This document shows positions 1 to 64,000 of a stretch of DNA of 64,000 nt, piece by piece (the first letter of the stretch is position 1; each line of letters begins with the position of its first letter). A model generated the notes under the pieces. It saw only the letters and a list, made by a program, of their open reading frames with translations. It did not search any database and was not told the DNA's origin. The position numbers and the translations under genes are program-made. Source of the stretch: an uncultured Subdoligranulum sp. (GTDB taxonomy: Bacteria; Bacillota; Clostridia; Oscillospirales; Ruminococcaceae); assembly GCA_945830575.1 (NCBI GenBank), contig CALZZE010000009.1, positions 1 through 64,000 of the forward strand, written 5' to 3'.

Positions 1-50
1 CACCGCTGGAGAGCGGTCTATAAATACTACACTTTTATTATACGAGGTAC

Positions 51-740
51 ATGACAATGGACATTTGGGAAGCCTACAAGCAGGATTGCCTGTACAATGA
101 TGATGGACCGATTGACATGAGTTGCTGGGACAAACCAACAGCCCGGCGAATTCCGCCCGGAAATCGGAACAGCGATTCCGCCAAACTGGAGAAAGCGGTA
201 TTTCTGTGGGTATATCGCTCGATGGGGCTCTTGGGTGGTGTTTTGTTGTTCGTTTGCATCCTGGGTGCATGGTATTGTGGGCTGTGGATCGTTTCTGGCA
301 GCACTGCGATGGGCCTGTTGATCAGCATCGGGATGTATCTCCATGGACTGCGCCGCACCCTCCAGGAGGAGCAGAAAGAAGGCCTCACCCGGAAACAGAG
401 CCTGCGCAAACACTGGATTGCGTCTTTTTCCGGCGCTGCGATTGCGGTGATGCTTCTGGTGATTCTTGCTGCGGCGGGCGTCCGTGGGTTTCAGATCCAT
501 CAGCTGAAACGGCAGGTCATCGACATTGCCAAGTTGGCCGGGTATGAAGAGGTACAAGTGACAGCCGACTGGCACTGGGAATCTGACTGGTACGATTTCA
601 CCATAGAAGCAGAAACGCCCGATGGGAAAAACACCAACTCCGGAATAGCCAGACTGAGCGACATCAGATCGATTCCTTATTCTGAACGGTTTTCCGTCTA
701 TTATACGTTTATTCTGAATCGATGGGAAGTAAAGGTGTAG
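51..740 (+). CDS. hypothetical membrane protein with two predicted TM segments near the N-terminus
   Basis: 229-aa ORF with hydrophobic stretches (LLGGVLLFVCILGAWYCGLWIV; AAIAVMLLVILAAAGV). Confidence 0.6.
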   Translation: MTMDIWEAYKQDCLYNDDGPIDMSCWDKPTARRIPPGNRNSDSAKLEKAVFLWVYRSMGLLGGVLLFVCILGAWYCGLWIVSGSTAMGLLISIGMYLHGLRRTLQEEQKEGLTRKQSLRKHWIASFSGAAIAVMLLVILAAAGVRGFQIHQLKRQVIDIAKLAGYEEVQVTADWHWESDWYDFTIEAETPDGKNTNSGIARLSDIRSIPYSERFSVYYTFILNRWEVKV

Positions 741-1005
741 CGGCACAAAACGCGGACACACAATTTTGATTTTGGGGATATATAGCCTGTTTTAGGACAT
801 TCATCAATCGGGTGGGGGCTGCGTATAGAGGTCTTGCAGTGCAGTCAGCCACATTTTTTCCACGCGCCTGTGTGAAGCAGACCTTTAGAAGAAAAGCCTG
901 CTGAAGGAGTGCCTGCTGTCCGGCTGCCTGTTTCCGAAAAGAGTAAACAAAAACAAGCTGCATTTCAGGAACCTGAGATGCAGCTTGTTTGTTTGGCAGT
1001 GCCTG

Positions 1006-3408
1006 TCAGAAATCCAGTTCCAGCGGCGGCAGGCCCTCGGCAGTGAAGAGGGCGCGGGCAGGGCCGCGGAACACCGCCATCACGGCGCCCTGGTAGGTGG
1101 GGCAGACAGTGCCGTCGTAGGGGTCCTCCGAGCAGGGATTGGCGCTGCCAAAGCCCAGCAGTGTGCCGTCCTGCACCTCCACCGTCACGGTGCGGGTGTC
1201 CGACGGGTTGGGGAGACCCTCGCGGTCGGTCAGGCGCAGCATCACAAAGGTCAGTTCTCTGCCGCGCTCCACCTCCGGCGTCAGCGCAGCAGAGGCCCCG
1301 GCGGTGTGCAGCGTGTGGCGGCCGGTCTCCTGTCCATCAGTGTAGGAAATGGCGGTCAACTCGCCCGGCTCGTAGGGAATGGTAAAGCTGGCGGTAAAGC
1401 CGTGCTCCTCCCCGGCGGGCTGACGGCTCGCGCTGCGCCCGTTGACCAGCAGCTCCACCTCGTCGGCGTCGCTGTATACATCCACATTGGCGGGCTGGCC
1501 CTCAAAGCCGGGCCAGGTCCAGCTGGCGAGGTTGTCTTTCAGCATCCAGGGGGTGCGGGAGGGTGTCTGCCCGCAGCGGTCCACCCGCTCCACCGCGATG
1601 TATGGCGCTTTGCGCAGACCGAACACGATTTCCCGCAGATAGCTGATGGGGCGGCGGCCGCCCAGCAGATCAAGGTCCCCGATGCTGGCGGTGCGCTCCG
1701 GGTAGACGCTGGAAAAGTTTGCGGCGCCGTCATAGTGGAAGATGCCGCAGCCCGCCTCGCCCAGATAATCGTACCCGGCCCAAGTAAAGTCCCCCAGCAG
1801 GTGCGGATGCCGCTTGACCAGCCCCCACAGCCGGGCAATGTCGGCGGGGAAGGTCTCGGTGCCCACCACTGTCTTGTTGGGGTGCAGCTCCTGCTCCAGC
1901 AGATGGCGGCCTGTCAGGTAGTTCAGGCCGATGACATCCACCGTATGGGAAGGCTCGTCCAGCAGGGCGGTCAAGGTGGGGTGGGCAGCGAACCGGTCGC
2001 CGGTCTCCCCGGCCATCAGGCCCATCATGCCGTTGAAAGCGTTGCTGCCCGCGCCGTCCGCGCCGGTTTTGCCGGGGGCGGACAGCAGTTCTTTCATCAT
2101 AGGCACGATCTGCCCGCCGAAGCTGGCCGCCATCAGCCCGTTGATGCCGTTGGTGGTATACCGGGTGGGATCCAGCCGGTGCAGGCGCTCCGTCATGGCG
2201 CGTCCCAGCTGGCAGCCCCGGGGCGAAGCCACCTCGGTGATCTCATTGCCGATGGAGTACAGCACCACACAGGGATGGTTGTAGTCCTTGGCAGCCATGC
2301 GGTCCAGGATCTCCGGCCAGCTTTGTGCAAAATGGGACGCGGCATCGTGGGGATTTTTGTGTACCGTCCAGACGTCGCTCACCTCGTCCATCACCAGCAT
2401 ACCCAACTCGTCACAGGCCTCCAGCATTTCCCGGCTCATGGGATGATGGGCGCTGCGCAGTGCATTGAAACCCGCCTCCTTCAGCTGCCGGCAGCGGCGG
2501 CGCTCGGCGTCGGGCCAGGTGGCCGCGCCCAGAATGCCGTTGTCGTGGTGGATGCAGGCGCCCCGCAGCTTGACGGCTTTCCCGTTGAGCCGCAGCCCCC
2601 GATGAGCGTCCAGTGTCAGGGTACGCAGGCCCACCCGCAGCGCGGCGCGATCCAGCACCTGCTCGCCGTCCTCCACCGTCACGGTGCAGTCATACAGGTT
2701 CGGGTGGTCGCAGTCCCACAGCTTTGGTGCGGGAATGGCCAGCGTCTGGTGCACCGTTTCGGATTGACCGGGAAACACCGTCACCGGGGCGCGGCCGGTC
2801 TCGCCGCCCAGAGACACACAGACCTGCACGGTGCGGGGAGTGACCGCGCTGTTTTTCACAGCGGCGGCGACCTCCACCAGTGCGTAATCTCCATCGGCGG
2901 AGAGGGTCGTCACCTGCACGCCCTCAGCGGGCAGGTGAATGGGCCCGCCCACCCACAGCCGCACGCCCCGGTACAGCCCGCTGCCGGAGTACCACCGGCT
3001 GTTGGGTACGGCGCTGTTGTCGGCAAGAACCTTGATGCGGTTTTCCGCGCCGTACAGCAAGTCGGTTGAGAGATCGGCGTAAAAATTGGTGTAGCCGTTC
3101 ACGCTGGATGCCGCCAGTGTGCCGTTCAGGTAGACCTGTGCCGTCTGGTACACGCCCTCAAATTCCAGCGCAACGGTGTAGCCTTTCCAGTCCGCAGGAG
3201 CAAAAAATCGTTTCTGATAGATATACTGCCCGCCCGGATAAAACCCGGTCTGGGCGCCGCTGGGGGTATCCGGCGTGCGCGGCTCGTGGACCATGGCGTC
3301 GTGGGGCAGTGTGATGCAGGGCGGCTGCGGCCCGCCCATGGCGGCGGCCCGGGCGGCTGCGGAGTCCTTGAAAAACTGCCAGTTGTCGTTGAAGGATTGG
3401 GGAATCAT
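1006..3408 (-). CDS. glycoside hydrolase family 2 (beta-galactosidase-like)
   Basis: 800-aa ORF; GH2 motifs such as LRGACIHHDNGILGAATWPDAERRR, RSAHHPMSREMLEACDELGMLVMDE, YSIGNEI. Confidence 0.9.
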   Translation of the reverse strand: MIPQSFNDNWQFFKDSAAARAAAMGGPQPPCITLPHDAMVHEPRTPDTPSGAQTGFYPGGQYIYQKRFFAPADWKGYTVALEFEGVYQTAQVYLNGTLAASSVNGYTNFYADLSTDLLYGAENRIKVLADNSAVPNSRWYSGSGLYRGVRLWVGGPIHLPAEGVQVTTLSADGDYALVEVAAAVKNSAVTPRTVQVCVSLGGETGRAPVTVFPGQSETVHQTLAIPAPKLWDCDHPNLYDCTVTVEDGEQVLDRAALRVGLRTLTLDAHRGLRLNGKAVKLRGACIHHDNGILGAATWPDAERRRCRQLKEAGFNALRSAHHPMSREMLEACDELGMLVMDEVSDVWTVHKNPHDAASHFAQSWPEILDRMAAKDYNHPCVVLYSIGNEITEVASPRGCQLGRAMTERLHRLDPTRYTTNGINGLMAASFGGQIVPMMKELLSAPGKTGADGAGSNAFNGMMGLMAGETGDRFAAHPTLTALLDEPSHTVDVIGLNYLTGRHLLEQELHPNKTVVGTETFPADIARLWGLVKRHPHLLGDFTWAGYDYLGEAGCGIFHYDGAANFSSVYPERTASIGDLDLLGGRRPISYLREIVFGLRKAPYIAVERVDRCGQTPSRTPWMLKDNLASWTWPGFEGQPANVDVYSDADEVELLVNGRSASRQPAGEEHGFTASFTIPYEPGELTAISYTDGQETGRHTLHTAGASAALTPEVERGRELTFVMLRLTDREGLPNPSDTRTVTVEVQDGTLLGFGSANPCSEDPYDGTVCPTYQGAVMAVFRGPARALFTAEGLPPLELDF

Positions 3409-4793
3409 GCCTTTGCCTCCGTTGAGTGTGCGTTGTCCCAGTCGCGGTTGGCCTGCTCCACCTTCAGCTGGGAGATGAGCAGTGTCTGCAAAATCTGGAA
3501 CAAAAAGGGAATGACGATGTACATAAAGTTAATCATACGCAGCGCGCCGTCGGTCTGCACAGCAGCCAGACCGTCAAAGCCGCCCGCCGCCAGCAGCAGG
3601 CCGCACAGGGCGCTGCCGATGCCGCCGCCCACCTTGACGCCCAGAGAGGAGCAGCTGAACATGGTACCGTCCAGATGTACGCCCTGGGTCTTGAAGGTGT
3701 AGGCGCTGGTCTCCGCCACATAGGCGTTGAGGGTACCCATGATGGAACCGGTGCAGGCACCCTTGAGCATCATGCAGGCCAGCATCAGGGTGACGTTTTT
3801 CGCCAGCGCCGCGCCGATAAACCCAAGACCGAACACCAGCGACAGACAGAATCCGTAGAAGTTGACCTTCCACATACTGCCGAACTTTTTCACCAGAATG
3901 GGGGTGACGGACAGCGCCACAATCATGGGGAGCATCTGCGCCATGGAGAACAGTCCCAGCAGGGCTGGATTGCCCATAATGTAGGTCATGTAATACACGC
4001 CCACGCCCTGTGTGATGCCGCTGCCGCAGTACTGGCAGAGGTAGATGCCCAGAATGACCAGATAATATTTGTTTGACAGCAGATATCTGGCGGACTGTGC
4101 CAGACTGATTTTTTCCGTGGGGGCGGTTTCGGTGCTGCCGGTCTTGCGTTCCTCGGGCAGCTCCCGGACAGACAGGCAGCTGATGGAGTTGATGAGCAGC
4201 GCCAGCACCGCATACATCAGCGCCACGGTGCGCCAGCCTGCCGCGCCGCCGCCAAAGCCTTCCACCAGACCCATGGTGATGGAGGGCACCAGAATGTTGG
4301 TGAACAGCGAGAACATGAACCGGATGGAACCCAGCTGCACCCGCTCGTTGGCGCTGCGGGTAATGAGGGCGGACAGCGCCGAGTAGGCGATGCCGTTGGC
4401 GGTGAAGAACACCGCGTTCAGTGAGGTGTAGACGATGAAAAAGTAGACATACTGCATGACGGCGCTGCCCGCGGGCACACAGAACAGCAGGAAGGTACAC
4501 AGCGATACGCCCACCTGCGCGTAGAGCATCCAGGGGCGGGCCTTGCCCAGTCTGGTGTGGGTTCGGTCCATCATGGAGCCGAAAAAGATGTCAGTGACGC
4601 CATCCAGAAACTTGGAGGCCATCATCAGCATACCGATGACGGCGCTGTTCAGTCCCACCGTGTTGGTGAGGTAGATCATGATAAAGCTGCCAATGAGACC
4701 GTAGCCCAGGTTGCAGGCCAGGTCACCGGAGCCATAGGCGAGTTTGTGATACCATTTGAGATAACGCTTGTCTTCCGGACGTTTTTCTTCCAT
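3405..4793 (-). CDS. MFS/GPH-family (MelB-like) sugar transporter
   Basis: YGSGDLACNLGYGLIGSFIMIYLTNTVGLNSAVIGMLMMASKFLDGVTDIFFGSMMDRT; multi-TM; start placed at MEEKR behind a GAAGGGGAA RBS. Confidence 0.88.
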   Translation of the reverse strand: MEEKRPEDKRYLKWYHKLAYGSGDLACNLGYGLIGSFIMIYLTNTVGLNSAVIGMLMMASKFLDGVTDIFFGSMMDRTHTRLGKARPWMLYAQVGVSLCTFLLFCVPAGSAVMQYVYFFIVYTSLNAVFFTANGIAYSALSALITRSANERVQLGSIRFMFSLFTNILVPSITMGLVEGFGGGAAGWRTVALMYAVLALLINSISCLSVRELPEERKTGSTETAPTEKISLAQSARYLLSNKYYLVILGIYLCQYCGSGITQGVGVYYMTYIMGNPALLGLFSMAQMLPMIVALSVTPILVKKFGSMWKVNFYGFCLSLVFGLGFIGAALAKNVTLMLACMMLKGACTGSIMGTLNAYVAETSAYTFKTQGVHLDGTMFSCSSLGVKVGGGIGSALCGLLLAAGGFDGLAAVQTDGALRMINFMYIVIPFLFQILQTLLISQLKVEQANRDWDNAHSTEAKA

Positions 4794-4904
4794 TTTTGTT
4801 CCCCTTCTTCGTGGTTGTGTGGGTTTGAAATCGGATGTTGCCGGCATCCTTATTGTAGCAAATCTTGACAGGGAACCACAATGTCACTAAAATGAGAACA
4901 GAAC

Positions 4905-6011
4905 TTGTTTTGTATCATATTCGTGAGTGACGGGGAGAACGGCATGGAGCACAAGGGATATTCAGTCAACGAGATTCTGGAAGTACACTGTCTGCACAGC
5001 AATGTCAGCGCCTATTACGGGCTGTTATCGCCGCTACAAATCACGCTGGAGGACTGCACGGGCACCGGGGAAAAGGAAGTGTACGCGGTGGAAATGACCT
5101 CCACCACCCGGCATTACTACCACATGGCCCCCACAACGGAGAAATTTGCGGCCTTCAACAGCCGCCCGCCCCACCAGCACAATTATTTTGAGATGATGTT
5201 CGTGCTGAAAGGGGAGATTACGCAGGAGATTGAGGAGCAGGAGTATTTGTATCCCGCCGGTTCCTGTTGTATCATCAACCGGAACATACGCCATGCCGAG
5301 CGGTTCCGGGGCCGGGCGCGGCTACTGTTCCTGGGGTTCTCGGTGGAGCTGGTGCAGCAGCTCCAGCAGGCGGTGCAGAACGCCTGGTTCGCCCAGGAAA
5401 AGGCCATGCGGGACAATCCGGTCATCGCCTTTCTGGCGGACGAGCTGCGCAATGACGAAACCAAAACCTATCTGGACCTGTTTCCGGCATTCCGTAACCA
5501 GAACGCCATCGAGGAAATCAGCCAGCTGTTTGCCGCCATGCAGAGCCAGCTGATGGAACCGCAGACCGGCGCCACCGCCATCCTGCATGGTCTGGTGCTG
5601 CGGCTGTTCGGGTATCTGGGGGACGGCGCACTGTATCACAGCTCCCGGGTGGCGCTGGGCCGCAACACCGAGGACCTGATTTTTCTGCACATCACCCACC
5701 TGCTGGAGGATACCCACGGCCGCATGACCCGCTCGGCGCTGGAAAAGGCGCTGAATTACAGCGGAAACTATCTCAATTCGGTGGTGGTGCGCCATACCGG
5801 GCTGTGCCTGTTTGATTACGGAATGAAATTCTGCATGGACTACGCCTGCCAGCTGCTGGCCGATACCGACCAGACGGTGCAGCAGATCGCGGCGGAGCTG
5901 AATTTTTCCAACCGCACCCATTTCTACAAGCTGTTTGCGGAGCATACTGGCATGACGCCGCGACAGTATCGGCTGAAATGCCGCGAAGATGCCGGGGAAT
6001 CCCCGCAGTAA
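4905..6011 (+). CDS. AraC-family regulator (cupin-like N-terminus plus HTH)
   Basis: C-terminal QLLADTDQTVQQIAAELNFSNRTHFYKLFAEHTGMTPRQYR; divergent from the transporter/GH2 pair. Confidence 0.9.
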   Translation: MFCIIFVSDGENGMEHKGYSVNEILEVHCLHSNVSAYYGLLSPLQITLEDCTGTGEKEVYAVEMTSTTRHYYHMAPTTEKFAAFNSRPPHQHNYFEMMFVLKGEITQEIEEQEYLYPAGSCCIINRNIRHAERFRGRARLLFLGFSVELVQQLQQAVQNAWFAQEKAMRDNPVIAFLADELRNDETKTYLDLFPAFRNQNAIEEISQLFAAMQSQLMEPQTGATAILHGLVLRLFGYLGDGALYHSSRVALGRNTEDLIFLHITHLLEDTHGRMTRSALEKALNYSGNYLNSVVVRHTGLCLFDYGMKFCMDYACQLLADTDQTVQQIAAELNFSNRTHFYKLFAEHTGMTPRQYRLKCREDAGESPQ

Positions 6012-6172
6012 CAGCGGCTCCGATTTGTTCCGCCCATAGGAGGGAGACAAAGAATTGTAAATTTAGAGTTGTTGAAATTCTGAAGAATTGATGCATTTCC
6101 GTCCGATTTATGGGATGTCACCTGATGTATACTGGAGATAACAGGAAAACTGATTCAGGGAGGAAACGTCCA

Positions 6173-6334
6173 ATGAACGGAATTGCAACGGTAGATTTGT
6201 ATCATGGGGTGCCCATTCAGCGGGTGACCTGCGGGCAGGAACGACTGTACTATATCGGGCAGGACATTCACACGGTGTACCCGGATGTGGCGGCCTGCCG
6301 GTGCGCCATCGACCAAAAAAACTGCACAGCGTAA
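6173..6334 (+). CDS. small hypothetical protein
   Basis: ATG behind GGGAGGAAACGT RBS; 53 aa MNGIATVDLYHGVPIQRVTCGQERLYYIGQ... Confidence 0.45.
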   Translation: MNGIATVDLYHGVPIQRVTCGQERLYYIGQDIHTVYPDVAACRCAIDQKNCTA

Positions 6335-6345
6335 AGGAGACAGCC

Positions 6346-6663
6346 ATGGGGGACGATTACGGCTATTTTGGCTCCGGCAGCAGCGGATACGCCCACTATC
6401 AAAAGACCTTCCAATCCTGCTTTGGCGGCTCCGGTGGGTCTGGCAGCGGCCACCACAACAACGAGCCTGACTGGAGCAGCTTGCTGACACTCCTGAAAAT
6501 CGGCGTGCTTGTGGTAGTCCCAATCTATTGGGTTGTAACGGCCCTGCACATCGCCTTCTATGATTTGGCCAGCATCGAACCAATCACCATCTTGATTGAC
6601 TTGTTTGGCACCCCAGCCTTTGTCTATGTGGTTTGGGGCAGGATTCGTTCCCGGAGAGGCTGA
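6346..6663 (+). CDS. hypothetical small membrane protein
   Basis: ATG behind AAAGGAGACAGCC; one or two hydrophobic segments. Confidence 0.55.
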   Translation: MGDDYGYFGSGSSGYAHYQKTFQSCFGGSGGSGSGHHNNEPDWSSLLTLLKIGVLVVVPIYWVVTALHIAFYDLASIEPITILIDLFGTPAFVYVVWGRIRSRRG

Positions 6664-6770
6664 AACTCCTGTCTTTTCAAAGCAGGAAAATAAGCGGAAA
6701 CGCTTTCGCACCTGTGACAAAGGTGATAAAATGTATGGCAGGAACAAAACACGGACACGGGAGGCAAATT

Positions 6771-7538
6771 ATGCAATCGGATTGGATTCCCACATGGGAG
6801 CGCCTGCCGGACAAAGCGGGCCTGTATCTGGTCACGCGCCGGAACCTCATCGGGGTGACGATGCTGCTGTACAAAAACAATCACTGGTTTTCCTACGGAA
6901 TAGAGGAAATTTTGTGGCCGGGCTATCTGATAACGGCATGGCAGCCGCTGCCCGCACCGTGCCGGGAAATGCCGCCGCTAAGGATTCCCGAACTTGACAC
7001 GGCGGCCGCTCTGACCTATCTCAAAACGCGCAGCCGGGATTTGGAACGGTACGACTGGCTGATGAAACGTGTCTGTCAGGTGGATGTTTCCCAAGACCGG
7101 GAGTTTCAGCGCGTTTTTGATGCGTTTTATCGCGTCAGGCGCAACGAGACATGGCGCGGTGAGTACTATGACCTGTTCGAGAGTCTGAAAACAGCGGAAC
7201 CTCGCTGCTTTTCTCTGGTTTTTGAGGAACTGTACAGGCGCACCGGCAATCAGGAGGTGTCCTTCGCCAGCAAGCTGCTTGCTACGCTGGAGCCGGACCA
7301 GCCCATCTGGGACAGCGCGGTGCTGCGTGCCTTACACCTGTCCCCGCCGGCGGGCACCAGCAGATATTACCGGCAGGATGTGTGCGACCTCTATGCCCGC
7401 ATCGAGGATTGGTACAGAACAATGAAAAAATCCGCCACCGGGAAACAGTGGATACGGGCGTTTGACCGGGCGTTCCCGCAATACCGGCATTTCAGCGGCA
7501 CAAAGAAACTGGATTTCCTGCTCTGGGGGAACCGCTGA
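6771..7538 (+). CDS. hypothetical protein, DUF551-like N-terminus (weak resemblance)
   Basis: ATG behind GGGAGGCAAATT; N-term WIPTWERLPDKAGLYLVT resembles DUF551; remainder unrecognised. Confidence 0.5.
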   Translation: MQSDWIPTWERLPDKAGLYLVTRRNLIGVTMLLYKNNHWFSYGIEEILWPGYLITAWQPLPAPCREMPPLRIPELDTAAALTYLKTRSRDLERYDWLMKRVCQVDVSQDREFQRVFDAFYRVRRNETWRGEYYDLFESLKTAEPRCFSLVFEELYRRTGNQEVSFASKLLATLEPDQPIWDSAVLRALHLSPPAGTSRYYRQDVCDLYARIEDWYRTMKKSATGKQWIRAFDRAFPQYRHFSGTKKLDFLLWGNR

Positions 7539-7617
7539 AAAAGTCTCCTGTCCGGCGACCACAGCCGCCCGCATTTGTGATAGACTGTTCTCACAAACAA
7601 ACAAGGAGGACCTGACC

Positions 7618-10029
7618 ATGCTGGGTGCTATTTTTGGCGACATTGTTGGCTCGGTGTACGAGTTCAACAACACGAAAAACTACAACTTTCCGCTGCTGAG
7701 CGACCGCTCCCGCCTCACCGATGATTCCCTCATGACGCTGGCGGTGGCAAAGGCGCTGATGGAAACCTGGGGACAGCCGGACGATGCCATCCGCGCCGCG
7801 CTGGTGCGGGAAATGCGGGACTTCGGCCGCCGCTACCCCAACGGCGGCTACGGCGGGCGGTTCCGCCAGTGGCTGGTCTCGGATGACCCGCAGCCCTACG
7901 GCAGTTTCGGCAACGGCAGCGCCATGCGGGTGTCCCCGGCGGGCTGGCTGTACGGCACCATGGAGGAGACCCTCCACGCGGCCATGCTGACCGCCGAGGT
8001 GACTCACAACCACCCGGAGGGCATCAAGGGCGCACAGGCCATTGCGGCGGGTATTTTTCTGGCCCGCAGCGGACAGGACAAGGACGCCATCCTGAGCTAT
8101 CTCGCCGGGAAGTTCGGCTATGACCTGACCCGCACGCTGGACGAGATCCGCCCCACCTACGGCTTTTATGAGATTTGCCAGAAATCTGTTCCGGAGGCCA
8201 TCCGCGCCTTCTATGAGGGCACCGACTACGAGGACGTCATCCGCAAGGCCGTGGCGCTGGGCGGTGACAGCGATACCATCGCCTGCATGGCGGGGGCACT
8301 CGCGGAGGCATATTACGGGATGCCGGAGACTTTCCGGAAAGAAGCCCTTCACCGTATGGATGCCTTCCAGCGTAGCGTGGCAAAAGAATTTCATGACTTC
8401 TACCGCACCCATTCGGGAAAACCGGCGGCTTCTTCCCCGACGGACTCTGTCAATGTGTCGTCTGTGGAAACTGCAGAGTCTCACGGAGAAAAGAAGATCG
8501 CCAAAAAGAACGATTGGAAAACATTTCCGATGCCTGCACAAAAGGATACGTTCCTGCTCAGCCGCCATTTCTCAAAACAGGAACTAAGCGCTCTTCAATG
8601 CGGCCATATCCCCGAAGCGATGGAGGATAAATGGTTCTGGTACATGGAAGGCAATACGTTATTTGCACACCGCAGCTGGACAGGGTATTGCATTTATATT
8701 CTTGAATTGAATGAACAGACAGGAATCCACAAGGTGACGGTGAACCGTGACCCGGAACAATATCAGGAAAAACAAATCAAGGAGGATGAAAACCGGCTGA
8801 ATGAGCTGCTCAACTGGTGGACGAAGCCTGCGTTTGATTTTTACCATGAATGGCTTTCTGAAACGCTGGATTCACTGCAAAAGAAAAAGGCTGCAAAACA
8901 GAGTCCTCCGAAGGTGGTTCGTTTTCATAAGCTGAACGAGGACAATGCATGGCTGAGCAACTGGTATCCCAGCACGTTTATTCTGGATGGGAAAAGCTAC
9001 TGCTGTGCCGAGCAGTATCTGATGGAGCAGAAAGCTGTTTTGTTCGGGGACATTCAGATGGCGGCATGCATCATGCAGACCGACGACCCTGCGGAAATGC
9101 AGAAGCTCGGCTGGGGTGTGGCGGGATTCGATTCCCATATTTGGGACGGCCGGAAACAGCTGATTCTGTACAAGGCACTGTGCGCAAAGTTCCGGCAGAA
9201 TCCGGAGCTTCAGAGCCAGCTCCTGGACACAGGAAAAGCACTGCTGGTGGAGTGCGCCAGAAGCGACCGCATCTGGGGAGCCGGTCTTGGAATGCAGGAT
9301 GACAGGGCGGATTCTCCCAAGACATGGGCAGGACAAAATCTGCTGGGCCTGACGCTGATGGCTGTCCGGGAGGAGCTGGCAGAAGAAAACACGGCATCGG
9401 ATGACATCCGCATTTATGACACCATTCCGGCCGGCAGTGTCATGCCCTCGTGGGGAGAACATGGTAATCATATTTTCTGGTTTTTGCCGACTGTACATGA
9501 CGGTCAAAAGCTCATCCGACCGGACGGCACATACACTGTCTTTGAACAGAAAAATCGGGAGTATTTTAATGATGACCAGGCGCATGAAGGATGGCAGAGA
9601 GCCAACCTGCTGATGGATGAGTATGAAATTCGTGATGCGACAAGTTTTGGATGTTCCATGGCGTCCACACTGATTGCAAGTGTCTATGATCGGGCGAACA
9701 ATAAAAAAGTCCTTTATTTGTTCTATACCTGTCAGAATGCTGTAGAAACTGCATACCCTTACATGCCCAAAAGTGTTGAAAAGCAATGCCGCAAAAATGT
9801 GGAGCGTTTTTATGCCAACCCCGGATTGCAGGCGGGATGGAACTCTTTCATTCTGTACCCGGTGTGCATAAAAATCGTAGAAGGCGATTCCAAGTTCTAC
9901 CCTGTGTTCCTGGGCGAACTGGGAAATAACGAGACCTGTCTGAGGATTCATTCCAGCGAGTGGGGAAGGATTTCCTTGGATAACAAGCAATCCATTCAGG
10001 AGGCTTTCCGCAACGAGCATCTTTGGTGA
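7618..10029 (+). CDS. multidomain ADP-ribosylglycohydrolase - unknown domain - NADAR - unknown C-terminal domain
   Basis: ARG: MLGAIFGDIVGSVYEFNN, LTDDSLMTLAVA, LGGDSDTIACMAGALAEAYYG; NADAR (YbiA-like): FHKLNEDNAWLSNWYPSTFILDGKSYCCAEQYLMEQKA ... WGAGLGMQDD; RBS AAGGAGGACC. Confidence 0.88.
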   Translation: MLGAIFGDIVGSVYEFNNTKNYNFPLLSDRSRLTDDSLMTLAVAKALMETWGQPDDAIRAALVREMRDFGRRYPNGGYGGRFRQWLVSDDPQPYGSFGNGSAMRVSPAGWLYGTMEETLHAAMLTAEVTHNHPEGIKGAQAIAAGIFLARSGQDKDAILSYLAGKFGYDLTRTLDEIRPTYGFYEICQKSVPEAIRAFYEGTDYEDVIRKAVALGGDSDTIACMAGALAEAYYGMPETFRKEALHRMDAFQRSVAKEFHDFYRTHSGKPAASSPTDSVNVSSVETAESHGEKKIAKKNDWKTFPMPAQKDTFLLSRHFSKQELSALQCGHIPEAMEDKWFWYMEGNTLFAHRSWTGYCIYILELNEQTGIHKVTVNRDPEQYQEKQIKEDENRLNELLNWWTKPAFDFYHEWLSETLDSLQKKKAAKQSPPKVVRFHKLNEDNAWLSNWYPSTFILDGKSYCCAEQYLMEQKAVLFGDIQMAACIMQTDDPAEMQKLGWGVAGFDSHIWDGRKQLILYKALCAKFRQNPELQSQLLDTGKALLVECARSDRIWGAGLGMQDDRADSPKTWAGQNLLGLTLMAVREELAEENTASDDIRIYDTIPAGSVMPSWGEHGNHIFWFLPTVHDGQKLIRPDGTYTVFEQKNREYFNDDQAHEGWQRANLLMDEYEIRDATSFGCSMASTLIASVYDRANNKKVLYLFYTCQNAVETAYPYMPKSVEKQCRKNVERFYANPGLQAGWNSFILYPVCIKIVEGDSKFYPVFLGELGNNETCLRIHSSEWGRISLDNKQSIQEAFRNEHLW

Positions 10030-10054
10030 GAATGGGTTAAAGGATGGAGAACCA

Positions 10055-11599
10055 ATGATGATGACCATCAAACAAAAATCCGAAGTACCAACGCAGGCCA
10101 ACCCCTGCCGTACACTGGAACGGGCCATTCAGACCTGGCAGTTGCTTGGGGAGAGGGCAGAACCTGGCATTGTGCTGGCGCACGTGGCGCAGGCCATTCA
10201 ATGGAATCAGCCGGTCCTTGTCCCGGTCTGCCCGCCGGAGGAAATGCTGGAGCAGCTGAACGCAGATATCGTCAAAGTCGGAGAACCGCTGGAAAACAGC
10301 GGGTCCATGAGTCTCCGGGTCAACATGCTGAATGGCGAAGCCCCGGATGCCTGCCAGTTCCCGGTGTTCACCAGCCGGGAGGCTATGGAGAACGGCCCGG
10401 CCGCCTCCTCCATGGAATTGCCCCTTCAAACGGTGGTGAAGATGGTGCTGGACGGCGACAACTGCGAGGGCATTATCCTCAATCCCTTTGGCCAGGCGCT
10501 GTTCCTTCCCAGACAGATGCTGGAGCCGCTGTCGTATGTCAGACCGTCTTCCCGCATCTACCTCATGGAGGCAGACATTACCAAAGTGGGCGCGGATGCC
10601 ATTGTCAACGCGGCCAACCGGACGCTGCTGGGCGGCGGTGGTGTGGACGGCGCCATTCACCGCGCCGCCGGGCCGGATCTGCTGGCGGAATGTCGCGGTC
10701 TCCACGGCTGCAGCACCGGCGAAGCCAAGGTGACCGGCGCGTACCGGCTGAATGCGGACTGCATTGTACACACGGTCGGCCCCATTTACAGCGGCAGCCC
10801 GGAGGACGCAAAACTACTGGAACAGTGCTATAAAAACAGCATGGATGCGGCATGGGAGTGTAATTGTCAAACCGTTGCGTTCCCCTCAATCTCCACCGGC
10901 GCGTATGGGTATCCCATTGACAAGGCGGCGAAAATCGCGCTGCGCACCGTCCGAAACTGGCTGTGGGAGCACCCGGATACCTTCATGGATGTGTATTTCT
11001 GCTGTTTCAGCAAGGCCGACCTGATGGAATACCAGAACGCCATAATTCAGCTTCCAGATGTCCCACCAGATGTCAGGTGGACAAACAAAGGCGTGGATGC
11101 CTCCGAAAAGGAGGATTACAAAACAGCCGTGCGGTATTTTAAGCGTGCCGCAGCCCGCGGCGACTCGGTTGCGCTGAGCAATCTGGGAATCTGCTATAAC
11201 CTTGGACACGGCATTACAAGGGACAGAGAAGAAGCACGAAAATGCTGGGTGAAGGCAGCGGTCCAAGGAGATGTAGTCTCGATTTGCCAATTGGGAGATT
11301 TTTGGATCACTGAAAGTCTGGAGAACAGGACGGACTTGAGTAAAGCAATCGAGGAAGCTTGGGTGTTTTATCGCACAGCGTACGATTTATGCCAAGCGGG
11401 AATTAACAGAGAAGATTATCCAAATGTCTGCCTGCGGTATCTGCGTTACGGCGAAGGCCGCCTGAGCCGCCGCGAGCTGGCCCATCTGGCCGGGGAGGCC
11501 GTGGCAGGCTTCCAGAAACGGCTGGAGGAGGGCGATCCTTTCGCAGAAAAGGCTCTGGAAGAAGCAAAAGAGTATTGCCGGAGGTATTGCGAAACATGA
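10055..11599 (+). CDS. SseB-like N-terminus + macro domain + Sel1-like repeats
   Basis: macro: IYLMEADITKVGADAIVNAANRTLLGGGGVDGAIHRAAGPDLLAECR ... AFPSISTGAYGYPIDKAAKIA; Sel1-like: GDSVALSNLGICYNLGHGITRDREEARKCWVKAA. Confidence 0.85.
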   Translation: MMMTIKQKSEVPTQANPCRTLERAIQTWQLLGERAEPGIVLAHVAQAIQWNQPVLVPVCPPEEMLEQLNADIVKVGEPLENSGSMSLRVNMLNGEAPDACQFPVFTSREAMENGPAASSMELPLQTVVKMVLDGDNCEGIILNPFGQALFLPRQMLEPLSYVRPSSRIYLMEADITKVGADAIVNAANRTLLGGGGVDGAIHRAAGPDLLAECRGLHGCSTGEAKVTGAYRLNADCIVHTVGPIYSGSPEDAKLLEQCYKNSMDAAWECNCQTVAFPSISTGAYGYPIDKAAKIALRTVRNWLWEHPDTFMDVYFCCFSKADLMEYQNAIIQLPDVPPDVRWTNKGVDASEKEDYKTAVRYFKRAAARGDSVALSNLGICYNLGHGITRDREEARKCWVKAAVQGDVVSICQLGDFWITESLENRTDLSKAIEEAWVFYRTAYDLCQAGINREDYPNVCLRYLRYGEGRLSRRELAHLAGEAVAGFQKRLEEGDPFAEKALEEAKEYCRRYCET

Positions 11600-11729
11600 C
11601 AAGCCGGGCGGATGACAGGGGCAGAAGGAACGGAAAATGGCTGACATGCGTATGCCGTGCTTCGTTTGCGTTCTGGAGAAGTCGGAGTCACCTTTCACGA
11701 AAATGTCACATGTTTTTTCTTCTGTACTG

Positions 11730-11758
11730 CTGACAAATCCTGCCGAAAGTGTTATACT
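11730..11758 (+). promoter_or_regulatory. sigma70-type promoter for the candidate ncRNA
   Basis: CTGACA (11730-11735), 17-nt spacer, TATACT (11753-11758). Confidence 0.65.
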
Positions 11759-11764
11759 ATAATT

Positions 11765-12507
11765 GGTACCTTGAAAACAGAATAGACGTAACTATCCGAA
11801 AAGGATAGATGTCCACAGAAGTGTCCACCTCCACCGGGTGGATGGCACAGGAAAGAAGTACAAGAATGCAACCTTTCCGATTACCTTTGGCTGAGTATTG
11901 CCGGCAGAAGGTAGAACAAGAAGACACGCCCGTGCCTTATGAGAGAGGGTACGGAAGGGCAGAGAATAGAACCTGGCCTATGGGTAAGGCATATCCCGCG
12001 CAGCCGAGAGTGCAGCGGCTGGTGGACGCAACAAGGGAATCGGGAGCTCACCTCGAAGTGAGACCCGTCCAGCGGAAGAAAAAAGCTGTTACGATGCGGC
12101 TTGCTCTGAAACTGGTGATCGAATGGAACAGTAGAAAGCCGAACGGCATCATGATGTGACAGGAGCCGGCAGGAATCCGGCACCGGGTGATTTCCATGAG
12201 ATCAGAAGCGGCAAAATCCTATGTACGATGCAATACTTTGAGCAACCCACGACCGCCTGGCGCAGGCGTAAAATGCGCACTGAAGGACGGAAATACCGTT
12301 CAATCGGGACCGACATGATGGAGTCCCGCCATGAACAGGCCATAGAGCACTGTTCCTGCAAAATGTGAATTTGAAAACAGTTGCGGGAGGAGTGTACCCT
12401 TTTTTAAGGAAACGGCAGGTTTTCTGTACCGGAAATGATGAAAAAAGTGAAGGTCAACCTTTATTTGTTGAGCCGGACTTTGTGAAGCAAAGTCCGGCTA
12501 TTTTTTT
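11765..12507 (+). ncRNA. candidate large structured non-coding RNA (~740 nt)
   Basis: Promoter upstream, intrinsic terminator at the end, no convincing protein, and many nested helices: CTATCC/GGATAG, GGAAAG/CTTTCC, TACCTT/AAGGTA, CCGTGCC/GGTACGG, CAGCCG/CGGCTG, CTCAC/GTGAG, GCCGG/CCGGC, CGGGAC/GTCCCG, GAACAG/CTGTTC. Confidence 0.55.
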
Positions 12508-12508
12508 T
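12471..12508 (+). terminator. intrinsic terminator
   Basis: AGCCGGACTTT-GTGAAGC-AAAGTCCGGCT followed by ATTTTTTTT. Confidence 0.85.
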
Positions 12509-12550
12509 GAAATGAGGAATCGCGTTCAAGGACAAACCATACAGGCAGCG

Positions 12551-12585
12551 AACGGCGTACAGAAAACAGTACGCCGTTTTTTTAT
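12551..12585 (+). terminator. second intrinsic terminator
   Basis: AACGGCGTAC-AGAAAACA-GTACGCCGTT followed by TTTTT. Confidence 0.75.
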
Positions 12586-12673
12586 TGCAAAATCCGTCAA
12601 GGGGGTGGTGGCAATGACCCGATAAACAAACAGACCGAGGAAGAACCGTGATTTTACAGACAAGGGAGGTACA

Positions 12674-13990
12674 ATGAGCAGAACAGAAAAAGCCAATCAG
12701 CCGGAGTGGCTCTCCGGGCAAAAAATCAATGAAGCTGTGTTTGTTTCGCAGTTTCTGCAGCGGCATCCCATGCTTTGCTGCAAGGGCGTCCTCTACGATG
12801 AAAACGGCATTGTTCCGGAGGAGGATGCCATCCAGAAAGAAATCTACGAATTGGTGAAAAACCATGTTGCCACCGGCCTTGCCAACAAATGCCGCAAGCT
12901 GCTGGAGGCCATCCGGCTGGCCTGCCGGACCGAAGAACTGCCGATCCAAACGGACCGGATTCATGTGGAAAACGGAACGCTGTATCTGGACGGACGGTTC
13001 GAGCCGGTCCGGGAAATCTGCCGCAACCGGCTGACGGTCCGGTATGATCCTGCCGCGCCGCTTTGCAGTCACTGGCTGAATTTTCTGATTCAGCTGCTGG
13101 AGCCGGAGGACATTCCTGTGCTGCAGGAGTATCTGGGGTATCTTCTCGTTCCCACCAACAGGGCGCAGAAAATGCTGATGATTCTGGGGCGGGGCGGCGA
13201 GGGAAAATCCCGCATCGGCCTGCTGCTGCGCGCGATCTTCGGATCGAACCTGTACGTTGGCAGCATCCAGAAGCTGGAGAAAAACCGCTTTGCCCGTGCG
13301 GATTTGGAATCCATGCTGGTCATGGTGGATGACGATATGCAGATGTCGGCGCTTACCGAAACCAGCACACTGAAAACCATCATCACGCTGGAAGGTAAGC
13401 TGGATCTGGAGCGCAAGGGCCAGCAGAGCTATCAGGGGGATGTCTATGCCCGGCTGCTGGCGTTTGGCAACGGCTCCCTGCAATCGCTGTACGACCATAC
13501 CGACGCGTTTTACCGCCGCCAGCTGATCATGGTGGCAAAGCCTGTCCATCGGCAGGAAAACGACCCGAACCTCATCGACCAGCTGGTGGCCGAGAAGGAG
13601 GGAATCTTCCTCTGGATGCTGAAGGGGCTGCGCCGGCTGATAAACCAGAAATTCCAGTTCACCTCCAGCCCGCACATGACCAGCAATCTTCAGCAGGCCA
13701 TCGCGGAAGGCAACAATGTGGTGGAGTTTTTGCAATCAGAAGGGTATCTCCGTTTCGTGGAGAGGGACGCCAGCGCCACCAGCAGAGAGCTGTGCAGCTG
13801 CTACCAACGCTGGTGCAGAGACAATGCGGTAAAACCGCAGTCCGATAAAACCCTGATCTCCTATTTGAAAGAGCACAGCGGGGAATACAATGTGGTTTAC
13901 ACCAACAAGATCCCCATTGGGGGAGGGCGCACCGCCCGCGGATTTCTGAACGTTGGCGTGGAAGATCCCGGCTGGGACGCGTACACTTGA
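12674..13990 (+). CDS. P4/D5-like phage/plasmid primase-helicase
   Basis: Walker A-like LMILGRGGEGKSRIGLLLRAIFG, LVMVDDDM, ARLLAFGNGSLQSLYDHTDAFYRRQLIM. Confidence 0.75.
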   Translation: MSRTEKANQPEWLSGQKINEAVFVSQFLQRHPMLCCKGVLYDENGIVPEEDAIQKEIYELVKNHVATGLANKCRKLLEAIRLACRTEELPIQTDRIHVENGTLYLDGRFEPVREICRNRLTVRYDPAAPLCSHWLNFLIQLLEPEDIPVLQEYLGYLLVPTNRAQKMLMILGRGGEGKSRIGLLLRAIFGSNLYVGSIQKLEKNRFARADLESMLVMVDDDMQMSALTETSTLKTIITLEGKLDLERKGQQSYQGDVYARLLAFGNGSLQSLYDHTDAFYRRQLIMVAKPVHRQENDPNLIDQLVAEKEGIFLWMLKGLRRLINQKFQFTSSPHMTSNLQQAIAEGNNVVEFLQSEGYLRFVERDASATSRELCSCYQRWCRDNAVKPQSDKTLISYLKEHSGEYNVVYTNKIPIGGGRTARGFLNVGVEDPGWDAYT

Positions 13991-14263
13991 AACACCGAAA
14001 AACTACTCGCGAAAAAAACGCGTAAGAAATTTGGGGCAAAAAGATGTCCTCGAGCAAAAACGATTCTCTATCGTTGAAAATTGCGAGGGCGAAGTGTCCC
14101 GCACGTGTCCCGGAGGACACGAAACGGGATATTACGTGTCCCAAGTGTCCCGCACGTGTCCCCGGAATCGAAACGGAGAACGGTTCTTTGTTGAGTTTGG
14201 TGATACCATTTGGTGTGGGATTCTGATATGGTTGGGGCAGAACAACAGAAGGAGGACGAGCCA

Positions 14264-14470
14264 ATGAAGCTGCCAATAGAACAGTGTCCCTGGTGCGGCG
14301 GCCGGGAATTCGTGGTGGGGTATCAGAACTACGAAGCCATGATGACCTACACGCCGCAGGGCTTCGCTGGAAAACGAATCCAGCACCTGCTCTGCAAACA
14401 GTGCGGTATGGTGCTGGCCAGCAGGGTGGCGGACACGTCAAAGTATCAGGATGCACGGAAGGTTTGGTAA
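14264..14470 (+). CDS. small zinc-ribbon protein
   Basis: CPWCGG...CKQCG paired knuckles; RBS AGGAGGACGAGCC. Confidence 0.6.
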   Translation: MKLPIEQCPWCGGREFVVGYQNYEAMMTYTPQGFAGKRIQHLLCKQCGMVLASRVADTSKYQDARKVW

Positions 14471-14922
14471 GAAGAGCGGACGCACAGTGCGCTGTGCGTC
14501 CCCGCTTTTCCGGGAAGGGCGGAAAAAGGGCCTCAGGTCACCACTTTGGCTCCATGGGCAGGCGGGTTTTCTGACGAAACAAGGTCGTATTTTTCCAAAA
14601 GGTCACCACAATGGAGCTAAGATTTCGCCGGATGCCGCCAAAAGGCCGGTTTGGCTCCAATTTGGAGCTAAGTTGGTGCGCTTTCGTCACCAAAAATGAC
14701 CGGGTTTGCCCTGTCCGATTGTGAAGCAGGAGAAAGCAGCGTGTCATTTTGGTCCCCACGCTGCCCGCACACCGGCCCGCAATGCGGCCCGGCGGGGATT
14801 CAGGTGTGTTTCATTTTGGAGGAATTGGTCGCTTTTCAAAAAATAGTGTGTCATTTGGGCCAAAATCGACAATAAAACAACGAAATAACGGGAAAGAGAA
14901 TGTATCAGAACAGGAGGTGCTT

Positions 14923-16113
14923 ATGGCAAGCATTAAAAAACTGAACAATCGCAAGTATAAAATTACCGTCTCGAATGGTTACCGTCCCGACGGTCGGAAA
15001 ATCTGCCGCTCGAAAACCATTCAGGTTCCCAAATCCGTTGCGCCGCGGGGCATTCAGCAGTATGTTGCCCACGAAGCGGAGGAACTGGAACGAACCTTCC
15101 GCGACGGCTACTCGGAACAGGCGGAAACTCCCTTCGGGGAGTACGCCCGCCGCTGGATGGCCCGGCAGCATCATCTGAAGCCTTCCACGGTAGCTAACTA
15201 TCGTCTGATGCTGGAGGCCTGCTGCGAAGTCATCGGGAAGATTCCGCTGTGCAAGCTGCGTCCGCTGACCATCGAGAATCTGGTGGAGCAGCTGCGCCAG
15301 CGCACCACCCGCACCGGAAAACCTCTCTGCGAAAATACGGTGCGCAAATACCTGTCCGCCGTGTCGGCGGTGCTCAGCGACGCCAAACGCAACGAACTGA
15401 TTGCCCACAACCCGGCCCGCATGGTGTCGCTGCCGCCGCTGGAACGTCCCCGTCAGGCGATCCCCACCATGGAGGAGATGCGCAGCTTTCTGACTGCCGC
15501 GATGGAGGAACCGCTGGTTTACCGTGTGTATTTTTTCATGGACCTGATGACGGCGGCGCGCCGCGGGGAGCTGTGCGCGCTCACCTGGGCGGACATCACG
15601 GAGCACACCATCACCATCTCCAAGTCCCGCAGCTACGTCAAGGGCATGGGGCTGGTGACGGGAACCACCAAGAACGGCAGGGCGCGGGTGCTGAGCAACT
15701 GTGAACTGCTGGTCAGCCTGCTGAATGGTCTGCGCATGAGCTACGAGTGGAACGGCATCACCGTCACGCCGCAGACGCCGGTGTTTCTGAACCGGCAGGG
15801 TAAGCCCCTCAATCCCGACACCTTCTCCCGGCGCATTCGCAAGGTCTATGACCGCTGCGGCTTGTCGGAGCAGTATCACCTGCACACGCTGCGCCATTTC
15901 GCCGCAACGCTGTGGCTGCAAAGCTCCATCAGCAAGCAGGTGGTGGCGGACGCGCTGGGCCACGGGGACACCGCGTTTCTGGAACGCACCTACTGCCACC
16001 CGCAGCTGGAGTCAAAGCAGCAGGCGGCACAAAAATCCATGCAGCTGGTGCAGTCCAACACCAACTTGATCAATCGCGCCAAAGGTGTGGAGCAGTGCTT
16101 GTCCATTTGGTAG
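14923..16113 (+). CDS. tyrosine recombinase/integrase (copy 1)
   Basis: AARRGELCALTW; HLHTLRHFAATLWLQ; ALGHGDTAFLERTYCH; RBS CAGGAGGTGCTT. Confidence 0.88.
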   Translation: MASIKKLNNRKYKITVSNGYRPDGRKICRSKTIQVPKSVAPRGIQQYVAHEAEELERTFRDGYSEQAETPFGEYARRWMARQHHLKPSTVANYRLMLEACCEVIGKIPLCKLRPLTIENLVEQLRQRTTRTGKPLCENTVRKYLSAVSAVLSDAKRNELIAHNPARMVSLPPLERPRQAIPTMEEMRSFLTAAMEEPLVYRVYFFMDLMTAARRGELCALTWADITEHTITISKSRSYVKGMGLVTGTTKNGRARVLSNCELLVSLLNGLRMSYEWNGITVTPQTPVFLNRQGKPLNPDTFSRRIRKVYDRCGLSEQYHLHTLRHFAATLWLQSSISKQVVADALGHGDTAFLERTYCHPQLESKQQAAQKSMQLVQSNTNLINRAKGVEQCLSIW

Positions 16114-16201
16114 AATCTTCGATAAAACGATAGACTTTCCCATTGCTTTGGAGTATGATGTCGTTACTGAAACCAGCGCAGCAGAAAGGAGCGCATCAGC
16201 A

Positions 16202-17374
16202 ATGGCATCCATACGAAAACGAGCCGAAAACAGTTATCTGATTGTTGTGTCCATGGGGTACGATTATCAGGGAAAACGCAAAAAGCCTGTTCAGAAAACC
16301 GTTCATCCGCCGGAGGGGCTGACCCCCAGGGCAAAGGAGAAATGGCTGAATGAACAGGCTTTGCTGTTCGAGAGGGAAGTGAAAAGCGGCCCGGAACCAA
16401 AGGACCGCAGCATCACCTTTGCCGCCTATGTGGAGCACTGGAAAAAGGACATCATGCCGGAAAAGCTGTCCGTCAGCACCCAGCGCCGCGCCCAGCAGGA
16501 TCTGCAGCGGATCCTGCCGGAGCTGGGCAGGGTCAGAATGACCGAGCTGGACCGCCCCAAGGTGCGGGAGTTCTGCAACAAGATGCGCAAATCGCCCAGC
16601 GCCAAGGGCGGCATCATCTCGGAACGGACGGTGTCGGGCATCCACTCCACACTGTGCGGCATCCTCAGCGATGCGGTGGAGGAAGGCTACATCAGGGACA
16701 ATCCCGCATGGCGGGCCTTCAAGCCGAAAACCAAGCGCAAGGATATCTACGCCGCTGATGAGGATCAGGCCAGACAGCTGATCGAAGCGCTGGAGCAATG
16801 CAGCATCAAGCATGAGACCTTTTACAAGCTGGTGCTGGCCACCGGGATGCGCCGCGGCGAGGCCTGCGGCCTGACCTGGAGCGACATTGACTGGCGGGAG
16901 CATTCGGTGCATATCCACCGCAACGTGGTGAAGGTATCCCACATGGATACGGTGGTAAAGGAACCCAAAACCCGCGCCGGTGACCGGGTGGATTATCTGT
17001 CGCCGGAGATGATCAGCCTGCTGCGGGAGTATCGGACCTTCTGTGAGGAACACTGTCTCAACTACTCGCTGCGCCCGCTGAGCGAGGAGGACTTCCTGTT
17101 CCGGCGGGACAACGGCCTGCCTATGACGCCCAACAGCTTTACCTACCGGTTCAAGCTGATTCTCAAGAAATACGGCCTGCCCCCGCAGCTGACCATCCAT
17201 AGCCTGCGCCACACCTGCGCCAGCCTGCAGATCGCCCACGGAGTGGATGTACGCACCGTGGCGTCCAATCTGGGACATTCCCAGACCAGCACTACGCTGG
17301 ACATCTACGCCCACGCTTTCGATAAACAGCGCCGGGAGTCCCAAAAGACGCTGGAGGATGTGCTGGGGATCTGA
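16202..17374 (+). CDS. tyrosine recombinase/integrase (copy 2)
   Basis: ATGMRRGEACGLTWSDID; IHSLRHTCASLQIAHG; NLGHSQTSTTLDIYAHAF. Confidence 0.92.
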   Translation: MASIRKRAENSYLIVVSMGYDYQGKRKKPVQKTVHPPEGLTPRAKEKWLNEQALLFEREVKSGPEPKDRSITFAAYVEHWKKDIMPEKLSVSTQRRAQQDLQRILPELGRVRMTELDRPKVREFCNKMRKSPSAKGGIISERTVSGIHSTLCGILSDAVEEGYIRDNPAWRAFKPKTKRKDIYAADEDQARQLIEALEQCSIKHETFYKLVLATGMRRGEACGLTWSDIDWREHSVHIHRNVVKVSHMDTVVKEPKTRAGDRVDYLSPEMISLLREYRTFCEEHCLNYSLRPLSEEDFLFRRDNGLPMTPNSFTYRFKLILKKYGLPPQLTIHSLRHTCASLQIAHGVDVRTVASNLGHSQTSTTLDIYAHAFDKQRRESQKTLEDVLGI

Positions 17375-17382
17375 AACAAACA

Positions 17383-17408
17383 CCCCCGCGCCCGAAAGGA
17401 CGCGGGGG
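17383..17408. terminator. hairpin, identical core to 23852-23875
   Basis: CCCCCGCGCCCGAAAGGACGCGGGGG. Confidence 0.65.
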
Positions 17409-17446
17409 ATCACTTTTCGGCAGAGGAACGGGAGCAACATGGATGG

Positions 17447-20400
17447 TCACCTTTTCTGGGACTCACCGGAACCCTTTGAGTAGGGGCTCAGATCCAGAAA
17501 CAGCTTTTTCAGTGCTGCCGGGTCATCACATTCCCGGAACAGATACTCCAACAATTCTTCCTGCCGGGCCTGCCCTAACGTAAGCCGATACAGGGACAAT
17601 ACTTTGATCAGACGTTCATAATGGATCCCGTCCCTGCTCATGGGATACATGGGAACGATGCGCTCTATTTTGACCTCCTGCTCTTCCCCAAAGCACCAGA
17701 ACGGCACCAGATCAGACTGCCCGGGCTTTTTCCCGGCCTGTGCAGCCGCAAACATTTCTGTCCAGACATCATTTTCAAACTGGATAGAGCCATATTTCCG
17801 GGCAATATTCTGCCGGATGGCCAGACACTTGAAACGGTTGACTCGTCCTTCCCTCTGTTCCAGATCAATGGGATTTCCGGGCAGGTTCCAGTGCATGATT
17901 TTCCGGCAGTATTGATGGAAATCCAGGCCTTCCTGCCCAATGGAGGTGGAGGCCAGTACAAATGGCCGCAGCGGGCTGTTGAATGCGCCCCGGATGCTGT
18001 TTTTCCGGTCAGCCTTTTTTTCGTCGTCACCATCGGTGACAAAACCGACCGCATAATGGGCCCGCATCAGATTGCGCTTGCGCTCACCATGGATCCTGCT
18101 CTGAAAGGTGCGGAAGGTGTCTACCTCATAGGATGCGGTATGGATACGCAGGTCATTCAGCATGATGTTCTGCACCCTGCCGTTTCGGGTGGCCTCGTCG
18201 GTGAAACCGACGCTCTCCCGCACCAGATGAAGATATTCATCGAACATGGCCTGAAAGCAGCCATCTTTGCAGTACAGAAGCACATCCTGCCAATGGGTGT
18301 TGTCATCGGCTTTCTTTGCATGGTATTGATCGGCGGCCAGTTCCACAATGGCGGTGGATTCGGTGGTGTTGAATACATTCAGAAATACCTTCGCCAAGGA
18401 GGTGGCGTACCCCACGTTGCCGCCGTTGGAGCGGTAAATGCAGACGGCGGGAGAACCCAGCACCATATCCGTCAGCGTGGCGATCAGGTCCTCCGGCATC
18501 CGGCCCAGCTCCAGCCTGTCCCCCAGACTGATATACTGCTTCAGGCGTTCCAGATGTGCCAGAAACGCTTTGTTTCCCCGGTCACTGCTGAGAGCGTCCT
18601 CCACATCGCTGCCGGTGCTGTGCAGGGAACGCTCCAGTTCGGAAACCCAGCTGTTTACAAACGCTGCGCCATCCATCAGCATGGGTGCCAGATAGTACCA
18701 CCGTGCGTCCTCCGGCCCGGCGGTAGTTTTCTGGTATGGTCTGAGCGTCTCCAGTCTGGCCCGCAGCCCGGTTCGGATCTGCCGTTCGATGTCCGCAAGG
18801 CTCATCCGGGCATTCATGGCGGCAATGGGCTCGTACAGAGAGGACAGTGCGGCGGAAGGATACAGCAGACAGAATAAACTCATCCGCTGGGGTTCTCCGT
18901 TGAACAGAGAAAATTGCAGGCGATGGTAGGGGTAGCGATACTTTGACGTGTACCGAAGATTCTTTTCCTCCACGCCCTGGGCTTGCCGGCCCAGCCGTCC
19001 CACGGTGCGGCGCTCCGCTTCATAGGAGATCAGGGACCCGATCATTCTGGGAACCATCTCCCAGGCGGAGAACACCAGAATTTTGGAAAAGTTGTGGCTG
19101 TTGCGGTAGGCTCCCTGCAAGGTATAATAGGGTCTGCTGGGCGGCACCCAGAGATACAATTCCGCGCCGCCCTCAAAGGCGGCCTCTTTCAGCTTTTCCA
19201 ATCGGGCATTGACGGCGGGAAGTTTCCGGTAGGCATTTACCTGACGGGGATTGACCCACAACAGATCGTTGGCGGCGGCATCAGTTTCCTCCGGGTGCGC
19301 TTTGAAATAGGCTTCGATGTTCTGCTTCACCTTGTAATTTGCGGTGAAGGACAGAACATAGGGGCAGCTTTTCACATAATCCGGAGGAAAAGCGGAATGG
19401 GAGCCCGTCGCTTTCAGCAGATTCCCGGCGGCCAAGTAGGAGGCAATATCCAGTTCTGTCACGGTCAGCGGATGCTTTACGCTGCTGTCATCGGTGTAAT
19501 CGCCGGAATCCATCACAGAGATGCGCTCGGTGCGGCACACCCCGGCATACATGGCATCCTCCGCGGCGTGCTTTACCTGAATCAGGGCGGCACTGCCGGC
19601 GGACATCTCATGCAGCGACACGGAATAATCCGACCAAACCCGGTGAAATTCCCGGGAATGTCCGGCGAACAGAAAATCCATCACCTGCAGAAATTCCGAG
19701 TAATGCTCGTCCATCTGCGCATCATCGATTTCCTCCAGCGTGGAATACAGTTTGTACGGCGTGGCGGACAGCAGCAGGATCCGGGTGTCCCCGCCGCCCA
19801 GAAACTTCCGGGCGAGGATCCCGGTCTCGGACTCCTGATGGGAGTTCAGCAGGAATTTGAACCGCTGGAATTCGTCCATGATGACCAGATCGGGGTTCAG
19901 CATTCCGGTGCTGATGCGGGCAAACATGATGCGCAGGGCGTTCAGGATCTCCACATCTTTGTAGGGGGAGGTCCCGTTTTCACGCTTGGTCAGATGCTCT
20001 GTCAGCCTTGCAAGGATCGGCCGCTCCCGGTCATAGTCATAGATGCTTTGGATCACAGAGGCGGGATAAGCGCCCTGCGTTTTCTTTTCGCAGGAGATCA
20101 CCTTGCTTTCGTACCAATCCTTTGCCCAGCCGGTCCAGGCGCTTGCTGCGTAATAGATAAAGAATTTTTCCAGCTGCTTCCGGTGCGCCGCAAGCTCGGG
20201 GACACGGGTCAGAATGGCAAACATCAGCGCCCTCTCGCTGACGGTACCGCCGCCGTTGGTCATCTGGAAGGAGGTGCCGGGGGTCAGGGGGATCAGCTGA
20301 ATAAAGCCTTCCCGCAGGGCTTCATCGGATTCCTGCTCGGCAATTTTCAAATGGAGCATGGACAGCCGCGTGTCGGATACACCCTCGATCCGGGCAGAGT

Positions 20401-20683
20401 CCGACACTTTCAGTTTTTGGATATTCTGGCCGGCAATGCTGGAATTGGAGCAGATGTAAACCACCTTCAGAAGGTCGTCGCCCTCCTCCAGCCGCAGGCG
20501 GGCTGTTTTCACAATGGCGCCCCGGGCCACCAGCGTCTTTCCCATCCCCACCTCATCGGCAACAAGGACTCGGTTTTGCCCATGGCGGAACAGGTAGTCG
20601 ACCCGTTCCACCGTTGCGCGCTGGAAGTCCTTCAGCCCCTGCATGGTCCAGGCTTCCACCGCGTCGATCCTGAATTTTGCCAT
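17447..20683 (-). CDS. SF2/SNF2-like helicase
   Basis: Walker A VLVADEVGMGKTLVARGA; DEAH-like VIMDEFQRF; LLLSATPYKLY; C-terminal STSIGQEGLDFHQYCRKIMHWNLPGNPIDLEQREGRVNRF. Confidence 0.88.
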   Translation of the reverse strand: MAKFRIDAVEAWTMQGLKDFQRATVERVDYLFRHGQNRVLVADEVGMGKTLVARGAIVKTARLRLEEGDDLLKVVYICSNSSIAGQNIQKLKVSDSARIEGVSDTRLSMLHLKIAEQESDEALREGFIQLIPLTPGTSFQMTNGGGTVSERALMFAILTRVPELAAHRKQLEKFFIYYAASAWTGWAKDWYESKVISCEKKTQGAYPASVIQSIYDYDRERPILARLTEHLTKRENGTSPYKDVEILNALRIMFARISTGMLNPDLVIMDEFQRFKFLLNSHQESETGILARKFLGGGDTRILLLSATPYKLYSTLEEIDDAQMDEHYSEFLQVMDFLFAGHSREFHRVWSDYSVSLHEMSAGSAALIQVKHAAEDAMYAGVCRTERISVMDSGDYTDDSSVKHPLTVTELDIASYLAAGNLLKATGSHSAFPPDYVKSCPYVLSFTANYKVKQNIEAYFKAHPEETDAAANDLLWVNPRQVNAYRKLPAVNARLEKLKEAAFEGGAELYLWVPPSRPYYTLQGAYRNSHNFSKILVFSAWEMVPRMIGSLISYEAERRTVGRLGRQAQGVEEKNLRYTSKYRYPYHRLQFSLFNGEPQRMSLFCLLYPSAALSSLYEPIAAMNARMSLADIERQIRTGLRARLETLRPYQKTTAGPEDARWYYLAPMLMDGAAFVNSWVSELERSLHSTGSDVEDALSSDRGNKAFLAHLERLKQYISLGDRLELGRMPEDLIATLTDMVLGSPAVCIYRSNGGNVGYATSLAKVFLNVFNTTESTAIVELAADQYHAKKADDNTHWQDVLLYCKDGCFQAMFDEYLHLVRESVGFTDEATRNGRVQNIMLNDLRIHTASYEVDTFRTFQSRIHGERKRNLMRAHYAVGFVTDGDDEKKADRKNSIRGAFNSPLRPFVLASTSIGQEGLDFHQYCRKIMHWNLPGNPIDLEQREGRVNRFKCLAIRQNIARKYGSIQFENDVWTEMFAAAQAGKKPGQSDLVPFWCFGEEQEVKIERIVPMYPMSRDGIHYERLIKVLSLYRLTLGQARQEELLEYLFRECDDPAALKKLFLDLSPYSKGSGESQKR

Positions 20684-20693
20684 ATGCAGCCCC

Positions 20694-22508
20694 TTATTTC
20701 AGCCTCAGTGTTTTCCTGAATGTGTCATACAGCTCCCGGAATTCTCCGGGGACGATGTCTTCTTTGGTGATCATTCGCAAAAGATACCCGATCTCGCGGA
20801 GCTTTTCCGGCTCCTCCAAAGCGGTTTTCAGCATTTTCTCATACAGTGCGGGCAGACTGTCATGACTGTTGTTCCAGCTGCCGGTGCCGCCTGCAGGCCG
20901 TTCCTCCAACAGAGAGAGCAGATAGCTGTCCTCCAGAACAAACGCCACATATTCCACAAAAGTGCGCTTGTCCTTGACCACGCTGTTCACAATGGCGTTT
21001 TCCCGGTCGGCGGGGATCCCTGTGGTGGGAACCATGAGAATACGCTCCACAGCCATCTCTCCGTCGGAAACTCGCAGCATAAAAAATTCCGAGACCTGAA
21101 GCAGGTCCAGCTGCGGAAACAGCATTTCATTTTCCAGCGGCAGGAGAACATTGCGCCGGAACGGCCTGATGGCAAGGGTGCCCTCCGGGAGATGCCCACT
21201 GATGGAAAGAGAAACATCGTATTTGCCCTCCCGTTCCGTGACGGCGGCTTGCATCGGCAGACGGCAGACCGTCTTGATGATCTGTTCCAGCCGGTCGGCG
21301 GTTTCCAGCCGGTCATCGGGGATGGGATCTGTCACCTTGGACAGCTCAAAGGGATTCTGCGGGTTATCCGCTGCGCCGCAGAACAGGTCCCGGAGCAGCG
21401 CTTCGCCCTGATAGTACCTGCTTTTGGTGCGCAGCCGAATCATCATTTCCACGTTGCGATTCACTGCGGCCTGTGTCGCGTTCATGGAACCAAGGTACAG
21501 ATCCACATCGGAATTCTTCCTTCGCAGATAGAGTTTCCCGTGAATGTCCTGATTCTGTTTTTCGGCGGTATCATCAGAGACAGCTTCCTCGCCGTCCACG
21601 ATGTCATCTTTCAAAGTATAGATCCGGAATTCACTGCACTGCCCGGCGGTGATCTTGGACAGCTCGGATTTCCGGGTGATCAGCGTGCGGGTGGCTCCGG
21701 TCAGTGAGTATCCGGACTGATTCCAATGTTCGATGAGACTGCCGGAGACAAACGGAGAAACCGCCACCAGTTCATGAAAACGGCGGCAGAAAAGCGGGTC
21801 CTGATGCATATTGCAACCGCCGGGGCCGATGCCCAGCGGCATGATCTCAAATTCATCACCGAACTCCTTGCTGCCGGTGGTAAAACATACCCCCGCCAGC
21901 GCGTCACGCAATGTGCGCAGAGCGCTTCGTTTGGTGCGGGCGTTCTGCACCGTGGGCCTGACCTGTGCCCGCAGAAAGTCCAGAAACGCCATCAGCGGCT
22001 GCGTTTTTTGTGCTGTTCCGGCGGTTTTGGAGCTATCCATCGCAAAGCTGACATCCCAGCTTCGGTCAAAGGTCAGATTCCTGCTCAGAACCGCAAACCG
22101 ATAGTGAAACTCGCCCTGCCCGTTGACATATTGGAGCAGCCATGTCTTAGGGTGGAAGGCCGGATACTGCCGGCCACCCCGCCCTCGGGGCAGCGCCACC
22201 GGAACAAGGATCTTTTCCAGCAGCAGGCTCAATGCGCTGGGCGTGCCGGGCATTTTGATCTGCCCCGCTTCGCAGAAGACCAGCAGCTTTTCCGATACTT
22301 TCTGCAAAGCATTCAGCGTGCTCACCGGGTTCTGAAGCAGGGCACTGTCGGTCTCCCCGGCCAGACCAAGGGACAGACATACCGCTGTCAGCGCCTCCAG
22401 ATCCAGAGAATAGGTGGTGCCGACGGCAAAATGCAGCGTATAGCCATCCGGCGGCAGCAGCAGGGAACTGTAGCTCACGCGGTCCTTTGTGTCATTGGTC
22501 CTGAACAT
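20694..22508 (-). CDS. phospholipase D-like domain protein
   Basis: HGKLYLRRKNSDVDLYLGSMNATQAAVNRNVEMMIRL is a PLD-type HxK...N motif; start chosen at MFRTNDTKDRVSYSSLLLPP. Confidence 0.75.
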   Translation of the reverse strand: MFRTNDTKDRVSYSSLLLPPDGYTLHFAVGTTYSLDLEALTAVCLSLGLAGETDSALLQNPVSTLNALQKVSEKLLVFCEAGQIKMPGTPSALSLLLEKILVPVALPRGRGGRQYPAFHPKTWLLQYVNGQGEFHYRFAVLSRNLTFDRSWDVSFAMDSSKTAGTAQKTQPLMAFLDFLRAQVRPTVQNARTKRSALRTLRDALAGVCFTTGSKEFGDEFEIMPLGIGPGGCNMHQDPLFCRRFHELVAVSPFVSGSLIEHWNQSGYSLTGATRTLITRKSELSKITAGQCSEFRIYTLKDDIVDGEEAVSDDTAEKQNQDIHGKLYLRRKNSDVDLYLGSMNATQAAVNRNVEMMIRLRTKSRYYQGEALLRDLFCGAADNPQNPFELSKVTDPIPDDRLETADRLEQIIKTVCRLPMQAAVTEREGKYDVSLSISGHLPEGTLAIRPFRRNVLLPLENEMLFPQLDLLQVSEFFMLRVSDGEMAVERILMVPTTGIPADRENAIVNSVVKDKRTFVEYVAFVLEDSYLLSLLEERPAGGTGSWNNSHDSLPALYEKMLKTALEEPEKLREIGYLLRMITKEDIVPGEFRELYDTFRKTLRLK

Positions 22509-23700
22509 GGGCAGCCCCCTCTCCCCGGCAAATATCCAGAATGATGCGTTTGGCGCTGGGAAAGCGGTAATCCAGCCATCGTCCGCCGATCCACGCATCG
22601 TTGGCAAAGTCTTCCCGCCTGCAAAGCTTGGCCCGGCTGCGGCTCTTGATCTCAATTTCCCGCTCCACCAGGATTCTGTCTGCGGTATCTGTATCCCCCG
22701 CCAGAAAAGCGGTCTGCAGATTGGTCAGGAACCGCCGCAGACGAAAGTTGGAGATGTGAAGCGTTTGCAGCACATCGTCAATTTCCACCGCCATCATGTG
22801 GGGCATGTTGTCTTGTATCCGCTGCCATTCTGTCACCGCGTCCCGGTTCTGGCCGTTGGAAAGGAGAAAATTATAGCGCACACGGGCAGCGTACACCAGA
22901 CGGTTGAAATCGCAGGCCAGCGCCATGGTGCGGCGCAGCTCCTCCGGCACAGAATCACGCAAATCTTCATTGATCTCTTCAAAAGAGCGGTATTTTGTCA
23001 CATCGACACGGTTGCGGAGCAGATACCCCAACAGGGAGGAAGGAACACGGGTTTCGATTTTCTGCCGTAGAAACGCTGCTTCCGTAGGTGTCAGATAGAT
23101 GGACAGACCGGTACGCCAATCCGAATAGTAGTCATCCGGCACAGAGAACAGCTGCGCTGCTATATCCCTGCCGGCATCTGCGTCATCCCGTTCCGCATCG
23201 GAGGCATCGTTCCGGTTGCCCATCGCAGCAGCCTGCGTTTGAGTCCGCAGCAGAAGCGAGGTTTTCAAAAGTTCCGGAATCGTCAGATTCTGGGTGCAGA
23301 TTCCATAGGTACGGATGCCGTTCCAATAAATGCTGGAAGGTTTACGGGCTACCCAGCCTTTTGGCAGCACCCGCTGACCGATGATGCCCTCCTCCCCGGG
23401 GCAGTTCTGCATCAAGCGGATGCCGCATGCCTTTTCTTCCTGGTCAATTCGGCGCATTATTTTGTGCAGATCGCTGCCGTACCGGCCTTCTGTGGCTTCT
23501 TTCACCACATAGGGAACGATCAGAAAATATTTTGCGCTGGTCTGAACGGTGGAGGTTCCGGGAAAGAACAGGTTCGCAAAAGCGTCACGAACCAGCCCGA
23601 TGCCGATCTCGTCCACTGCACCCTGCTCCTGCAGCAGATTTATCACATCGAGAACCTTTTCTCTGTCCTGTCTGGAAAAATCTACCCATCCCAACTGCAT
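22492..23700 (-). CDS. DUF6361-like family protein
   Basis: N-term MQLGWVDFSRQDREKVLDVINLLQEQGAVDEIGIGLVRDAFANLFFPGTSTVQTSAKYFLIVPYV recognised as this family. Confidence 0.7.
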   Translation of the reverse strand: MQLGWVDFSRQDREKVLDVINLLQEQGAVDEIGIGLVRDAFANLFFPGTSTVQTSAKYFLIVPYVVKEATEGRYGSDLHKIMRRIDQEEKACGIRLMQNCPGEEGIIGQRVLPKGWVARKPSSIYWNGIRTYGICTQNLTIPELLKTSLLLRTQTQAAAMGNRNDASDAERDDADAGRDIAAQLFSVPDDYYSDWRTGLSIYLTPTEAAFLRQKIETRVPSSLLGYLLRNRVDVTKYRSFEEINEDLRDSVPEELRRTMALACDFNRLVYAARVRYNFLLSNGQNRDAVTEWQRIQDNMPHMMAVEIDDVLQTLHISNFRLRRFLTNLQTAFLAGDTDTADRILVEREIEIKSRSRAKLCRREDFANDAWIGGRWLDYRFPSAKRIILDICRGEGAAHVQDQ

Positions 23701-23851
23701 TCCGGCACCACCTCCTGTTTCTGTGGGGTCTACTCAGCAATTCCCCAAAAGATCGTAAAATGGAGTCTCTTACCTATCATTGTATTTCCCGGCACAAAAA
23801 TGTCAATGACTATTTTTCCGGTGAACGGAACGCGCCCTTGAAACGCGCAAT

Positions 23852-23875
23852 CCCCGCGCCCGAAAGGACGCGGGG
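23852..23875. terminator. hairpin, second copy
   Basis: CCCCGCGCCCGAAAGGACGCGGGG. Confidence 0.65.
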
Positions 23876-23895
23876 ATCGTGGGTGAAACGAAGGG

Positions 23896-24216
23896 TCATG
23901 GATTGACTTCTTCTGTCAGTTCCAGCATCAGTTGTGCTCCCAACTGTAAGCCAGCCAGAAAAGCGATCTGCTCATGTTCTGCACATAGGGAGTTTACCGT
24001 AGAAAACACGGCGTCTTTTTGGCGGTATGTCAGTCTGCCCAAAGCATCGTTCAGTGTCCCATCAAGCTGGCGTGTTTTGTCGTTGCTCATAATATGGGTT
24101 TCTGAGTACATCTCATAGAGAGCGTTCAATACGGGCTGGACACAATCCTCATGGAATTGAATAGGGTGTTCAGCCAGATACCGACGCCATCCGTTAAGGG
24201 AAAAATCCATATCCAT
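23896..24216 (-). CDS. hypothetical protein (DUF6809-like)
   Basis: 106 aa, LNALYEMYSE...FLAGLQLGAQLMLEL. Confidence 0.5.
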   Translation of the reverse strand: MDMDFSLNGWRRYLAEHPIQFHEDCVQPVLNALYEMYSETHIMSNDKTRQLDGTLNDALGRLTYRQKDAVFSTVNSLCAEHEQIAFLAGLQLGAQLMLELTEEVNP

Positions 24217-24528
24217 TACCGTCCTTCCAAAGTTTGTGTGATGGTACCTCTGTTTGAACGGTTTGGCAAGAGGGTATTATGCACAAAGATGGAACGATGC
24301 GATTGGTAACAAAATGATCGGGATGAAAGAATGGAAATGTCTTTTGGCAGTATTTTGAGTTTTGAAATCTGCAAGGGAGATCGTACTTTTCTGACGGAGA
24401 AGAAAAACACTTTTCGTATGATTTTCAATGTGATATAATAAAAAACACGATAGAACCCTATGATAGAAAAGCGTACACTTCCTGTATGCCAATGCATTGA
24501 GAAATGAAAAAACGACAGGAGAGACATC

Positions 24529-26928
24529 ATGTTAGGAGCGATTATCGGCGATATCGTTGGCTCCCGATTTGAAAGGAATAATATCAGGACGAAGCAGTTT
24601 ACCTTTCTTACACACGAATGCTTTTTTACGGACGATACCGTAATGTCGATAGCCGTTGCAAAATCAATTCTGGAAAGCAGAAACATTGAGCAATTGGGAG
24701 ACAACACTGTTCGCTGTATGCAGGAAGTTGGGCGGCCATATCCTGATTGTGGGTACGGCGGTTCTTTCTATAATTGGATGTATTCTGCGAAACCGGAACC
24801 ATACAACAGCTTCGGTAACGGGGCGGCCATGAGGGTAAGTGCGTGCGGTTTTGCCGCTTCTTCTGTGGAAGAGGCCATTGCTATGTCCAAAGCTGTTACA
24901 GCGGTGACGCATAACCATCCGGAAGGTCTGAAGGGTGCGGAGGCTGTGACCGTGGCGCTGTATATGGCCAGAGAAGGAAAAAGTATTTTTGAAATCCGAG
25001 ATCACATAGATCGTCATTACTATCCCATGGCTTTTACGCTGGATGGCATTAGAGACACGTACACATTCAACGAAACCTGCCAGAATACTGTGCCTCAGGC
25101 ATTGATGGCTTTTTTTGAATCAGTTTCGTTTGAGGATGCTATTCGCAATGCCATCAGTATTGGTGGTGACAGTGATACTCTTGCGGCAATCACAGGGGGA
25201 ATTGCGGAGGCGTATTATGGAATTCCTGAAAGCATTCGAAAACATGCGTTGACTTTTTTGGATGAACGGCTTTTGAAAATCCTGAATGAGTTTGAAGACC
25301 GTTATGGAATCTATATCGGAAAGGAAAATCGAAAGACTGTGAGTAAAATGAAGAACAAACAGGTCGTGAAGGAGAAGAATCCGATGTTGGATGCAGTTCT
25401 TGCAACAGAAAAAGCAGTTCATTCAGATGATATTCTGGCGGAAGAAACTTCTGCGAATCAACTATTCAATCATCTTTATGAGGCCTGTAATATCCTTCGT
25501 GGGCCCATTGATCAGGACGATTACAAAAGCTATGTGATACCGATTCTGTTTTTCAAGCGGATTTCTGATGTGTACGATGAGGAAACCGCAGAGAATGAGC
25601 AGAAGTACGGCGAGGATATTGAGTTTTATCCAGAGGATGAGCTTCACGCATTTGTCATTCCGCAGGGGTGCCATTGGCGTGATGTGCGCAATGTGAGTGA
25701 GGATGTTGGCAAGGCGATTGTCGATGCCATGATGGGTGTTGAGACGGCCAATCCGGACACATTGGCGGGGTTGTTTTCGTCCTTTGATGATGCAAACTGG
25801 ACAGACAAAAACAAACTGACGGATGAAAGGCTGAAAAATCTGATTGAACACATGTCGTCGTTGCCTGTTGGCAACAGGAATTATTCGGCTGATGTGATGG
25901 GCGATGCCTATGAATATCTGATTAAGAAATTTGCGGACATGAGCAAAAAGAATGCCGGAGAATTTTACACACCACGTTCCATTGTCAGGCTTATGGTGCA
26001 GATGCTGCATCCAAAGTCCGGAGAATCGGTGTATGATCCGGCCTGCGGCACTGGGGGCATGCTGATTGAAGCAATCCGCAGTATGGACGATGTAAAACGT
26101 TCCTACGGGAAAATTTACGGTCAGGAGAAAAATCTGTCCACCTCGGCAATCGCCAGAATGAACTTGTTCCTGCATGGTGCGAAGGAATTCAAAATTGTGC
26201 GGGAAGACACGCTGCGCAAGCCGATGTTTCTTCATCATGGACAGCTGCAGCAGTTTGACTGTGTGTTGGCAAACCCACCCTTTGGTCTGGACCGTTGGGG
26301 CGCAGAAAGTTTTGCAAATGATCCGTATGGACGGAATCTTTGGGGAAGCCCTACGGATTCCAATGCGGATTTTGCCTGGCTGCAGCACATGGTCAAATCC
26401 ATGCGGCCTGGAAGCGGCAGATGCGCGGTAGTTATGCCTCAGGGCGTTCTGTTTCATGGCGGGCGTGAAGGAAGCATCCGGCAGAAGATGATTGAGAGCG
26501 ATATAATCGAGTGCGTGGTCACACTGGTCGGCAATCTGTTCTATGGTGCAGGCGTATCGGCATGTATTCTGTTCATGAACAATAACAAGCCGCTTGCGCA
26601 TCGCGGAAAAATCTGCATGATTGACGCGACCGGCATTTACACAGCGCAGCGTGCCAAAAACATCATGACGGAAAAGGATACGGACGAGGTGTATCGCCTT
26701 TGGCAGAACTACACGCCTGTGATGGACAAATGTGCGGTTGTGGATCTGGAGACGATTGCCGCGAAAGGGTATACGCTGTCGGTGAATACCTACATCGAGA
26801 AAACACCCGTCGCTGCATTGGACCCGAAAAAGGTGCGCTGTGAATTTATGGCAGCTCTGCAGGAGGTCCGTGACAGTGAGGCCGAATTGAAAAAGCTGCT
26901 CCGGGAAGGAGGATACATCGATGGCTGA
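24529..26928 (+). CDS. ADP-ribosylglycohydrolase-HsdM fusion (type I DNA methyltransferase subunit)
   Basis: Single 799-aa ORF: MLGAIIGDIVGSRFERNN, FTDDTVMSIAVA, IGGDSDTLAAITGGIAEAYYG, then HsdM: FFKRISDVYDEET, YDPACGTGGMLIEA, FDCVLANPPFGLDRWG. Confidence 0.92.
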   Translation: MLGAIIGDIVGSRFERNNIRTKQFTFLTHECFFTDDTVMSIAVAKSILESRNIEQLGDNTVRCMQEVGRPYPDCGYGGSFYNWMYSAKPEPYNSFGNGAAMRVSACGFAASSVEEAIAMSKAVTAVTHNHPEGLKGAEAVTVALYMAREGKSIFEIRDHIDRHYYPMAFTLDGIRDTYTFNETCQNTVPQALMAFFESVSFEDAIRNAISIGGDSDTLAAITGGIAEAYYGIPESIRKHALTFLDERLLKILNEFEDRYGIYIGKENRKTVSKMKNKQVVKEKNPMLDAVLATEKAVHSDDILAEETSANQLFNHLYEACNILRGPIDQDDYKSYVIPILFFKRISDVYDEETAENEQKYGEDIEFYPEDELHAFVIPQGCHWRDVRNVSEDVGKAIVDAMMGVETANPDTLAGLFSSFDDANWTDKNKLTDERLKNLIEHMSSLPVGNRNYSADVMGDAYEYLIKKFADMSKKNAGEFYTPRSIVRLMVQMLHPKSGESVYDPACGTGGMLIEAIRSMDDVKRSYGKIYGQEKNLSTSAIARMNLFLHGAKEFKIVREDTLRKPMFLHHGQLQQFDCVLANPPFGLDRWGAESFANDPYGRNLWGSPTDSNADFAWLQHMVKSMRPGSGRCAVVMPQGVLFHGGREGSIRQKMIESDIIECVVTLVGNLFYGAGVSACILFMNNNKPLAHRGKICMIDATGIYTAQRAKNIMTEKDTDEVYRLWQNYTPVMDKCAVVDLETIAAKGYTLSVNTYIEKTPVAALDPKKVRCEFMAALQEVRDSEAELKKLLREGGYIDG

Positions 26929-28414
26929 ACGCATTACGATTGACGAACTGAAAAGCTATCTCTGGCAGAGTGCTGTTCTGCTGCGCACCCATATCGATGC
27001 AGGTGCCTACAAACAGTACATCTTCCCGCTGCTGTTCTTCAAGCGCATCTGCGATGTTTACGATGAAGAAACCGCCAAAGCGGAGGAGGAATACGGAGAA
27101 GATCTTGAATTCTATCCGGAGGAAGAGCTGCACACATTCCTTGTGCCGCAGGGACATCACTGGAACGATGTGCGGCAGGTGACGGAGGATGTCGGTGCGG
27201 CAATTGTGAAGGCTTTCCGCGAAATTGAGAAGGCCAACGGCGACAAAATGACCGGCATCTTCGGTGATGGCGCGTGGACAAACAAGAACCGCCTGCCGGA
27301 CCGGCTGCTGAAGGATCTGCTGGAGCACTTTTCTTCCAAATGCCTGTCGCTGGCCAACTGCCCGGAGGACGAGCTCGGTCAGGGCTATGAATATCTGATC
27401 AAGCAGTTTGCCGATGACAGCGGGCATACCGCGCAGGAGTTCTACACCAACCGCACGGTGGTACATCTGATGACGGAAATATTGCAGCCCCAGAGCGGCG
27501 AATCCGTGTACGATCCCACGTGCGGCAGTGCGGGCATGCTCATCAGTTGCATTGCGCATCTCAAAGCACAGGGCAAGGAATGGCGGAATCTCAAGATTTA
27601 CGGTCAGGAAATCAACCAGCTGACCAGCGCGATTGGCCGCATGAATCTGTTCCTGCATGGCATTGAGGACTTCCATATCGTCAATGATGACACGCTGAAA
27701 AACCCTGCGTTTATTGAGAATGGGAGACTCAAGCAGTTCGATCTGGTGCTGGCGAATCCGCCGTACTCCATCAAGCAGTGGAATCGGGGCGCTTTTGAGA
27801 ACGACAAGTATGGACGCAACTTCCTTGGCACACCGCCGCAGGGGCGTGCGGACTATGCCTTTATCCAGCATATCCTCAAGAGCCTGAACCCTCAAACTGG
27901 GCGATGCGCAATTTTGCTGCCGCACGGTATTCTGGGCCGTGAAGATGAAAAAGGTATGCGGACAGCCATGATACAAGCAGATATGGTCGACTGTGTCGTT
28001 GGCCTCGGCAAGCATCTGTTTTATAATTCCGCAATGGAAGCATGCATTCTGATCTGCCGGGTTAATAAGCCTTCCTACAGAAAACATAAAATCCAACTGA
28101 TTGATGCAAAAGAATTTGTTACGCGTTCGGGACAGGAAAGGTTTATTTCTGATGAGCATATTCATTTAATTGCTGACGCTTACCATAACTACTGCGATGT
28201 AGAAAAACTTTGCAAAGTGGTCAGTATTGATGATGTAGCTGACAAAGATTATTCTTTAACGATAACAAAGTACATTCAAGGAACATTCAGCTTCATCGAA
28301 TGTGAAGCAGAGGATTCTTTTGAGGATGATCTTGATGCATGGACTTCGGCAGCCGATGAAATGCATGATATGTACAAAAGCCTCGTCGTGCTGATAGGAG
28401 GTCCTCAAGAATGA
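26921..28414 (+). CDS. hsdM: type I R-M methyltransferase subunit HsdM (second copy)
   Basis: LLFFKRICDVYDEETAK, FYTNRTVVHLMTEILQPQSGESVYDPTCGSAGMLISC, FDLVLANPPYSIKQWN; overlaps the previous ORF by 8 nt. Confidence 0.95.
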   Translation: MAERITIDELKSYLWQSAVLLRTHIDAGAYKQYIFPLLFFKRICDVYDEETAKAEEEYGEDLEFYPEEELHTFLVPQGHHWNDVRQVTEDVGAAIVKAFREIEKANGDKMTGIFGDGAWTNKNRLPDRLLKDLLEHFSSKCLSLANCPEDELGQGYEYLIKQFADDSGHTAQEFYTNRTVVHLMTEILQPQSGESVYDPTCGSAGMLISCIAHLKAQGKEWRNLKIYGQEINQLTSAIGRMNLFLHGIEDFHIVNDDTLKNPAFIENGRLKQFDLVLANPPYSIKQWNRGAFENDKYGRNFLGTPPQGRADYAFIQHILKSLNPQTGRCAILLPHGILGREDEKGMRTAMIQADMVDCVVGLGKHLFYNSAMEACILICRVNKPSYRKHKIQLIDAKEFVTRSGQERFISDEHIHLIADAYHNYCDVEKLCKVVSIDDVADKDYSLTITKYIQGTFSFIECEAEDSFEDDLDAWTSAADEMHDMYKSLVVLIGGPQE

Positions 28415-29547
28415 AAGTCAAGTTTTCCGATGTCGTTCGAAGGGCAAATACGAAAGAAGACCGATTTAACACAGATAAAGAGTTCTATGTTGGCGGCGAG
28501 CATATGATAACTGGGGAATATCTGATTACACGACGTGGAACCATTGCAGGCAGCAATATTGGACCAATGTTTTACTTTGGATTCAGAAAAGGTCAGGTTC
28601 TTTTAGCCTCCAGAAGTCCTGATTTGAAGAAGGCCGGTATGGTTACGTTCGATGGCATATGCTCTGAGAAAACATTCGTGATTGAAACAAAGGACGAGTC
28701 AGTCCTTCTCCAAGATTTCCTCCCAGCTATTGTCAGAAGTGAAAGTTTTTGGAAGTATGCGAATGACAACCAGAGTGGTTCGGTGAATCATTTTATTAAC
28801 TGGACAACGTTTGCAAATTATGAATTCAATCTCCCCGACATCGAAACGCAGCGAAAACTATCTGCCCTCCTGTGGGCCATGGAGCGTACAAAAACTGCCT
28901 ACAAAAACCTGATTGCTAAGACAGACGAACTTGTCAAATCGCAATTTATCGAGATGTTCGGCAGATGTCCAAAAGGAAGATTAGGTGATTACATTACGCA
29001 GATCAGAGGCGTATCGTATAAGCCTGCCGATTTAAGTTTGGCATTAGATGATGGACATATTACACTTTTGCGCGCCAACAATATTAACGGAAACCATATT
29101 GTTTTGGACGATGTTCAGTATGTAAGCAGAGCAAAAGTGTCAGAAGTACAAATTATCCAAAACAACGATATTCTAATGTGTGCTTCGAGTGGAAGCCTTG
29201 ATCATGTAGGAAAAACGGCGCTTTGCAACCTTTCTGGCACATATACATTTGGAGCATTCTGCAAGCTTATCCGTGCCAGCGGAATGTTGCAAGCAGAATA
29301 CATCGCATCGTATATGAACAGCGATGAATATCGAAGAACAATCATGGAGCTGGCGCAAGGAACCAACATAAACAATTTGCGGAACGAACACATAGATGAA
29401 TTGCGTTTGCCTATACCAACAACTGAGCAGCAAATCGTTTTTGTAGAGCTTTTAAGACAGAGCGATAAATCAAAATTTGCGGCCCAGCAGGCCCTTGCTG
29501 ACCTCACTGCAACGCAGAAAGCCTTGATGAGGCAATATCTCGGATAA
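28411..29547 (+). CDS. hsdS: type I R-M specificity subunit HsdS
   Basis: two target-recognition halves with ALLWAMERTKTAYKNLIAKTDELVKSQFIEMFG spacer; overlaps hsdM stop. Confidence 0.9.
   Translation: MKVKFSDVVRRANTKEDRFNTDKEFYVGGEHMITGEYLITRRGTIAGSNIGPMFYFGFRKGQVLLASRSPDLKKAGMVTFDGICSEKTFVIETKDESVLLQDFLPAIVRSESFWKYANDNQSGSVNHFINWTTFANYEFNLPDIETQRKLSALLWAMERTKTAYKNLIAKTDELVKSQFIEMFGRCPKGRLGDYITQIRGVSYKPADLSLALDDGHITLLRANNINGNHIVLDDVQYVSRAKVSEVQIIQNNDILMCASSGSLDHVGKTALCNLSGTYTFGAFCKLIRASGMLQAEYIASYMNSDEYRRTIMELAQGTNINNLRNEHIDELRLPIPTTEQQIVFVELLRQSDKSKFAAQQALADLTATQKALMRQYLG
28936..28953. repeat. in-frame direct repeat, copy A (hsdS spacer)
   Basis: AAATCGCAATTTATCGAG, identical to 30913-30930. 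Confidence 0.95.
29458..29479. repeat. repeat at end of TRD2, copy A
   Basis: CAGAGCGATAAATCAAAATTTG vs CAGAGCGACAAATCAAAATTTG at 31420-31441 (21/22). Confidence 0.9.
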
Positions 29548-29584
29548 ATACAAACCTCACCCCAAAAATTACGGAGGGGTAAGG

Positions 29585-30562
29585 ATGAAAAACGAATTGA
29601 TTAACACCATCGAACAGGCCATGGCGGCCACCCTTACCATCGACCAGCAGCGCCTGCTGCATCAGGTGCTTCAGGAATCGATGGAACAGGTGACCGTCAC
29701 GCCCGCAGACAACCAGCATAGAAACGAAGATTTGCTTTCTGCCTTCGTTGCCGCCAAACGCGTGGAGGGCTGTTCGGACCGAACAATCCGCTATTACGAA
29801 ACGACGCTCAGAAAGGTGCTCGCGGCCATTCCCAAGCCGATTCCGGCGATCACGACAGATGATCTGCGCAGATATTTGGATCAGTACCAGCAGCAAAGTC
29901 ATGCCGGAAAGGTGACTATCGACAATATCCGCCGCATTTTGTCCAGCTTTTTTGCATGGCTGGAGGATGAAGACCACATCGTCAAAAGCCCCGTCCGCCG
30001 CATCCACAAAGTGAAAACCACAAAAGTGGTCAAGACGATTTACTCGGACGAGAATCTTGAAGCCCTTCGGGATGGATGCCGGACTTTGCGTGATTTGGCT
30101 ATGATTGATCTGCTTGCCTCAACGGGGATGCGTGTTGGAGAGTTGGTTCGTCTGAATCGAGCGGACATTGATTTTGCCAACCGGGAGTGCATTGTATTCG
30201 GCAAAGGAGCCAAAGAACGTACGGTTTACTTTGATGCCCGAACCAAGCTGCATCTGCGCAACTACCTGAACAGCCGGACAGATACCAACAAAGCATTGTT
30301 CGTGAGCCTGGATGCACCTCATCACCGCCTGAACATCAGTGGAGTGGAGATACGCTTGCGAAAGCTGGGCAGACAGCTTCATTTGGATCGCGTGCACCCG
30401 CATAAATTCAGACGGACCATGGCCACGATGGCAATCGATAAAGGGATGCCCATTGAGCAGGTACAGGTGCTGCTGGGACACTCCAAAATCGACACAACCA
30501 TGCACTACGCGATGGTGAATCAAAGTAACGTGAAACAGTCACATAAGCGATTTATCGGTTGA
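29585..30562 (+). CDS. tyrosine site-specific recombinase within the hsd locus
   Basis: STGMRVGELVRLNRADIDF; HPHKFRRTMATMAIDKG; LLGHSKIDTTMHYAMV. Confidence 0.93.
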   Translation: MKNELINTIEQAMAATLTIDQQRLLHQVLQESMEQVTVTPADNQHRNEDLLSAFVAAKRVEGCSDRTIRYYETTLRKVLAAIPKPIPAITTDDLRRYLDQYQQQSHAGKVTIDNIRRILSSFFAWLEDEDHIVKSPVRRIHKVKTTKVVKTIYSDENLEALRDGCRTLRDLAMIDLLASTGMRVGELVRLNRADIDFANRECIVFGKGAKERTVYFDARTKLHLRNYLNSRTDTNKALFVSLDAPHHRLNISGVEIRLRKLGRQLHLDRVHPHKFRRTMATMAIDKGMPIEQVQVLLGHSKIDTTMHYAMVNQSNVKQSHKRFIG

Positions 30563-30578
30563 GTGAGGAGTAAACCTG

Positions 30579-30914
30579 ATGAAGGATAGTAGAATTGATT
30601 CAATAGAAATGATTGACTTGCTCAAGGAACTCTATGCAGACAGAGTAGGTCCGACAGTATTCTCTGTAAAGATGTGCCAAAACCAAAAGGATATATGGCT
30701 TTGCATTAAACGTAGGAAGCAAACGGTTATTGGTATTTTGGAGAGGGAAGAAATCATGGATTTGGGGTTCATTGTAGAAGAGCCTGAACATCCGGCATTT
30801 GAAGATGATGTACCTCTTTTCTCGCCAAAGAGGAATGTATATGATAATGCAGTCTTGTTTTGCAAGGATTCAGCAACAATTGAGCATGTAACAAGCATCT
30901 TTGAACAATGCTAA
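30579..30914 (+). CDS. hypothetical protein within the hsdS cassette region
   Basis: 111-aa ORF between recombinase and orphan hsdS half. Confidence 0.5.
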   Translation: MKDSRIDSIEMIDLLKELYADRVGPTVFSVKMCQNQKDIWLCIKRRKQTVIGILEREEIMDLGFIVEEPEHPAFEDDVPLFSPKRNVYDNAVLFCKDSATIEHVTSIFEQC

Positions 30915-31497
30915 ATCGCAATTTATCGAGTTGTTTGGTGACCCAGTTTCAAATGAAATGAAATGGCCTACTAAGCCAATGAAGAAAGTTGCTCCAGAAT
31001 ACAGACCTTCGATTCCAGAAGAAGATAATTACTGGTGGCTGAATCTTGATATGATAGAAAGCTATTCGGGACAGATTATCAGCAAAGTGATAGAGAAAAG
31101 GGAAAATATTGGAAATTCAACAGCTACTTTTGATAATACAATGGTTTTGTATTCGAAACTTAGACCGTATTTGAATAAAGTGACAGTGCCAGATGGATAT
31201 GGTTATGCTACAACTGAGCTTGTTGGTATGAAGCCAGATGAAACAGTGCTGAATAAATACTTCTTGTTTAATTTGCTTCGTTGTGACCAATTTGTAACAT
31301 ATGCAAATGGACTGTCAGCAGGTGGGCAAATGCCAAGAATGCCAATGAAAGAGTTCAGGCAATTTGAATGTATTCTTCCTCCATTGGAACTTCAGGAACA
31401 GTTTGTTGATTTTTATCAACAGAGCGACAAATCAAAATTTGTCATTGAAAAAGCAGAAAAGTCGCTTAGCTGGCGACCATTTTTGGAATGTTTATGA
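30901..31497 (+). CDS. orphan half-HsdS (single TRD cassette)
   Basis: Begins NNAKSQFIELFGDP, matching the hsdS spacer KSQFIEMFG; one TRD; ends QQSDKSKFVIEKAEKSL. Confidence 0.8.
   Translation: MNNAKSQFIELFGDPVSNEMKWPTKPMKKVAPEYRPSIPEEDNYWWLNLDMIESYSGQIISKVIEKRENIGNSTATFDNTMVLYSKLRPYLNKVTVPDGYGYATTELVGMKPDETVLNKYFLFNLLRCDQFVTYANGLSAGGQMPRMPMKEFRQFECILPPLELQEQFVDFYQQSDKSKFVIEKAEKSLSWRPFLECL
30913..30930. repeat. in-frame direct repeat, copy B (orphan half-hsdS)
   Basis: AAATCGCAATTTATCGAG. Confidence 0.95.
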
Positions 31498-31537
31498 TAT
31501 AATGTCCCTAACAACACTTTAGTGGAGGTAGCTTGCC

Positions 31538-34450
31538 ATGTCTGCTAACTTTTCGGAACAACAGGTTGAGGATATGATTCTGGCAGGGGCAAAAGCCCAG
31601 GGATGGAAGTATTACGGCGCGGATCAGCTGCCACGGAAAGAGTCCGAGGTAATGGTCGAATCCATGGTGAAAGCAGCACTGATTCGCCTGAATCCGTGTA
31701 TTGCCGAAAATCCTTCCCACGCAGATACGGTGATTTATCGACTCAGAGCGTTGATTTCTACTGTGCAGCCGCACGACCTCGTTACACAGAATGAACGGTT
31801 TAAGAAACTTGTGTTCGAGGAAAACTCCTTTCCATTTGGCAAAGATGGCCGTGCGGTGAGCATCCGGTTTTTTGATTACGACAATTTCGAAAATAATGAA
31901 TTCGTAGTCACCAATCAATGGGTATATCCGCAGGCCCATGGCGGGAAACGTCTGGATGTTGTGCTGGTCATCAATGGATTCCCCGTTGCCATCGGAGAGA
32001 TGAAGTCCCCGGTGCGTCCATCGATCAGTTGGGTCGATGGAGCAGAGGATATCCGGAAATACGAAAAGTCTGTTCCTCAGATGTTTGTCACCAACATCTT
32101 CGATTTCGCAACGGATGGCCGCAGCTTCCGTTATGGCTCTATTGGAGCGCCCGTGACCCTGTGGGGGCCATGGTATGCCGGTATTCCCCATGAAGAAGGC
32201 GACTTTGCCAAGGTTCAGACCAGCTTCGGCAGTATGGTACAGCATGAGACGATTTTGGATTTGTTCCGGTATTTTACATTGTTCTCCACGGATAAGCACA
32301 ATCGCAAAATCAAAATCGTATGCCGCTACCAACAATATGAGGGAGCAAACCTGATTGTCAATCGTGTCAAAGCAGGCTATCCCAAAAAGGGCTTGATCTG
32401 GCATTTTCAGGGCAGCGGCAAATCTCTTCTGATGGTTTTTGCGGCGCAGAAACTCCGTATGATGAAAGAGTTGAACTCGCCTACGGTGATTATCGTCAAT
32501 GACCGTATCGATTTGAGCGGCCAGATTTTTGGCACGTTTTCCATGGCGGATGTTCCCAATCTGGTGCCGGCAGACACCTGCGCAGAATTGACACACCTGC
32601 TGAAGGCGGATACCCGAAAAGTCATTATTACGAAAATTTTTGAGTTTGCCAAGGTCACGGAGCCACTGAATTACCGCGACAATATTATTCTGATGGTGGA
32701 TGAAGCGCATCGGACGCAGGAAGGCGATCTGGGTGTACGAATGAGGGACGCATTACCAAACGCTTTCTTTTTCGGATTGACCGGAACGCCAATCAATAAA
32801 CTGGACAAAAACACATTTGCAACGTTCGGCGCCATGGAAGACCGTACCGGATACATGAGCCGTTACTCTTTCGCGGATTCTGTCAATGACAAAGCAACAC
32901 TGCCGCTTCATTTTGAGCCGGTTCCGGTCAAACTTCATGTGAATCAGGATGCCATTGATGAGGCCTTCAAGAAATTGTCAGATGATGCAGGCTTGACAGA
33001 GGAAGAACGCTCCAACATGGCGCAGCGTGTCCGAATGGCAGCAATTATGAAAGATCCGGAGCGGATCAAAGCAGTCTGTGAGCATATCGCAGAGCATTTC
33101 ATGGCAAAAATCAATCCTAATGGCTTCAAAGCACAGGTGGTTTGCTATGATCGCGAGTGCTGCGTTCTGTATAAAAAAGAGTTGGACAGGCTGTTGGGGG
33201 AGACAACCTCAACCATTGTCATGGACACCAACAATGATAAAGCCGATGAATATAAAAAGTGGCGTCGTTCCCGTGAGGAAGAAGCCAAGGTTTTGGATGA
33301 TTTCCGCGACCCCAATAATCCCTTGCAGATCGTAATCGTCACGAGTAAATTGCTGACGGGCTTTGATGCACCTATTCTGCAGGTGATGTATCTGGATAAG
33401 CCGATGAAGGATCATACATTGCTGCAAGCAATTTGCCGGACCAACCGTGTTTATGGTCAGGATAAAAGTTATGGATTAATTGTCGACTATATCGGTATTT
33501 TTGATGATGTTGCCAAGGCACTTTCTTTTGATGCGGGGTCCGTGCAAAAAATTATCACGAATATCGAAGCGGTAAAAGGACAAGTTGCAGCATTCGTAGA
33601 GGAGTGTCTGGGATTCTTTCCCGGTGTGGATCGCACGAAGGATGATTGGGAAGCGTTGGTGGATGCGCAGGCCTGCCTTCCTACGGATAAAGAAAAAGAT
33701 ACTTTTGGAGCAGCTTATCGGCGCTTGAACCGAGTGTGGAATGCTTTGTCGCCGGATGCTTGCTTGAATCCCTACAAGGCAGATTATAAATGGCTGTCCA
33801 AAGTTTATGACTCTATCCGGCCTACTGACGAAAGAGGAAAACTGATTTGGGCGGCCTTAGGGCCTAAAACCATGGAACTCATTCACGAAAATGTCTCTGT
33901 TGAAGAGGTCATTAAGGATGAGGATGTGCTGGAGCTTGACAGTAAAATTATTCAGAAATTCATTGACGGAGATACTTCCAAAGGAAAGCAGACCAAAAAG
34001 CTTGAAATAGATCTCCGGGAATTGATTCGCAAGAATATCAACGACCCTCGATTTGTTGCGCTGGGGGAACGATTGGAAAAGCTCCGTGAAGAACATGAAG
34101 CAGGGCTGATGAATAGTATTGAATTCCTGAAAGCGTTGCTTGCGTTGGCGAAAGATGCTGTCCATATGGAAAAGGAAACCGTTCCTGAACAGGAACAGGA
34201 TCGGGGCAAAGCAATGTTGACAAAGCTGTTTGAAAGGGTCCGAAATAACAGCACACCGATTATTGTGGAACGTATTGTGAATGATATTGACGGAATTGTG
34301 AAAATCGTTCGTTTCCCTGGGTGGCAGGACACTTCAACAGGGAGAAAAGAAGTTAGCAAAAACCTTCGAGATGTGATTCTAAAAAAGTATCGCATCAAGG
34401 ACAAGTCGGTGTTCGATGAAGCCTACGGATATGTTGAACAGTATTATTGA
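31538..34450 (+). CDS. hsdR: type I restriction endonuclease subunit HsdR
   Basis: VVLVINGFPVAIGEMKSP nuclease motif; GLIWHFQGSGKSLLMVFAAQKL; ILMVDEAHRTQEGDLG; FFGLTGTPI. Confidence 0.96.
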   Translation: MSANFSEQQVEDMILAGAKAQGWKYYGADQLPRKESEVMVESMVKAALIRLNPCIAENPSHADTVIYRLRALISTVQPHDLVTQNERFKKLVFEENSFPFGKDGRAVSIRFFDYDNFENNEFVVTNQWVYPQAHGGKRLDVVLVINGFPVAIGEMKSPVRPSISWVDGAEDIRKYEKSVPQMFVTNIFDFATDGRSFRYGSIGAPVTLWGPWYAGIPHEEGDFAKVQTSFGSMVQHETILDLFRYFTLFSTDKHNRKIKIVCRYQQYEGANLIVNRVKAGYPKKGLIWHFQGSGKSLLMVFAAQKLRMMKELNSPTVIIVNDRIDLSGQIFGTFSMADVPNLVPADTCAELTHLLKADTRKVIITKIFEFAKVTEPLNYRDNIILMVDEAHRTQEGDLGVRMRDALPNAFFFGLTGTPINKLDKNTFATFGAMEDRTGYMSRYSFADSVNDKATLPLHFEPVPVKLHVNQDAIDEAFKKLSDDAGLTEEERSNMAQRVRMAAIMKDPERIKAVCEHIAEHFMAKINPNGFKAQVVCYDRECCVLYKKELDRLLGETTSTIVMDTNNDKADEYKKWRRSREEEAKVLDDFRDPNNPLQIVIVTSKLLTGFDAPILQVMYLDKPMKDHTLLQAICRTNRVYGQDKSYGLIVDYIGIFDDVAKALSFDAGSVQKIITNIEAVKGQVAAFVEECLGFFPGVDRTKDDWEALVDAQACLPTDKEKDTFGAAYRRLNRVWNALSPDACLNPYKADYKWLSKVYDSIRPTDERGKLIWAALGPKTMELIHENVSVEEVIKDEDVLELDSKIIQKFIDGDTSKGKQTKKLEIDLRELIRKNINDPRFVALGERLEKLREEHEAGLMNSIEFLKALLALAKDAVHMEKETVPEQEQDRGKAMLTKLFERVRNNSTPIIVERIVNDIDGIVKIVRFPGWQDTSTGRKEVSKNLRDVILKKYRIKDKSVFDEAYGYVEQYY

Positions 34451-34507
34451 CGCGTAGTAAAATGGCGTGTAGAAACATAGCAGTATTTGTGGAAGAATGG
34501 CATTTCA

Positions 34508-34702
34508 ATGTCATCCATTACGCGTGAGCAGGTATTGGAAAACGCGTTGGCATCTTCCAGAATAGAGGGCTTTCCCGTCACGGAACAAACTCGAATGGAC
34601 TGTCGGCGGTTCATGGAGGGAGAAGTCGATGCACGCACCCTCGCCGCCGAGATTCTGGAACAGCGCAAGACTACGCAGGAACAAGGAGAATATCGAAAAT
34701 GA
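34508..34702 (+). CDS. VbhA-like antitoxin
   Basis: 64 aa MSSITREQVLENALASSRIEGFPVTEQTRMDCRRFMEGEVDARTLAAEIL resembles VbhA antitoxins. Confidence 0.6.
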   Translation: MSSITREQVLENALASSRIEGFPVTEQTRMDCRRFMEGEVDARTLAAEILEQRKTTQEQGEYRK

Positions 34703-35106
34703 AACACCAGAGAAACAACAAAATCCGAGTGGCAACTGCTGTTGTGGCTGCGCTGATGGCCGCTTTGCTGGCAGCCTGCGGGGCATCGTCAAAACCGTCT
34801 TACCGGCAAATTACTGCCGATGAGGCCGCCCGGATGATGCAGGAGGAAACGGACTTTGTCCTGCTGGATGTACGCACGCAGGAAGAATACGCATCGGGAC
34901 ATATTCCCGGCGCAATCTGCATTCCCAATGAAACCATTGGAAGTGAGGAGATTCCCGAACTGCCGGACAAGGATCAACTGATTCTGGTGTACTGCCGCAG
35001 CGGCAACCGTAGCAAGCAGGCATCGCAAAAGCTGGCGGAGCAGGACTACACCAATGTGGTGGAGTTCGGCGGTATCAATGGCTGGACCGGCAACCTTGAG
35101 AAATGA
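34699..35106 (+). CDS. rhodanese-like domain lipoprotein
   Basis: LLAACG lipobox; FVLLDVRTQEEYASGHIPGAICIPNE; LVYCRSGNRSKQA. Confidence 0.9.
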   Translation: MKHQRNNKIRVATAVVAALMAALLAACGASSKPSYRQITADEAARMMQEETDFVLLDVRTQEEYASGHIPGAICIPNETIGSEEIPELPDKDQLILVYCRSGNRSKQASQKLAEQDYTNVVEFGGINGWTGNLEK

Positions 35107-35243
35107 AGACGGTGCAATGCGGAATGTGACAGAGCGCAAAAAGAGCGCCGAAACTTTCGTCTCAGCGCTTCCATGGATTAGGAAAAACTTTATGGCTGGT
35201 GATCAATGGAAGAACCACAACATTAAATGGCACAATCGAAGTA

Positions 35244-36002
35244 TCAATCCTGCCCGATAAAGGCTGCAATCGCTTCCGCAGTCTGCCGGATTTGTTCCTC
35301 TCCTGAAATGGTGGGTACGCCATCGCCCTCCTGAGGCCCGTAGCTGCCAAATTGAGCGTGACAGCCGCCGTCCAGAATAAGCTCGGTGGTGTCTGCGGGA
35401 AGATTGACGCGATACTTTTCGTAGGATTCCCGGTTCATCACGCCGTCCTCCGAGCCGTAGACAGAGAGGACCCGCAGGTTTGTTTCGGAAAGGTCTTTTG
35501 TGGAGTAGGCAGCCAGCAGAATCAGGCCAGCGTAGTCCCCGGCATGGTCCGCGGCATAGCCTGCGGCCATGGCGCCGCCCAGAGAGTGCCCGGCCATGTA
35601 CCAGTTGGTGACATCCGGGTGCTTTTCGGGGAGTCCATCCGCAGCGTTGGCGTCCAGCACCGCCAGATTGCCGGGCATCTGGACCAGCGCGCAGAGAATT
35701 CCGTTTTCCGCGCAGCTGCGCAGCAGGGGAGCATAGGCGGTGTACTCTACTTTGCCGCCGGGATAGAAAATCAGACCCACGGTGGGATTTTCGGGCACAA
35801 ACCAAAGCACGTTCCCGTCCTGCTCGGTCTGTATACGGTCGGTCTGGCAGACTGCCGCCGCAACCGCAATTTCATCGGCGCGGTAGTAGTCTGACACATA
35901 AGCATAGCCGCCGATTCCGAGAAGGAGAAGAACAGCAAGACACAGGGAAAGAACGATGGATACTCTTTTCTTCATAGTAAAATCCTTAAGGCGACACCGC
36001 AC
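35244..36002 (-). CDS. alpha/beta hydrolase
   Basis: YMAGHSLGGAMAAGYAAD nucleophile elbow; LILDGGCHAQFGSYG. Confidence 0.85.
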   Translation of the reverse strand: MRCRLKDFTMKKRVSIVLSLCLAVLLLLGIGGYAYVSDYYRADEIAVAAAVCQTDRIQTEQDGNVLWFVPENPTVGLIFYPGGKVEYTAYAPLLRSCAENGILCALVQMPGNLAVLDANAADGLPEKHPDVTNWYMAGHSLGGAMAAGYAADHAGDYAGLILLAAYSTKDLSETNLRVLSVYGSEDGVMNRESYEKYRVNLPADTTELILDGGCHAQFGSYGPQEGDGVPTISGEEQIRQTAEAIAAFIGQD

Positions 36003-36166
36003 AATTCACGGCTAACGCCTTGCGCACCGCTCCGACGGCTGCGGCACGCCATCTGCGTTGCAAAAATGCTCGATAATACACAAAGTATTATCTGCGCTTT
36101 TTGCTTAGCAGCTGGCATACCTCGCTCGCCGTATCGGCACGTAGAATTATGCGGTATTGCCTTAAT
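35986..36166. mobile_element. MITE-like repeat, copy 1
   Basis: Imperfect terminal inverted repeats TTAAGGCGACACCGCACAATTC / GAATTATGCGGTATTGCCTTAA; internal sequence shared with 37811-38226. Confidence 0.65.
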
Positions 36167-36251
36167 AAAGTGATGAAATGAGAAGGCTGACTACGATTGT
36201 CCACCGGTTTAGTAGTCAAAAAATAGAGATTGATTCCTGAATTTAACAAAT

Positions 36252-36286
36252 AAAATTCCGCGTATCACGTAGATACGCGGAATTTT
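36252..36286 (-). terminator. terminator downstream of tRNA-Arg
   Basis: AAAATTCCGCGTATC-ACGTA-GATACGCGGAATTTT, perfect 15-bp stem. Confidence 0.75.
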
Positions 36287-36362
36287 GGTGCGGCTGACAG
36301 GATTCGAACCTGCGGCCTTTCGGGTCGGAGCCGAACGATCTATCCAGCTGAGCTACAACCGC
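36286..36362 (-). tRNA. tRNA-Arg (anticodon CCG), CCA encoded
   Basis: Reverse complement GCGGTTGTAGCTCAGCTGGATAGATCGTTCGGCTCCGACCCGAAAGGCCGCAGGTTCGAATCCTGTCAGCCGCACCA; anticodon loop CTCCGAC. Confidence 0.97.
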
Positions 36363-36365
36363 ACA
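36324..36365. repeat. 42-nt tRNA-Arg segment, copy 1 (in intact tRNA)
   Basis: GTCGGAGCCGAACGATCTATCCAGCTGAGCTACAACCGCACA. Confidence 0.95.
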
Positions 36366-36581
36366 TCTATGAAAACCGGAAAATCCGGTTTTGCCAAAAG
36401 GAAAAATTAGTAGTCAAATAGTAGTCTGAAACCGAAGTATGCTACCGCCTGCATGAGAAGAAGTAGTCTGAAACAGGAGCGGGAAAATCCCGGAAATGAG
36501 CACAGGTAAGCGGTAAATGGGGAACCGCGCCGGACTACTGAAACGGCGGAGTTCTCTGACAGAGGAAATGCGTTCAGCCAC

Positions 36582-36623
36582 GTCGGAGCCGAACGATCTA
36601 TCCAGCTGAGCTACAACCGCACA
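36582..36623. repeat. 42-nt tRNA-Arg segment, copy 2 (truncated tRNA; att-like)
   Basis: identical 42 nt; the rest of the tRNA is absent. Confidence 0.95.
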
Positions 36624-36719
36624 ATAGGCCTGTCATACAGGCAACATGGTTATTATAGCAGAAACGTTTGTAAAATGCAAACCTTTTTTGCAAAAGTTTC
36701 TGCCGATGCGAAAATCCCT

Positions 36720-37709
36720 TCAGGAATCGTGGGCAACGGAACGGGAAGCGCCGTCCGATGCGGCAAGATATTCCGCGAGGAACTGCGTCACTTCGCGGCG
36801 ATAACGCTCCGGGTCGGCATAGCAGCAGATGGCGTGGGACGCGCCGGGGAAAGTCACCAGCCGCTTGGGGGCGGTGCAGGCGGCATAGTTGTCCAAGGTC
36901 ATCTGGCAGGGGACGAAGTCGTCCGCCTCCCCGTGGAGGAACAGCACCGGCACCCGGCAGGCGGCCAGTGCCCGGCGGGCGTCGGCGGCATTGGGGTTAA
37001 AATGCCCGAACAGCACGGCGCCCAGCCAGCCTACAGTATAGCCCAGCCACACAGGCACGCCGGGCAGCATTTCGGGCATACATTTGCGCAAAATTTCACG
37101 CGGGGACGTATAACCGCAGTCCGCCACGATGGCTTTGACGGCATCGGGCAGGTTTCGGTCACTGGCCATCAGCACGGTGGCCGCGCCCATGGATACCCCC
37201 ATCAGCGCCAGCGGCACGCCGGGCTGCTGGCCGGCGGCCCAGTGCGCCCACGCGGCGCAGTCGTCCCGCTCCCGGACGCCCATAGTCAGGCATTTGCCGC
37301 CGCTTTTGCCGTGGCCGCGTTGGTCTGCCATCAGCACATTGTACCCTGCCTCCCGGCAGAGCCAGAATGCCGCGCAGCCGTCCCGGAATGCCGAGCTGCG
37401 CCAGCCGTGAAAAAACAGCACCATCGGTGCGCCGTCCTTCTGGTGGTAGTACCGCCCGGCCAGCGGCGTGCCGTCCTGCGCGGTGATGGACACCTGCTGG
37501 CAGGGCAGCGCCTTCAGGCGGTCAAATTTTTCCTGAACCTGATCCAGATAGGTCGCCTGAGAGCAGCCGTCCGGGATGCCCGGCTCGGCGTGCTCCTTTT
37601 CGCCGGTGGCAAAGCCCATCAGATACAGCCGGTGGGAGACCGCTGTCAGCACCGCCAGCACCACCACGACCAGACCGAAAACCCACATAAAATTGCACTC
37701 CCTGTTCAA
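36720..37709 (-). CDS. alpha/beta hydrolase
   Basis: FFHGWRSSAFRDG, ADQRGHGKSGG, ALMGVSMGAATVLMASD. Confidence 0.88.
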   Translation of the reverse strand: MNRECNFMWVFGLVVVVLAVLTAVSHRLYLMGFATGEKEHAEPGIPDGCSQATYLDQVQEKFDRLKALPCQQVSITAQDGTPLAGRYYHQKDGAPMVLFFHGWRSSAFRDGCAAFWLCREAGYNVLMADQRGHGKSGGKCLTMGVRERDDCAAWAHWAAGQQPGVPLALMGVSMGAATVLMASDRNLPDAVKAIVADCGYTSPREILRKCMPEMLPGVPVWLGYTVGWLGAVLFGHFNPNAADARRALAACRVPVLFLHGEADDFVPCQMTLDNYAACTAPKRLVTFPGASHAICCYADPERYRREVTQFLAEYLAASDGASRSVAHDS

Positions 37710-37810
37710 TCTTTGATGGGATTATACCACAGATGTCAAAAAATGTAAAGCCGGAACGCCTTCTGTGCGCTCCGGGCCGTGTCCGGGGCGCTGCCGCACA
37801 AAAAAATTCC

Positions 37811-38226
37811 CTTGGGCAATCCCTTACAATTCACGGCTGACGCCTTACGCACCGCTTGGCGGGCATAAGGCCCGCCAGCCAGCAAAGCTGGCACGCTCGT
37901 TTGGTTGCAAGCCGCGTGCGGCTTGCATTTGGCGCTCCCCATTTTCGCTTGCGCTCAAATGTGGCCCCACGCGCCAAAACCCAAAGCTCCGACGAACGAT
38001 GCGCGCCATCTGCGTTGCAAAAATGCTCGATAATGACGGGTTGCGGTGCCCGCATCGTGCTGCGCTCTGCTTGCACTCTGCGACCGCTGCCCCTGCTCCG
38101 GTTCGCTGCATCCGCCGCAGGCGGCGCTCACCTTCGCAGCACAAAGTATTATCTGCGCTTTTTGCTTAGTAGCTGGTACACCTCGCTCGCCGTATCGGCA
38201 CGTAGAATTATGCGGTGTTGCCCTTG
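37811..38226. mobile_element. MITE-like repeat, copy 2 (expanded)
   Basis: Shares CAATTCACGGCT.ACGCCTT, GCCATCTGCGTTGCAAAAATGCTCGATAAT and CACAAAGTATTATCTGCGCTTTTTGCTTAG...CTCGCTCGCCGTATCGGCACGTAGAATTATGCGGT with copy 1. Confidence 0.6.
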
Positions 38227-38285
38227 TAATTTTCCCCCGACCGTGGTATACTATCGGTATCTCATTTGGAAAAGAGGTTTTGACC

Positions 38286-38636
38286 ATGTCTTTGTGGAAA
38301 GCGCTGCCTGCGCTGGCGATTGGCGCCGCGGTGGGTGCTGCTGCCTGGTTTTTGACCCGCGAAAAGAAGGAGCCTGAGCATATTGTGGGCCCGGAGACGG
38401 AGGTTGAACCCTCTGCCGCCGAGCCCGCTGCTGACGCGCCTGTGGAAGAACCCGCCCCCGCCGAGACTGCCCCGGAGACTCCCGAGCAGCCCGAGGCCGC
38501 GGAGCCTGCCTCCGTCAACCCGGTGGAGCTGGGCAGCGAGCCTGTCCCCACCACCGAGGACGGCAAGCTGGACGTCACCAAGATCGCCGATCCCGCGGAC
38601 TTCGCGGATTGGAGCGAGACGGACTGCAAGGGTTAA
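38286..38636 (+). CDS. membrane-anchored Pro/Glu/Ala-rich hypothetical protein
   Basis: N-term TM (LPALAIGAAVGAAAWFLTREKK), acidic/proline-rich tail. Confidence 0.6.
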   Translation: MSLWKALPALAIGAAVGAAAWFLTREKKEPEHIVGPETEVEPSAAEPAADAPVEEPAPAETAPETPEQPEAAEPASVNPVELGSEPVPTTEDGKLDVTKIADPADFADWSETDCKG

Positions 38637-38658
38637 GACTTCCAGACACTGTCTTTCA

Positions 38659-38700
38659 GGCGCAAACTGTGTGAATGCACAGCTTGCGCCAAATTTTTTT
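38659..38700 (+). terminator. intrinsic terminator
   Basis: GGCGCAAACTGTG-TGAAT-GCACAGCTTGCGCC then T-run. Confidence 0.8.
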
Positions 38701-38708
38701 GTAAACTC

Positions 38709-38737
38709 TTTACAACTTCAATGCACTAAAGTATAAT
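38709..38737 (+). promoter_or_regulatory. his operon promoter
   Basis: TTTACA - 17 nt - TATAAT. Confidence 0.75.
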
Positions 38738-38770
38738 GGGACTATCTGTAAAAATGGGGTGGAATGAGGA

Positions 38771-40339
38771 ATGAAATTGGATTTGGCAACCTATTCCGCG
38801 GCGGAACGGGCGACCTTCACGCTGCGGGCGCTGTACGAGCAGGCGGGCTGGCGGAAATACCGCTGCTCTCGGTTTGAGGAATACGCGCTGTACCAGCAGT
38901 ACCAGCGGTTTCTGTCGGACGCGCAGGTGGTGACCTTCACCGATCTGGACGGCAAGCTGCGGGCCATCAAGCCGGACGTGACGCTGTCCATTGCGAAGAA
39001 CGCCCAGCCCGCGCCCGGCGAGTGCAAGCGCTATTATTATAATGAAGAGGTCTGCCGGCCCAGCCGGGAGAGCCACACCTTCCAGACCATCCACCAGATG
39101 GGTCTGGAGAGCATGGGCGCGGTGGATGACGCCGAGCAGGCGCAGGTGGTGCGGCTGGCGCTGCAAAGTCTGGCGGCGCTGGAGGTGCCCACCGTGCTGG
39201 AGGTCAGCCACATGGGCTACGTCACCGGTCTGCTGGACGCCATCGGTGCGCCGGCGTCCGTCCGCCCGGCGCTGTTGGAGCAGCTGCGGGACAAAAACCC
39301 CCACGGCCTGCACGCCGCCGCGCTGGCGGCGGGGCTCAGCCCGCAGGACGCCGCCGCACTGTGCGATCTGCTCTATCTGCATGGGCCGCTGGGGGCCACC
39401 ATCACGGCGGCCCGCGCCCATTGCCGCTGCGTCGCCCAGCGGGAGGCGCTGGAGGAACTGCAGGCGCTGCAGAACGCGCTGGCGGACACCGGCCGCGGCG
39501 TGCAGCTGGACCTGAGCATGTGCGATGAGCTGGACTACTACAACGGCCTTGTGTTCACCGGCTACGTGGCGGGCGTGCCCCGCGCTGTGCTGAAGGGCGG
39601 CCGGTACGATTACCTGATGCAGCGGTTCACCCCGGGTGCGCGGGCCATCGGCTTTGCGCTGTATCTGGACGAACTGGAGCGTCTGGAGGCCGCCCCCGCC
39701 GCCGAGACGGTGGACTGGCTGAACATCGCCCTGCCCAAGGGCCGCCTTGGCGACAAGGCCTACGCGCTGCTGGCCGGGGCGGGCTACCGGGCGGACGAGG
39801 ACTACAACGACACCCGCAAGCTGGTGGTGGAAAACGCCGCCGCCAAGGTGCGGTACTTCCTTGTGAAGCCCAGCGATGTGGCCATCTACGTGGAACACGG
39901 CGCGGCGGACATCGGTCTGGTGGGCAAGGACATTCTGGAGGAATCCGGCGCGGACGTGTATGAACTGCTGGACACCCGGATGGGCCGCTGCCGCATGTGC
40001 GTGGCGGGGCCGAAGAACTTCACCGACGACGAGAGCCGTGCGCTGCGGGTGGCCACCAAGTTCGTCAACATCGCCCGCGCCCACTACGAGAGCGTGGGCC
40101 GGGACATCGACATCATCAAGCTGAACGGTTCCATCGAGCTGGCGCCCATTCTGGGGCTGTCCGACGTCATCGTGGACATCGTGGAGACCGGCACCACACT
40201 GAAAGAAAACGACCTGACCGTGCTGGAGGAGTTCATGCCCATCTCGGCGCGGCTCATTGCCAACAAGGCCAGCTATAAATTCAAATACCGGCAGCTCACC
40301 CGGCTGCTGGACAAGATGCGGGAGGCGCTTGCAGAATGA
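38771..40339 (+). CDS. hisZG: fused ATP phosphoribosyltransferase regulatory + catalytic subunits (HisZ-HisG)
   Basis: HisS/HisZ-like N-term (RFEEYALYQQYQRFL...DLDGKLRAIKPDVTLSIAK) then short-form HisG (LNIALPKGRLGDKAYALLAGAGY ... VDIVETGTTLKEN). Confidence 0.92.
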   Translation: MKLDLATYSAAERATFTLRALYEQAGWRKYRCSRFEEYALYQQYQRFLSDAQVVTFTDLDGKLRAIKPDVTLSIAKNAQPAPGECKRYYYNEEVCRPSRESHTFQTIHQMGLESMGAVDDAEQAQVVRLALQSLAALEVPTVLEVSHMGYVTGLLDAIGAPASVRPALLEQLRDKNPHGLHAAALAAGLSPQDAAALCDLLYLHGPLGATITAARAHCRCVAQREALEELQALQNALADTGRGVQLDLSMCDELDYYNGLVFTGYVAGVPRAVLKGGRYDYLMQRFTPGARAIGFALYLDELERLEAAPAAETVDWLNIALPKGRLGDKAYALLAGAGYRADEDYNDTRKLVVENAAAKVRYFLVKPSDVAIYVEHGAADIGLVGKDILEESGADVYELLDTRMGRCRMCVAGPKNFTDDESRALRVATKFVNIARAHYESVGRDIDIIKLNGSIELAPILGLSDVIVDIVETGTTLKENDLTVLEEFMPISARLIANKASYKFKYRQLTRLLDKMREALAE

Positions 40340-41613
40340 TTCAGATTTATCAGTTTGACGCTTTGAAACCGGAGGAAATCCTCAACCGGGACATCCGCGC
40401 CGAGGCGGATGTGGAGGCCGCCGTGGACGCCATCATTGCGGATGTGCGCGCCCGCGGCGATGCGGCGCTGAAGGACTACGCCCTGAAATTTGACGGTGCG
40501 GCGCTGGAATCCGTGCAGGTGAGCCAGCAGGAAATTGACGAGGCCTTTGCCGCCTCCGACCCGGAATTCCTCAAAACGCTGGAAATGGCCGCCGCCAACA
40601 TCCGCGCCTTCCACGAGCAGCAGGTACATAAAAACTTCGTGATGAACGACACCCCCGGCATCGTGCTGGGCCAGAAATACACCCCCATCGAGCGGGCGGG
40701 CGTCTACGTGCCCGGCGGCACGGCGGCGTACCCCTCCACGGTGCTGATGGACGTCATCCCCGCCAAGGTGGCCGGCGTGAAGGAGCTGGTGATGACCACC
40801 CCGGCGGGCAAAGATGGTAAGGTGAACCCCTCCATTCTGGCGGCGGCGTCCATCGCGGGCATCGACAAGATTTTCAAGACCGGCGGTGCGCAGGCCGTGG
40901 CCGCGCTGGCCTACGGCACCGAGAGCGTGCCCGCCGTGGATAAAATTGTCGGCCCCGGCAACATTTACGTGGCCACCGCCAAGCGCAAGGTGTTCGGCAA
41001 GGTGGGCATCGACATGATCGCAGGCCCCTCGGAAATTCTGGTGCTGGCGGACGGCAGCTGCAACCCGGCGTGGGTGGCGGCGGACATGCTCAGCCAGGCG
41101 GAGCATGATCGGCTGGCCAGCCCGGTGCTTGTCACCGACAGTGAGGAACTGGCCAAAGCGGTGCAGGCCGAGCTGGAGGTGCAGATCCCCCAGCTGCCCC
41201 GGGCCGCCATCGCCCGGGAGAGCGTGGACACCAACGGCAAGATCATCGTCACCGATGACATGCACAAGGCCATCGACGCGGTGAACATCATCGCGCCGGA
41301 GCATCTGGAGATCTGTGTGGACGACCCCTTCTCGCTGCTGAATCAGGTGAAAAACGCGGGCAGCATCTTCCTTGGCAAAAATGTGCCGGAGGCGCTGGGT
41401 GACTACTTCGCCGGGCCCAACCACACGCTGCCCACCAGTGGCACGGCGCGGTTCTCCAGCCCGCTGGGCGTGGACGATTTCGTGAAAAAGTCCAGCTTTA
41501 TCTACTACACCCGGGACGCGCTGGGCAAGGTGCAGAGCCGCATTGCCGACTTTGCCGAGCATGAGGGCCTGCACGCCCACGCCAAGAGTGTGACCATCCG
41601 GTTTGAGGAGTGA
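40336..41613 (+). CDS. hisD: histidinol dehydrogenase
   Basis: ERAGVYVPGGTAAYPSTVLMDVIPAKVAGV; IAGPSEILVLAD. Confidence 0.96.
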   Translation: MIQIYQFDALKPEEILNRDIRAEADVEAAVDAIIADVRARGDAALKDYALKFDGAALESVQVSQQEIDEAFAASDPEFLKTLEMAAANIRAFHEQQVHKNFVMNDTPGIVLGQKYTPIERAGVYVPGGTAAYPSTVLMDVIPAKVAGVKELVMTTPAGKDGKVNPSILAAASIAGIDKIFKTGGAQAVAALAYGTESVPAVDKIVGPGNIYVATAKRKVFGKVGIDMIAGPSEILVLADGSCNPAWVAADMLSQAEHDRLASPVLVTDSEELAKAVQAELEVQIPQLPRAAIARESVDTNGKIIVTDDMHKAIDAVNIIAPEHLEICVDDPFSLLNQVKNAGSIFLGKNVPEALGDYFAGPNHTLPTSGTARFSSPLGVDDFVKKSSFIYYTRDALGKVQSRIADFAEHEGLHAHAKSVTIRFEE

Positions 41614-41619
41614 TGCGCC

Positions 41620-42684
41620 ATGAGCCGTTATTTTACCAGCACGCTGGCCACGCTGGAGCCCTACACCCCCGGCGAGCAGCTGAAAATTCCCAACCTTATT
41701 AAATTGAACGCCAACGAGAACCCCTACCCGCCCGCGCCCGGCGTGGCGGCGGCGGTGGCAGCGCAGGTGGACGGCCTGCGGCTGTACTCCGATCTCACCG
41801 AGGCTAAGTTGTGCGCGGCCATTGCGAAACAGTGCGGCGTGCGCCCCGAAAACGTGCTGTGCGGCAACGGCAGCGATGAAAACCTGTTGCTGGCCATCCG
41901 CGCCTTCTGCGATGGGGAGCATCCGCTGGCCTACGCGGACATCACCTACAGCTTTTACCCGGTGCTGTGCGACCTTTTGCACGTGCCGTCGAAGATTCTT
42001 CCGCTGGAAGCGGATTTCTCCATCGACCTGACGAAGTATTACGGCCTCAGGGGCTGCACCATCGTCATCGCCAACCCGAACGCCCCCACCAGTCTGGCCC
42101 GCAGCGCGGCAGAGCTGGAGGAGGTCATCCGCCGCAACCCGGACAGCATCGTCATCATCGACGAGGCCTATGTGGATTTCGCCCCGGCGGGTACCAGCTG
42201 CGTGCCGCTGGTGGAAAAATACCCCAACCTCATCGTGACCCAGACCTTCTCCAAGTCCCGCAATCTGGCAGGGGCGCGGCTGGGCTTTGCCATCGCGGAC
42301 CCGGCGCTCATCGCGGATATGAACCGGGTGAAATTCAGCTACAGCCCCTACAACATCAACTCTCTGTCCGAGGCCGCCGGCGCGGCAGCCATGGAGGATA
42401 CGGCGTATTTCACAAAAACCATCTCGAAAATTTGTGAGACCCGCCAGCACACCGCCGCCCGCCTGCGGGATATGGGCTTCACCGTGCTGGATTCCGCCAC
42501 CAACTTCCTGTTCGCCACCACCGACCGCATGCCCTGCGCGGACATTTTCCGCCGCCTGCGGGAGCGGGGCATCCTCATCCGGTATTTCAGCGCGCCGCGC
42601 ATCGACAACTGGCTGCGCATCACCATTGGCACGCCGGAGCAGATGCAGGCCCTGCTGGCGGCCATCGGGGAAATTTTAGAATAA
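41620..42684 (+). CDS. hisC: histidinol-phosphate aminotransferase
   Basis: KLNANENPYPP; NPNAPTS; TFSKSRNLAGARLGFAI. Confidence 0.95.
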   Translation: MSRYFTSTLATLEPYTPGEQLKIPNLIKLNANENPYPPAPGVAAAVAAQVDGLRLYSDLTEAKLCAAIAKQCGVRPENVLCGNGSDENLLLAIRAFCDGEHPLAYADITYSFYPVLCDLLHVPSKILPLEADFSIDLTKYYGLRGCTIVIANPNAPTSLARSAAELEEVIRRNPDSIVIIDEAYVDFAPAGTSCVPLVEKYPNLIVTQTFSKSRNLAGARLGFAIADPALIADMNRVKFSYSPYNINSLSEAAGAAAMEDTAYFTKTISKICETRQHTAARLRDMGFTVLDSATNFLFATTDRMPCADIFRRLRERGILIRYFSAPRIDNWLRITIGTPEQMQALLAAIGEILE

Positions 42685-42696
42685 GGGGGGACCTGT

Positions 42697-43308
42697 ATGA
42701 TCGCCATTGTGGATTACGGCGTGGGCAATCTGTTCAGCCTGGCATCCAGCGTCAAAAGCCTTGGTCTGGAAGTGATCATCACCCGCGACGCGGCGGAGCT
42801 GCGGGCGGCGGACCATATCCTGCTGCCCGGCGTGGGGGCCTTTGCCGACGCCATGGACAAGCTCACCGCCACCGGGCTGGTGCCGGTGCTGAAAGAAGAG
42901 ACCCGGCACACCCCGCTGCTGGGCATCTGCCTTGGCATGCAGCTGCTGTTTGACAAAAGCTACGAATTCGGGGAGCATGAGGGCCTTGGCCTCATTCCCG
43001 GTCAGGTCTGCCCGCTGGCGGAGGATTTGACCGACCCGGCGTTGAAGGTACCCCACATCGGCTGGAACGCGCTGGACATCACCCGCCCCGATGACCCGCT
43101 GTTCAGGTACGTGCAAAACGGCGAGTACGTCTATTACGTGCACAGTTTTTACGCAAAGGACTGCGCGGCCTCCACGCTGGCCACCAGCGAGTACAGCATC
43201 CCCGTCACGGGGGCGGTGCGGCAGGGGCTGGTGTACGGCACCCAGTTCCACCCGGAAAAATCCGGCGATACCGGGCTGCGTCTGCTGAAGGCCTTCGCGG
43301 AATTGTGA
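42697..43308 (+). CDS. hisH: imidazole glycerol phosphate synthase subunit HisH
   Basis: DYGVGNLFSLASSVK; LLGICLGMQLLFD; GTQFHPEKSG. Confidence 0.95.
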   Translation: MIAIVDYGVGNLFSLASSVKSLGLEVIITRDAAELRAADHILLPGVGAFADAMDKLTATGLVPVLKEETRHTPLLGICLGMQLLFDKSYEFGEHEGLGLIPGQVCPLAEDLTDPALKVPHIGWNALDITRPDDPLFRYVQNGEYVYYVHSFYAKDCAASTLATSEYSIPVTGAVRQGLVYGTQFHPEKSGDTGLRLLKAFAEL

Positions 43309-43324
43309 GAAAAGGAGCGTAGCT

Positions 43325-44041
43325 ATGGATTTATTTCCTGCCATCGACCTGCGCGGCGGCAAGGCCGTGCGGCTGTATCAGGGCGATTATGACCAGATGA
43401 CCGTCTACAATGCTGACCCGGCGGCGCAGGCCCGCGCCTTTGTGGAGGCCGGGGCAAAATTCCTGCATGTGGTCGATCTGGACGGCGCCAAGGACGACAC
43501 CACCGCCAACATGGACACCATCGCCGCCATCGCCAGACAGGGCGGGCTGTACATCGAGGTGGGCGGCGGCATCCGGGACGAGGAGCGCATCCGCCGCTAT
43601 CTGGATTTGGGGGTCAACCGCTGCATCCTTGGCACCGTGGCCGTCAAAAACTTTGCGTTTGCGGCGGACATGGCGCAGAAATACGGCGATAAAATTGCCG
43701 TGGGCGTGGATATGAAGGACGGCTTTGTGGCCGTCAACGGCTGGAAGGAAGTCACCCCCGAGCCGGGCGTGGCCTTCTGCCGCCGCTGCGCTGCCGCGGG
43801 GGTGCGGGCGGTCATCGCCACCGACATCTCCCGGGACGGCACGCTGCAGGGCACCAACATGGAGCTGTACCGGGAGCTGCTCACCATTCCCGGTCTGCGC
43901 GTCACCGCGTCGGGGGGCATCGCCGCCATGGCCGAGCTGGAAACGCTGCAAACCATGGGCTGCCACGCGGCCATTCTCGGCAAATCCATCTACACCGGGG
44001 CCATCGACCTGGCCGAAGCTGTGAGGAGGGTTCAGGCATGA
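43325..44041 (+). CDS. hisA: HisA isomerase
   Basis: LFPAIDLRGGKAVRLYQGDYDQMTVY; IEVGGGIRDEE. Confidence 0.95.
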   Translation: MDLFPAIDLRGGKAVRLYQGDYDQMTVYNADPAAQARAFVEAGAKFLHVVDLDGAKDDTTANMDTIAAIARQGGLYIEVGGGIRDEERIRRYLDLGVNRCILGTVAVKNFAFAADMAQKYGDKIAVGVDMKDGFVAVNGWKEVTPEPGVAFCRRCAAAGVRAVIATDISRDGTLQGTNMELYRELLTIPGLRVTASGGIAAMAELETLQTMGCHAAILGKSIYTGAIDLAEAVRRVQA

Positions 44042-44796
44042 TCACCAAACGCATCATTCCCTGTCTGGATGTAAAAAACGGCCGGGTGGTCAAGGGCGTC
44101 AACTTTGAAGGGTTACAGGACATGGCTGACCCGGTGGAAATGGCCCGCTGGTACAACGAATCCGGCGCGGATGAGCTGGTGTTTTACGACATCACCGCCA
44201 GCGTGGAGGACCGCGGCCTGTTCACCGACATTCTGCGTCAGGTAGCGTCACAAATCTTCATTCCGCTCACGGTGGGCGGCGGCATCGGCACGCTGGAGGA
44301 CTTTGACCGGGTGCTGAAATGCGGCGCCGACAAGGTCAGCGTCAATTCGGGAGCCATCCGCAATCCCGGCATCATCAGTGCGGCGGCGCAGAAATACGGC
44401 AGTCAGTGCGTGGTGCTGTCCGCGGATATCAAGCGTGTGGACGGCAAATTCATGCTGTTCGCCAAGGGCGGCCGGGAAAACACCGGCATCGAGGCGCTGG
44501 ACTGGCTGGCCAAAGGTGTGCAGAACGGCGCGGGGGAGCTGGTGGTCAATTCCATCGACACCGACGGCGTGAAACAGGGCTTTGACCTGGAACTGCTGGA
44601 CGCGGTGGCCGCCCGCTGCGCGGTGCCCATCATTGCGTCGGGCGGCGCGGGCTGCATGGAGGATTTTAAGGAGCTGTTTTTGAACCATCCCGCCGTGGAC
44701 GCGGGGCTGGCCGCCAGCATTTTCCACACCCGGCAGGTGGACATCCGGGACCTGAAACGCTTTCTGCGCCAAAACGGGGTGGAAATGCGCATTTGA
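44038..44796 (+). CDS. hisF: imidazole glycerol phosphate synthase subunit HisF
   Basis: TKRIIPCLDVKNGRVVKGVNFEGL; PLTVGGGIGTLED. Confidence 0.96.
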   Translation: MITKRIIPCLDVKNGRVVKGVNFEGLQDMADPVEMARWYNESGADELVFYDITASVEDRGLFTDILRQVASQIFIPLTVGGGIGTLEDFDRVLKCGADKVSVNSGAIRNPGIISAAAQKYGSQCVVLSADIKRVDGKFMLFAKGGRENTGIEALDWLAKGVQNGAGELVVNSIDTDGVKQGFDLELLDAVAARCAVPIIASGGAGCMEDFKELFLNHPAVDAGLAASIFHTRQVDIRDLKRFLRQNGVEMRI

Positions 44797-44859
44797 CTCT
44801 TGCCAAAACCGCAAAAAAACGGTACACTAAATATAGAACACTTTGAGAGGGACACCATC

Positions 44860-45507
44860 ATGCAGTACGAGCAGACACTGAAATTTGACGAAAACGGCCT
44901 CATTCCCGCCATCGTGCAGGACCACTACACCAAAGAGGTGCTGACGCTGGCCTACATGAACGCCGAGACGCTGGCGCTCACCATCGCGGAGGGGCGCACC
45001 GTGTTCTGGTCCCGCAGCCGTCAGGAGATCTGGCGCAAGGGCGAGACCTCCGGCAACGTACAGCGGGTGGTGTCCATCACGGCGGACTGCGACAAGGACG
45101 CGCTGGTGGTGGACGTCATCAAGGACGGCCCCGCCTGCCATACCGGCGCGGAAAGCTGCTTTTTTGAGCCTGTCTACGTGTCGGAGGAGCTGAAGCAGTT
45201 CACCTGGCAGGGGCTGTACCGGCTCATCGAGGGCCGCAAGACCGACCCGCAGGAGGGCAGCTACACCACCTATCTGTTCAACAAGGGCCTGGAAAAGATT
45301 TTGAAAAAGGTGGGCGAGGAATCCACCGAGGTCATCATCGCAGGCTGCAAGCGGGACAAGGAGGAGACCGTCTACGAGATCAGCGATCTGGCCTACCATG
45401 TGATGGTGCTCATGATCGAGCTGGGCATTTCCCTGGAGGATATCACCCGCGAACTGGAAAAACGGCATGTCATCGACCATAAAGTCAAGCAGGAGAGGAT
45501 GCAATGA
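44860..45507 (+). CDS. hisIE: bifunctional HisI/HisE
   Basis: [44 protein letters not shown]. Confidence 0.95.
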
Positions 45508-46334
45508 TGGCAAAGGAATACCTGTTGAGTTCGGTACACACCCACACCAAGCTGTGTGACGGCAAGAACACCCCCGAGGAGATGGCCGTGACCGCATGGC
45601 GGGGCGGACTGCGCACGCTGGGCTTTACCGGCCACAGCAACACCCCCTTCGATCTGGAATACTGCATGACCCGGAGCCGCACCGCGCTGTACAAGGCGCA
45701 GGTGGCCAAGCTGAAGGAGCGCTACTCCGGCAAGCTGGACATTCTGTGCGGCATCGAGTGGGATCTGTTCAGCGACGACGACCCCGCCGCTTACGATTAC
45801 TGGATCGGCAGCACCCATTATCTGCGCGGCCCCAAAACCGGCAAATATTATGAGATCGACTGGCGGGAGAGCGATCTGGCCGCCTGCATCCGGGACGATT
45901 TTGACGGGGACGGTCTGGCCGCCGTGGAGGCGTACTTCGCCAACGTGGCGGCGCTGGCCGCCAAAAAGCCCACCATTCTGGGACATTTTGACCTCATCAA
46001 AAAAATCAACGGGGACGGCAAATTCTTTGACGAGCACGCTCCCCGCTACCGTGCCGCCGCCGATGCGGCGCTGATGGCCGCCGCCCGCAACCGCTGTGTG
46101 CTGGAGGTGAACACCGGCGCGGTGTACCGTGGCTTCCGGCAGGATTACTTCCCCGGTGATGAGCTGCTGAAGGAGTGGCTGCCGCTGTCCGGCAATGTGG
46201 TCCTTACCGCCGACGCCCACAGCGACAAGGCGCTGACCTTCGGCTTTGAGCAGGCCGCCGCCCACCTGAAGGAGCTGGGCTACACCAAGGTGCAGGTGCT
46301 CACCAAAACCGGCTTTGTGCCCTGCGAACTGTGA
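45504..46334 (+). CDS. PHP-type histidinol-phosphatase
   Basis: [39 protein letters not shown]. Confidence 0.88.
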
Positions 46335-46345
46335 CGACTGTGCAT

Positions 46346-46372
46346 TCCCCGAACTTTTCGGGGGATTTTTTT
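46346..46372 (+). terminator. intrinsic terminator
   Basis: CCCCGAACTTTTCGGGGGATTTTTTT. Confidence 0.85.
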
Positions 46373-46380
46373 GGAAAAAG

Positions 46381-46409
46381 TGAAACAAAAGCTGCCTCTG
46401 CCGCGTATA
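46381..46409 (+). promoter_or_regulatory. ECF-sigma-like promoter candidate upstream of lipoprotein
   Basis: TGAAAC - 17 nt - CGTATA; related element at 47167-47195. Confidence 0.5.
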
Positions 46410-46460
46410 TAAGAGTGTGAGGGGCAAAAAAAGACGCTCCCGCAAAAGGAGAAATAAAAT

Positions 46461-46961
46461 ATGAAACGAGTTTATAAAATCGCCGCGGCGGTGCTGGCCG
46501 CCGGATTGCTGCTGCTGGCCGTTGGCTGTTCCAAACAGGAGCCTGCCGCAGAGCAGCAGATCGCCAACCCGGTCACGGAGCAGCAAAGCCTTGACGAGGT
46601 GAACAAAGCCGCCGGTACCCATCTGGTGCGGGCCGAGGGCGCGGCCGACGAGAAGTTCTCCACCATCAGTGGCGACCCGGTGGTGGCCCAGTACCAGTTC
46701 ACGCTGGACGGACAGGAATACACCTTCCGCGCCGCCAAAACCACGCAGGACATTTCCGGCGTGTGGGAGGAGGGCAAAACGCTGGGAGACCGGGCGGACG
46801 AATTGTCCGGCTCCGGCAGCGTCTTTGTCATGGCGGGGGAGGACTTCCACTGGGCGCGCTGGTTTGACGGCGAGGTGCAGTATTCCCTGTACACCGGCGA
46901 AATGGACGCCAACGCCTTCGCGGATGTGGAGCTGGCGCTGCACACCGCAAGCATGCAATAA
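46461..46961 (+). CDS. lipoprotein, hypothetical
   Basis: signal peptide with LLAVGC lipobox. Confidence 0.75.
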   Translation: MKRVYKIAAAVLAAGLLLLAVGCSKQEPAAEQQIANPVTEQQSLDEVNKAAGTHLVRAEGAADEKFSTISGDPVVAQYQFTLDGQEYTFRAAKTTQDISGVWEEGKTLGDRADELSGSGSVFVMAGEDFHWARWFDGEVQYSLYTGEMDANAFADVELALHTASMQ

Positions 46962-46965
46962 ACAA

Positions 46966-47126
46966 AAAGGCCAATCTTTATGAGAAACCTTGCCATTATT
47001 CGTAGGGGCGAGGCATGCCTCGCCCGCGAAAGGTGGCCTTACAACGATGTTTCTTGTTTGGCAGCGTACTGCGGGGCGTCGAGGACACCGCCCCCTACAA
47101 ACGCAAATATAGGTTTTTCGACAAGC
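46966..47126. repeat. ~160-bp MITE-like repeat, copy 1
   Basis: Imperfect inverted match to 48142-48310. Confidence 0.8.
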
Positions 47127-47131
47127 TGTAT

Positions 47132-47160
47132 CCCCCGAAATTTTCGGGGGATTTTTTTTA
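47132..47160 (+). terminator. intrinsic terminator
   Basis: CCCCCGAAATTTTCGGGGGATTTTTTTT. Confidence 0.85.
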
Positions 47161-47262
47161 AAAAAATGCAAAAAAGCCGGTCTCTGCCGCGTATAGAAGA
47201 GTGTGGGGGAGAAAATGCTCCCGAAAAATTGGATTGTGATAATGAAAGGAGTGTAAAGACTT

Positions 47263-48093
47263 ATGAGCGAAAAAAATGTACAGCGAAATGAACGAAAAAG
47301 GTGCAATCGACAAAGGACGATAGATAAAATTATCGTTCCAATTCTTTTTGTGGCTGCGTTTATAGTTTCCATTCATTTCCTTTTCGGCAGAAATAATTCC
47401 CTAAGCAGAGTAATTGTTAATTCTGCTGACGATCAAAAGAATCCAACAATCAGCAGCATTGAGCCAGAGAAAAACGATAACCTACAATCTTTAAATGCAG
47501 GTACGAATTGGAATTTGACATTAGTGAATAAATGGAATCCACTTCCTGAAAACTATGAAATAACTCTTGTTGAAGTGCCCGGTGGAGAAAAAGTGGATAA
47601 ACAAATTTACGAACCACTCATGGAAATGCTGAAGGCGGCTAAAGAACATAACAAAGGTCAACTTCCGAAAGTTGTATCCGGCTTCCGAACACAAGAAAAA
47701 CAACAAGAATTATTTGACGAAAAAATCGAGGAGTTTAAGAAACAAGGATATTCGGATGATGAAGCTTTTGAACAGGCCACTTTGTGGGTTTCTGTACCTG
47801 GATATAGCGAACATCAATTAGGGTTTGCAGTAGATATTAATGGAGTCACTTATGATTTATATATGTGGCTTCAAGAAAACAGTTACAAATATGGATTTAT
47901 TTTTCGATACCCTGCTGGAAAGAGTGATATTACCGGCGTAACAGAAGAAGTATGGCATTATCGCTATGTAGGTGTTGATGCCGCAACAGAAATATATGAA
48001 CAGGGTCTTTGCTTAGAAGAATATCTCGATGGTAAATCCAAATTGGAGGGGAGGACCCGCAAAGCGGAGGACCCTGCCCCTCTACAAGCATAA
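47263..48093 (+). CDS. membrane-anchored D-Ala-D-Ala carboxypeptidase (VanY-like)
   Basis: VVSGFRTQEKQQELF; PGYSEHQLGFAVDI; EEVWHYRYVG. Confidence 0.9.
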   Translation: MSEKNVQRNERKRCNRQRTIDKIIVPILFVAAFIVSIHFLFGRNNSLSRVIVNSADDQKNPTISSIEPEKNDNLQSLNAGTNWNLTLVNKWNPLPENYEITLVEVPGGEKVDKQIYEPLMEMLKAAKEHNKGQLPKVVSGFRTQEKQQELFDEKIEEFKKQGYSDDEAFEQATLWVSVPGYSEHQLGFAVDINGVTYDLYMWLQENSYKYGFIFRYPAGKSDITGVTEEVWHYRYVGVDAATEIYEQGLCLEEYLDGKSKLEGRTRKAEDPAPLQA

Positions 48094-48114
48094 ATTGATG
48101 CCTTCCGACACGCG

Positions 48115-48140
48115 GACCGGCGCCCTGCGGGGCGCCGGTC
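48115..48140. repeat. 26-nt hairpin repeat, copy 1
   Basis: GACCGGCGCCCTGCGGGGCGCCGGTC. Confidence 0.95.
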
Positions 48141-48141
48141 G

Positions 48142-48310
48142 CAGCTTGTCGAAAAAACTCAATTTGCGTTTGTAGGGGGCGGCGTCCTCGACGCCCCGTG
48201 ATGCGTTGCCAAGCAAGAAACATCGTTGTAAGGGCATCTTTTGCGGGCGGGACATGTCCCGCCCCTACGAATGATGGAAAGTTTTCTCGTGATGATTGAC
48301 CTTTTTTGAC
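48142..48310. repeat. ~170-bp MITE-like repeat, copy 2 (inverted)
   Basis: AGCTTGTCGAAAAA...TTTGCGTTTGTAGGGGGCGG.GTCCTCGACGCCCCG...AAGAAACATCGTTGTAAGG...CCCCTACGAAT.ATGG. Confidence 0.8.
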
Positions 48311-48317
48311 AGTCTGG

Positions 48318-48343
48318 GACCGGCGCCCTGCGGGGCGCCGGTC
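48318..48343. repeat. 26-nt hairpin repeat, copy 2
   Basis: GACCGGCGCCCTGCGGGGCGCCGGTC. Confidence 0.95.
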
Positions 48344-48356
48344 GTTCTGTGTGAAT

Positions 48357-49343
48357 TTATGCGCCCAGCGTGGCGGCCATCACCGCCTTGATGGTGTGCA
48401 TGCGGTTTTCCGCCTCCTGGAACACGATGGACTGCGGCCCGCTGAACACCTCATCGGTGACCTCCAGCGCGTCCAGCCCGAACTTTTCACCCACCTCTTT
48501 GCCGATGGCGGTCTTGTGGTCGTGGAAGGCGGGCAGGCAGTGCATGAACACCGCCTGCGGCCCGGCGGCGGCCATCAGGGCCGCGTTCACCTGATAGGGC
48601 AGCATGACCTTGATGCGCTGCGCCCACGCCTCGGCAGGCTCGCCCATGCTCACCCACACATCGGTGTACACGGCATCGGCCCCGGCCACGGCGGCGGTAT
48701 CCTCGGTGAGCAGTACGCTGCCGCCACTCTCTTTGGCAAGCGCTTCGCACTTTGCCGCCAGCGCCGCATCGGGCCAGTAGGCCTTGGGCGCGCAGGCCAC
48801 AAAATGCAGCCCCATCTTGGCGCAGCCGATCATCAGCGAGTTGCCCATGTTGTACCGGGCGTCCCCCATGTAGACGAATTTCAGCCCCGCCAGATGCCCG
48901 AAATGCTCCTGTAACGTCAAAAAGTCCGCCAGGATCTGGGTGGGGTGGTACTCGTTGGTCAGGCCGTTCCACACCGGCACATCGGCGTATTGGGCCAGCT
49001 CCTCCACGATGGTCTGCCCGAAGCCCCGGTACTCGATGCCGTCAAACATGCCGGCCAGCACCTGCGCCGTGTCCGCGATGGACTCCTTCTTGCCGATCTG
49101 ACTGCCCGTGGGGTCCAGATAGGTGGTGCCCATGCCAAGGTCGTGGGCGGCTACCTCAAAGGCGCAGCGGGTGCGGGTGGAGGTCTTTTCAAAAATCAGC
49201 GCCACATTTTTGCCGCGCAGCGTGTCATGGGCGATGCCCTCTTTCTTTTTTGCTTTCAGTTCGGCGGCCAGCGCCAGCAGTGCGCTGATCTCCTCCGGCG
49301 TATAGTCCAGCAGGGTCAGAAAATCCCGGCCTTTCAGATTCAT
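48357..49343 (-). CDS. argF: ornithine carbamoyltransferase
   Basis: [43 protein letters not shown]. Confidence 0.95.
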
Positions 49344-49478
49344 AACAGGTTCCCCCTCATGTTGCATATAGAATGAATATAGTATTGCATAAATCGCATA
49401 AAAATGCAAGCCCTTTTTGGAAAAAGTTGACGCGGCCCGCCGTTTTTGCTACAATGGGAAAGAACATGAGGTGAGCAA

Positions 49479-50051
49479 ATGGCGGACTGGAACTGGAATG
49501 ACCCGGCGCTGCGGGCGGTGCTTTCGCTGCGCGCCGGGGTGGTGGGCATTGACGGCCGCTGCGGCAGCGGCAAAACCACGCTGGCGGCGGCGCTGGCAGC
49601 CCGGCTGCCCTGCCGGGTGCTGCATACCGACGATTTCTACCTGCCCCCGGCTGGCCGCCGGGCGGACTGGCAGCAGGTCCCTGCCGCCAACATGGATCTG
49701 GAACGGCTGCGCCGGGAGGTGCTGCTGCCCGCGCAGGCGGGGCAGCCCATCATGCTGCGGGCCTACCGCTGTGCCGCGGGGGACTATGCCCCGCCGGTCA
49801 CGCTGCCGCCCGCGCCGATCACCATTTTGGAGGGCAGCTACAGCTGCCACCCGGCGCTGCGGGACTGCTATGACCTGACGCTGTTCGTCACCTGCCCGCC
49901 GCAGGAGCAGGCTCGCCGTCTGCGCGTCCGGGAGGGGGAGCGTGCCGCCGCCTTTTTTGCGCGGTGGATCCCGCTGGAGGAGGGCTACTTTGCCCGCGAC
50001 GAGGTGCAGGCTCACTGCAACTACACCATTACCACGGAGGAATCGACATGA
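49479..50051 (+). CDS. uridine kinase-like P-loop protein
   Basis: VVGIDGRCGSGKTTLAAALAARL. Confidence 0.75.
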   Translation: MADWNWNDPALRAVLSLRAGVVGIDGRCGSGKTTLAAALAARLPCRVLHTDDFYLPPAGRRADWQQVPAANMDLERLRREVLLPAQAGQPIMLRAYRCAAGDYAPPVTLPPAPITILEGSYSCHPALRDCYDLTLFVTCPPQEQARRLRVREGERAAAFFARWIPLEEGYFARDEVQAHCNYTITTEEST

Positions 50052-50617
50052 AAAACGCACGACAAACCACCAAAAATTTTGTGCTGGCGGCCATGTTCAT
50101 GGCGCTGGGGCTGGTACTGCCCTTTCTCACCGGGCAGATTCAGCAGATCGGCAACATGCTGCTGCCCATGCATCTGCCGGTGCTGGTCTGCGGCCTGATC
50201 TGCGGCTGGCAGTACGGCGCGGTGGTGGGGTTTGTGCTGCCGCTGCTGCGGTTCGTGCTGTTCGGCATGCCGCCCATCTATCCCATGGGCATCTCCATGG
50301 CCTTTGAGCTGGCCGCCTACGGCTTTCTGGCGGGCTGGCTGTACAGCCACTCCCGCTGGCAGTGCATCATCTCGCTGTACCGCTGCCTTATCGCCGCCAT
50401 GGTGGGCGGCCGTCTGGTCTGGGGTGCGGTGCGGGTGCTGCTGTCCGGCGTGGCAGGGCAGGCCTTCACATGGGAGATGTTCCTCTCCGGCGCACTGCTC
50501 ACCGCCGTTCCCGGCATCATTTTGCAGCTTACCCTCATCCCGGCGCTGATGCTGGCGCTGGACCGCACCGGCCTTGTGAAATTCCGCCGCGCCGAACCCA
50601 AAGAAAAGATTGCATAA
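50048..50617 (+). CDS. ECF transporter S component
   Basis: NARQTTKNFVLAAMFMALGLVLPFLTGQIQQIGNMLLPMHLPVLVCGLICGWQYG. Confidence 0.88.
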   Translation: MKNARQTTKNFVLAAMFMALGLVLPFLTGQIQQIGNMLLPMHLPVLVCGLICGWQYGAVVGFVLPLLRFVLFGMPPIYPMGISMAFELAAYGFLAGWLYSHSRWQCIISLYRCLIAAMVGGRLVWGAVRVLLSGVAGQAFTWEMFLSGALLTAVPGIILQLTLIPALMLALDRTGLVKFRRAEPKEKIA

Positions 50618-50625
50618 AACAATGT

Positions 50626-50656
50626 CCCGCCGCCCCGAAGGGCAGCGGGAAGTTTT
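50626..50656 (+). terminator. intrinsic terminator between convergent units
   Basis: CCCGCCGCCCCGAAGGGCAGCGGGAAGTTTTT. Confidence 0.75.
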
Positions 50657-50658
50657 TA

Positions 50659-50775
50659 TTTGAACAGCTTGTTCAGCACCGTCACCGCCAGCACCAGCAG
50701 ACCAATGACGAGAAAGACCCCTGCCATGCCTACCAGCAGCATGGGCACCGTGGCGGAAAGAGACACGACATTCAT
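50659..50775 (-). CDS. OadG-like small subunit of a Na+-pumping decarboxylase
   Basis: 39 aa MNVVSLSATVPMLLVGMAGVFLVIGLLVLAVTVLNKLFK; not in the ORF track; next to the beta subunit; RBS AAGGAGGGG. Confidence 0.65.
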
Positions 50776-50790
50776 CAAGACCCCTCCTTT

Positions 50791-51924
50791 TTAAGCGCCC
50801 ATCAGCGTCAGCAGCAGGCCGCCCGCGATCACCGAGGCGATCTGGCCGGACACGTTCACGCTGATGGAATAGGGCAGCAGGAAATTCTGGTTGTCCTCCG
50901 CAAGACCCATCTGATGGACGACCCGCCCGCTCATGGGAAACGCCGAGATGCCCGCCGCGCCGATCATGGGATTGAGCTTGCGGCCCTCCGGCAGAAACAG
51001 GTTCACCAGCTTGGCGAACAGCACACCGCCCACCGTGTCCAGCACAAAGGCCGCCAGCCCCAGCAGCAGAATGAGCAGCGTTTCGGGGGTCACGAATTTG
51101 TCGGCGGTCATCTGGCAGGCTACCGTCAGTCCCAGCAGGATGGTGATGAGGTTGGCCAGCACGTTCTGCGCAGTTTCGGACAGAGAGTTGAGCACGCCGC
51201 ATTCCCGCAGCAGGTTGCCGAACATCAGAAAGCCCACCAGCGCCACGCTGGCGGGAGCCACCAGCCCGGCCAGCACCGTCACCACGATGGGGAATAGGAT
51301 GCGGGTGGTTTTGCTCACGCTGCCCTGCCGGTAGGGCATGCGGATGCGCCGCTCCTTTTGGGTGGTTACCAGCCGGATGACCGGCGGCTGCACGATGGGC
51401 ACCAGCGCCATGTAGCTGTACGCCGCCACCATGATGGCCCCCAGATACCGGCTGCCCAGCTTGTTTGCCACAAAGATGGCGGTGGGGCCGTCCGCCGCGC
51501 CGATGACGGCGATGGAGGCCGCGTCCGGCAGCGGGAAAAACAGCCCCGCCAGCACCAGCGTGAGAAAGATGCCCAGCTGGGCCGCCGCGCCGAACAGCAT
51601 CAGCCAGGGCTTTTCCAGCAGCGGGCCGAAGTCGATCATCGCCCCGATGCCGATGAACAGCAAAAGGGGAAACAGCTCGTTGGCCATGCCCGCCTCAAAC
51701 AGCACCGACAAGGGGCCTTCGGTTCCGCCCTGCGTGATGGCCCCGGACAGCGGCAGATTCACCAGAATCGCCCCGAAGCCCATGGGCAGCAGCAGGCTGG
51801 GCTCCATTTTTTTGACGATGGCAAGGTAGATCAGCACGCCGCCGATGCCCCACATCACCACCATCTGCCAGTTCAGCGCCCCAAAGGCGGAGAACAGGCT
51901 GCCAAAGGTCTGCAAAAGTTCCAT
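50791..51924 (-). CDS. oadB: sodium ion-translocating decarboxylase beta subunit
   Basis: IGAADGPTAIFVANKLG; MIGAAGISAFPMSGRVV. Confidence 0.93.
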   Translation of the reverse strand: MELLQTFGSLFSAFGALNWQMVVMWGIGGVLIYLAIVKKMEPSLLLPMGFGAILVNLPLSGAITQGGTEGPLSVLFEAGMANELFPLLLFIGIGAMIDFGPLLEKPWLMLFGAAAQLGIFLTLVLAGLFFPLPDAASIAVIGAADGPTAIFVANKLGSRYLGAIMVAAYSYMALVPIVQPPVIRLVTTQKERRIRMPYRQGSVSKTTRILFPIVVTVLAGLVAPASVALVGFLMFGNLLRECGVLNSLSETAQNVLANLITILLGLTVACQMTADKFVTPETLLILLLGLAAFVLDTVGGVLFAKLVNLFLPEGRKLNPMIGAAGISAFPMSGRVVHQMGLAEDNQNFLLPYSISVNVSGQIASVIAGGLLLTLMGA

Positions 51925-51950
51925 ACAATACCTCCCGTGTGTGCTGCAAT

Positions 51951-51995
51951 AAAAAAAGACCTTTATCGCAGCGGAATAGACTGCGATAAAAGTCT
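51951..51995 (-). terminator. terminator in the 5' leader of oadB (attenuator candidate)
   Basis: On minus strand AGACTTTTATCGCAG-TCTATTCCG-CTGCGATAAAGGTCTTTTTTT, just upstream of the oadB start. Confidence 0.7.
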
Positions 51996-52227
51996 CAGAC
52001 GAAAGCACAGACCCGGGCAAAGCTGCCGTGGTGACGGGCGGTGCGGCGCACAAACGCGCCCCCTACTCCCTTTTATCTTACCCTTATTATACGCAAAAGG
52101 CGGCAGAATTGCAACCCTCTTTTGCAAAATGAGGCCAAAATATGCCTTAGGATAAGCATTTTGCCAAAAAAATCATTGACAAATCCCCTCTTTTCCACTA
52201 TTATGGAGAAAGCGGGAGGGGCGTACC

Positions 52228-52776
52228 ATGCACAACATCGACCGACGCCTGCTCAGTCAGGCCCAACAGGGTGAGGAAACCGCCATGGCGGCGGTCATTG
52301 CCCGCATGATGCCGGTCATCCGCAAGGGGGCGGCCGCCAACACGGCGCCGGGCCTTGATTTTGAGGATGCCGTGCAGGAAGGGCTGATCGGGCTGTTCAA
52401 CGCGGTGCGCACCTGCCGGGATGCACAGGCGGAGCAGTTCACCGCCTACGCTGCGGCCTGCATCCGTCACGCGCAGATGGACGCCCGCCGCACCGCGCTA
52501 CGCAAAAAGCACGCACCGCTGAATTTCAGTGTGCCGCTGGCCGCTGCGGACGCTGCGCTGCCTGGCCCGGAGGAACGGGCCATTGCGGAGGAGCGCTGCG
52601 CCGATGTGCTGGCCCGGATGAACACCCAGCTTTCCGAGCTGGAACGCCGGGCGCTGCGCCTTACCATGGACGGCGTCGCCGCCGACAAGGCCGCCGCCGC
52701 GCTGGGCATCACGCCCCGGGCGGTGCAGAACGCCGTCGCCCGTGCCCGCCGCAAGCTGCGCGGCACATCATCTTAG
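52228..52776 (+). CDS. sigma-70 family RNA polymerase sigma factor
   Basis: DFEDAVQEGLIGLFNAVRTCRDAQAEQFTAYAAACIRHAQMDARR; ALGITPRAVQNAVARARRKL. Confidence 0.85.
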   Translation: MHNIDRRLLSQAQQGEETAMAAVIARMMPVIRKGAAANTAPGLDFEDAVQEGLIGLFNAVRTCRDAQAEQFTAYAAACIRHAQMDARRTALRKKHAPLNFSVPLAAADAALPGPEERAIAEERCADVLARMNTQLSELERRALRLTMDGVAADKAAAALGITPRAVQNAVARARRKLRGTSS

Positions 52777-52895
52777 GATTCAGGCGCTTGCCTGGATTAT
52801 ATATCAACCTGCCCCCAGTAGCGCCTATAATCAGTTCGTTTCGTTTTGGTTTAGATTCTTCCGCGGGCAAATCAAACAAAGAGGAGATACCCACT

Positions 52896-53174
52896 ATGTT
52901 CGAAGACAAGACTTTAGTATGCAAGGATTGTGGCAAGGAGTTCGTCTGGACCGCCGGCGAGCAGGAGTTCTACGCCAGCCGCGGCTTTGAGAACCAGCCC
53001 CAGCGCTGCAAGCCCTGCCGTGATGCCCGCAAGAACGCCACCCGCGGCGAGCGTCAGATGTTTGACGCCGTCTGCGCCAGCTGCGGCAAGGCCTGCAAGG
53101 TGCCTTTCCAGCCCAATGGCGACAAGCCGGTCTACTGCTCTGAGTGCTTTGCCAAGATCAGAGAGTCCCGCTAA
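52896..53174 (+). CDS. zinc-ribbon (CxxC) protein
   Basis: CKDCGKEFVWTAGEQEFYASRGFENQPQRCKPCRDARK ... CASCGKACKVPF...VYCSECF. Confidence 0.9.
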   Translation: MFEDKTLVCKDCGKEFVWTAGEQEFYASRGFENQPQRCKPCRDARKNATRGERQMFDAVCASCGKACKVPFQPNGDKPVYCSECFAKIRESR

Positions 53175-53301
53175 TCGCCCGCTGGTTCCGTTCTGAACAG
53201 TCCTGCACGCCCCGGCGAAGGCCGGGGCGTGCTTCTGTTTGTCCCGGATTGACCTTTGCACAGAAAAAGGGTATAATAAAATGATAACAGGAGGTGCCGC
53301 C

Positions 53302-55554
53302 ATGCAAAAACTTAAAACGCTGCTGACGCGGCACGGTGCGCTGTTCGGGGCGCTGCTGGTACTGGTGTGTGCGCTGCTCTTTGCCGCGTGGACATGGTAT
53401 GACCTGTCCTTCACGGTGGACAACGTGAGCCAGTATGCCATTCAAAACGATGAATACAGCCGCATCGTCCGCGTGCCGGACACCGGCCTGTATCAGCAGA
53501 TCGAGCTGCCGGAGGACACCCGGCTGTATGGCGTGCGGTTGAATGTGGCAACCTATGACCATGCCTTCCGCACCGGCGAGCTGGCGGTGGAGCTGGTGGA
53601 TGGACAGGGCGCCCGTCTGGCGGGCACCAGCGTGACCTGCGTGGGCATGCTGGACAACACCTTTGCGGATTTCCTGTTCGACGCCCCCTACACGCCCTCC
53701 GGGGATGAAACGCGGTGGCTGCGCGTCACTTTTGTGGAGCGGGGCGCGGCGGACACCAGCAACTTTTTGGACCGGGACTATCCCATCGGCCTGTGGGCCT
53801 GCCGCTCCGACAAGGAGAGCTGGCCCCTCACCGACGGGCTGGGCCGCAGCTATCACGGCACCATCGCACTGCAATATATCACCAACTATTCCGGCACCGT
53901 ATCCCGGCAGGTCGCCCTTGTGCTGGGCGGCTGCGTGGCGGTGGGGCTGACGGCGGCGTTCCTGCTGCTGTTCGCGGCAAAGGCGCCGCTGGCGGCGGCC
54001 TTCGCCGCGGCGGCGCTGGCGCTGGGCGTGGGCTTTGCGGTGCTCACCCCGCCCATGGTGGCTCCCGATGAGTACACCCATCTGGCGGTGAGCTACTACC
54101 GGGCCAGCCAGCTGTCCGGCCAGACGCCGGTGAACGGGGAGGACTATCTGCTGGTGCGCCGGTGTGACGCCCGGTATTTCAAGTCCGTCACCGGGGACAT
54201 CGGCATTTTCGCCTACAAGCAGGCGGCGGACGGCCTGCGGGAATCCGGCTGCGACGCCGCCCTCACCGCGGTGTCCAACACCCAGGCGGACACCTCCCGC
54301 CAGACGGTGCTGTATCTGGGCCAGATCGCCGGGGTGTGGCTGGCCCGCCGTCTGGGCCTTGGCTATTTTGCCATGGTGCTGCTGGGGCGGCTGTGCAATC
54401 TGCTGGTGTATCTGGCGCTGGCTACGCTGGCGGTGGCGCTGGCGCCCCGGACGGTGCGTCCGGTGTTCGCGGCGGTGGGGCTGCTGCCCATGTCGCTGCA
54501 GCTGGCGGCCAGCTTTTCGGCGGACGCCACCCTGCTGGGGGCGCTGTTCGCCTTTACGGCGCTGGTGCTGCGCCTGCGGGAGCATCCCGCCGCCCGGTGG
54601 GAGCTGGTGCTGCTGGCACTGCTGACGGCGGCCACCGCGCCCCTCAAGGCGGTGTATCTGCCGGTGATTTTGCTGCTGATCCTGATTCCGGGGGCACATC
54701 TGGGCCGCCGGGGCACTCTCTGGAAAGCCGGCCTGCTGGCGCTGGCGGCGCTGCTGTGGGCGGCGGTGAACCTGTCCTCGCTGCACTACGCCGCCCGAGA
54801 TTTGGATTTTGTGGGCCTTGCCCGGGGCGGCCTGCTGGCGCTGGTGCTGCTGGCCGTGCTGGCGGTGCTGGCGCTGCTGCTCCGCCGCCATCCCAAAGCG
54901 CTGCACGCCGCCAAAGCGGCGGCGCCCTTCGGGGCTTTGGCGGCCGCCGCGGTGGTGTTTTATAAACTCACCCACATGTACGGCGGCCTGACGCCGGAGC
55001 AAATTGCCGGGGGCATCCAGCCCAACGGCGATTCCATCTACACCTATTCGGTGGGGTATGTGCTGCGCAACCTGCCCGGCACTCTCAAGCTGATGGCCCG
55101 CAGCGCCGCCGACCAGGGCGCGCTGTGGTTACAGGGGCTTTTGGGCACCACGCTGGGAGAACCCATCGTCTACCGGCTGGACGTGAGCTGGCTGCTGGGC
55201 GTGGGGCTGGTGCTGGCGCTGCTGGCGGCGGCGCTGCCCGCCGCCGAAGGCCCCCGGCTCACGCTGTCCCGCCGGGAACGGTGGGGCGTGGGCGGCGTGG
55301 TGGTGTGCGCCGTGGCGCTGACCTTTGTGGCGGCGCTGAGCTGGACCCCCATCAACTACGCCACCCTGTTTGGGATGCAGGGCCGCTACTGGCTGCCTGT
55401 GCTGCCGCTGGCGCTCTGCCTTGCGGCGGGAGGCCGCACCGTCACCGCACAAAAACCGCTGGGCCGCAAGGCCGTGTTCGCGGTGCTGTGCCTTACTTCG
55501 CTTGTCATGCTGCAAGGGTACCATCTGTATGCCGCCTGGCAGCCTGTACAATAA
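53302..55554 (+). CDS. DUF2142-family multi-TM membrane protein
   Basis: GVGFAVLTPPMVAPDEYTHLAVSYYRASQL; many TM segments. Confidence 0.82.
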   Translation: MQKLKTLLTRHGALFGALLVLVCALLFAAWTWYDLSFTVDNVSQYAIQNDEYSRIVRVPDTGLYQQIELPEDTRLYGVRLNVATYDHAFRTGELAVELVDGQGARLAGTSVTCVGMLDNTFADFLFDAPYTPSGDETRWLRVTFVERGAADTSNFLDRDYPIGLWACRSDKESWPLTDGLGRSYHGTIALQYITNYSGTVSRQVALVLGGCVAVGLTAAFLLLFAAKAPLAAAFAAAALALGVGFAVLTPPMVAPDEYTHLAVSYYRASQLSGQTPVNGEDYLLVRRCDARYFKSVTGDIGIFAYKQAADGLRESGCDAALTAVSNTQADTSRQTVLYLGQIAGVWLARRLGLGYFAMVLLGRLCNLLVYLALATLAVALAPRTVRPVFAAVGLLPMSLQLAASFSADATLLGALFAFTALVLRLREHPAARWELVLLALLTAATAPLKAVYLPVILLLILIPGAHLGRRGTLWKAGLLALAALLWAAVNLSSLHYAARDLDFVGLARGGLLALVLLAVLAVLALLLRRHPKALHAAKAAAPFGALAAAAVVFYKLTHMYGGLTPEQIAGGIQPNGDSIYTYSVGYVLRNLPGTLKLMARSAADQGALWLQGLLGTTLGEPIVYRLDVSWLLGVGLVLALLAAALPAAEGPRLTLSRRERWGVGGVVVCAVALTFVAALSWTPINYATLFGMQGRYWLPVLPLALCLAAGGRTVTAQKPLGRKAVFAVLCLTSLVMLQGYHLYAAWQPVQ

Positions 55555-55590
55555 ATAGAGAAAATAGAGAATGAGAAAGGAACCACTACC

Positions 55591-55797
55591 ATGACTGTCA
55601 AACGTGATACCATCATTGCCGAAATTCTGCAAAACGACCCCGCGCAGGGCTGCGTGCCCATCTTCCTGGCCACCGGCATGCACTGCCTGGGCTGCATGGC
55701 CGCCCACGGCGAGACGGTGGAGGAGGCCTGCATGGTCCACGGCGTGGACCCGGATGCCCTCATCGCCCAGCTGAATGACTACTTTGCGCACCAGTAA
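55591..55797 (+). CDS. DUF1858-family small protein
   Basis: LATGMHCLGCMAAHGETVEEACMVHGVDPDALI. Confidence 0.88.
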   Translation: MTVKRDTIIAEILQNDPAQGCVPIFLATGMHCLGCMAAHGETVEEACMVHGVDPDALIAQLNDYFAHQ

Positions 55798-56458
55798 TTC
55801 CCCGGCTCTGGACGCCCGCCTTTCCGCCGCCGCGGCCTATGTGCGCCCCGGCCATGCCGCCGCCGACATCGGCTGCGACCACGGAAAGCTGAGCGCGTAT
55901 CTGGCGTCCACCGGGCGCTGCCCGGTGGTGTACGCCTGTGATCTGCGCCCCGGCCCGCTGCAAAAAGCCCGCGCCGCCTGTGCCCCGTTGGGGGAGCGGG
56001 TGCAGCTGCGGCTGGGCAGCGGGCTTTCTGTGCTGCGCCCCGGGGAGGCGGACGACATCATCATTGCCGGCATGGGCGCCGAGACCATCATGGAAATTCT
56101 GGACGCCGCGCCCTGGGTGTTTGACGCCCGGTACAATCTGGTGCTGGTGCCCGCCACCAAGCACACGCTGCTGCGCCGCTGGCTGGCCCAGCGGGGCTTT
56201 GCGCTGCAAGCGGAAACGCTGTGCCGGGCCGCCGGGCGGCTGTACGCCGTCATGAACGCCCGCTACACCGGCGAAACGACCCCCGAGCCGGAGCTGCGCT
56301 GGTGTGTCACCGGCCTGACGGACGGCCAGCCGGAGGCGGCAGCTTACCGGGCCGCCCAGTGCGTCAAGCTGGAAAAATACCGCCGGGGCGTCACCGACCC
56401 GGCACAGGCGGCGCGTCTGGACGCGCTCATCCGTACATTGAAGGAAGAAGGGAACTGA
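55775..56458 (+). CDS. trmK: tRNA (adenine(22)-N1)-methyltransferase TrmK
   Basis: HAAADIGCDHGKLSAYL; IIIAGMGAETIMEIL. Confidence 0.87.
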   Translation: MTTLRTSNSPALDARLSAAAAYVRPGHAAADIGCDHGKLSAYLASTGRCPVVYACDLRPGPLQKARAACAPLGERVQLRLGSGLSVLRPGEADDIIIAGMGAETIMEILDAAPWVFDARYNLVLVPATKHTLLRRWLAQRGFALQAETLCRAAGRLYAVMNARYTGETTPEPELRWCVTGLTDGQPEAAAYRAAQCVKLEKYRRGVTDPAQAARLDALIRTLKEEGN

Positions 56459-56460
56459 CC

Positions 56461-57213
56461 ATGGCTTACACTCCCCAACAAGTGCTGGAGATTTTACAGC
56501 AGCTTGCCCCCGCCGAGCTGGCCTGCCACTGGGACAACGTGGGCCTGCTGGTGGATGCGGGCCGTCCCGTCACCGCCATCGCCACCGCGCTGGACATCAC
56601 CCCCGCCGTGGTGGGGGAGGCCGCGCTGAACGGCTGTCAGCTCATCGTGTCCCATCACCCGGTCATTTTTGACCCCCTCAAGCGCCTTTCCGCCGGCGAT
56701 GTGCCCGCGCTGCTGCTGCAAAACGGCATCTCGGCCATCTGCATGCACACCAATCTGGACGCGGCGGAGGGCGGTGTCAACGATACCCTGTCCGACCTTC
56801 TGGGCATCCGGGACCGCCGCAATTTTGCCGAGAACTGCGGCCGCATCGGCACGCTGGCCCAGCCCGTCACCGCCGCCCAGCTGGCGGCGCTGTGCAAAGA
56901 AACGCTGTGCACCCGCTGCAAGTTTGTGGAGGCAGCCCGCCCCATCCGCACGCTGGCGGAGGTGAGCGGCGCGGGCGGCAGCTATCTGCAGGAGGCCATC
57001 GACCTTGGCGCGGACTGCCTTGTCACCGGCGAGGCGGCCCACCACATCGCGCTGCTGGCGAAACAGAAGGGCGTCGGCCTTGTGGTGGCGGGGCACTGGG
57101 GCACCGAGCATCCCATCGCCCGCGTGCTGGCGGAACAGCTGGCCGCCCGGCTGGATGACACGGTGCACATTGCGCCGGCGCTGACTGACCGGGACCCCTA
57201 CGACTATCTCTAA
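56461..57213 (+). CDS. Nif3-like dinuclear metal center protein
   Basis: CHWDNVGLLV; SHHPVIFDPLK; MHTNLDAAEGGVNDTLSDLLG. Confidence 0.92.
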   Translation: MAYTPQQVLEILQQLAPAELACHWDNVGLLVDAGRPVTAIATALDITPAVVGEAALNGCQLIVSHHPVIFDPLKRLSAGDVPALLLQNGISAICMHTNLDAAEGGVNDTLSDLLGIRDRRNFAENCGRIGTLAQPVTAAQLAALCKETLCTRCKFVEAARPIRTLAEVSGAGGSYLQEAIDLGADCLVTGEAAHHIALLAKQKGVGLVVAGHWGTEHPIARVLAEQLAARLDDTVHIAPALTDRDPYDYL

Positions 57214-57225
57214 AAGGAGGACCCC

Positions 57226-58980
57226 ATGGCTCTGGATGCCGCGACACTGGCCCTTGTGGCCGAGGAACTGAAAAGTAAACTGCTGGACGCCAAGATCGAC
57301 AAGATCTTTGAGCCGACCCGGGACGAGGTGCTCATCACGCTGCGCACCCGCACCGAGACCCACCGGCTGCTACTGTCCGCCCGCAGCGGCTCCGCCCGGG
57401 TCTGCCTGACAAAGGAAAGCTTTGAAAACCCCCTCACGCCGCCGGGCTTCTGCATGCTGCTGCGCAAGCACCTCACCGGCGGGCGGCTCATCGGCCTGCG
57501 CCGGGAGCCGGGGGACCGCATCGTCTTTTTTGACTTCAAATGCACCAACGAGATGGGCGACCTTGTCACCAACACGGTGGCCGCCGAGCTGATGGGCCGC
57601 TACTCCAATCTGGTGCTGGTGCAGAACGGCCGCATCATCGATGCGCTGAAACGGGTGGATTTTGAGGACAGCGAGATCCGTCAGCTGCTGCCCGGCCTGC
57701 CCTACACGCTGCCGCCCAAGCCCGCCAAGCCGGATTTTCTGGACATTTCCGGCGCGCAGATGGTGGCCGCCGCCTGCGAAAAGGAGCTGCCCCCCGCCGC
57801 GGCGCTGGGCAAAACGGCGGCAGGGGTCGGCCCGGTGGTCATGCGGGAGGCGGTCTGCCGGGCGCTGGGGGAGACCCCCGCCATGGCCTGCGACCTGACG
57901 GCCGACGAACGCGCCCGTCTGGCCGCCGCGCTGGACGAACTGAAAGCGGAGCATGCCGCCGGGGGCACCCCCACGGCGGTGCGCATCCCGCAGGAGGACG
58001 GCGTGCAGAAGCCGGTGGAGTTCAGCTGGTTCACCCCCCGCCAGTACGGCGAGGGTGCGGTGCTCACCGCCTACGCCAGCTACAGCGAGCTGCTGGAGGA
58101 CTACTACGCCACCAAGGACCGGGCGGAGCGGCTGCGCCAGAAAAGCCGGGAACTGTACAAGGCGGTGCACAACCTGCACGAGCGCGCCGTGCGCAAGCAG
58201 GCCGCCCGCAGGGAGGAGCTGGCCCAGAGCACCAAAGCGGACACGCTGCGCCTGTACGGCGAGCTTTTGCAGGCCAACCTGTGGGCCTGCCGCAAGGGCG
58301 ACCGGCAGGTGACGGTGCAGAACTACTACACCGGCGAGGAGGTCACCATCAGGCTGGACCCCCGCCTTGCCCCCAACGAGAACGCCCAGAAATACTTCAA
58401 GGATTACAAAAAGAAGCAGACCGCCGCCGTCATGCTGCAAAAGCTGCTGGTGGAGGGGGAGAGCGAGATCGAGTACCTGTCCACCGTGCTGTACGAGGTG
58501 GAGAGCGCCCCCGGCGAACAGGCCCTCAACGAGATCCGCGCCGAGCTGAAAGGGCAAGGGTACTTAAAATACTACAAGCAGCGGGACCGCAAGCAGAAGC
58601 CCGCGGATTTCCTGCGCTACACCTCCAGCGACGGATTTGAGATTCTGGTGGGCCGCAACAACCTGCAAAACGACAAGCTGACGCTGCACACCGCCCGCGG
58701 CAAGGACGTGTGGTTCCATGTGCAGAAGGCCCCCGGCAGCCATTGCGTGGTGATGAGCCGGGGCGAGGACGTGCCGGACACCACCCGGCAGGAGGCCGCC
58801 GAGCTGGCGGTGCTGCACTCCAGCCAGAACGGCGGCGCCAAGGTGGCGGTAGACACCACCGAGGTGAAAAACATCTGGAAGGCCAACGGCGCCAAGCCCG
58901 GCATGGTGCTGTACGAGGTGTACTCCACCGTCTACGTCACCCCCCGGGAGGGCCTGCAGGACAAGCTGCGCAAAAAATAA
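57226..58980 (+). CDS. rqcH: RqcH/NFACT (fibronectin-binding A-like) protein
   Basis: LLDAKIDKIFEPTRDEVLITLR; VGRNNLQNDKLTLHTARGKDVWFHVQKAPGSHCVV. Confidence 0.93.
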   Translation: MALDAATLALVAEELKSKLLDAKIDKIFEPTRDEVLITLRTRTETHRLLLSARSGSARVCLTKESFENPLTPPGFCMLLRKHLTGGRLIGLRREPGDRIVFFDFKCTNEMGDLVTNTVAAELMGRYSNLVLVQNGRIIDALKRVDFEDSEIRQLLPGLPYTLPPKPAKPDFLDISGAQMVAAACEKELPPAAALGKTAAGVGPVVMREAVCRALGETPAMACDLTADERARLAAALDELKAEHAAGGTPTAVRIPQEDGVQKPVEFSWFTPRQYGEGAVLTAYASYSELLEDYYATKDRAERLRQKSRELYKAVHNLHERAVRKQAARREELAQSTKADTLRLYGELLQANLWACRKGDRQVTVQNYYTGEEVTIRLDPRLAPNENAQKYFKDYKKKQTAAVMLQKLLVEGESEIEYLSTVLYEVESAPGEQALNEIRAELKGQGYLKYYKQRDRKQKPADFLRYTSSDGFEILVGRNNLQNDKLTLHTARGKDVWFHVQKAPGSHCVVMSRGEDVPDTTRQEAAELAVLHSSQNGGAKVAVDTTEVKNIWKANGAKPGMVLYEVYSTVYVTPREGLQDKLRKK

Positions 58981-58992
58981 AACAATGCCCCC

Positions 58993-59020
58993 TTGCAAAA
59001 TCCGGTCAATCCGGTATGAT
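58993..59020 (+). promoter_or_regulatory. promoter of the TetR operon
   Basis: TTGCAA - 16 nt - TATGAT. Confidence 0.6.
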
Positions 59021-59024
59021 GGAA

Positions 59025-59040
59025 TTGACCGGCCGGTCAA
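59025..59040. promoter_or_regulatory. candidate TetR operator
   Basis: Perfect 16-bp palindrome TTGACCGGCCGGTCAA between promoter and start codon; extra CCGGTCAATCCGG half-sites upstream. Confidence 0.65.
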
Positions 59041-59063
59041 ACCCGATGCAAGGGGGTATTGTT

Positions 59064-59678
59064 ATGGAATTCAAGGATCTGCCCAAGGCGCGGCGGCAGA
59101 AAATCATGGACGCCGCCATGGAGGAGTTCGCCGCCCACGATTACCGGGGCGCCAACACCGAGACCATCGCCGCCAAGGGCGGCATCTCCAAGGGACTGCT
59201 GTTTTACTACTTCAAAAACAAAAAATCCCTCTACCTCACGCTGGTGCGCCACGCGGGCGCGGTGGTGGAGCGGGCCATGCAGCTGGAACCCGCCCCGCCG
59301 GGCACCGACCTGTTTGACTACCTGAACGAGCTGGCGGGCAAAAAAATTGCGGTGCTGGAATCCATGCCCGCGCTGGTGCAGTTCAGCGTGCGGGTGTTCT
59401 ATGACGGCGGCGCGCAGGTCAGCCCCGCCATCAACCGGTTTCTTCTGCACTACACCGATGAACTGTTTGACAAATATCTCTCGCAGGTGGACACCTCCCG
59501 CTTTAAGCCGGGGTTCACGCCCCGCAAGGCCATCGACCTGCTGATCTATCTGACGGACGGCTACGTCCACAGCCTCCTGATGGCGGGACAGCCGCTGGAT
59601 GTGCCGGAACTGTACCGCCAATACCACATCTGGCAGGAGATGGTGCGGGATTTTGTATACAAAACGGAGGAACCATGA
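59064..59678 (+). CDS. TetR-family regulator
   Basis: RQKIMDAAMEEFAAHDYRGANTETIAAKGGISKGLLFYYFKNKKSLYLTLV. Confidence 0.92.
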   Translation: MEFKDLPKARRQKIMDAAMEEFAAHDYRGANTETIAAKGGISKGLLFYYFKNKKSLYLTLVRHAGAVVERAMQLEPAPPGTDLFDYLNELAGKKIAVLESMPALVQFSVRVFYDGGAQVSPAINRFLLHYTDELFDKYLSQVDTSRFKPGFTPRKAIDLLIYLTDGYVHSLLMAGQPLDVPELYRQYHIWQEMVRDFVYKTEEP

Positions 59679-60490
59679 CGGAACGACTGCTGAACACCCC
59701 AAAGGGCGTCATCCATTACTGGGTGGGCGGAACGCGGGAGGGCACGCCGCTGGTGTTTCTGCCGGGGCTGACCGCCGACCACCGGCTGTTCCGGTTCCAG
59801 CTGGAACAATTTGAAAAAACCAACCCGGTGCTGGTGTGGGACGCGCCGGGCCACGGAGCCTCCCGCCCCTTCACGCTGGATTTCACCCTGATGGACAAGG
59901 CGGGGTGGCTGGAGGAGATTTTAGACAGGGAAGAGCCGTTCCGCCGCCCGGTGCTGGTGGGGCAGTCCATGGGCGGCTATCTGTCCCAGTGCTTTTTGCA
60001 GCGTTGTCCGGGGCGGGCGCGGGGCTTCGTCTGCATCGATTCCGCGCCGCTCCAGCGCAGCTGCTACACCGCCGCCGAGCTGTGGATGCTCAAGCACTGT
60101 GAGACCATGTACCGCTGCTACCCATGGGAGGCGCTGGTGAAGGCCGGTTCCGACGGCTGTGCAACCAGTGCGCAGGGGCGCGCCCTCATGCGGGAGATGC
60201 TGGCGGATTACCAAAGCCGGGAATATGCCCGGCTGGCGGGACACGGGTTCCGGATGCTGGCCGAGGCGGTGGAACAAAACCTGCCTTACAGGCTGGACTG
60301 CCCCACGCTGCTGCTCTGCGGCGAGCGTGACCAGGCGGGCTTCACCAGACGGTACAACCGAAACTGGGAAAAACGGACGGGCATCCCGGTGCTGTGGGTG
60401 CCCGGTGCGGGACACAATTCCAACACCGACGCGCCGGAGTTTGTCAACGATGCAATCAAACACTTTATAAAGGAAAGAGTGACGGTATGA
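59675..60490 (+). CDS. alpha/beta hydrolase
   Basis: WDAPGHGASRPF; LVGQSMGGYLSQ. Confidence 0.9.
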   Translation: MTERLLNTPKGVIHYWVGGTREGTPLVFLPGLTADHRLFRFQLEQFEKTNPVLVWDAPGHGASRPFTLDFTLMDKAGWLEEILDREEPFRRPVLVGQSMGGYLSQCFLQRCPGRARGFVCIDSAPLQRSCYTAAELWMLKHCETMYRCYPWEALVKAGSDGCATSAQGRALMREMLADYQSREYARLAGHGFRMLAEAVEQNLPYRLDCPTLLLCGERDQAGFTRRYNRNWEKRTGIPVLWVPGAGHNSNTDAPEFVNDAIKHFIKERVTV

Positions 60491-61155
60491 AAAAACTGGC
60501 GGTACAGGCCTTTGCCAAGGCGGGCGCGGGCCTGCTGCTCTGTGGGCTGCTGCTGTTCGGCCCGGCGGGTACGCTGCATTGGGCCGGGGCGTGGCGCTTT
60601 CTGGCGGTGCTGTTCCTCCCCATGGTGGCCGTGGGGGTGGTGCTGCTGTGCAAAGACCCGGAACTGCTGAAAAAGCGGCTCAACGCCAAGGAGGAGCAGG
60701 CCACCCAGAGAGGGGTCATTCTGGTCAGCGCACTGCTGTTCGTGGCGGATTTCGTGCTCTGCGGGCTGGACTATCGGTTTGGCTGGTCGGCGCTGCCCGG
60801 CTGGCTGGAATGGGCAGCAATGGCGGCGTTCCTGCTGGGCTACGCCCTGTACGGCGAAGTGCTGCGGGAAAACGCATGGCTCTCCCGCACCGTGGAGGTA
60901 CAGCAGGGGCAGCAGGTGGTGGACACCGGCCTGTACGGCGCGGTGCGCCATCCCATGTACGCCGCCACGGTGCTGCTGTTCCTCTCGATGCCGCTGATTT
61001 TGGGGTCGCTGTGGGGCTTTGTGCTGCTGCTGGCCTACCCGGCGGTGCTGGTGCCCCGAATCCTCAACGAGGAGAAGGTGCTGAAGGAGGGCCTGCCCGG
61101 CTACGAGGCGTACATGCAGAAGGTTCGCTGGCGGCTGATTCCGTTTGTATGGTGA
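60487..61155 (+). CDS. isoprenylcysteine carboxyl methyltransferase (ICMT)-like membrane protein
   Basis: TGLYGAVRHPMYAATVLLFLSMPLILGSLWG; RILNEEKVLKEGLPGYEAYMQKVRWRLIPFVW. Confidence 0.85.
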   Translation: MKKLAVQAFAKAGAGLLLCGLLLFGPAGTLHWAGAWRFLAVLFLPMVAVGVVLLCKDPELLKKRLNAKEEQATQRGVILVSALLFVADFVLCGLDYRFGWSALPGWLEWAAMAAFLLGYALYGEVLRENAWLSRTVEVQQGQQVVDTGLYGAVRHPMYAATVLLFLSMPLILGSLWGFVLLLAYPAVLVPRILNEEKVLKEGLPGYEAYMQKVRWRLIPFVW

Positions 61156-61230
61156 CTTGTAAAATTTTCTGCCCGTATTGTGGGATGCGGGCCTTTCTGG
61201 TACAATGGGGACACACAAGGAGGTGCGCCC

Positions 61231-62253
61231 ATGAAAAGAAAGGCTTGTCTTGCTCTCGCCCTGTCCGCGGCGCTGGCGCTGTCCGCCTGCGCAAAGGCTC
61301 CAGCTGCCGCTGTGGAAAGCCCCTCGCCCGGCGCGGACATGGAGCGCCGCATGGCGGAGCTGGCCCAGTGGATGGCCCAGATGTCCGGCCAGACGGCGGA
61401 CTATGCCATGGAAGGCCCCCACCCGGCCCCGCTGGGGGAGAACGTACAGCTGCCGGAGGAGGGGGTGCCTCTGCGCGCCCTGTGGTGGGGCGGCAACGGC
61501 ACGCTGGCGGACGCCGCCGCGGCCTACGGCCTGACGCCGGAGGAATTGCAGCAGCTGAATCCCGGCGTCACCGAGGAGGATTTCGCGGGGGAGGACGGCC
61601 TGTTCGCTTATCAGGAACTGACCCTCGGTGAATCATTGCGTCAGTTCTCCGATACCCAGACTGTCACCATTCAGACGCCGTGGGTGCAGAATGAGGTTCA
61701 GCAGTCCCAGACCTATGAGGTGCCCGCCGCGCTGGATGAGCAGGCCGCGGCAGTCATGGCGGAGGCCTATGATTTCCTCTGGCACCTGGAGGTCAGCACC
61801 GGGTACTCTCCCGCCGAGCCGGTGGAGGGAAAAGTCAACCTGTTCCGGACGGTGGAGGGGGCGCGGTTCACCCGGTACTCGGATTTTGTGTCCTATCTGA
61901 ACGCGGTGTTCACCCCGGAACTGGCCCAGACCTATGCCAGCGGCGCGTATTTCAACGAGGAATGGGACTTCTATCTGGGCGGCTACATGGAGGGCGACAA
62001 CGATGCACTGTGGCAGACCGCCGGCGACCGGGGCACAAACATCTATTACGCGGGCACCCTGTTCACCGAGCCGGAAACACAGCCGGACGGCAGCGTGACC
62101 TTCCGGCAGCTGAGCCTTCAGCTGGACGAGGAGACCTTTGCGGGCTGGGGCGGGGAAGACCCCCTTGTGCCTGCCTTCGCGGAGCCAAGCCTTGTACGGC
62201 TGGTGCCCACCGAAAACGGCTGGCGGGTGGCACAGCTCAGCCTGCCCTATTGA
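61231..62253 (+). CDS. lipoprotein, hypothetical
   Basis: signal peptide LALSAALALSACAKAP. Confidence 0.75.
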   Translation: MKRKACLALALSAALALSACAKAPAAAVESPSPGADMERRMAELAQWMAQMSGQTADYAMEGPHPAPLGENVQLPEEGVPLRALWWGGNGTLADAAAAYGLTPEELQQLNPGVTEEDFAGEDGLFAYQELTLGESLRQFSDTQTVTIQTPWVQNEVQQSQTYEVPAALDEQAAAVMAEAYDFLWHLEVSTGYSPAEPVEGKVNLFRTVEGARFTRYSDFVSYLNAVFTPELAQTYASGAYFNEEWDFYLGGYMEGDNDALWQTAGDRGTNIYYAGTLFTEPETQPDGSVTFRQLSLQLDEETFAGWGGEDPLVPAFAEPSLVRLVPTENGWRVAQLSLPY

Positions 62254-62323
62254 GCTATGGTTTGTGAATTTCGGCAAAACGCAGAAATTTTCAAAAAAAT
62301 TTCTACTTTTTTTCCAAAAACAC

Positions 62324-62352
62324 TTGCAACGCCGGGAGACGTGTGTTATAAT
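62324..62352 (+). promoter_or_regulatory. promoter of the S10 operon
   Basis: TTGCAA - 17 nt - TATAAT. Confidence 0.8.
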
Positions 62353-62696
62353 AACTCTCGGCTGCGAAAGGCTTGTGCAGACAGGCAAGCTGCGCAAGCC
62401 GCGATATGCGTTGATGCGGGAGGTTGCCGCCGCGCCCAAAAGGCGATGACGGGTTTTTCCGCGGAGTATGTCCGATCTTAGAACCGGGCGAAAGAATTAC
62501 GGATGCGAAGGGATATGTACGGCGCTGCATTCTGCGGCACGGACCAATTTCCACCTGCTTTGCGACGATTCTTTCCGGTGCAACTGCGAAATGGCGCGGT
62601 TCGCCGGATTTTGCCGTGCGAAACAGTTGAACACCCGGAAGCGTGTGTGATTTATCGGCTCGCCTAAGGCACACAATTTTATAGGAGGCGAATCAA

Positions 62697-63008
62697 ATGG
62701 CAGTCAAAGAGAAAATCAGAATCCGTCTGAAGAGCTACGATGCATCCCTGATCGATGCGGCGGCCCAGAAGATCGTGGAGACCGCGAAGCGCACCGGCGC
62801 CCGCGTGTCCGGCCCGATCCCCCTGCCCACCGACAAGGAAATCGTCACGATCCTGCGCGCTGTCCACAAGTACAAGGACAGCCGTGAGCAGTTCGAGACC
62901 CGCACCCACAAGCGTCTGATCGACATTCTGAAGCCGTCCAACAAGACGGTCGAGGCTCTCATGAGCCTGCAGCTCCCCGCTGGCGTGGACATCGAGATCA
63001 AGCTGTAA
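62697..63008 (+). CDS. rpsJ: 30S ribosomal protein S10
   Basis: [44 protein letters not shown]. Confidence 0.98.
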
Positions 63009-63171
63009 GCGGTTCCTACATTATAAAGGGCCGGCCCGTGCGGCCGTGTTCCGCAGACCGCCGGCAATAATGCAGCTCCACAAACAGACTGACCCCGATC
63101 CCCGCATCCCGCGGAGAGGTCATGTTGGCGCTCAACCCGCCAACCAATAACCTTTACAGGAGGACAAAACA

Positions 63172-63804
<633 letters not shown>

Positions 63805-63818
63805 AGGAGGAAAACACA

Positions 63819-64000
63819 ATGGCACAATTTGATGTCGTCGATATGAACGGCAAGAAGGTTTCCACCGTTGAGCTTTCCGACGCCGTGTTCGGGATCACCC
63901 CGAACGAGAAGGCTGTCCACGAGGCAGTCGTCAACTTCCTGGCCAACCAGCGCCAGGGCACCCAGAACACCAAGATCCGCAAGGAAGTCCGCGGCGGCGG
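63819..64000 (+). CDS. rplD: 50S ribosomal protein L4 (partial, runs off window)
   Basis: MAQFDVVDMNGKKVSTVELSDAVFGITPNEKAVHEAVVNFLANQRQGTQNTKIRKEVRGGG. Confidence 0.97.
   Translation, partial: MAQFDVVDMNGKKVSTVELSDAVFGITPNEKAVHEAVVNFLANQRQGTQNTKIRKEVRGG

Follow-up and report, generated by a model that had tools for sequence, protein, structure and literature searches.

A predicted large structured RNA with a 5' boxA motif in a mobile-element island of an uncultured Subdoligranulum sp.

In a window of 64,000 nucleotides from an uncultured Subdoligranulum sp. (GCA_945830575.1, contig CALZZE010000009.1, positions 1–64,000, forward strand), which is the whole stretch of DNA analysed here, we identified a 744-nt region that opens with a ribosomal-type boxA motif, has no conserved coding frame and is oriented towards a primase-helicase gene. 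We think that this region most likely encodes a real structured non-coding transcript, as part of a leader reading, and the ~740-base RNA probably either regulates the replication gene of the island or functions as a free-standing RNA. Above the latter we tentatively favour a boxA-antiterminated structured leader, or attenuator, of the element's replication operon.

Predicted transcript, folding and coding potential

The predicted RNA and its parts were placed as follows (L003 denotes the homologue MT838362.1).

11730–11758, + strand: promoter-like site CTGACA-17-TATACT with extended TG, 10/12 consensus matches
~11765, + strand: predicted transcript start, 6–8 nt past the −10 box
11765–12508, + strand: predicted structured RNA, a 744-nt transcript between the promoter-like site and the intrinsic terminator
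11765–11784, + strand: boxA-type antitermination motif GGTACCTTGAAAACAGAATA, matching the 16S-23S spacer motif
11765–11994, + strand: conserved 5' domain of 230 nt, common to MT838362.1 (L003:3318–3550)
11785–11813, + strand: hairpin 1, GACGU..UAUCC/GGAUA..AUGUC, folding alike in L003
11821–11848, + strand: hairpin 2, with the inner stem but only half of the outer 4-bp part conserved in L003
11850–11878, + strand: hairpin 3, stem conserved, loop 12 nt longer in L003
11882–11913, + strand: hairpin 4, in L003 with two pairs changed from CG to UA (both sides), two one-sided changes and a shorter arm
11930–11954, + strand: hairpin 5, CCGUGCC/GGUACGG, invariant stem and variable loop
11957–11978, + strand: hairpin 6, inside the invariant block GGUACGGAAGGGCAGAGAAUAGAACCUGGCCUAUGGGUAAGGCA
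11995–12470, + strand: 3' part, further hairpins predicted, no homologue found
12001–12021, 12024–12070, 12165–12181, 12254–12268, 12305–12328 and 12333–12355, + strand: hairpins of the 3' part from the perfect-hairpin scan
12471–12508, + strand: intrinsic terminator, 13-pair stem, 3-nt loop, then 8 T

The minimum free energy of the 744-nt predicted transcript was −260.3 kcal/mol (z −5.5 to −5.7), a value as low as which was reached by none of 100 shuffles. Counting perfect hairpins of at least 5 bp yielded 10, where dinucleotide shuffles gave 5.5 ± 2.0 and reached 10 in 5 of 200 cases; the initial annotation had reported at least nine. With a minimum stem length of 6 bp the count was 7, compared with 1.4 ± 1.1 (0 of 200 shuffles as many). 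The nested pair GGACG...CTCAC/GTGAG...CGTCC described there was likewise recovered, at 12024–12070. Folding energy by itself does not prove a structured RNA, since a length-matched coding control gave z −4.3. By region, the 5' domain (11765–11994) and the 3' end (12390–12508) gave z-scores of −3.5 and −3.6, and the middle (11995–12390) was ordinary in folding (z −1.3). Structure in the 3' two-thirds is a single-sequence prediction, since no homologue covers it.

At the borders of the region, the strong terminator claimed previously was found as a 13-pair stem followed by 8 T. The promoter elements were also present as claimed; a promoter scan of 3 kb found one such site with 1.8 expected, which alone is not above chance. 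The site gains weight because the boxA motif starts ~11 nt past the −10 element.

None of the ORFs in the region matched Pfam or PHROGs, the two main plus-strand ORFs had no match in NCBIfam, and the main ORFs had none in plasmid six-frame translations. A 116-aa ORF (11809–12159) had as its sole match in the phage collection the DNA homologue MT838362.1 itself, where the frame is partly common to both sequences and is broken by stops. Since this ORF carries stops while a DNA block of 44 nt (GGTACGG...AAGGCA) remains identical between the region and its homologue, conservation concerns nucleotides, not protein. The conserved protein in 11860–12159 that the initial annotation had named as evidence against an RNA was thus not found, and its reading of the region as a large non-coding RNA with much structure is supported, the island around it being of a mobile or defence type.

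A single homologue and no catalogued RNA family

The only homologue in the collections searched was MT838362.1, a contig of 5.4 kb from human faeces that is recorded as an unverified 'bacteriophage', with 80% identity over 11765–11994; cmsearch recovered it at L003:3318–3550 with 167.6 bits (E 1e-49). The similarity sets in at the predicted transcript start, with GGTACCTTGAAAACAGAATA as its first bases. Independent folds of both sequences gave closely matching hairpins, six of them alike. In alignment A3, which was taken from the covariance model as MAFFT had misaligned the variable hairpins, 97.9% of 95 pair cells held standard pairs, compared with 35–45% when partners were slid by 1–3 columns. 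The two sequences differ by two both-sided and four one-sided pair changes, and hairpins 3 and 4 vary in length. Covariation, proposed earlier as a check, is thin in this two-sequence alignment, its score being reached by 132 of 500 shuffles; the pairing kept in the sole homologue supports the structure and does not prove covariation. What the RNA does we infer from these two sequences.

The L003 copy interrupts an IS21-type transposase gene, which is broken there, and its first base lies no more than ~3 nt from the transcript start predicted for the window RNA. A terminator-like hairpin of its own comes after the copy, then a ligase-like gene that has a separate promoter-like site; no primase-helicase gene adjoins the copy. 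An empty IS21 site was sought using the L003 flanks and only a 68% relative was found, so the exact junction is not fixed. The start position could reflect RNA copied into DNA, a suggestion to which a single case without an empty site gives little weight. In the 3' flank of the copy, L003:3610–3634 holds a 25-nt repeat, TGCTCAACTTGTTATTGCAATTTGC, which is perhaps an insertion-sequence end; it also occurs alone, at 3 copies in the window's genome, and in a same-genus genome, and was rejected as a part of the RNA.

Covariance models R1 and R2 found no third member in ~840 distinct genomes of the class, order, family and genus (an estimate, some genomes having been drawn more than once); two weak R2 matches from the class, order and genus search lay in apparently protein-coding DNA and were rejected. 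BLAST against 390 class genomes, plasmids and phages returned MT838362.1 as the sole relative. A 25-nt match in genome G083 was a chance A/T-rich stretch, a single exact pattern gave 3 matches in genome contigs, all chance, and seven exact-pattern scans of viral contigs gave no real match.

Size, structure and mobile-element context had led to a comparison with ROOL and GOLLD, which as a family assignment did not hold. At the gathering threshold, no family among the 4227 in Rfam matched the region, a relaxed scan (E up to 10, relaxed filters) returned nothing credible, and the homologue likewise had no credible family. The models named in the initial annotation (ROOL, GOLLD, OLE, group I and group II introns, RNase P and tmRNA), together with HEARO, gave no covariance-model match at those models' sensitivity; a weak match to HDV-F-prausnitzii (15.7 bits, E 4.1) was absent from the homologue and was rejected. 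No tmRNA was found at the region. Genes for GOLLD and ROOL often lie close to tRNA islands; the single tRNA of the window is 24 kb from this RNA, and no tRNA array adjoins it. Membership of any of these catalogued families is therefore scarcely credible to us, in spite of the shared context. The likeness to the ornate RNAs ROOL, GOLLD and OLE lies in size class and dense structure, and ROOL and GOLLD too are found on mobile or phage DNA (PMC12286853). The window RNA differs from them by its lack of an Rfam match and of a nearby tRNA array and by its two members only, and its conserved part is at the 5' end rather than, as in GOLLD, at the 3' end (PMC12286853).

The boxA motif in rRNA spacers and mobile-element leaders

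By its sequence, GGTACCTTGAAAACAGAATA is an antitermination signal, to which Nus factors would be expected to bind, and it lies near the predicted 5' end of the transcript, as a boxA-antiterminated transcript would have it; this position suggests a leader or antitermination role. The initial annotation had not noted the motif. The motif (G)TACCTTGAAAACNGAATA is identical in its core to that in same-genus 16S-23S spacers, and so resembles the rRNA leader and spacer boxA (NusB/NusE). Pattern CTTGAAAACNGNAT occurred 5–8 times in each of three genomes, complete or nearly so, from the genus and family, the reversed pattern never, and many of the sites in same-genus and same-family genomes fall in 16S-23S spacers. 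The draft genome that contains the window yielded no 16S gene, and this RNA is its only site for CTTGAAAACNGNAT. Unlike rRNA boxA, the window motif would head a non-rRNA mobile-element transcript; boxA outside rRNA has precedent (PMC5725501).

Non-rRNA, non-coding boxA sites also head mobile-element leaders elsewhere in the genus and family (L052, L056, L057, L058 and L066), which share with the window RNA the order of boxA, non-coding leader and then replication or recombinase genes. As read from translations, L052 precedes likely replication or conjugation genes, L056 and L057 precede an AAA-type ATPase, and L058 and L066 precede a serine recombinase, their leaders being structured and several hundred nt long (L058:1501–2241 and L066:1501–2396; z −3.8 to −4.9). 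The L066 leader contains a pemK RNA (RF02913). Other occurrences lay apparently within coding sequence (L053, L054 and L065) or 2.3 kb downstream of L052, seemingly in the same element (L055). A covariance search of L052, L055, L058 and L066 gave no match to the window RNA.

A further parallel is found in processive antitermination leaders such as the LoaP-dependent dfn leader, where an operon is preceded by a terminator and an RNA element that together allow regulated readthrough; LoaP uses a UNCG hairpin (PMC12691694). The window RNA has boxA and is far more elaborate.

Neighbouring genes and competing explanations

The following features surround the predicted RNA.

7462–11599, + strand: ADP-ribosylglycohydrolase-NADAR fusion frame, then an SseB-macro-Sel1 protein, directly upstream of the RNA
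12550–12582, + strand: inverted repeat GGCGTACAGAAAACAGTACGCC with T-run, from the hairpin scan
12674–13990, + strand: P4/D5-type primase-helicase (DUF5906), the gene that the leader may precede
14749–16113 and 16085–17374, + strand: two tyrosine recombinases, downstream of the primase-helicase
17447–23700, − strand: ZacC, ZacB and ZacA matches (PADLOC models), a defence-type locus adjoining the tyrosine recombinases
24529–29547, + strand: type I restriction cluster; one 799-aa frame carries an ADP-ribosylglycohydrolase domain ahead of HsdM
36286–36362: tRNA-Arg(CCG), with a partial copy of its 5' half at 36580–36622, 260 nt apart

Under the leader reading, the transcript would start at ~11765 with boxA inside its first 20 nt, and boxA would, by analogy with rRNA operons, recruit NusB/NusE so that RNA polymerase resists early termination. 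The RNA would fold into the conserved 230-nt multi-hairpin 5' domain, followed by ~500 nt of variable sequence and the terminator at 12471–12508, where termination would release a free ~740-nt RNA and antiterminated readthrough would give the operon mRNA. The leader would thereby serve a replication and integration module consisting of the P4-type primase-helicase and then the two tyrosine recombinases. The steps that we infer here are transcription itself, binding of Nus factors, readthrough and regulation of the helicase gene by the RNA. We favour this reading because of position, orientation and the parallel with the other boxA leaders: the RNA ends 165 nt before the start of the primase-helicase gene, lies directly upstream of it in the same direction with the terminator between them, and a scan for consensus promoters found no further one in 12508–12674. 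Both the identity of the boxA core with genus and family spacers and the structure kept in the single homologue add to this.

Against it, the upstream regions of 29 primase-helicase relatives did not contain the RNA, and the flanks covered for relatives in 21 other genomes showed no sign of it, so that it is not conserved before homologous helicase genes; the L003 copy, followed by its own terminator-like hairpin, is not beside such a gene either. The boxA complex acts mainly against termination by Rho, and an intrinsic terminator with 13 pairs may be too strong for it. The length is far above what an antitermination signal needs, and the promoter match does not exceed chance. The strong terminator before the next gene and the homologue without a helicase gene, which appears to end at its own hairpin, are what a free-standing large structured RNA rests on, a somewhat less probable but serious contender that would act in trans as a particle, with or without protein, in OLE, ROOL or GOLLD style and travel with mobile elements, with boxA only securing full-length synthesis. 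The invariant 44-nt block between hairpins of varying length and the whole-molecule z of −5.7 fit such an RNA, but only its first 230 nt are common to the homologue, the middle folds no better than shuffles, and two members leave family-wide conservation unproven. We regard it as rather unlikely that the RNA founds a new class of large RNAs of mobile elements, in which the 230-nt 5' domain headed by boxA would be portable and the RNA would have its own function in trans.

Its extreme rarity, the placement of the L003 copy within a broken IS21-type transposase fragment and the partly shared frame of the 116-aa ORF could also be accounted for by a remnant: a former gene or mobile-element segment in decay, whose hairpins would be incidental and whose boxA would be left over. 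We consider this improbable, as 98% of the 95 pair cells are kept, two pairs changed on both sides and the 44-nt block is identical, the ORF carries stops in L003, and promoter-like site, boxA, hairpins and terminator appear in working order. More improbable still is a replication RNA, a primer or copy-control RNA (RNA II-like) transcribed toward an origin before the primase-helicase gene. The RNA does point at the GTAC-type repeat at 12550–12582, which the initial annotation had not listed and which resembles inverted repeats upstream of the helicase gene in three of the eight relatives examined (L016, L017 and L022) and is perhaps an origin- or operator-type element of that gene rather than part of the RNA, but relatives with the same helicase have no such RNA, and P4-type primases synthesize their own primers.

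If confirmed, the leader reading would add an unlisted large bacterial RNA and would mean that mobile elements of gut Clostridia use the ribosomal boxA to protect long non-coding leaders; whether Nus factors take part in the control of mobile elements would then become a testable question. Because the motif heads several other mobile-element leaders in the same genomes, a promoter with boxA outside rRNA operons provides a handle for finding more such RNAs.

Elsewhere in the window, the two genes directly upstream of the RNA form an ADP-ribose-processing pair, and in the type I restriction cluster another HsdM-type protein and a specificity subunit come after the 799-aa frame. The partial copy of tRNA-Arg(CCG) may have been left by integration into the tRNA gene.
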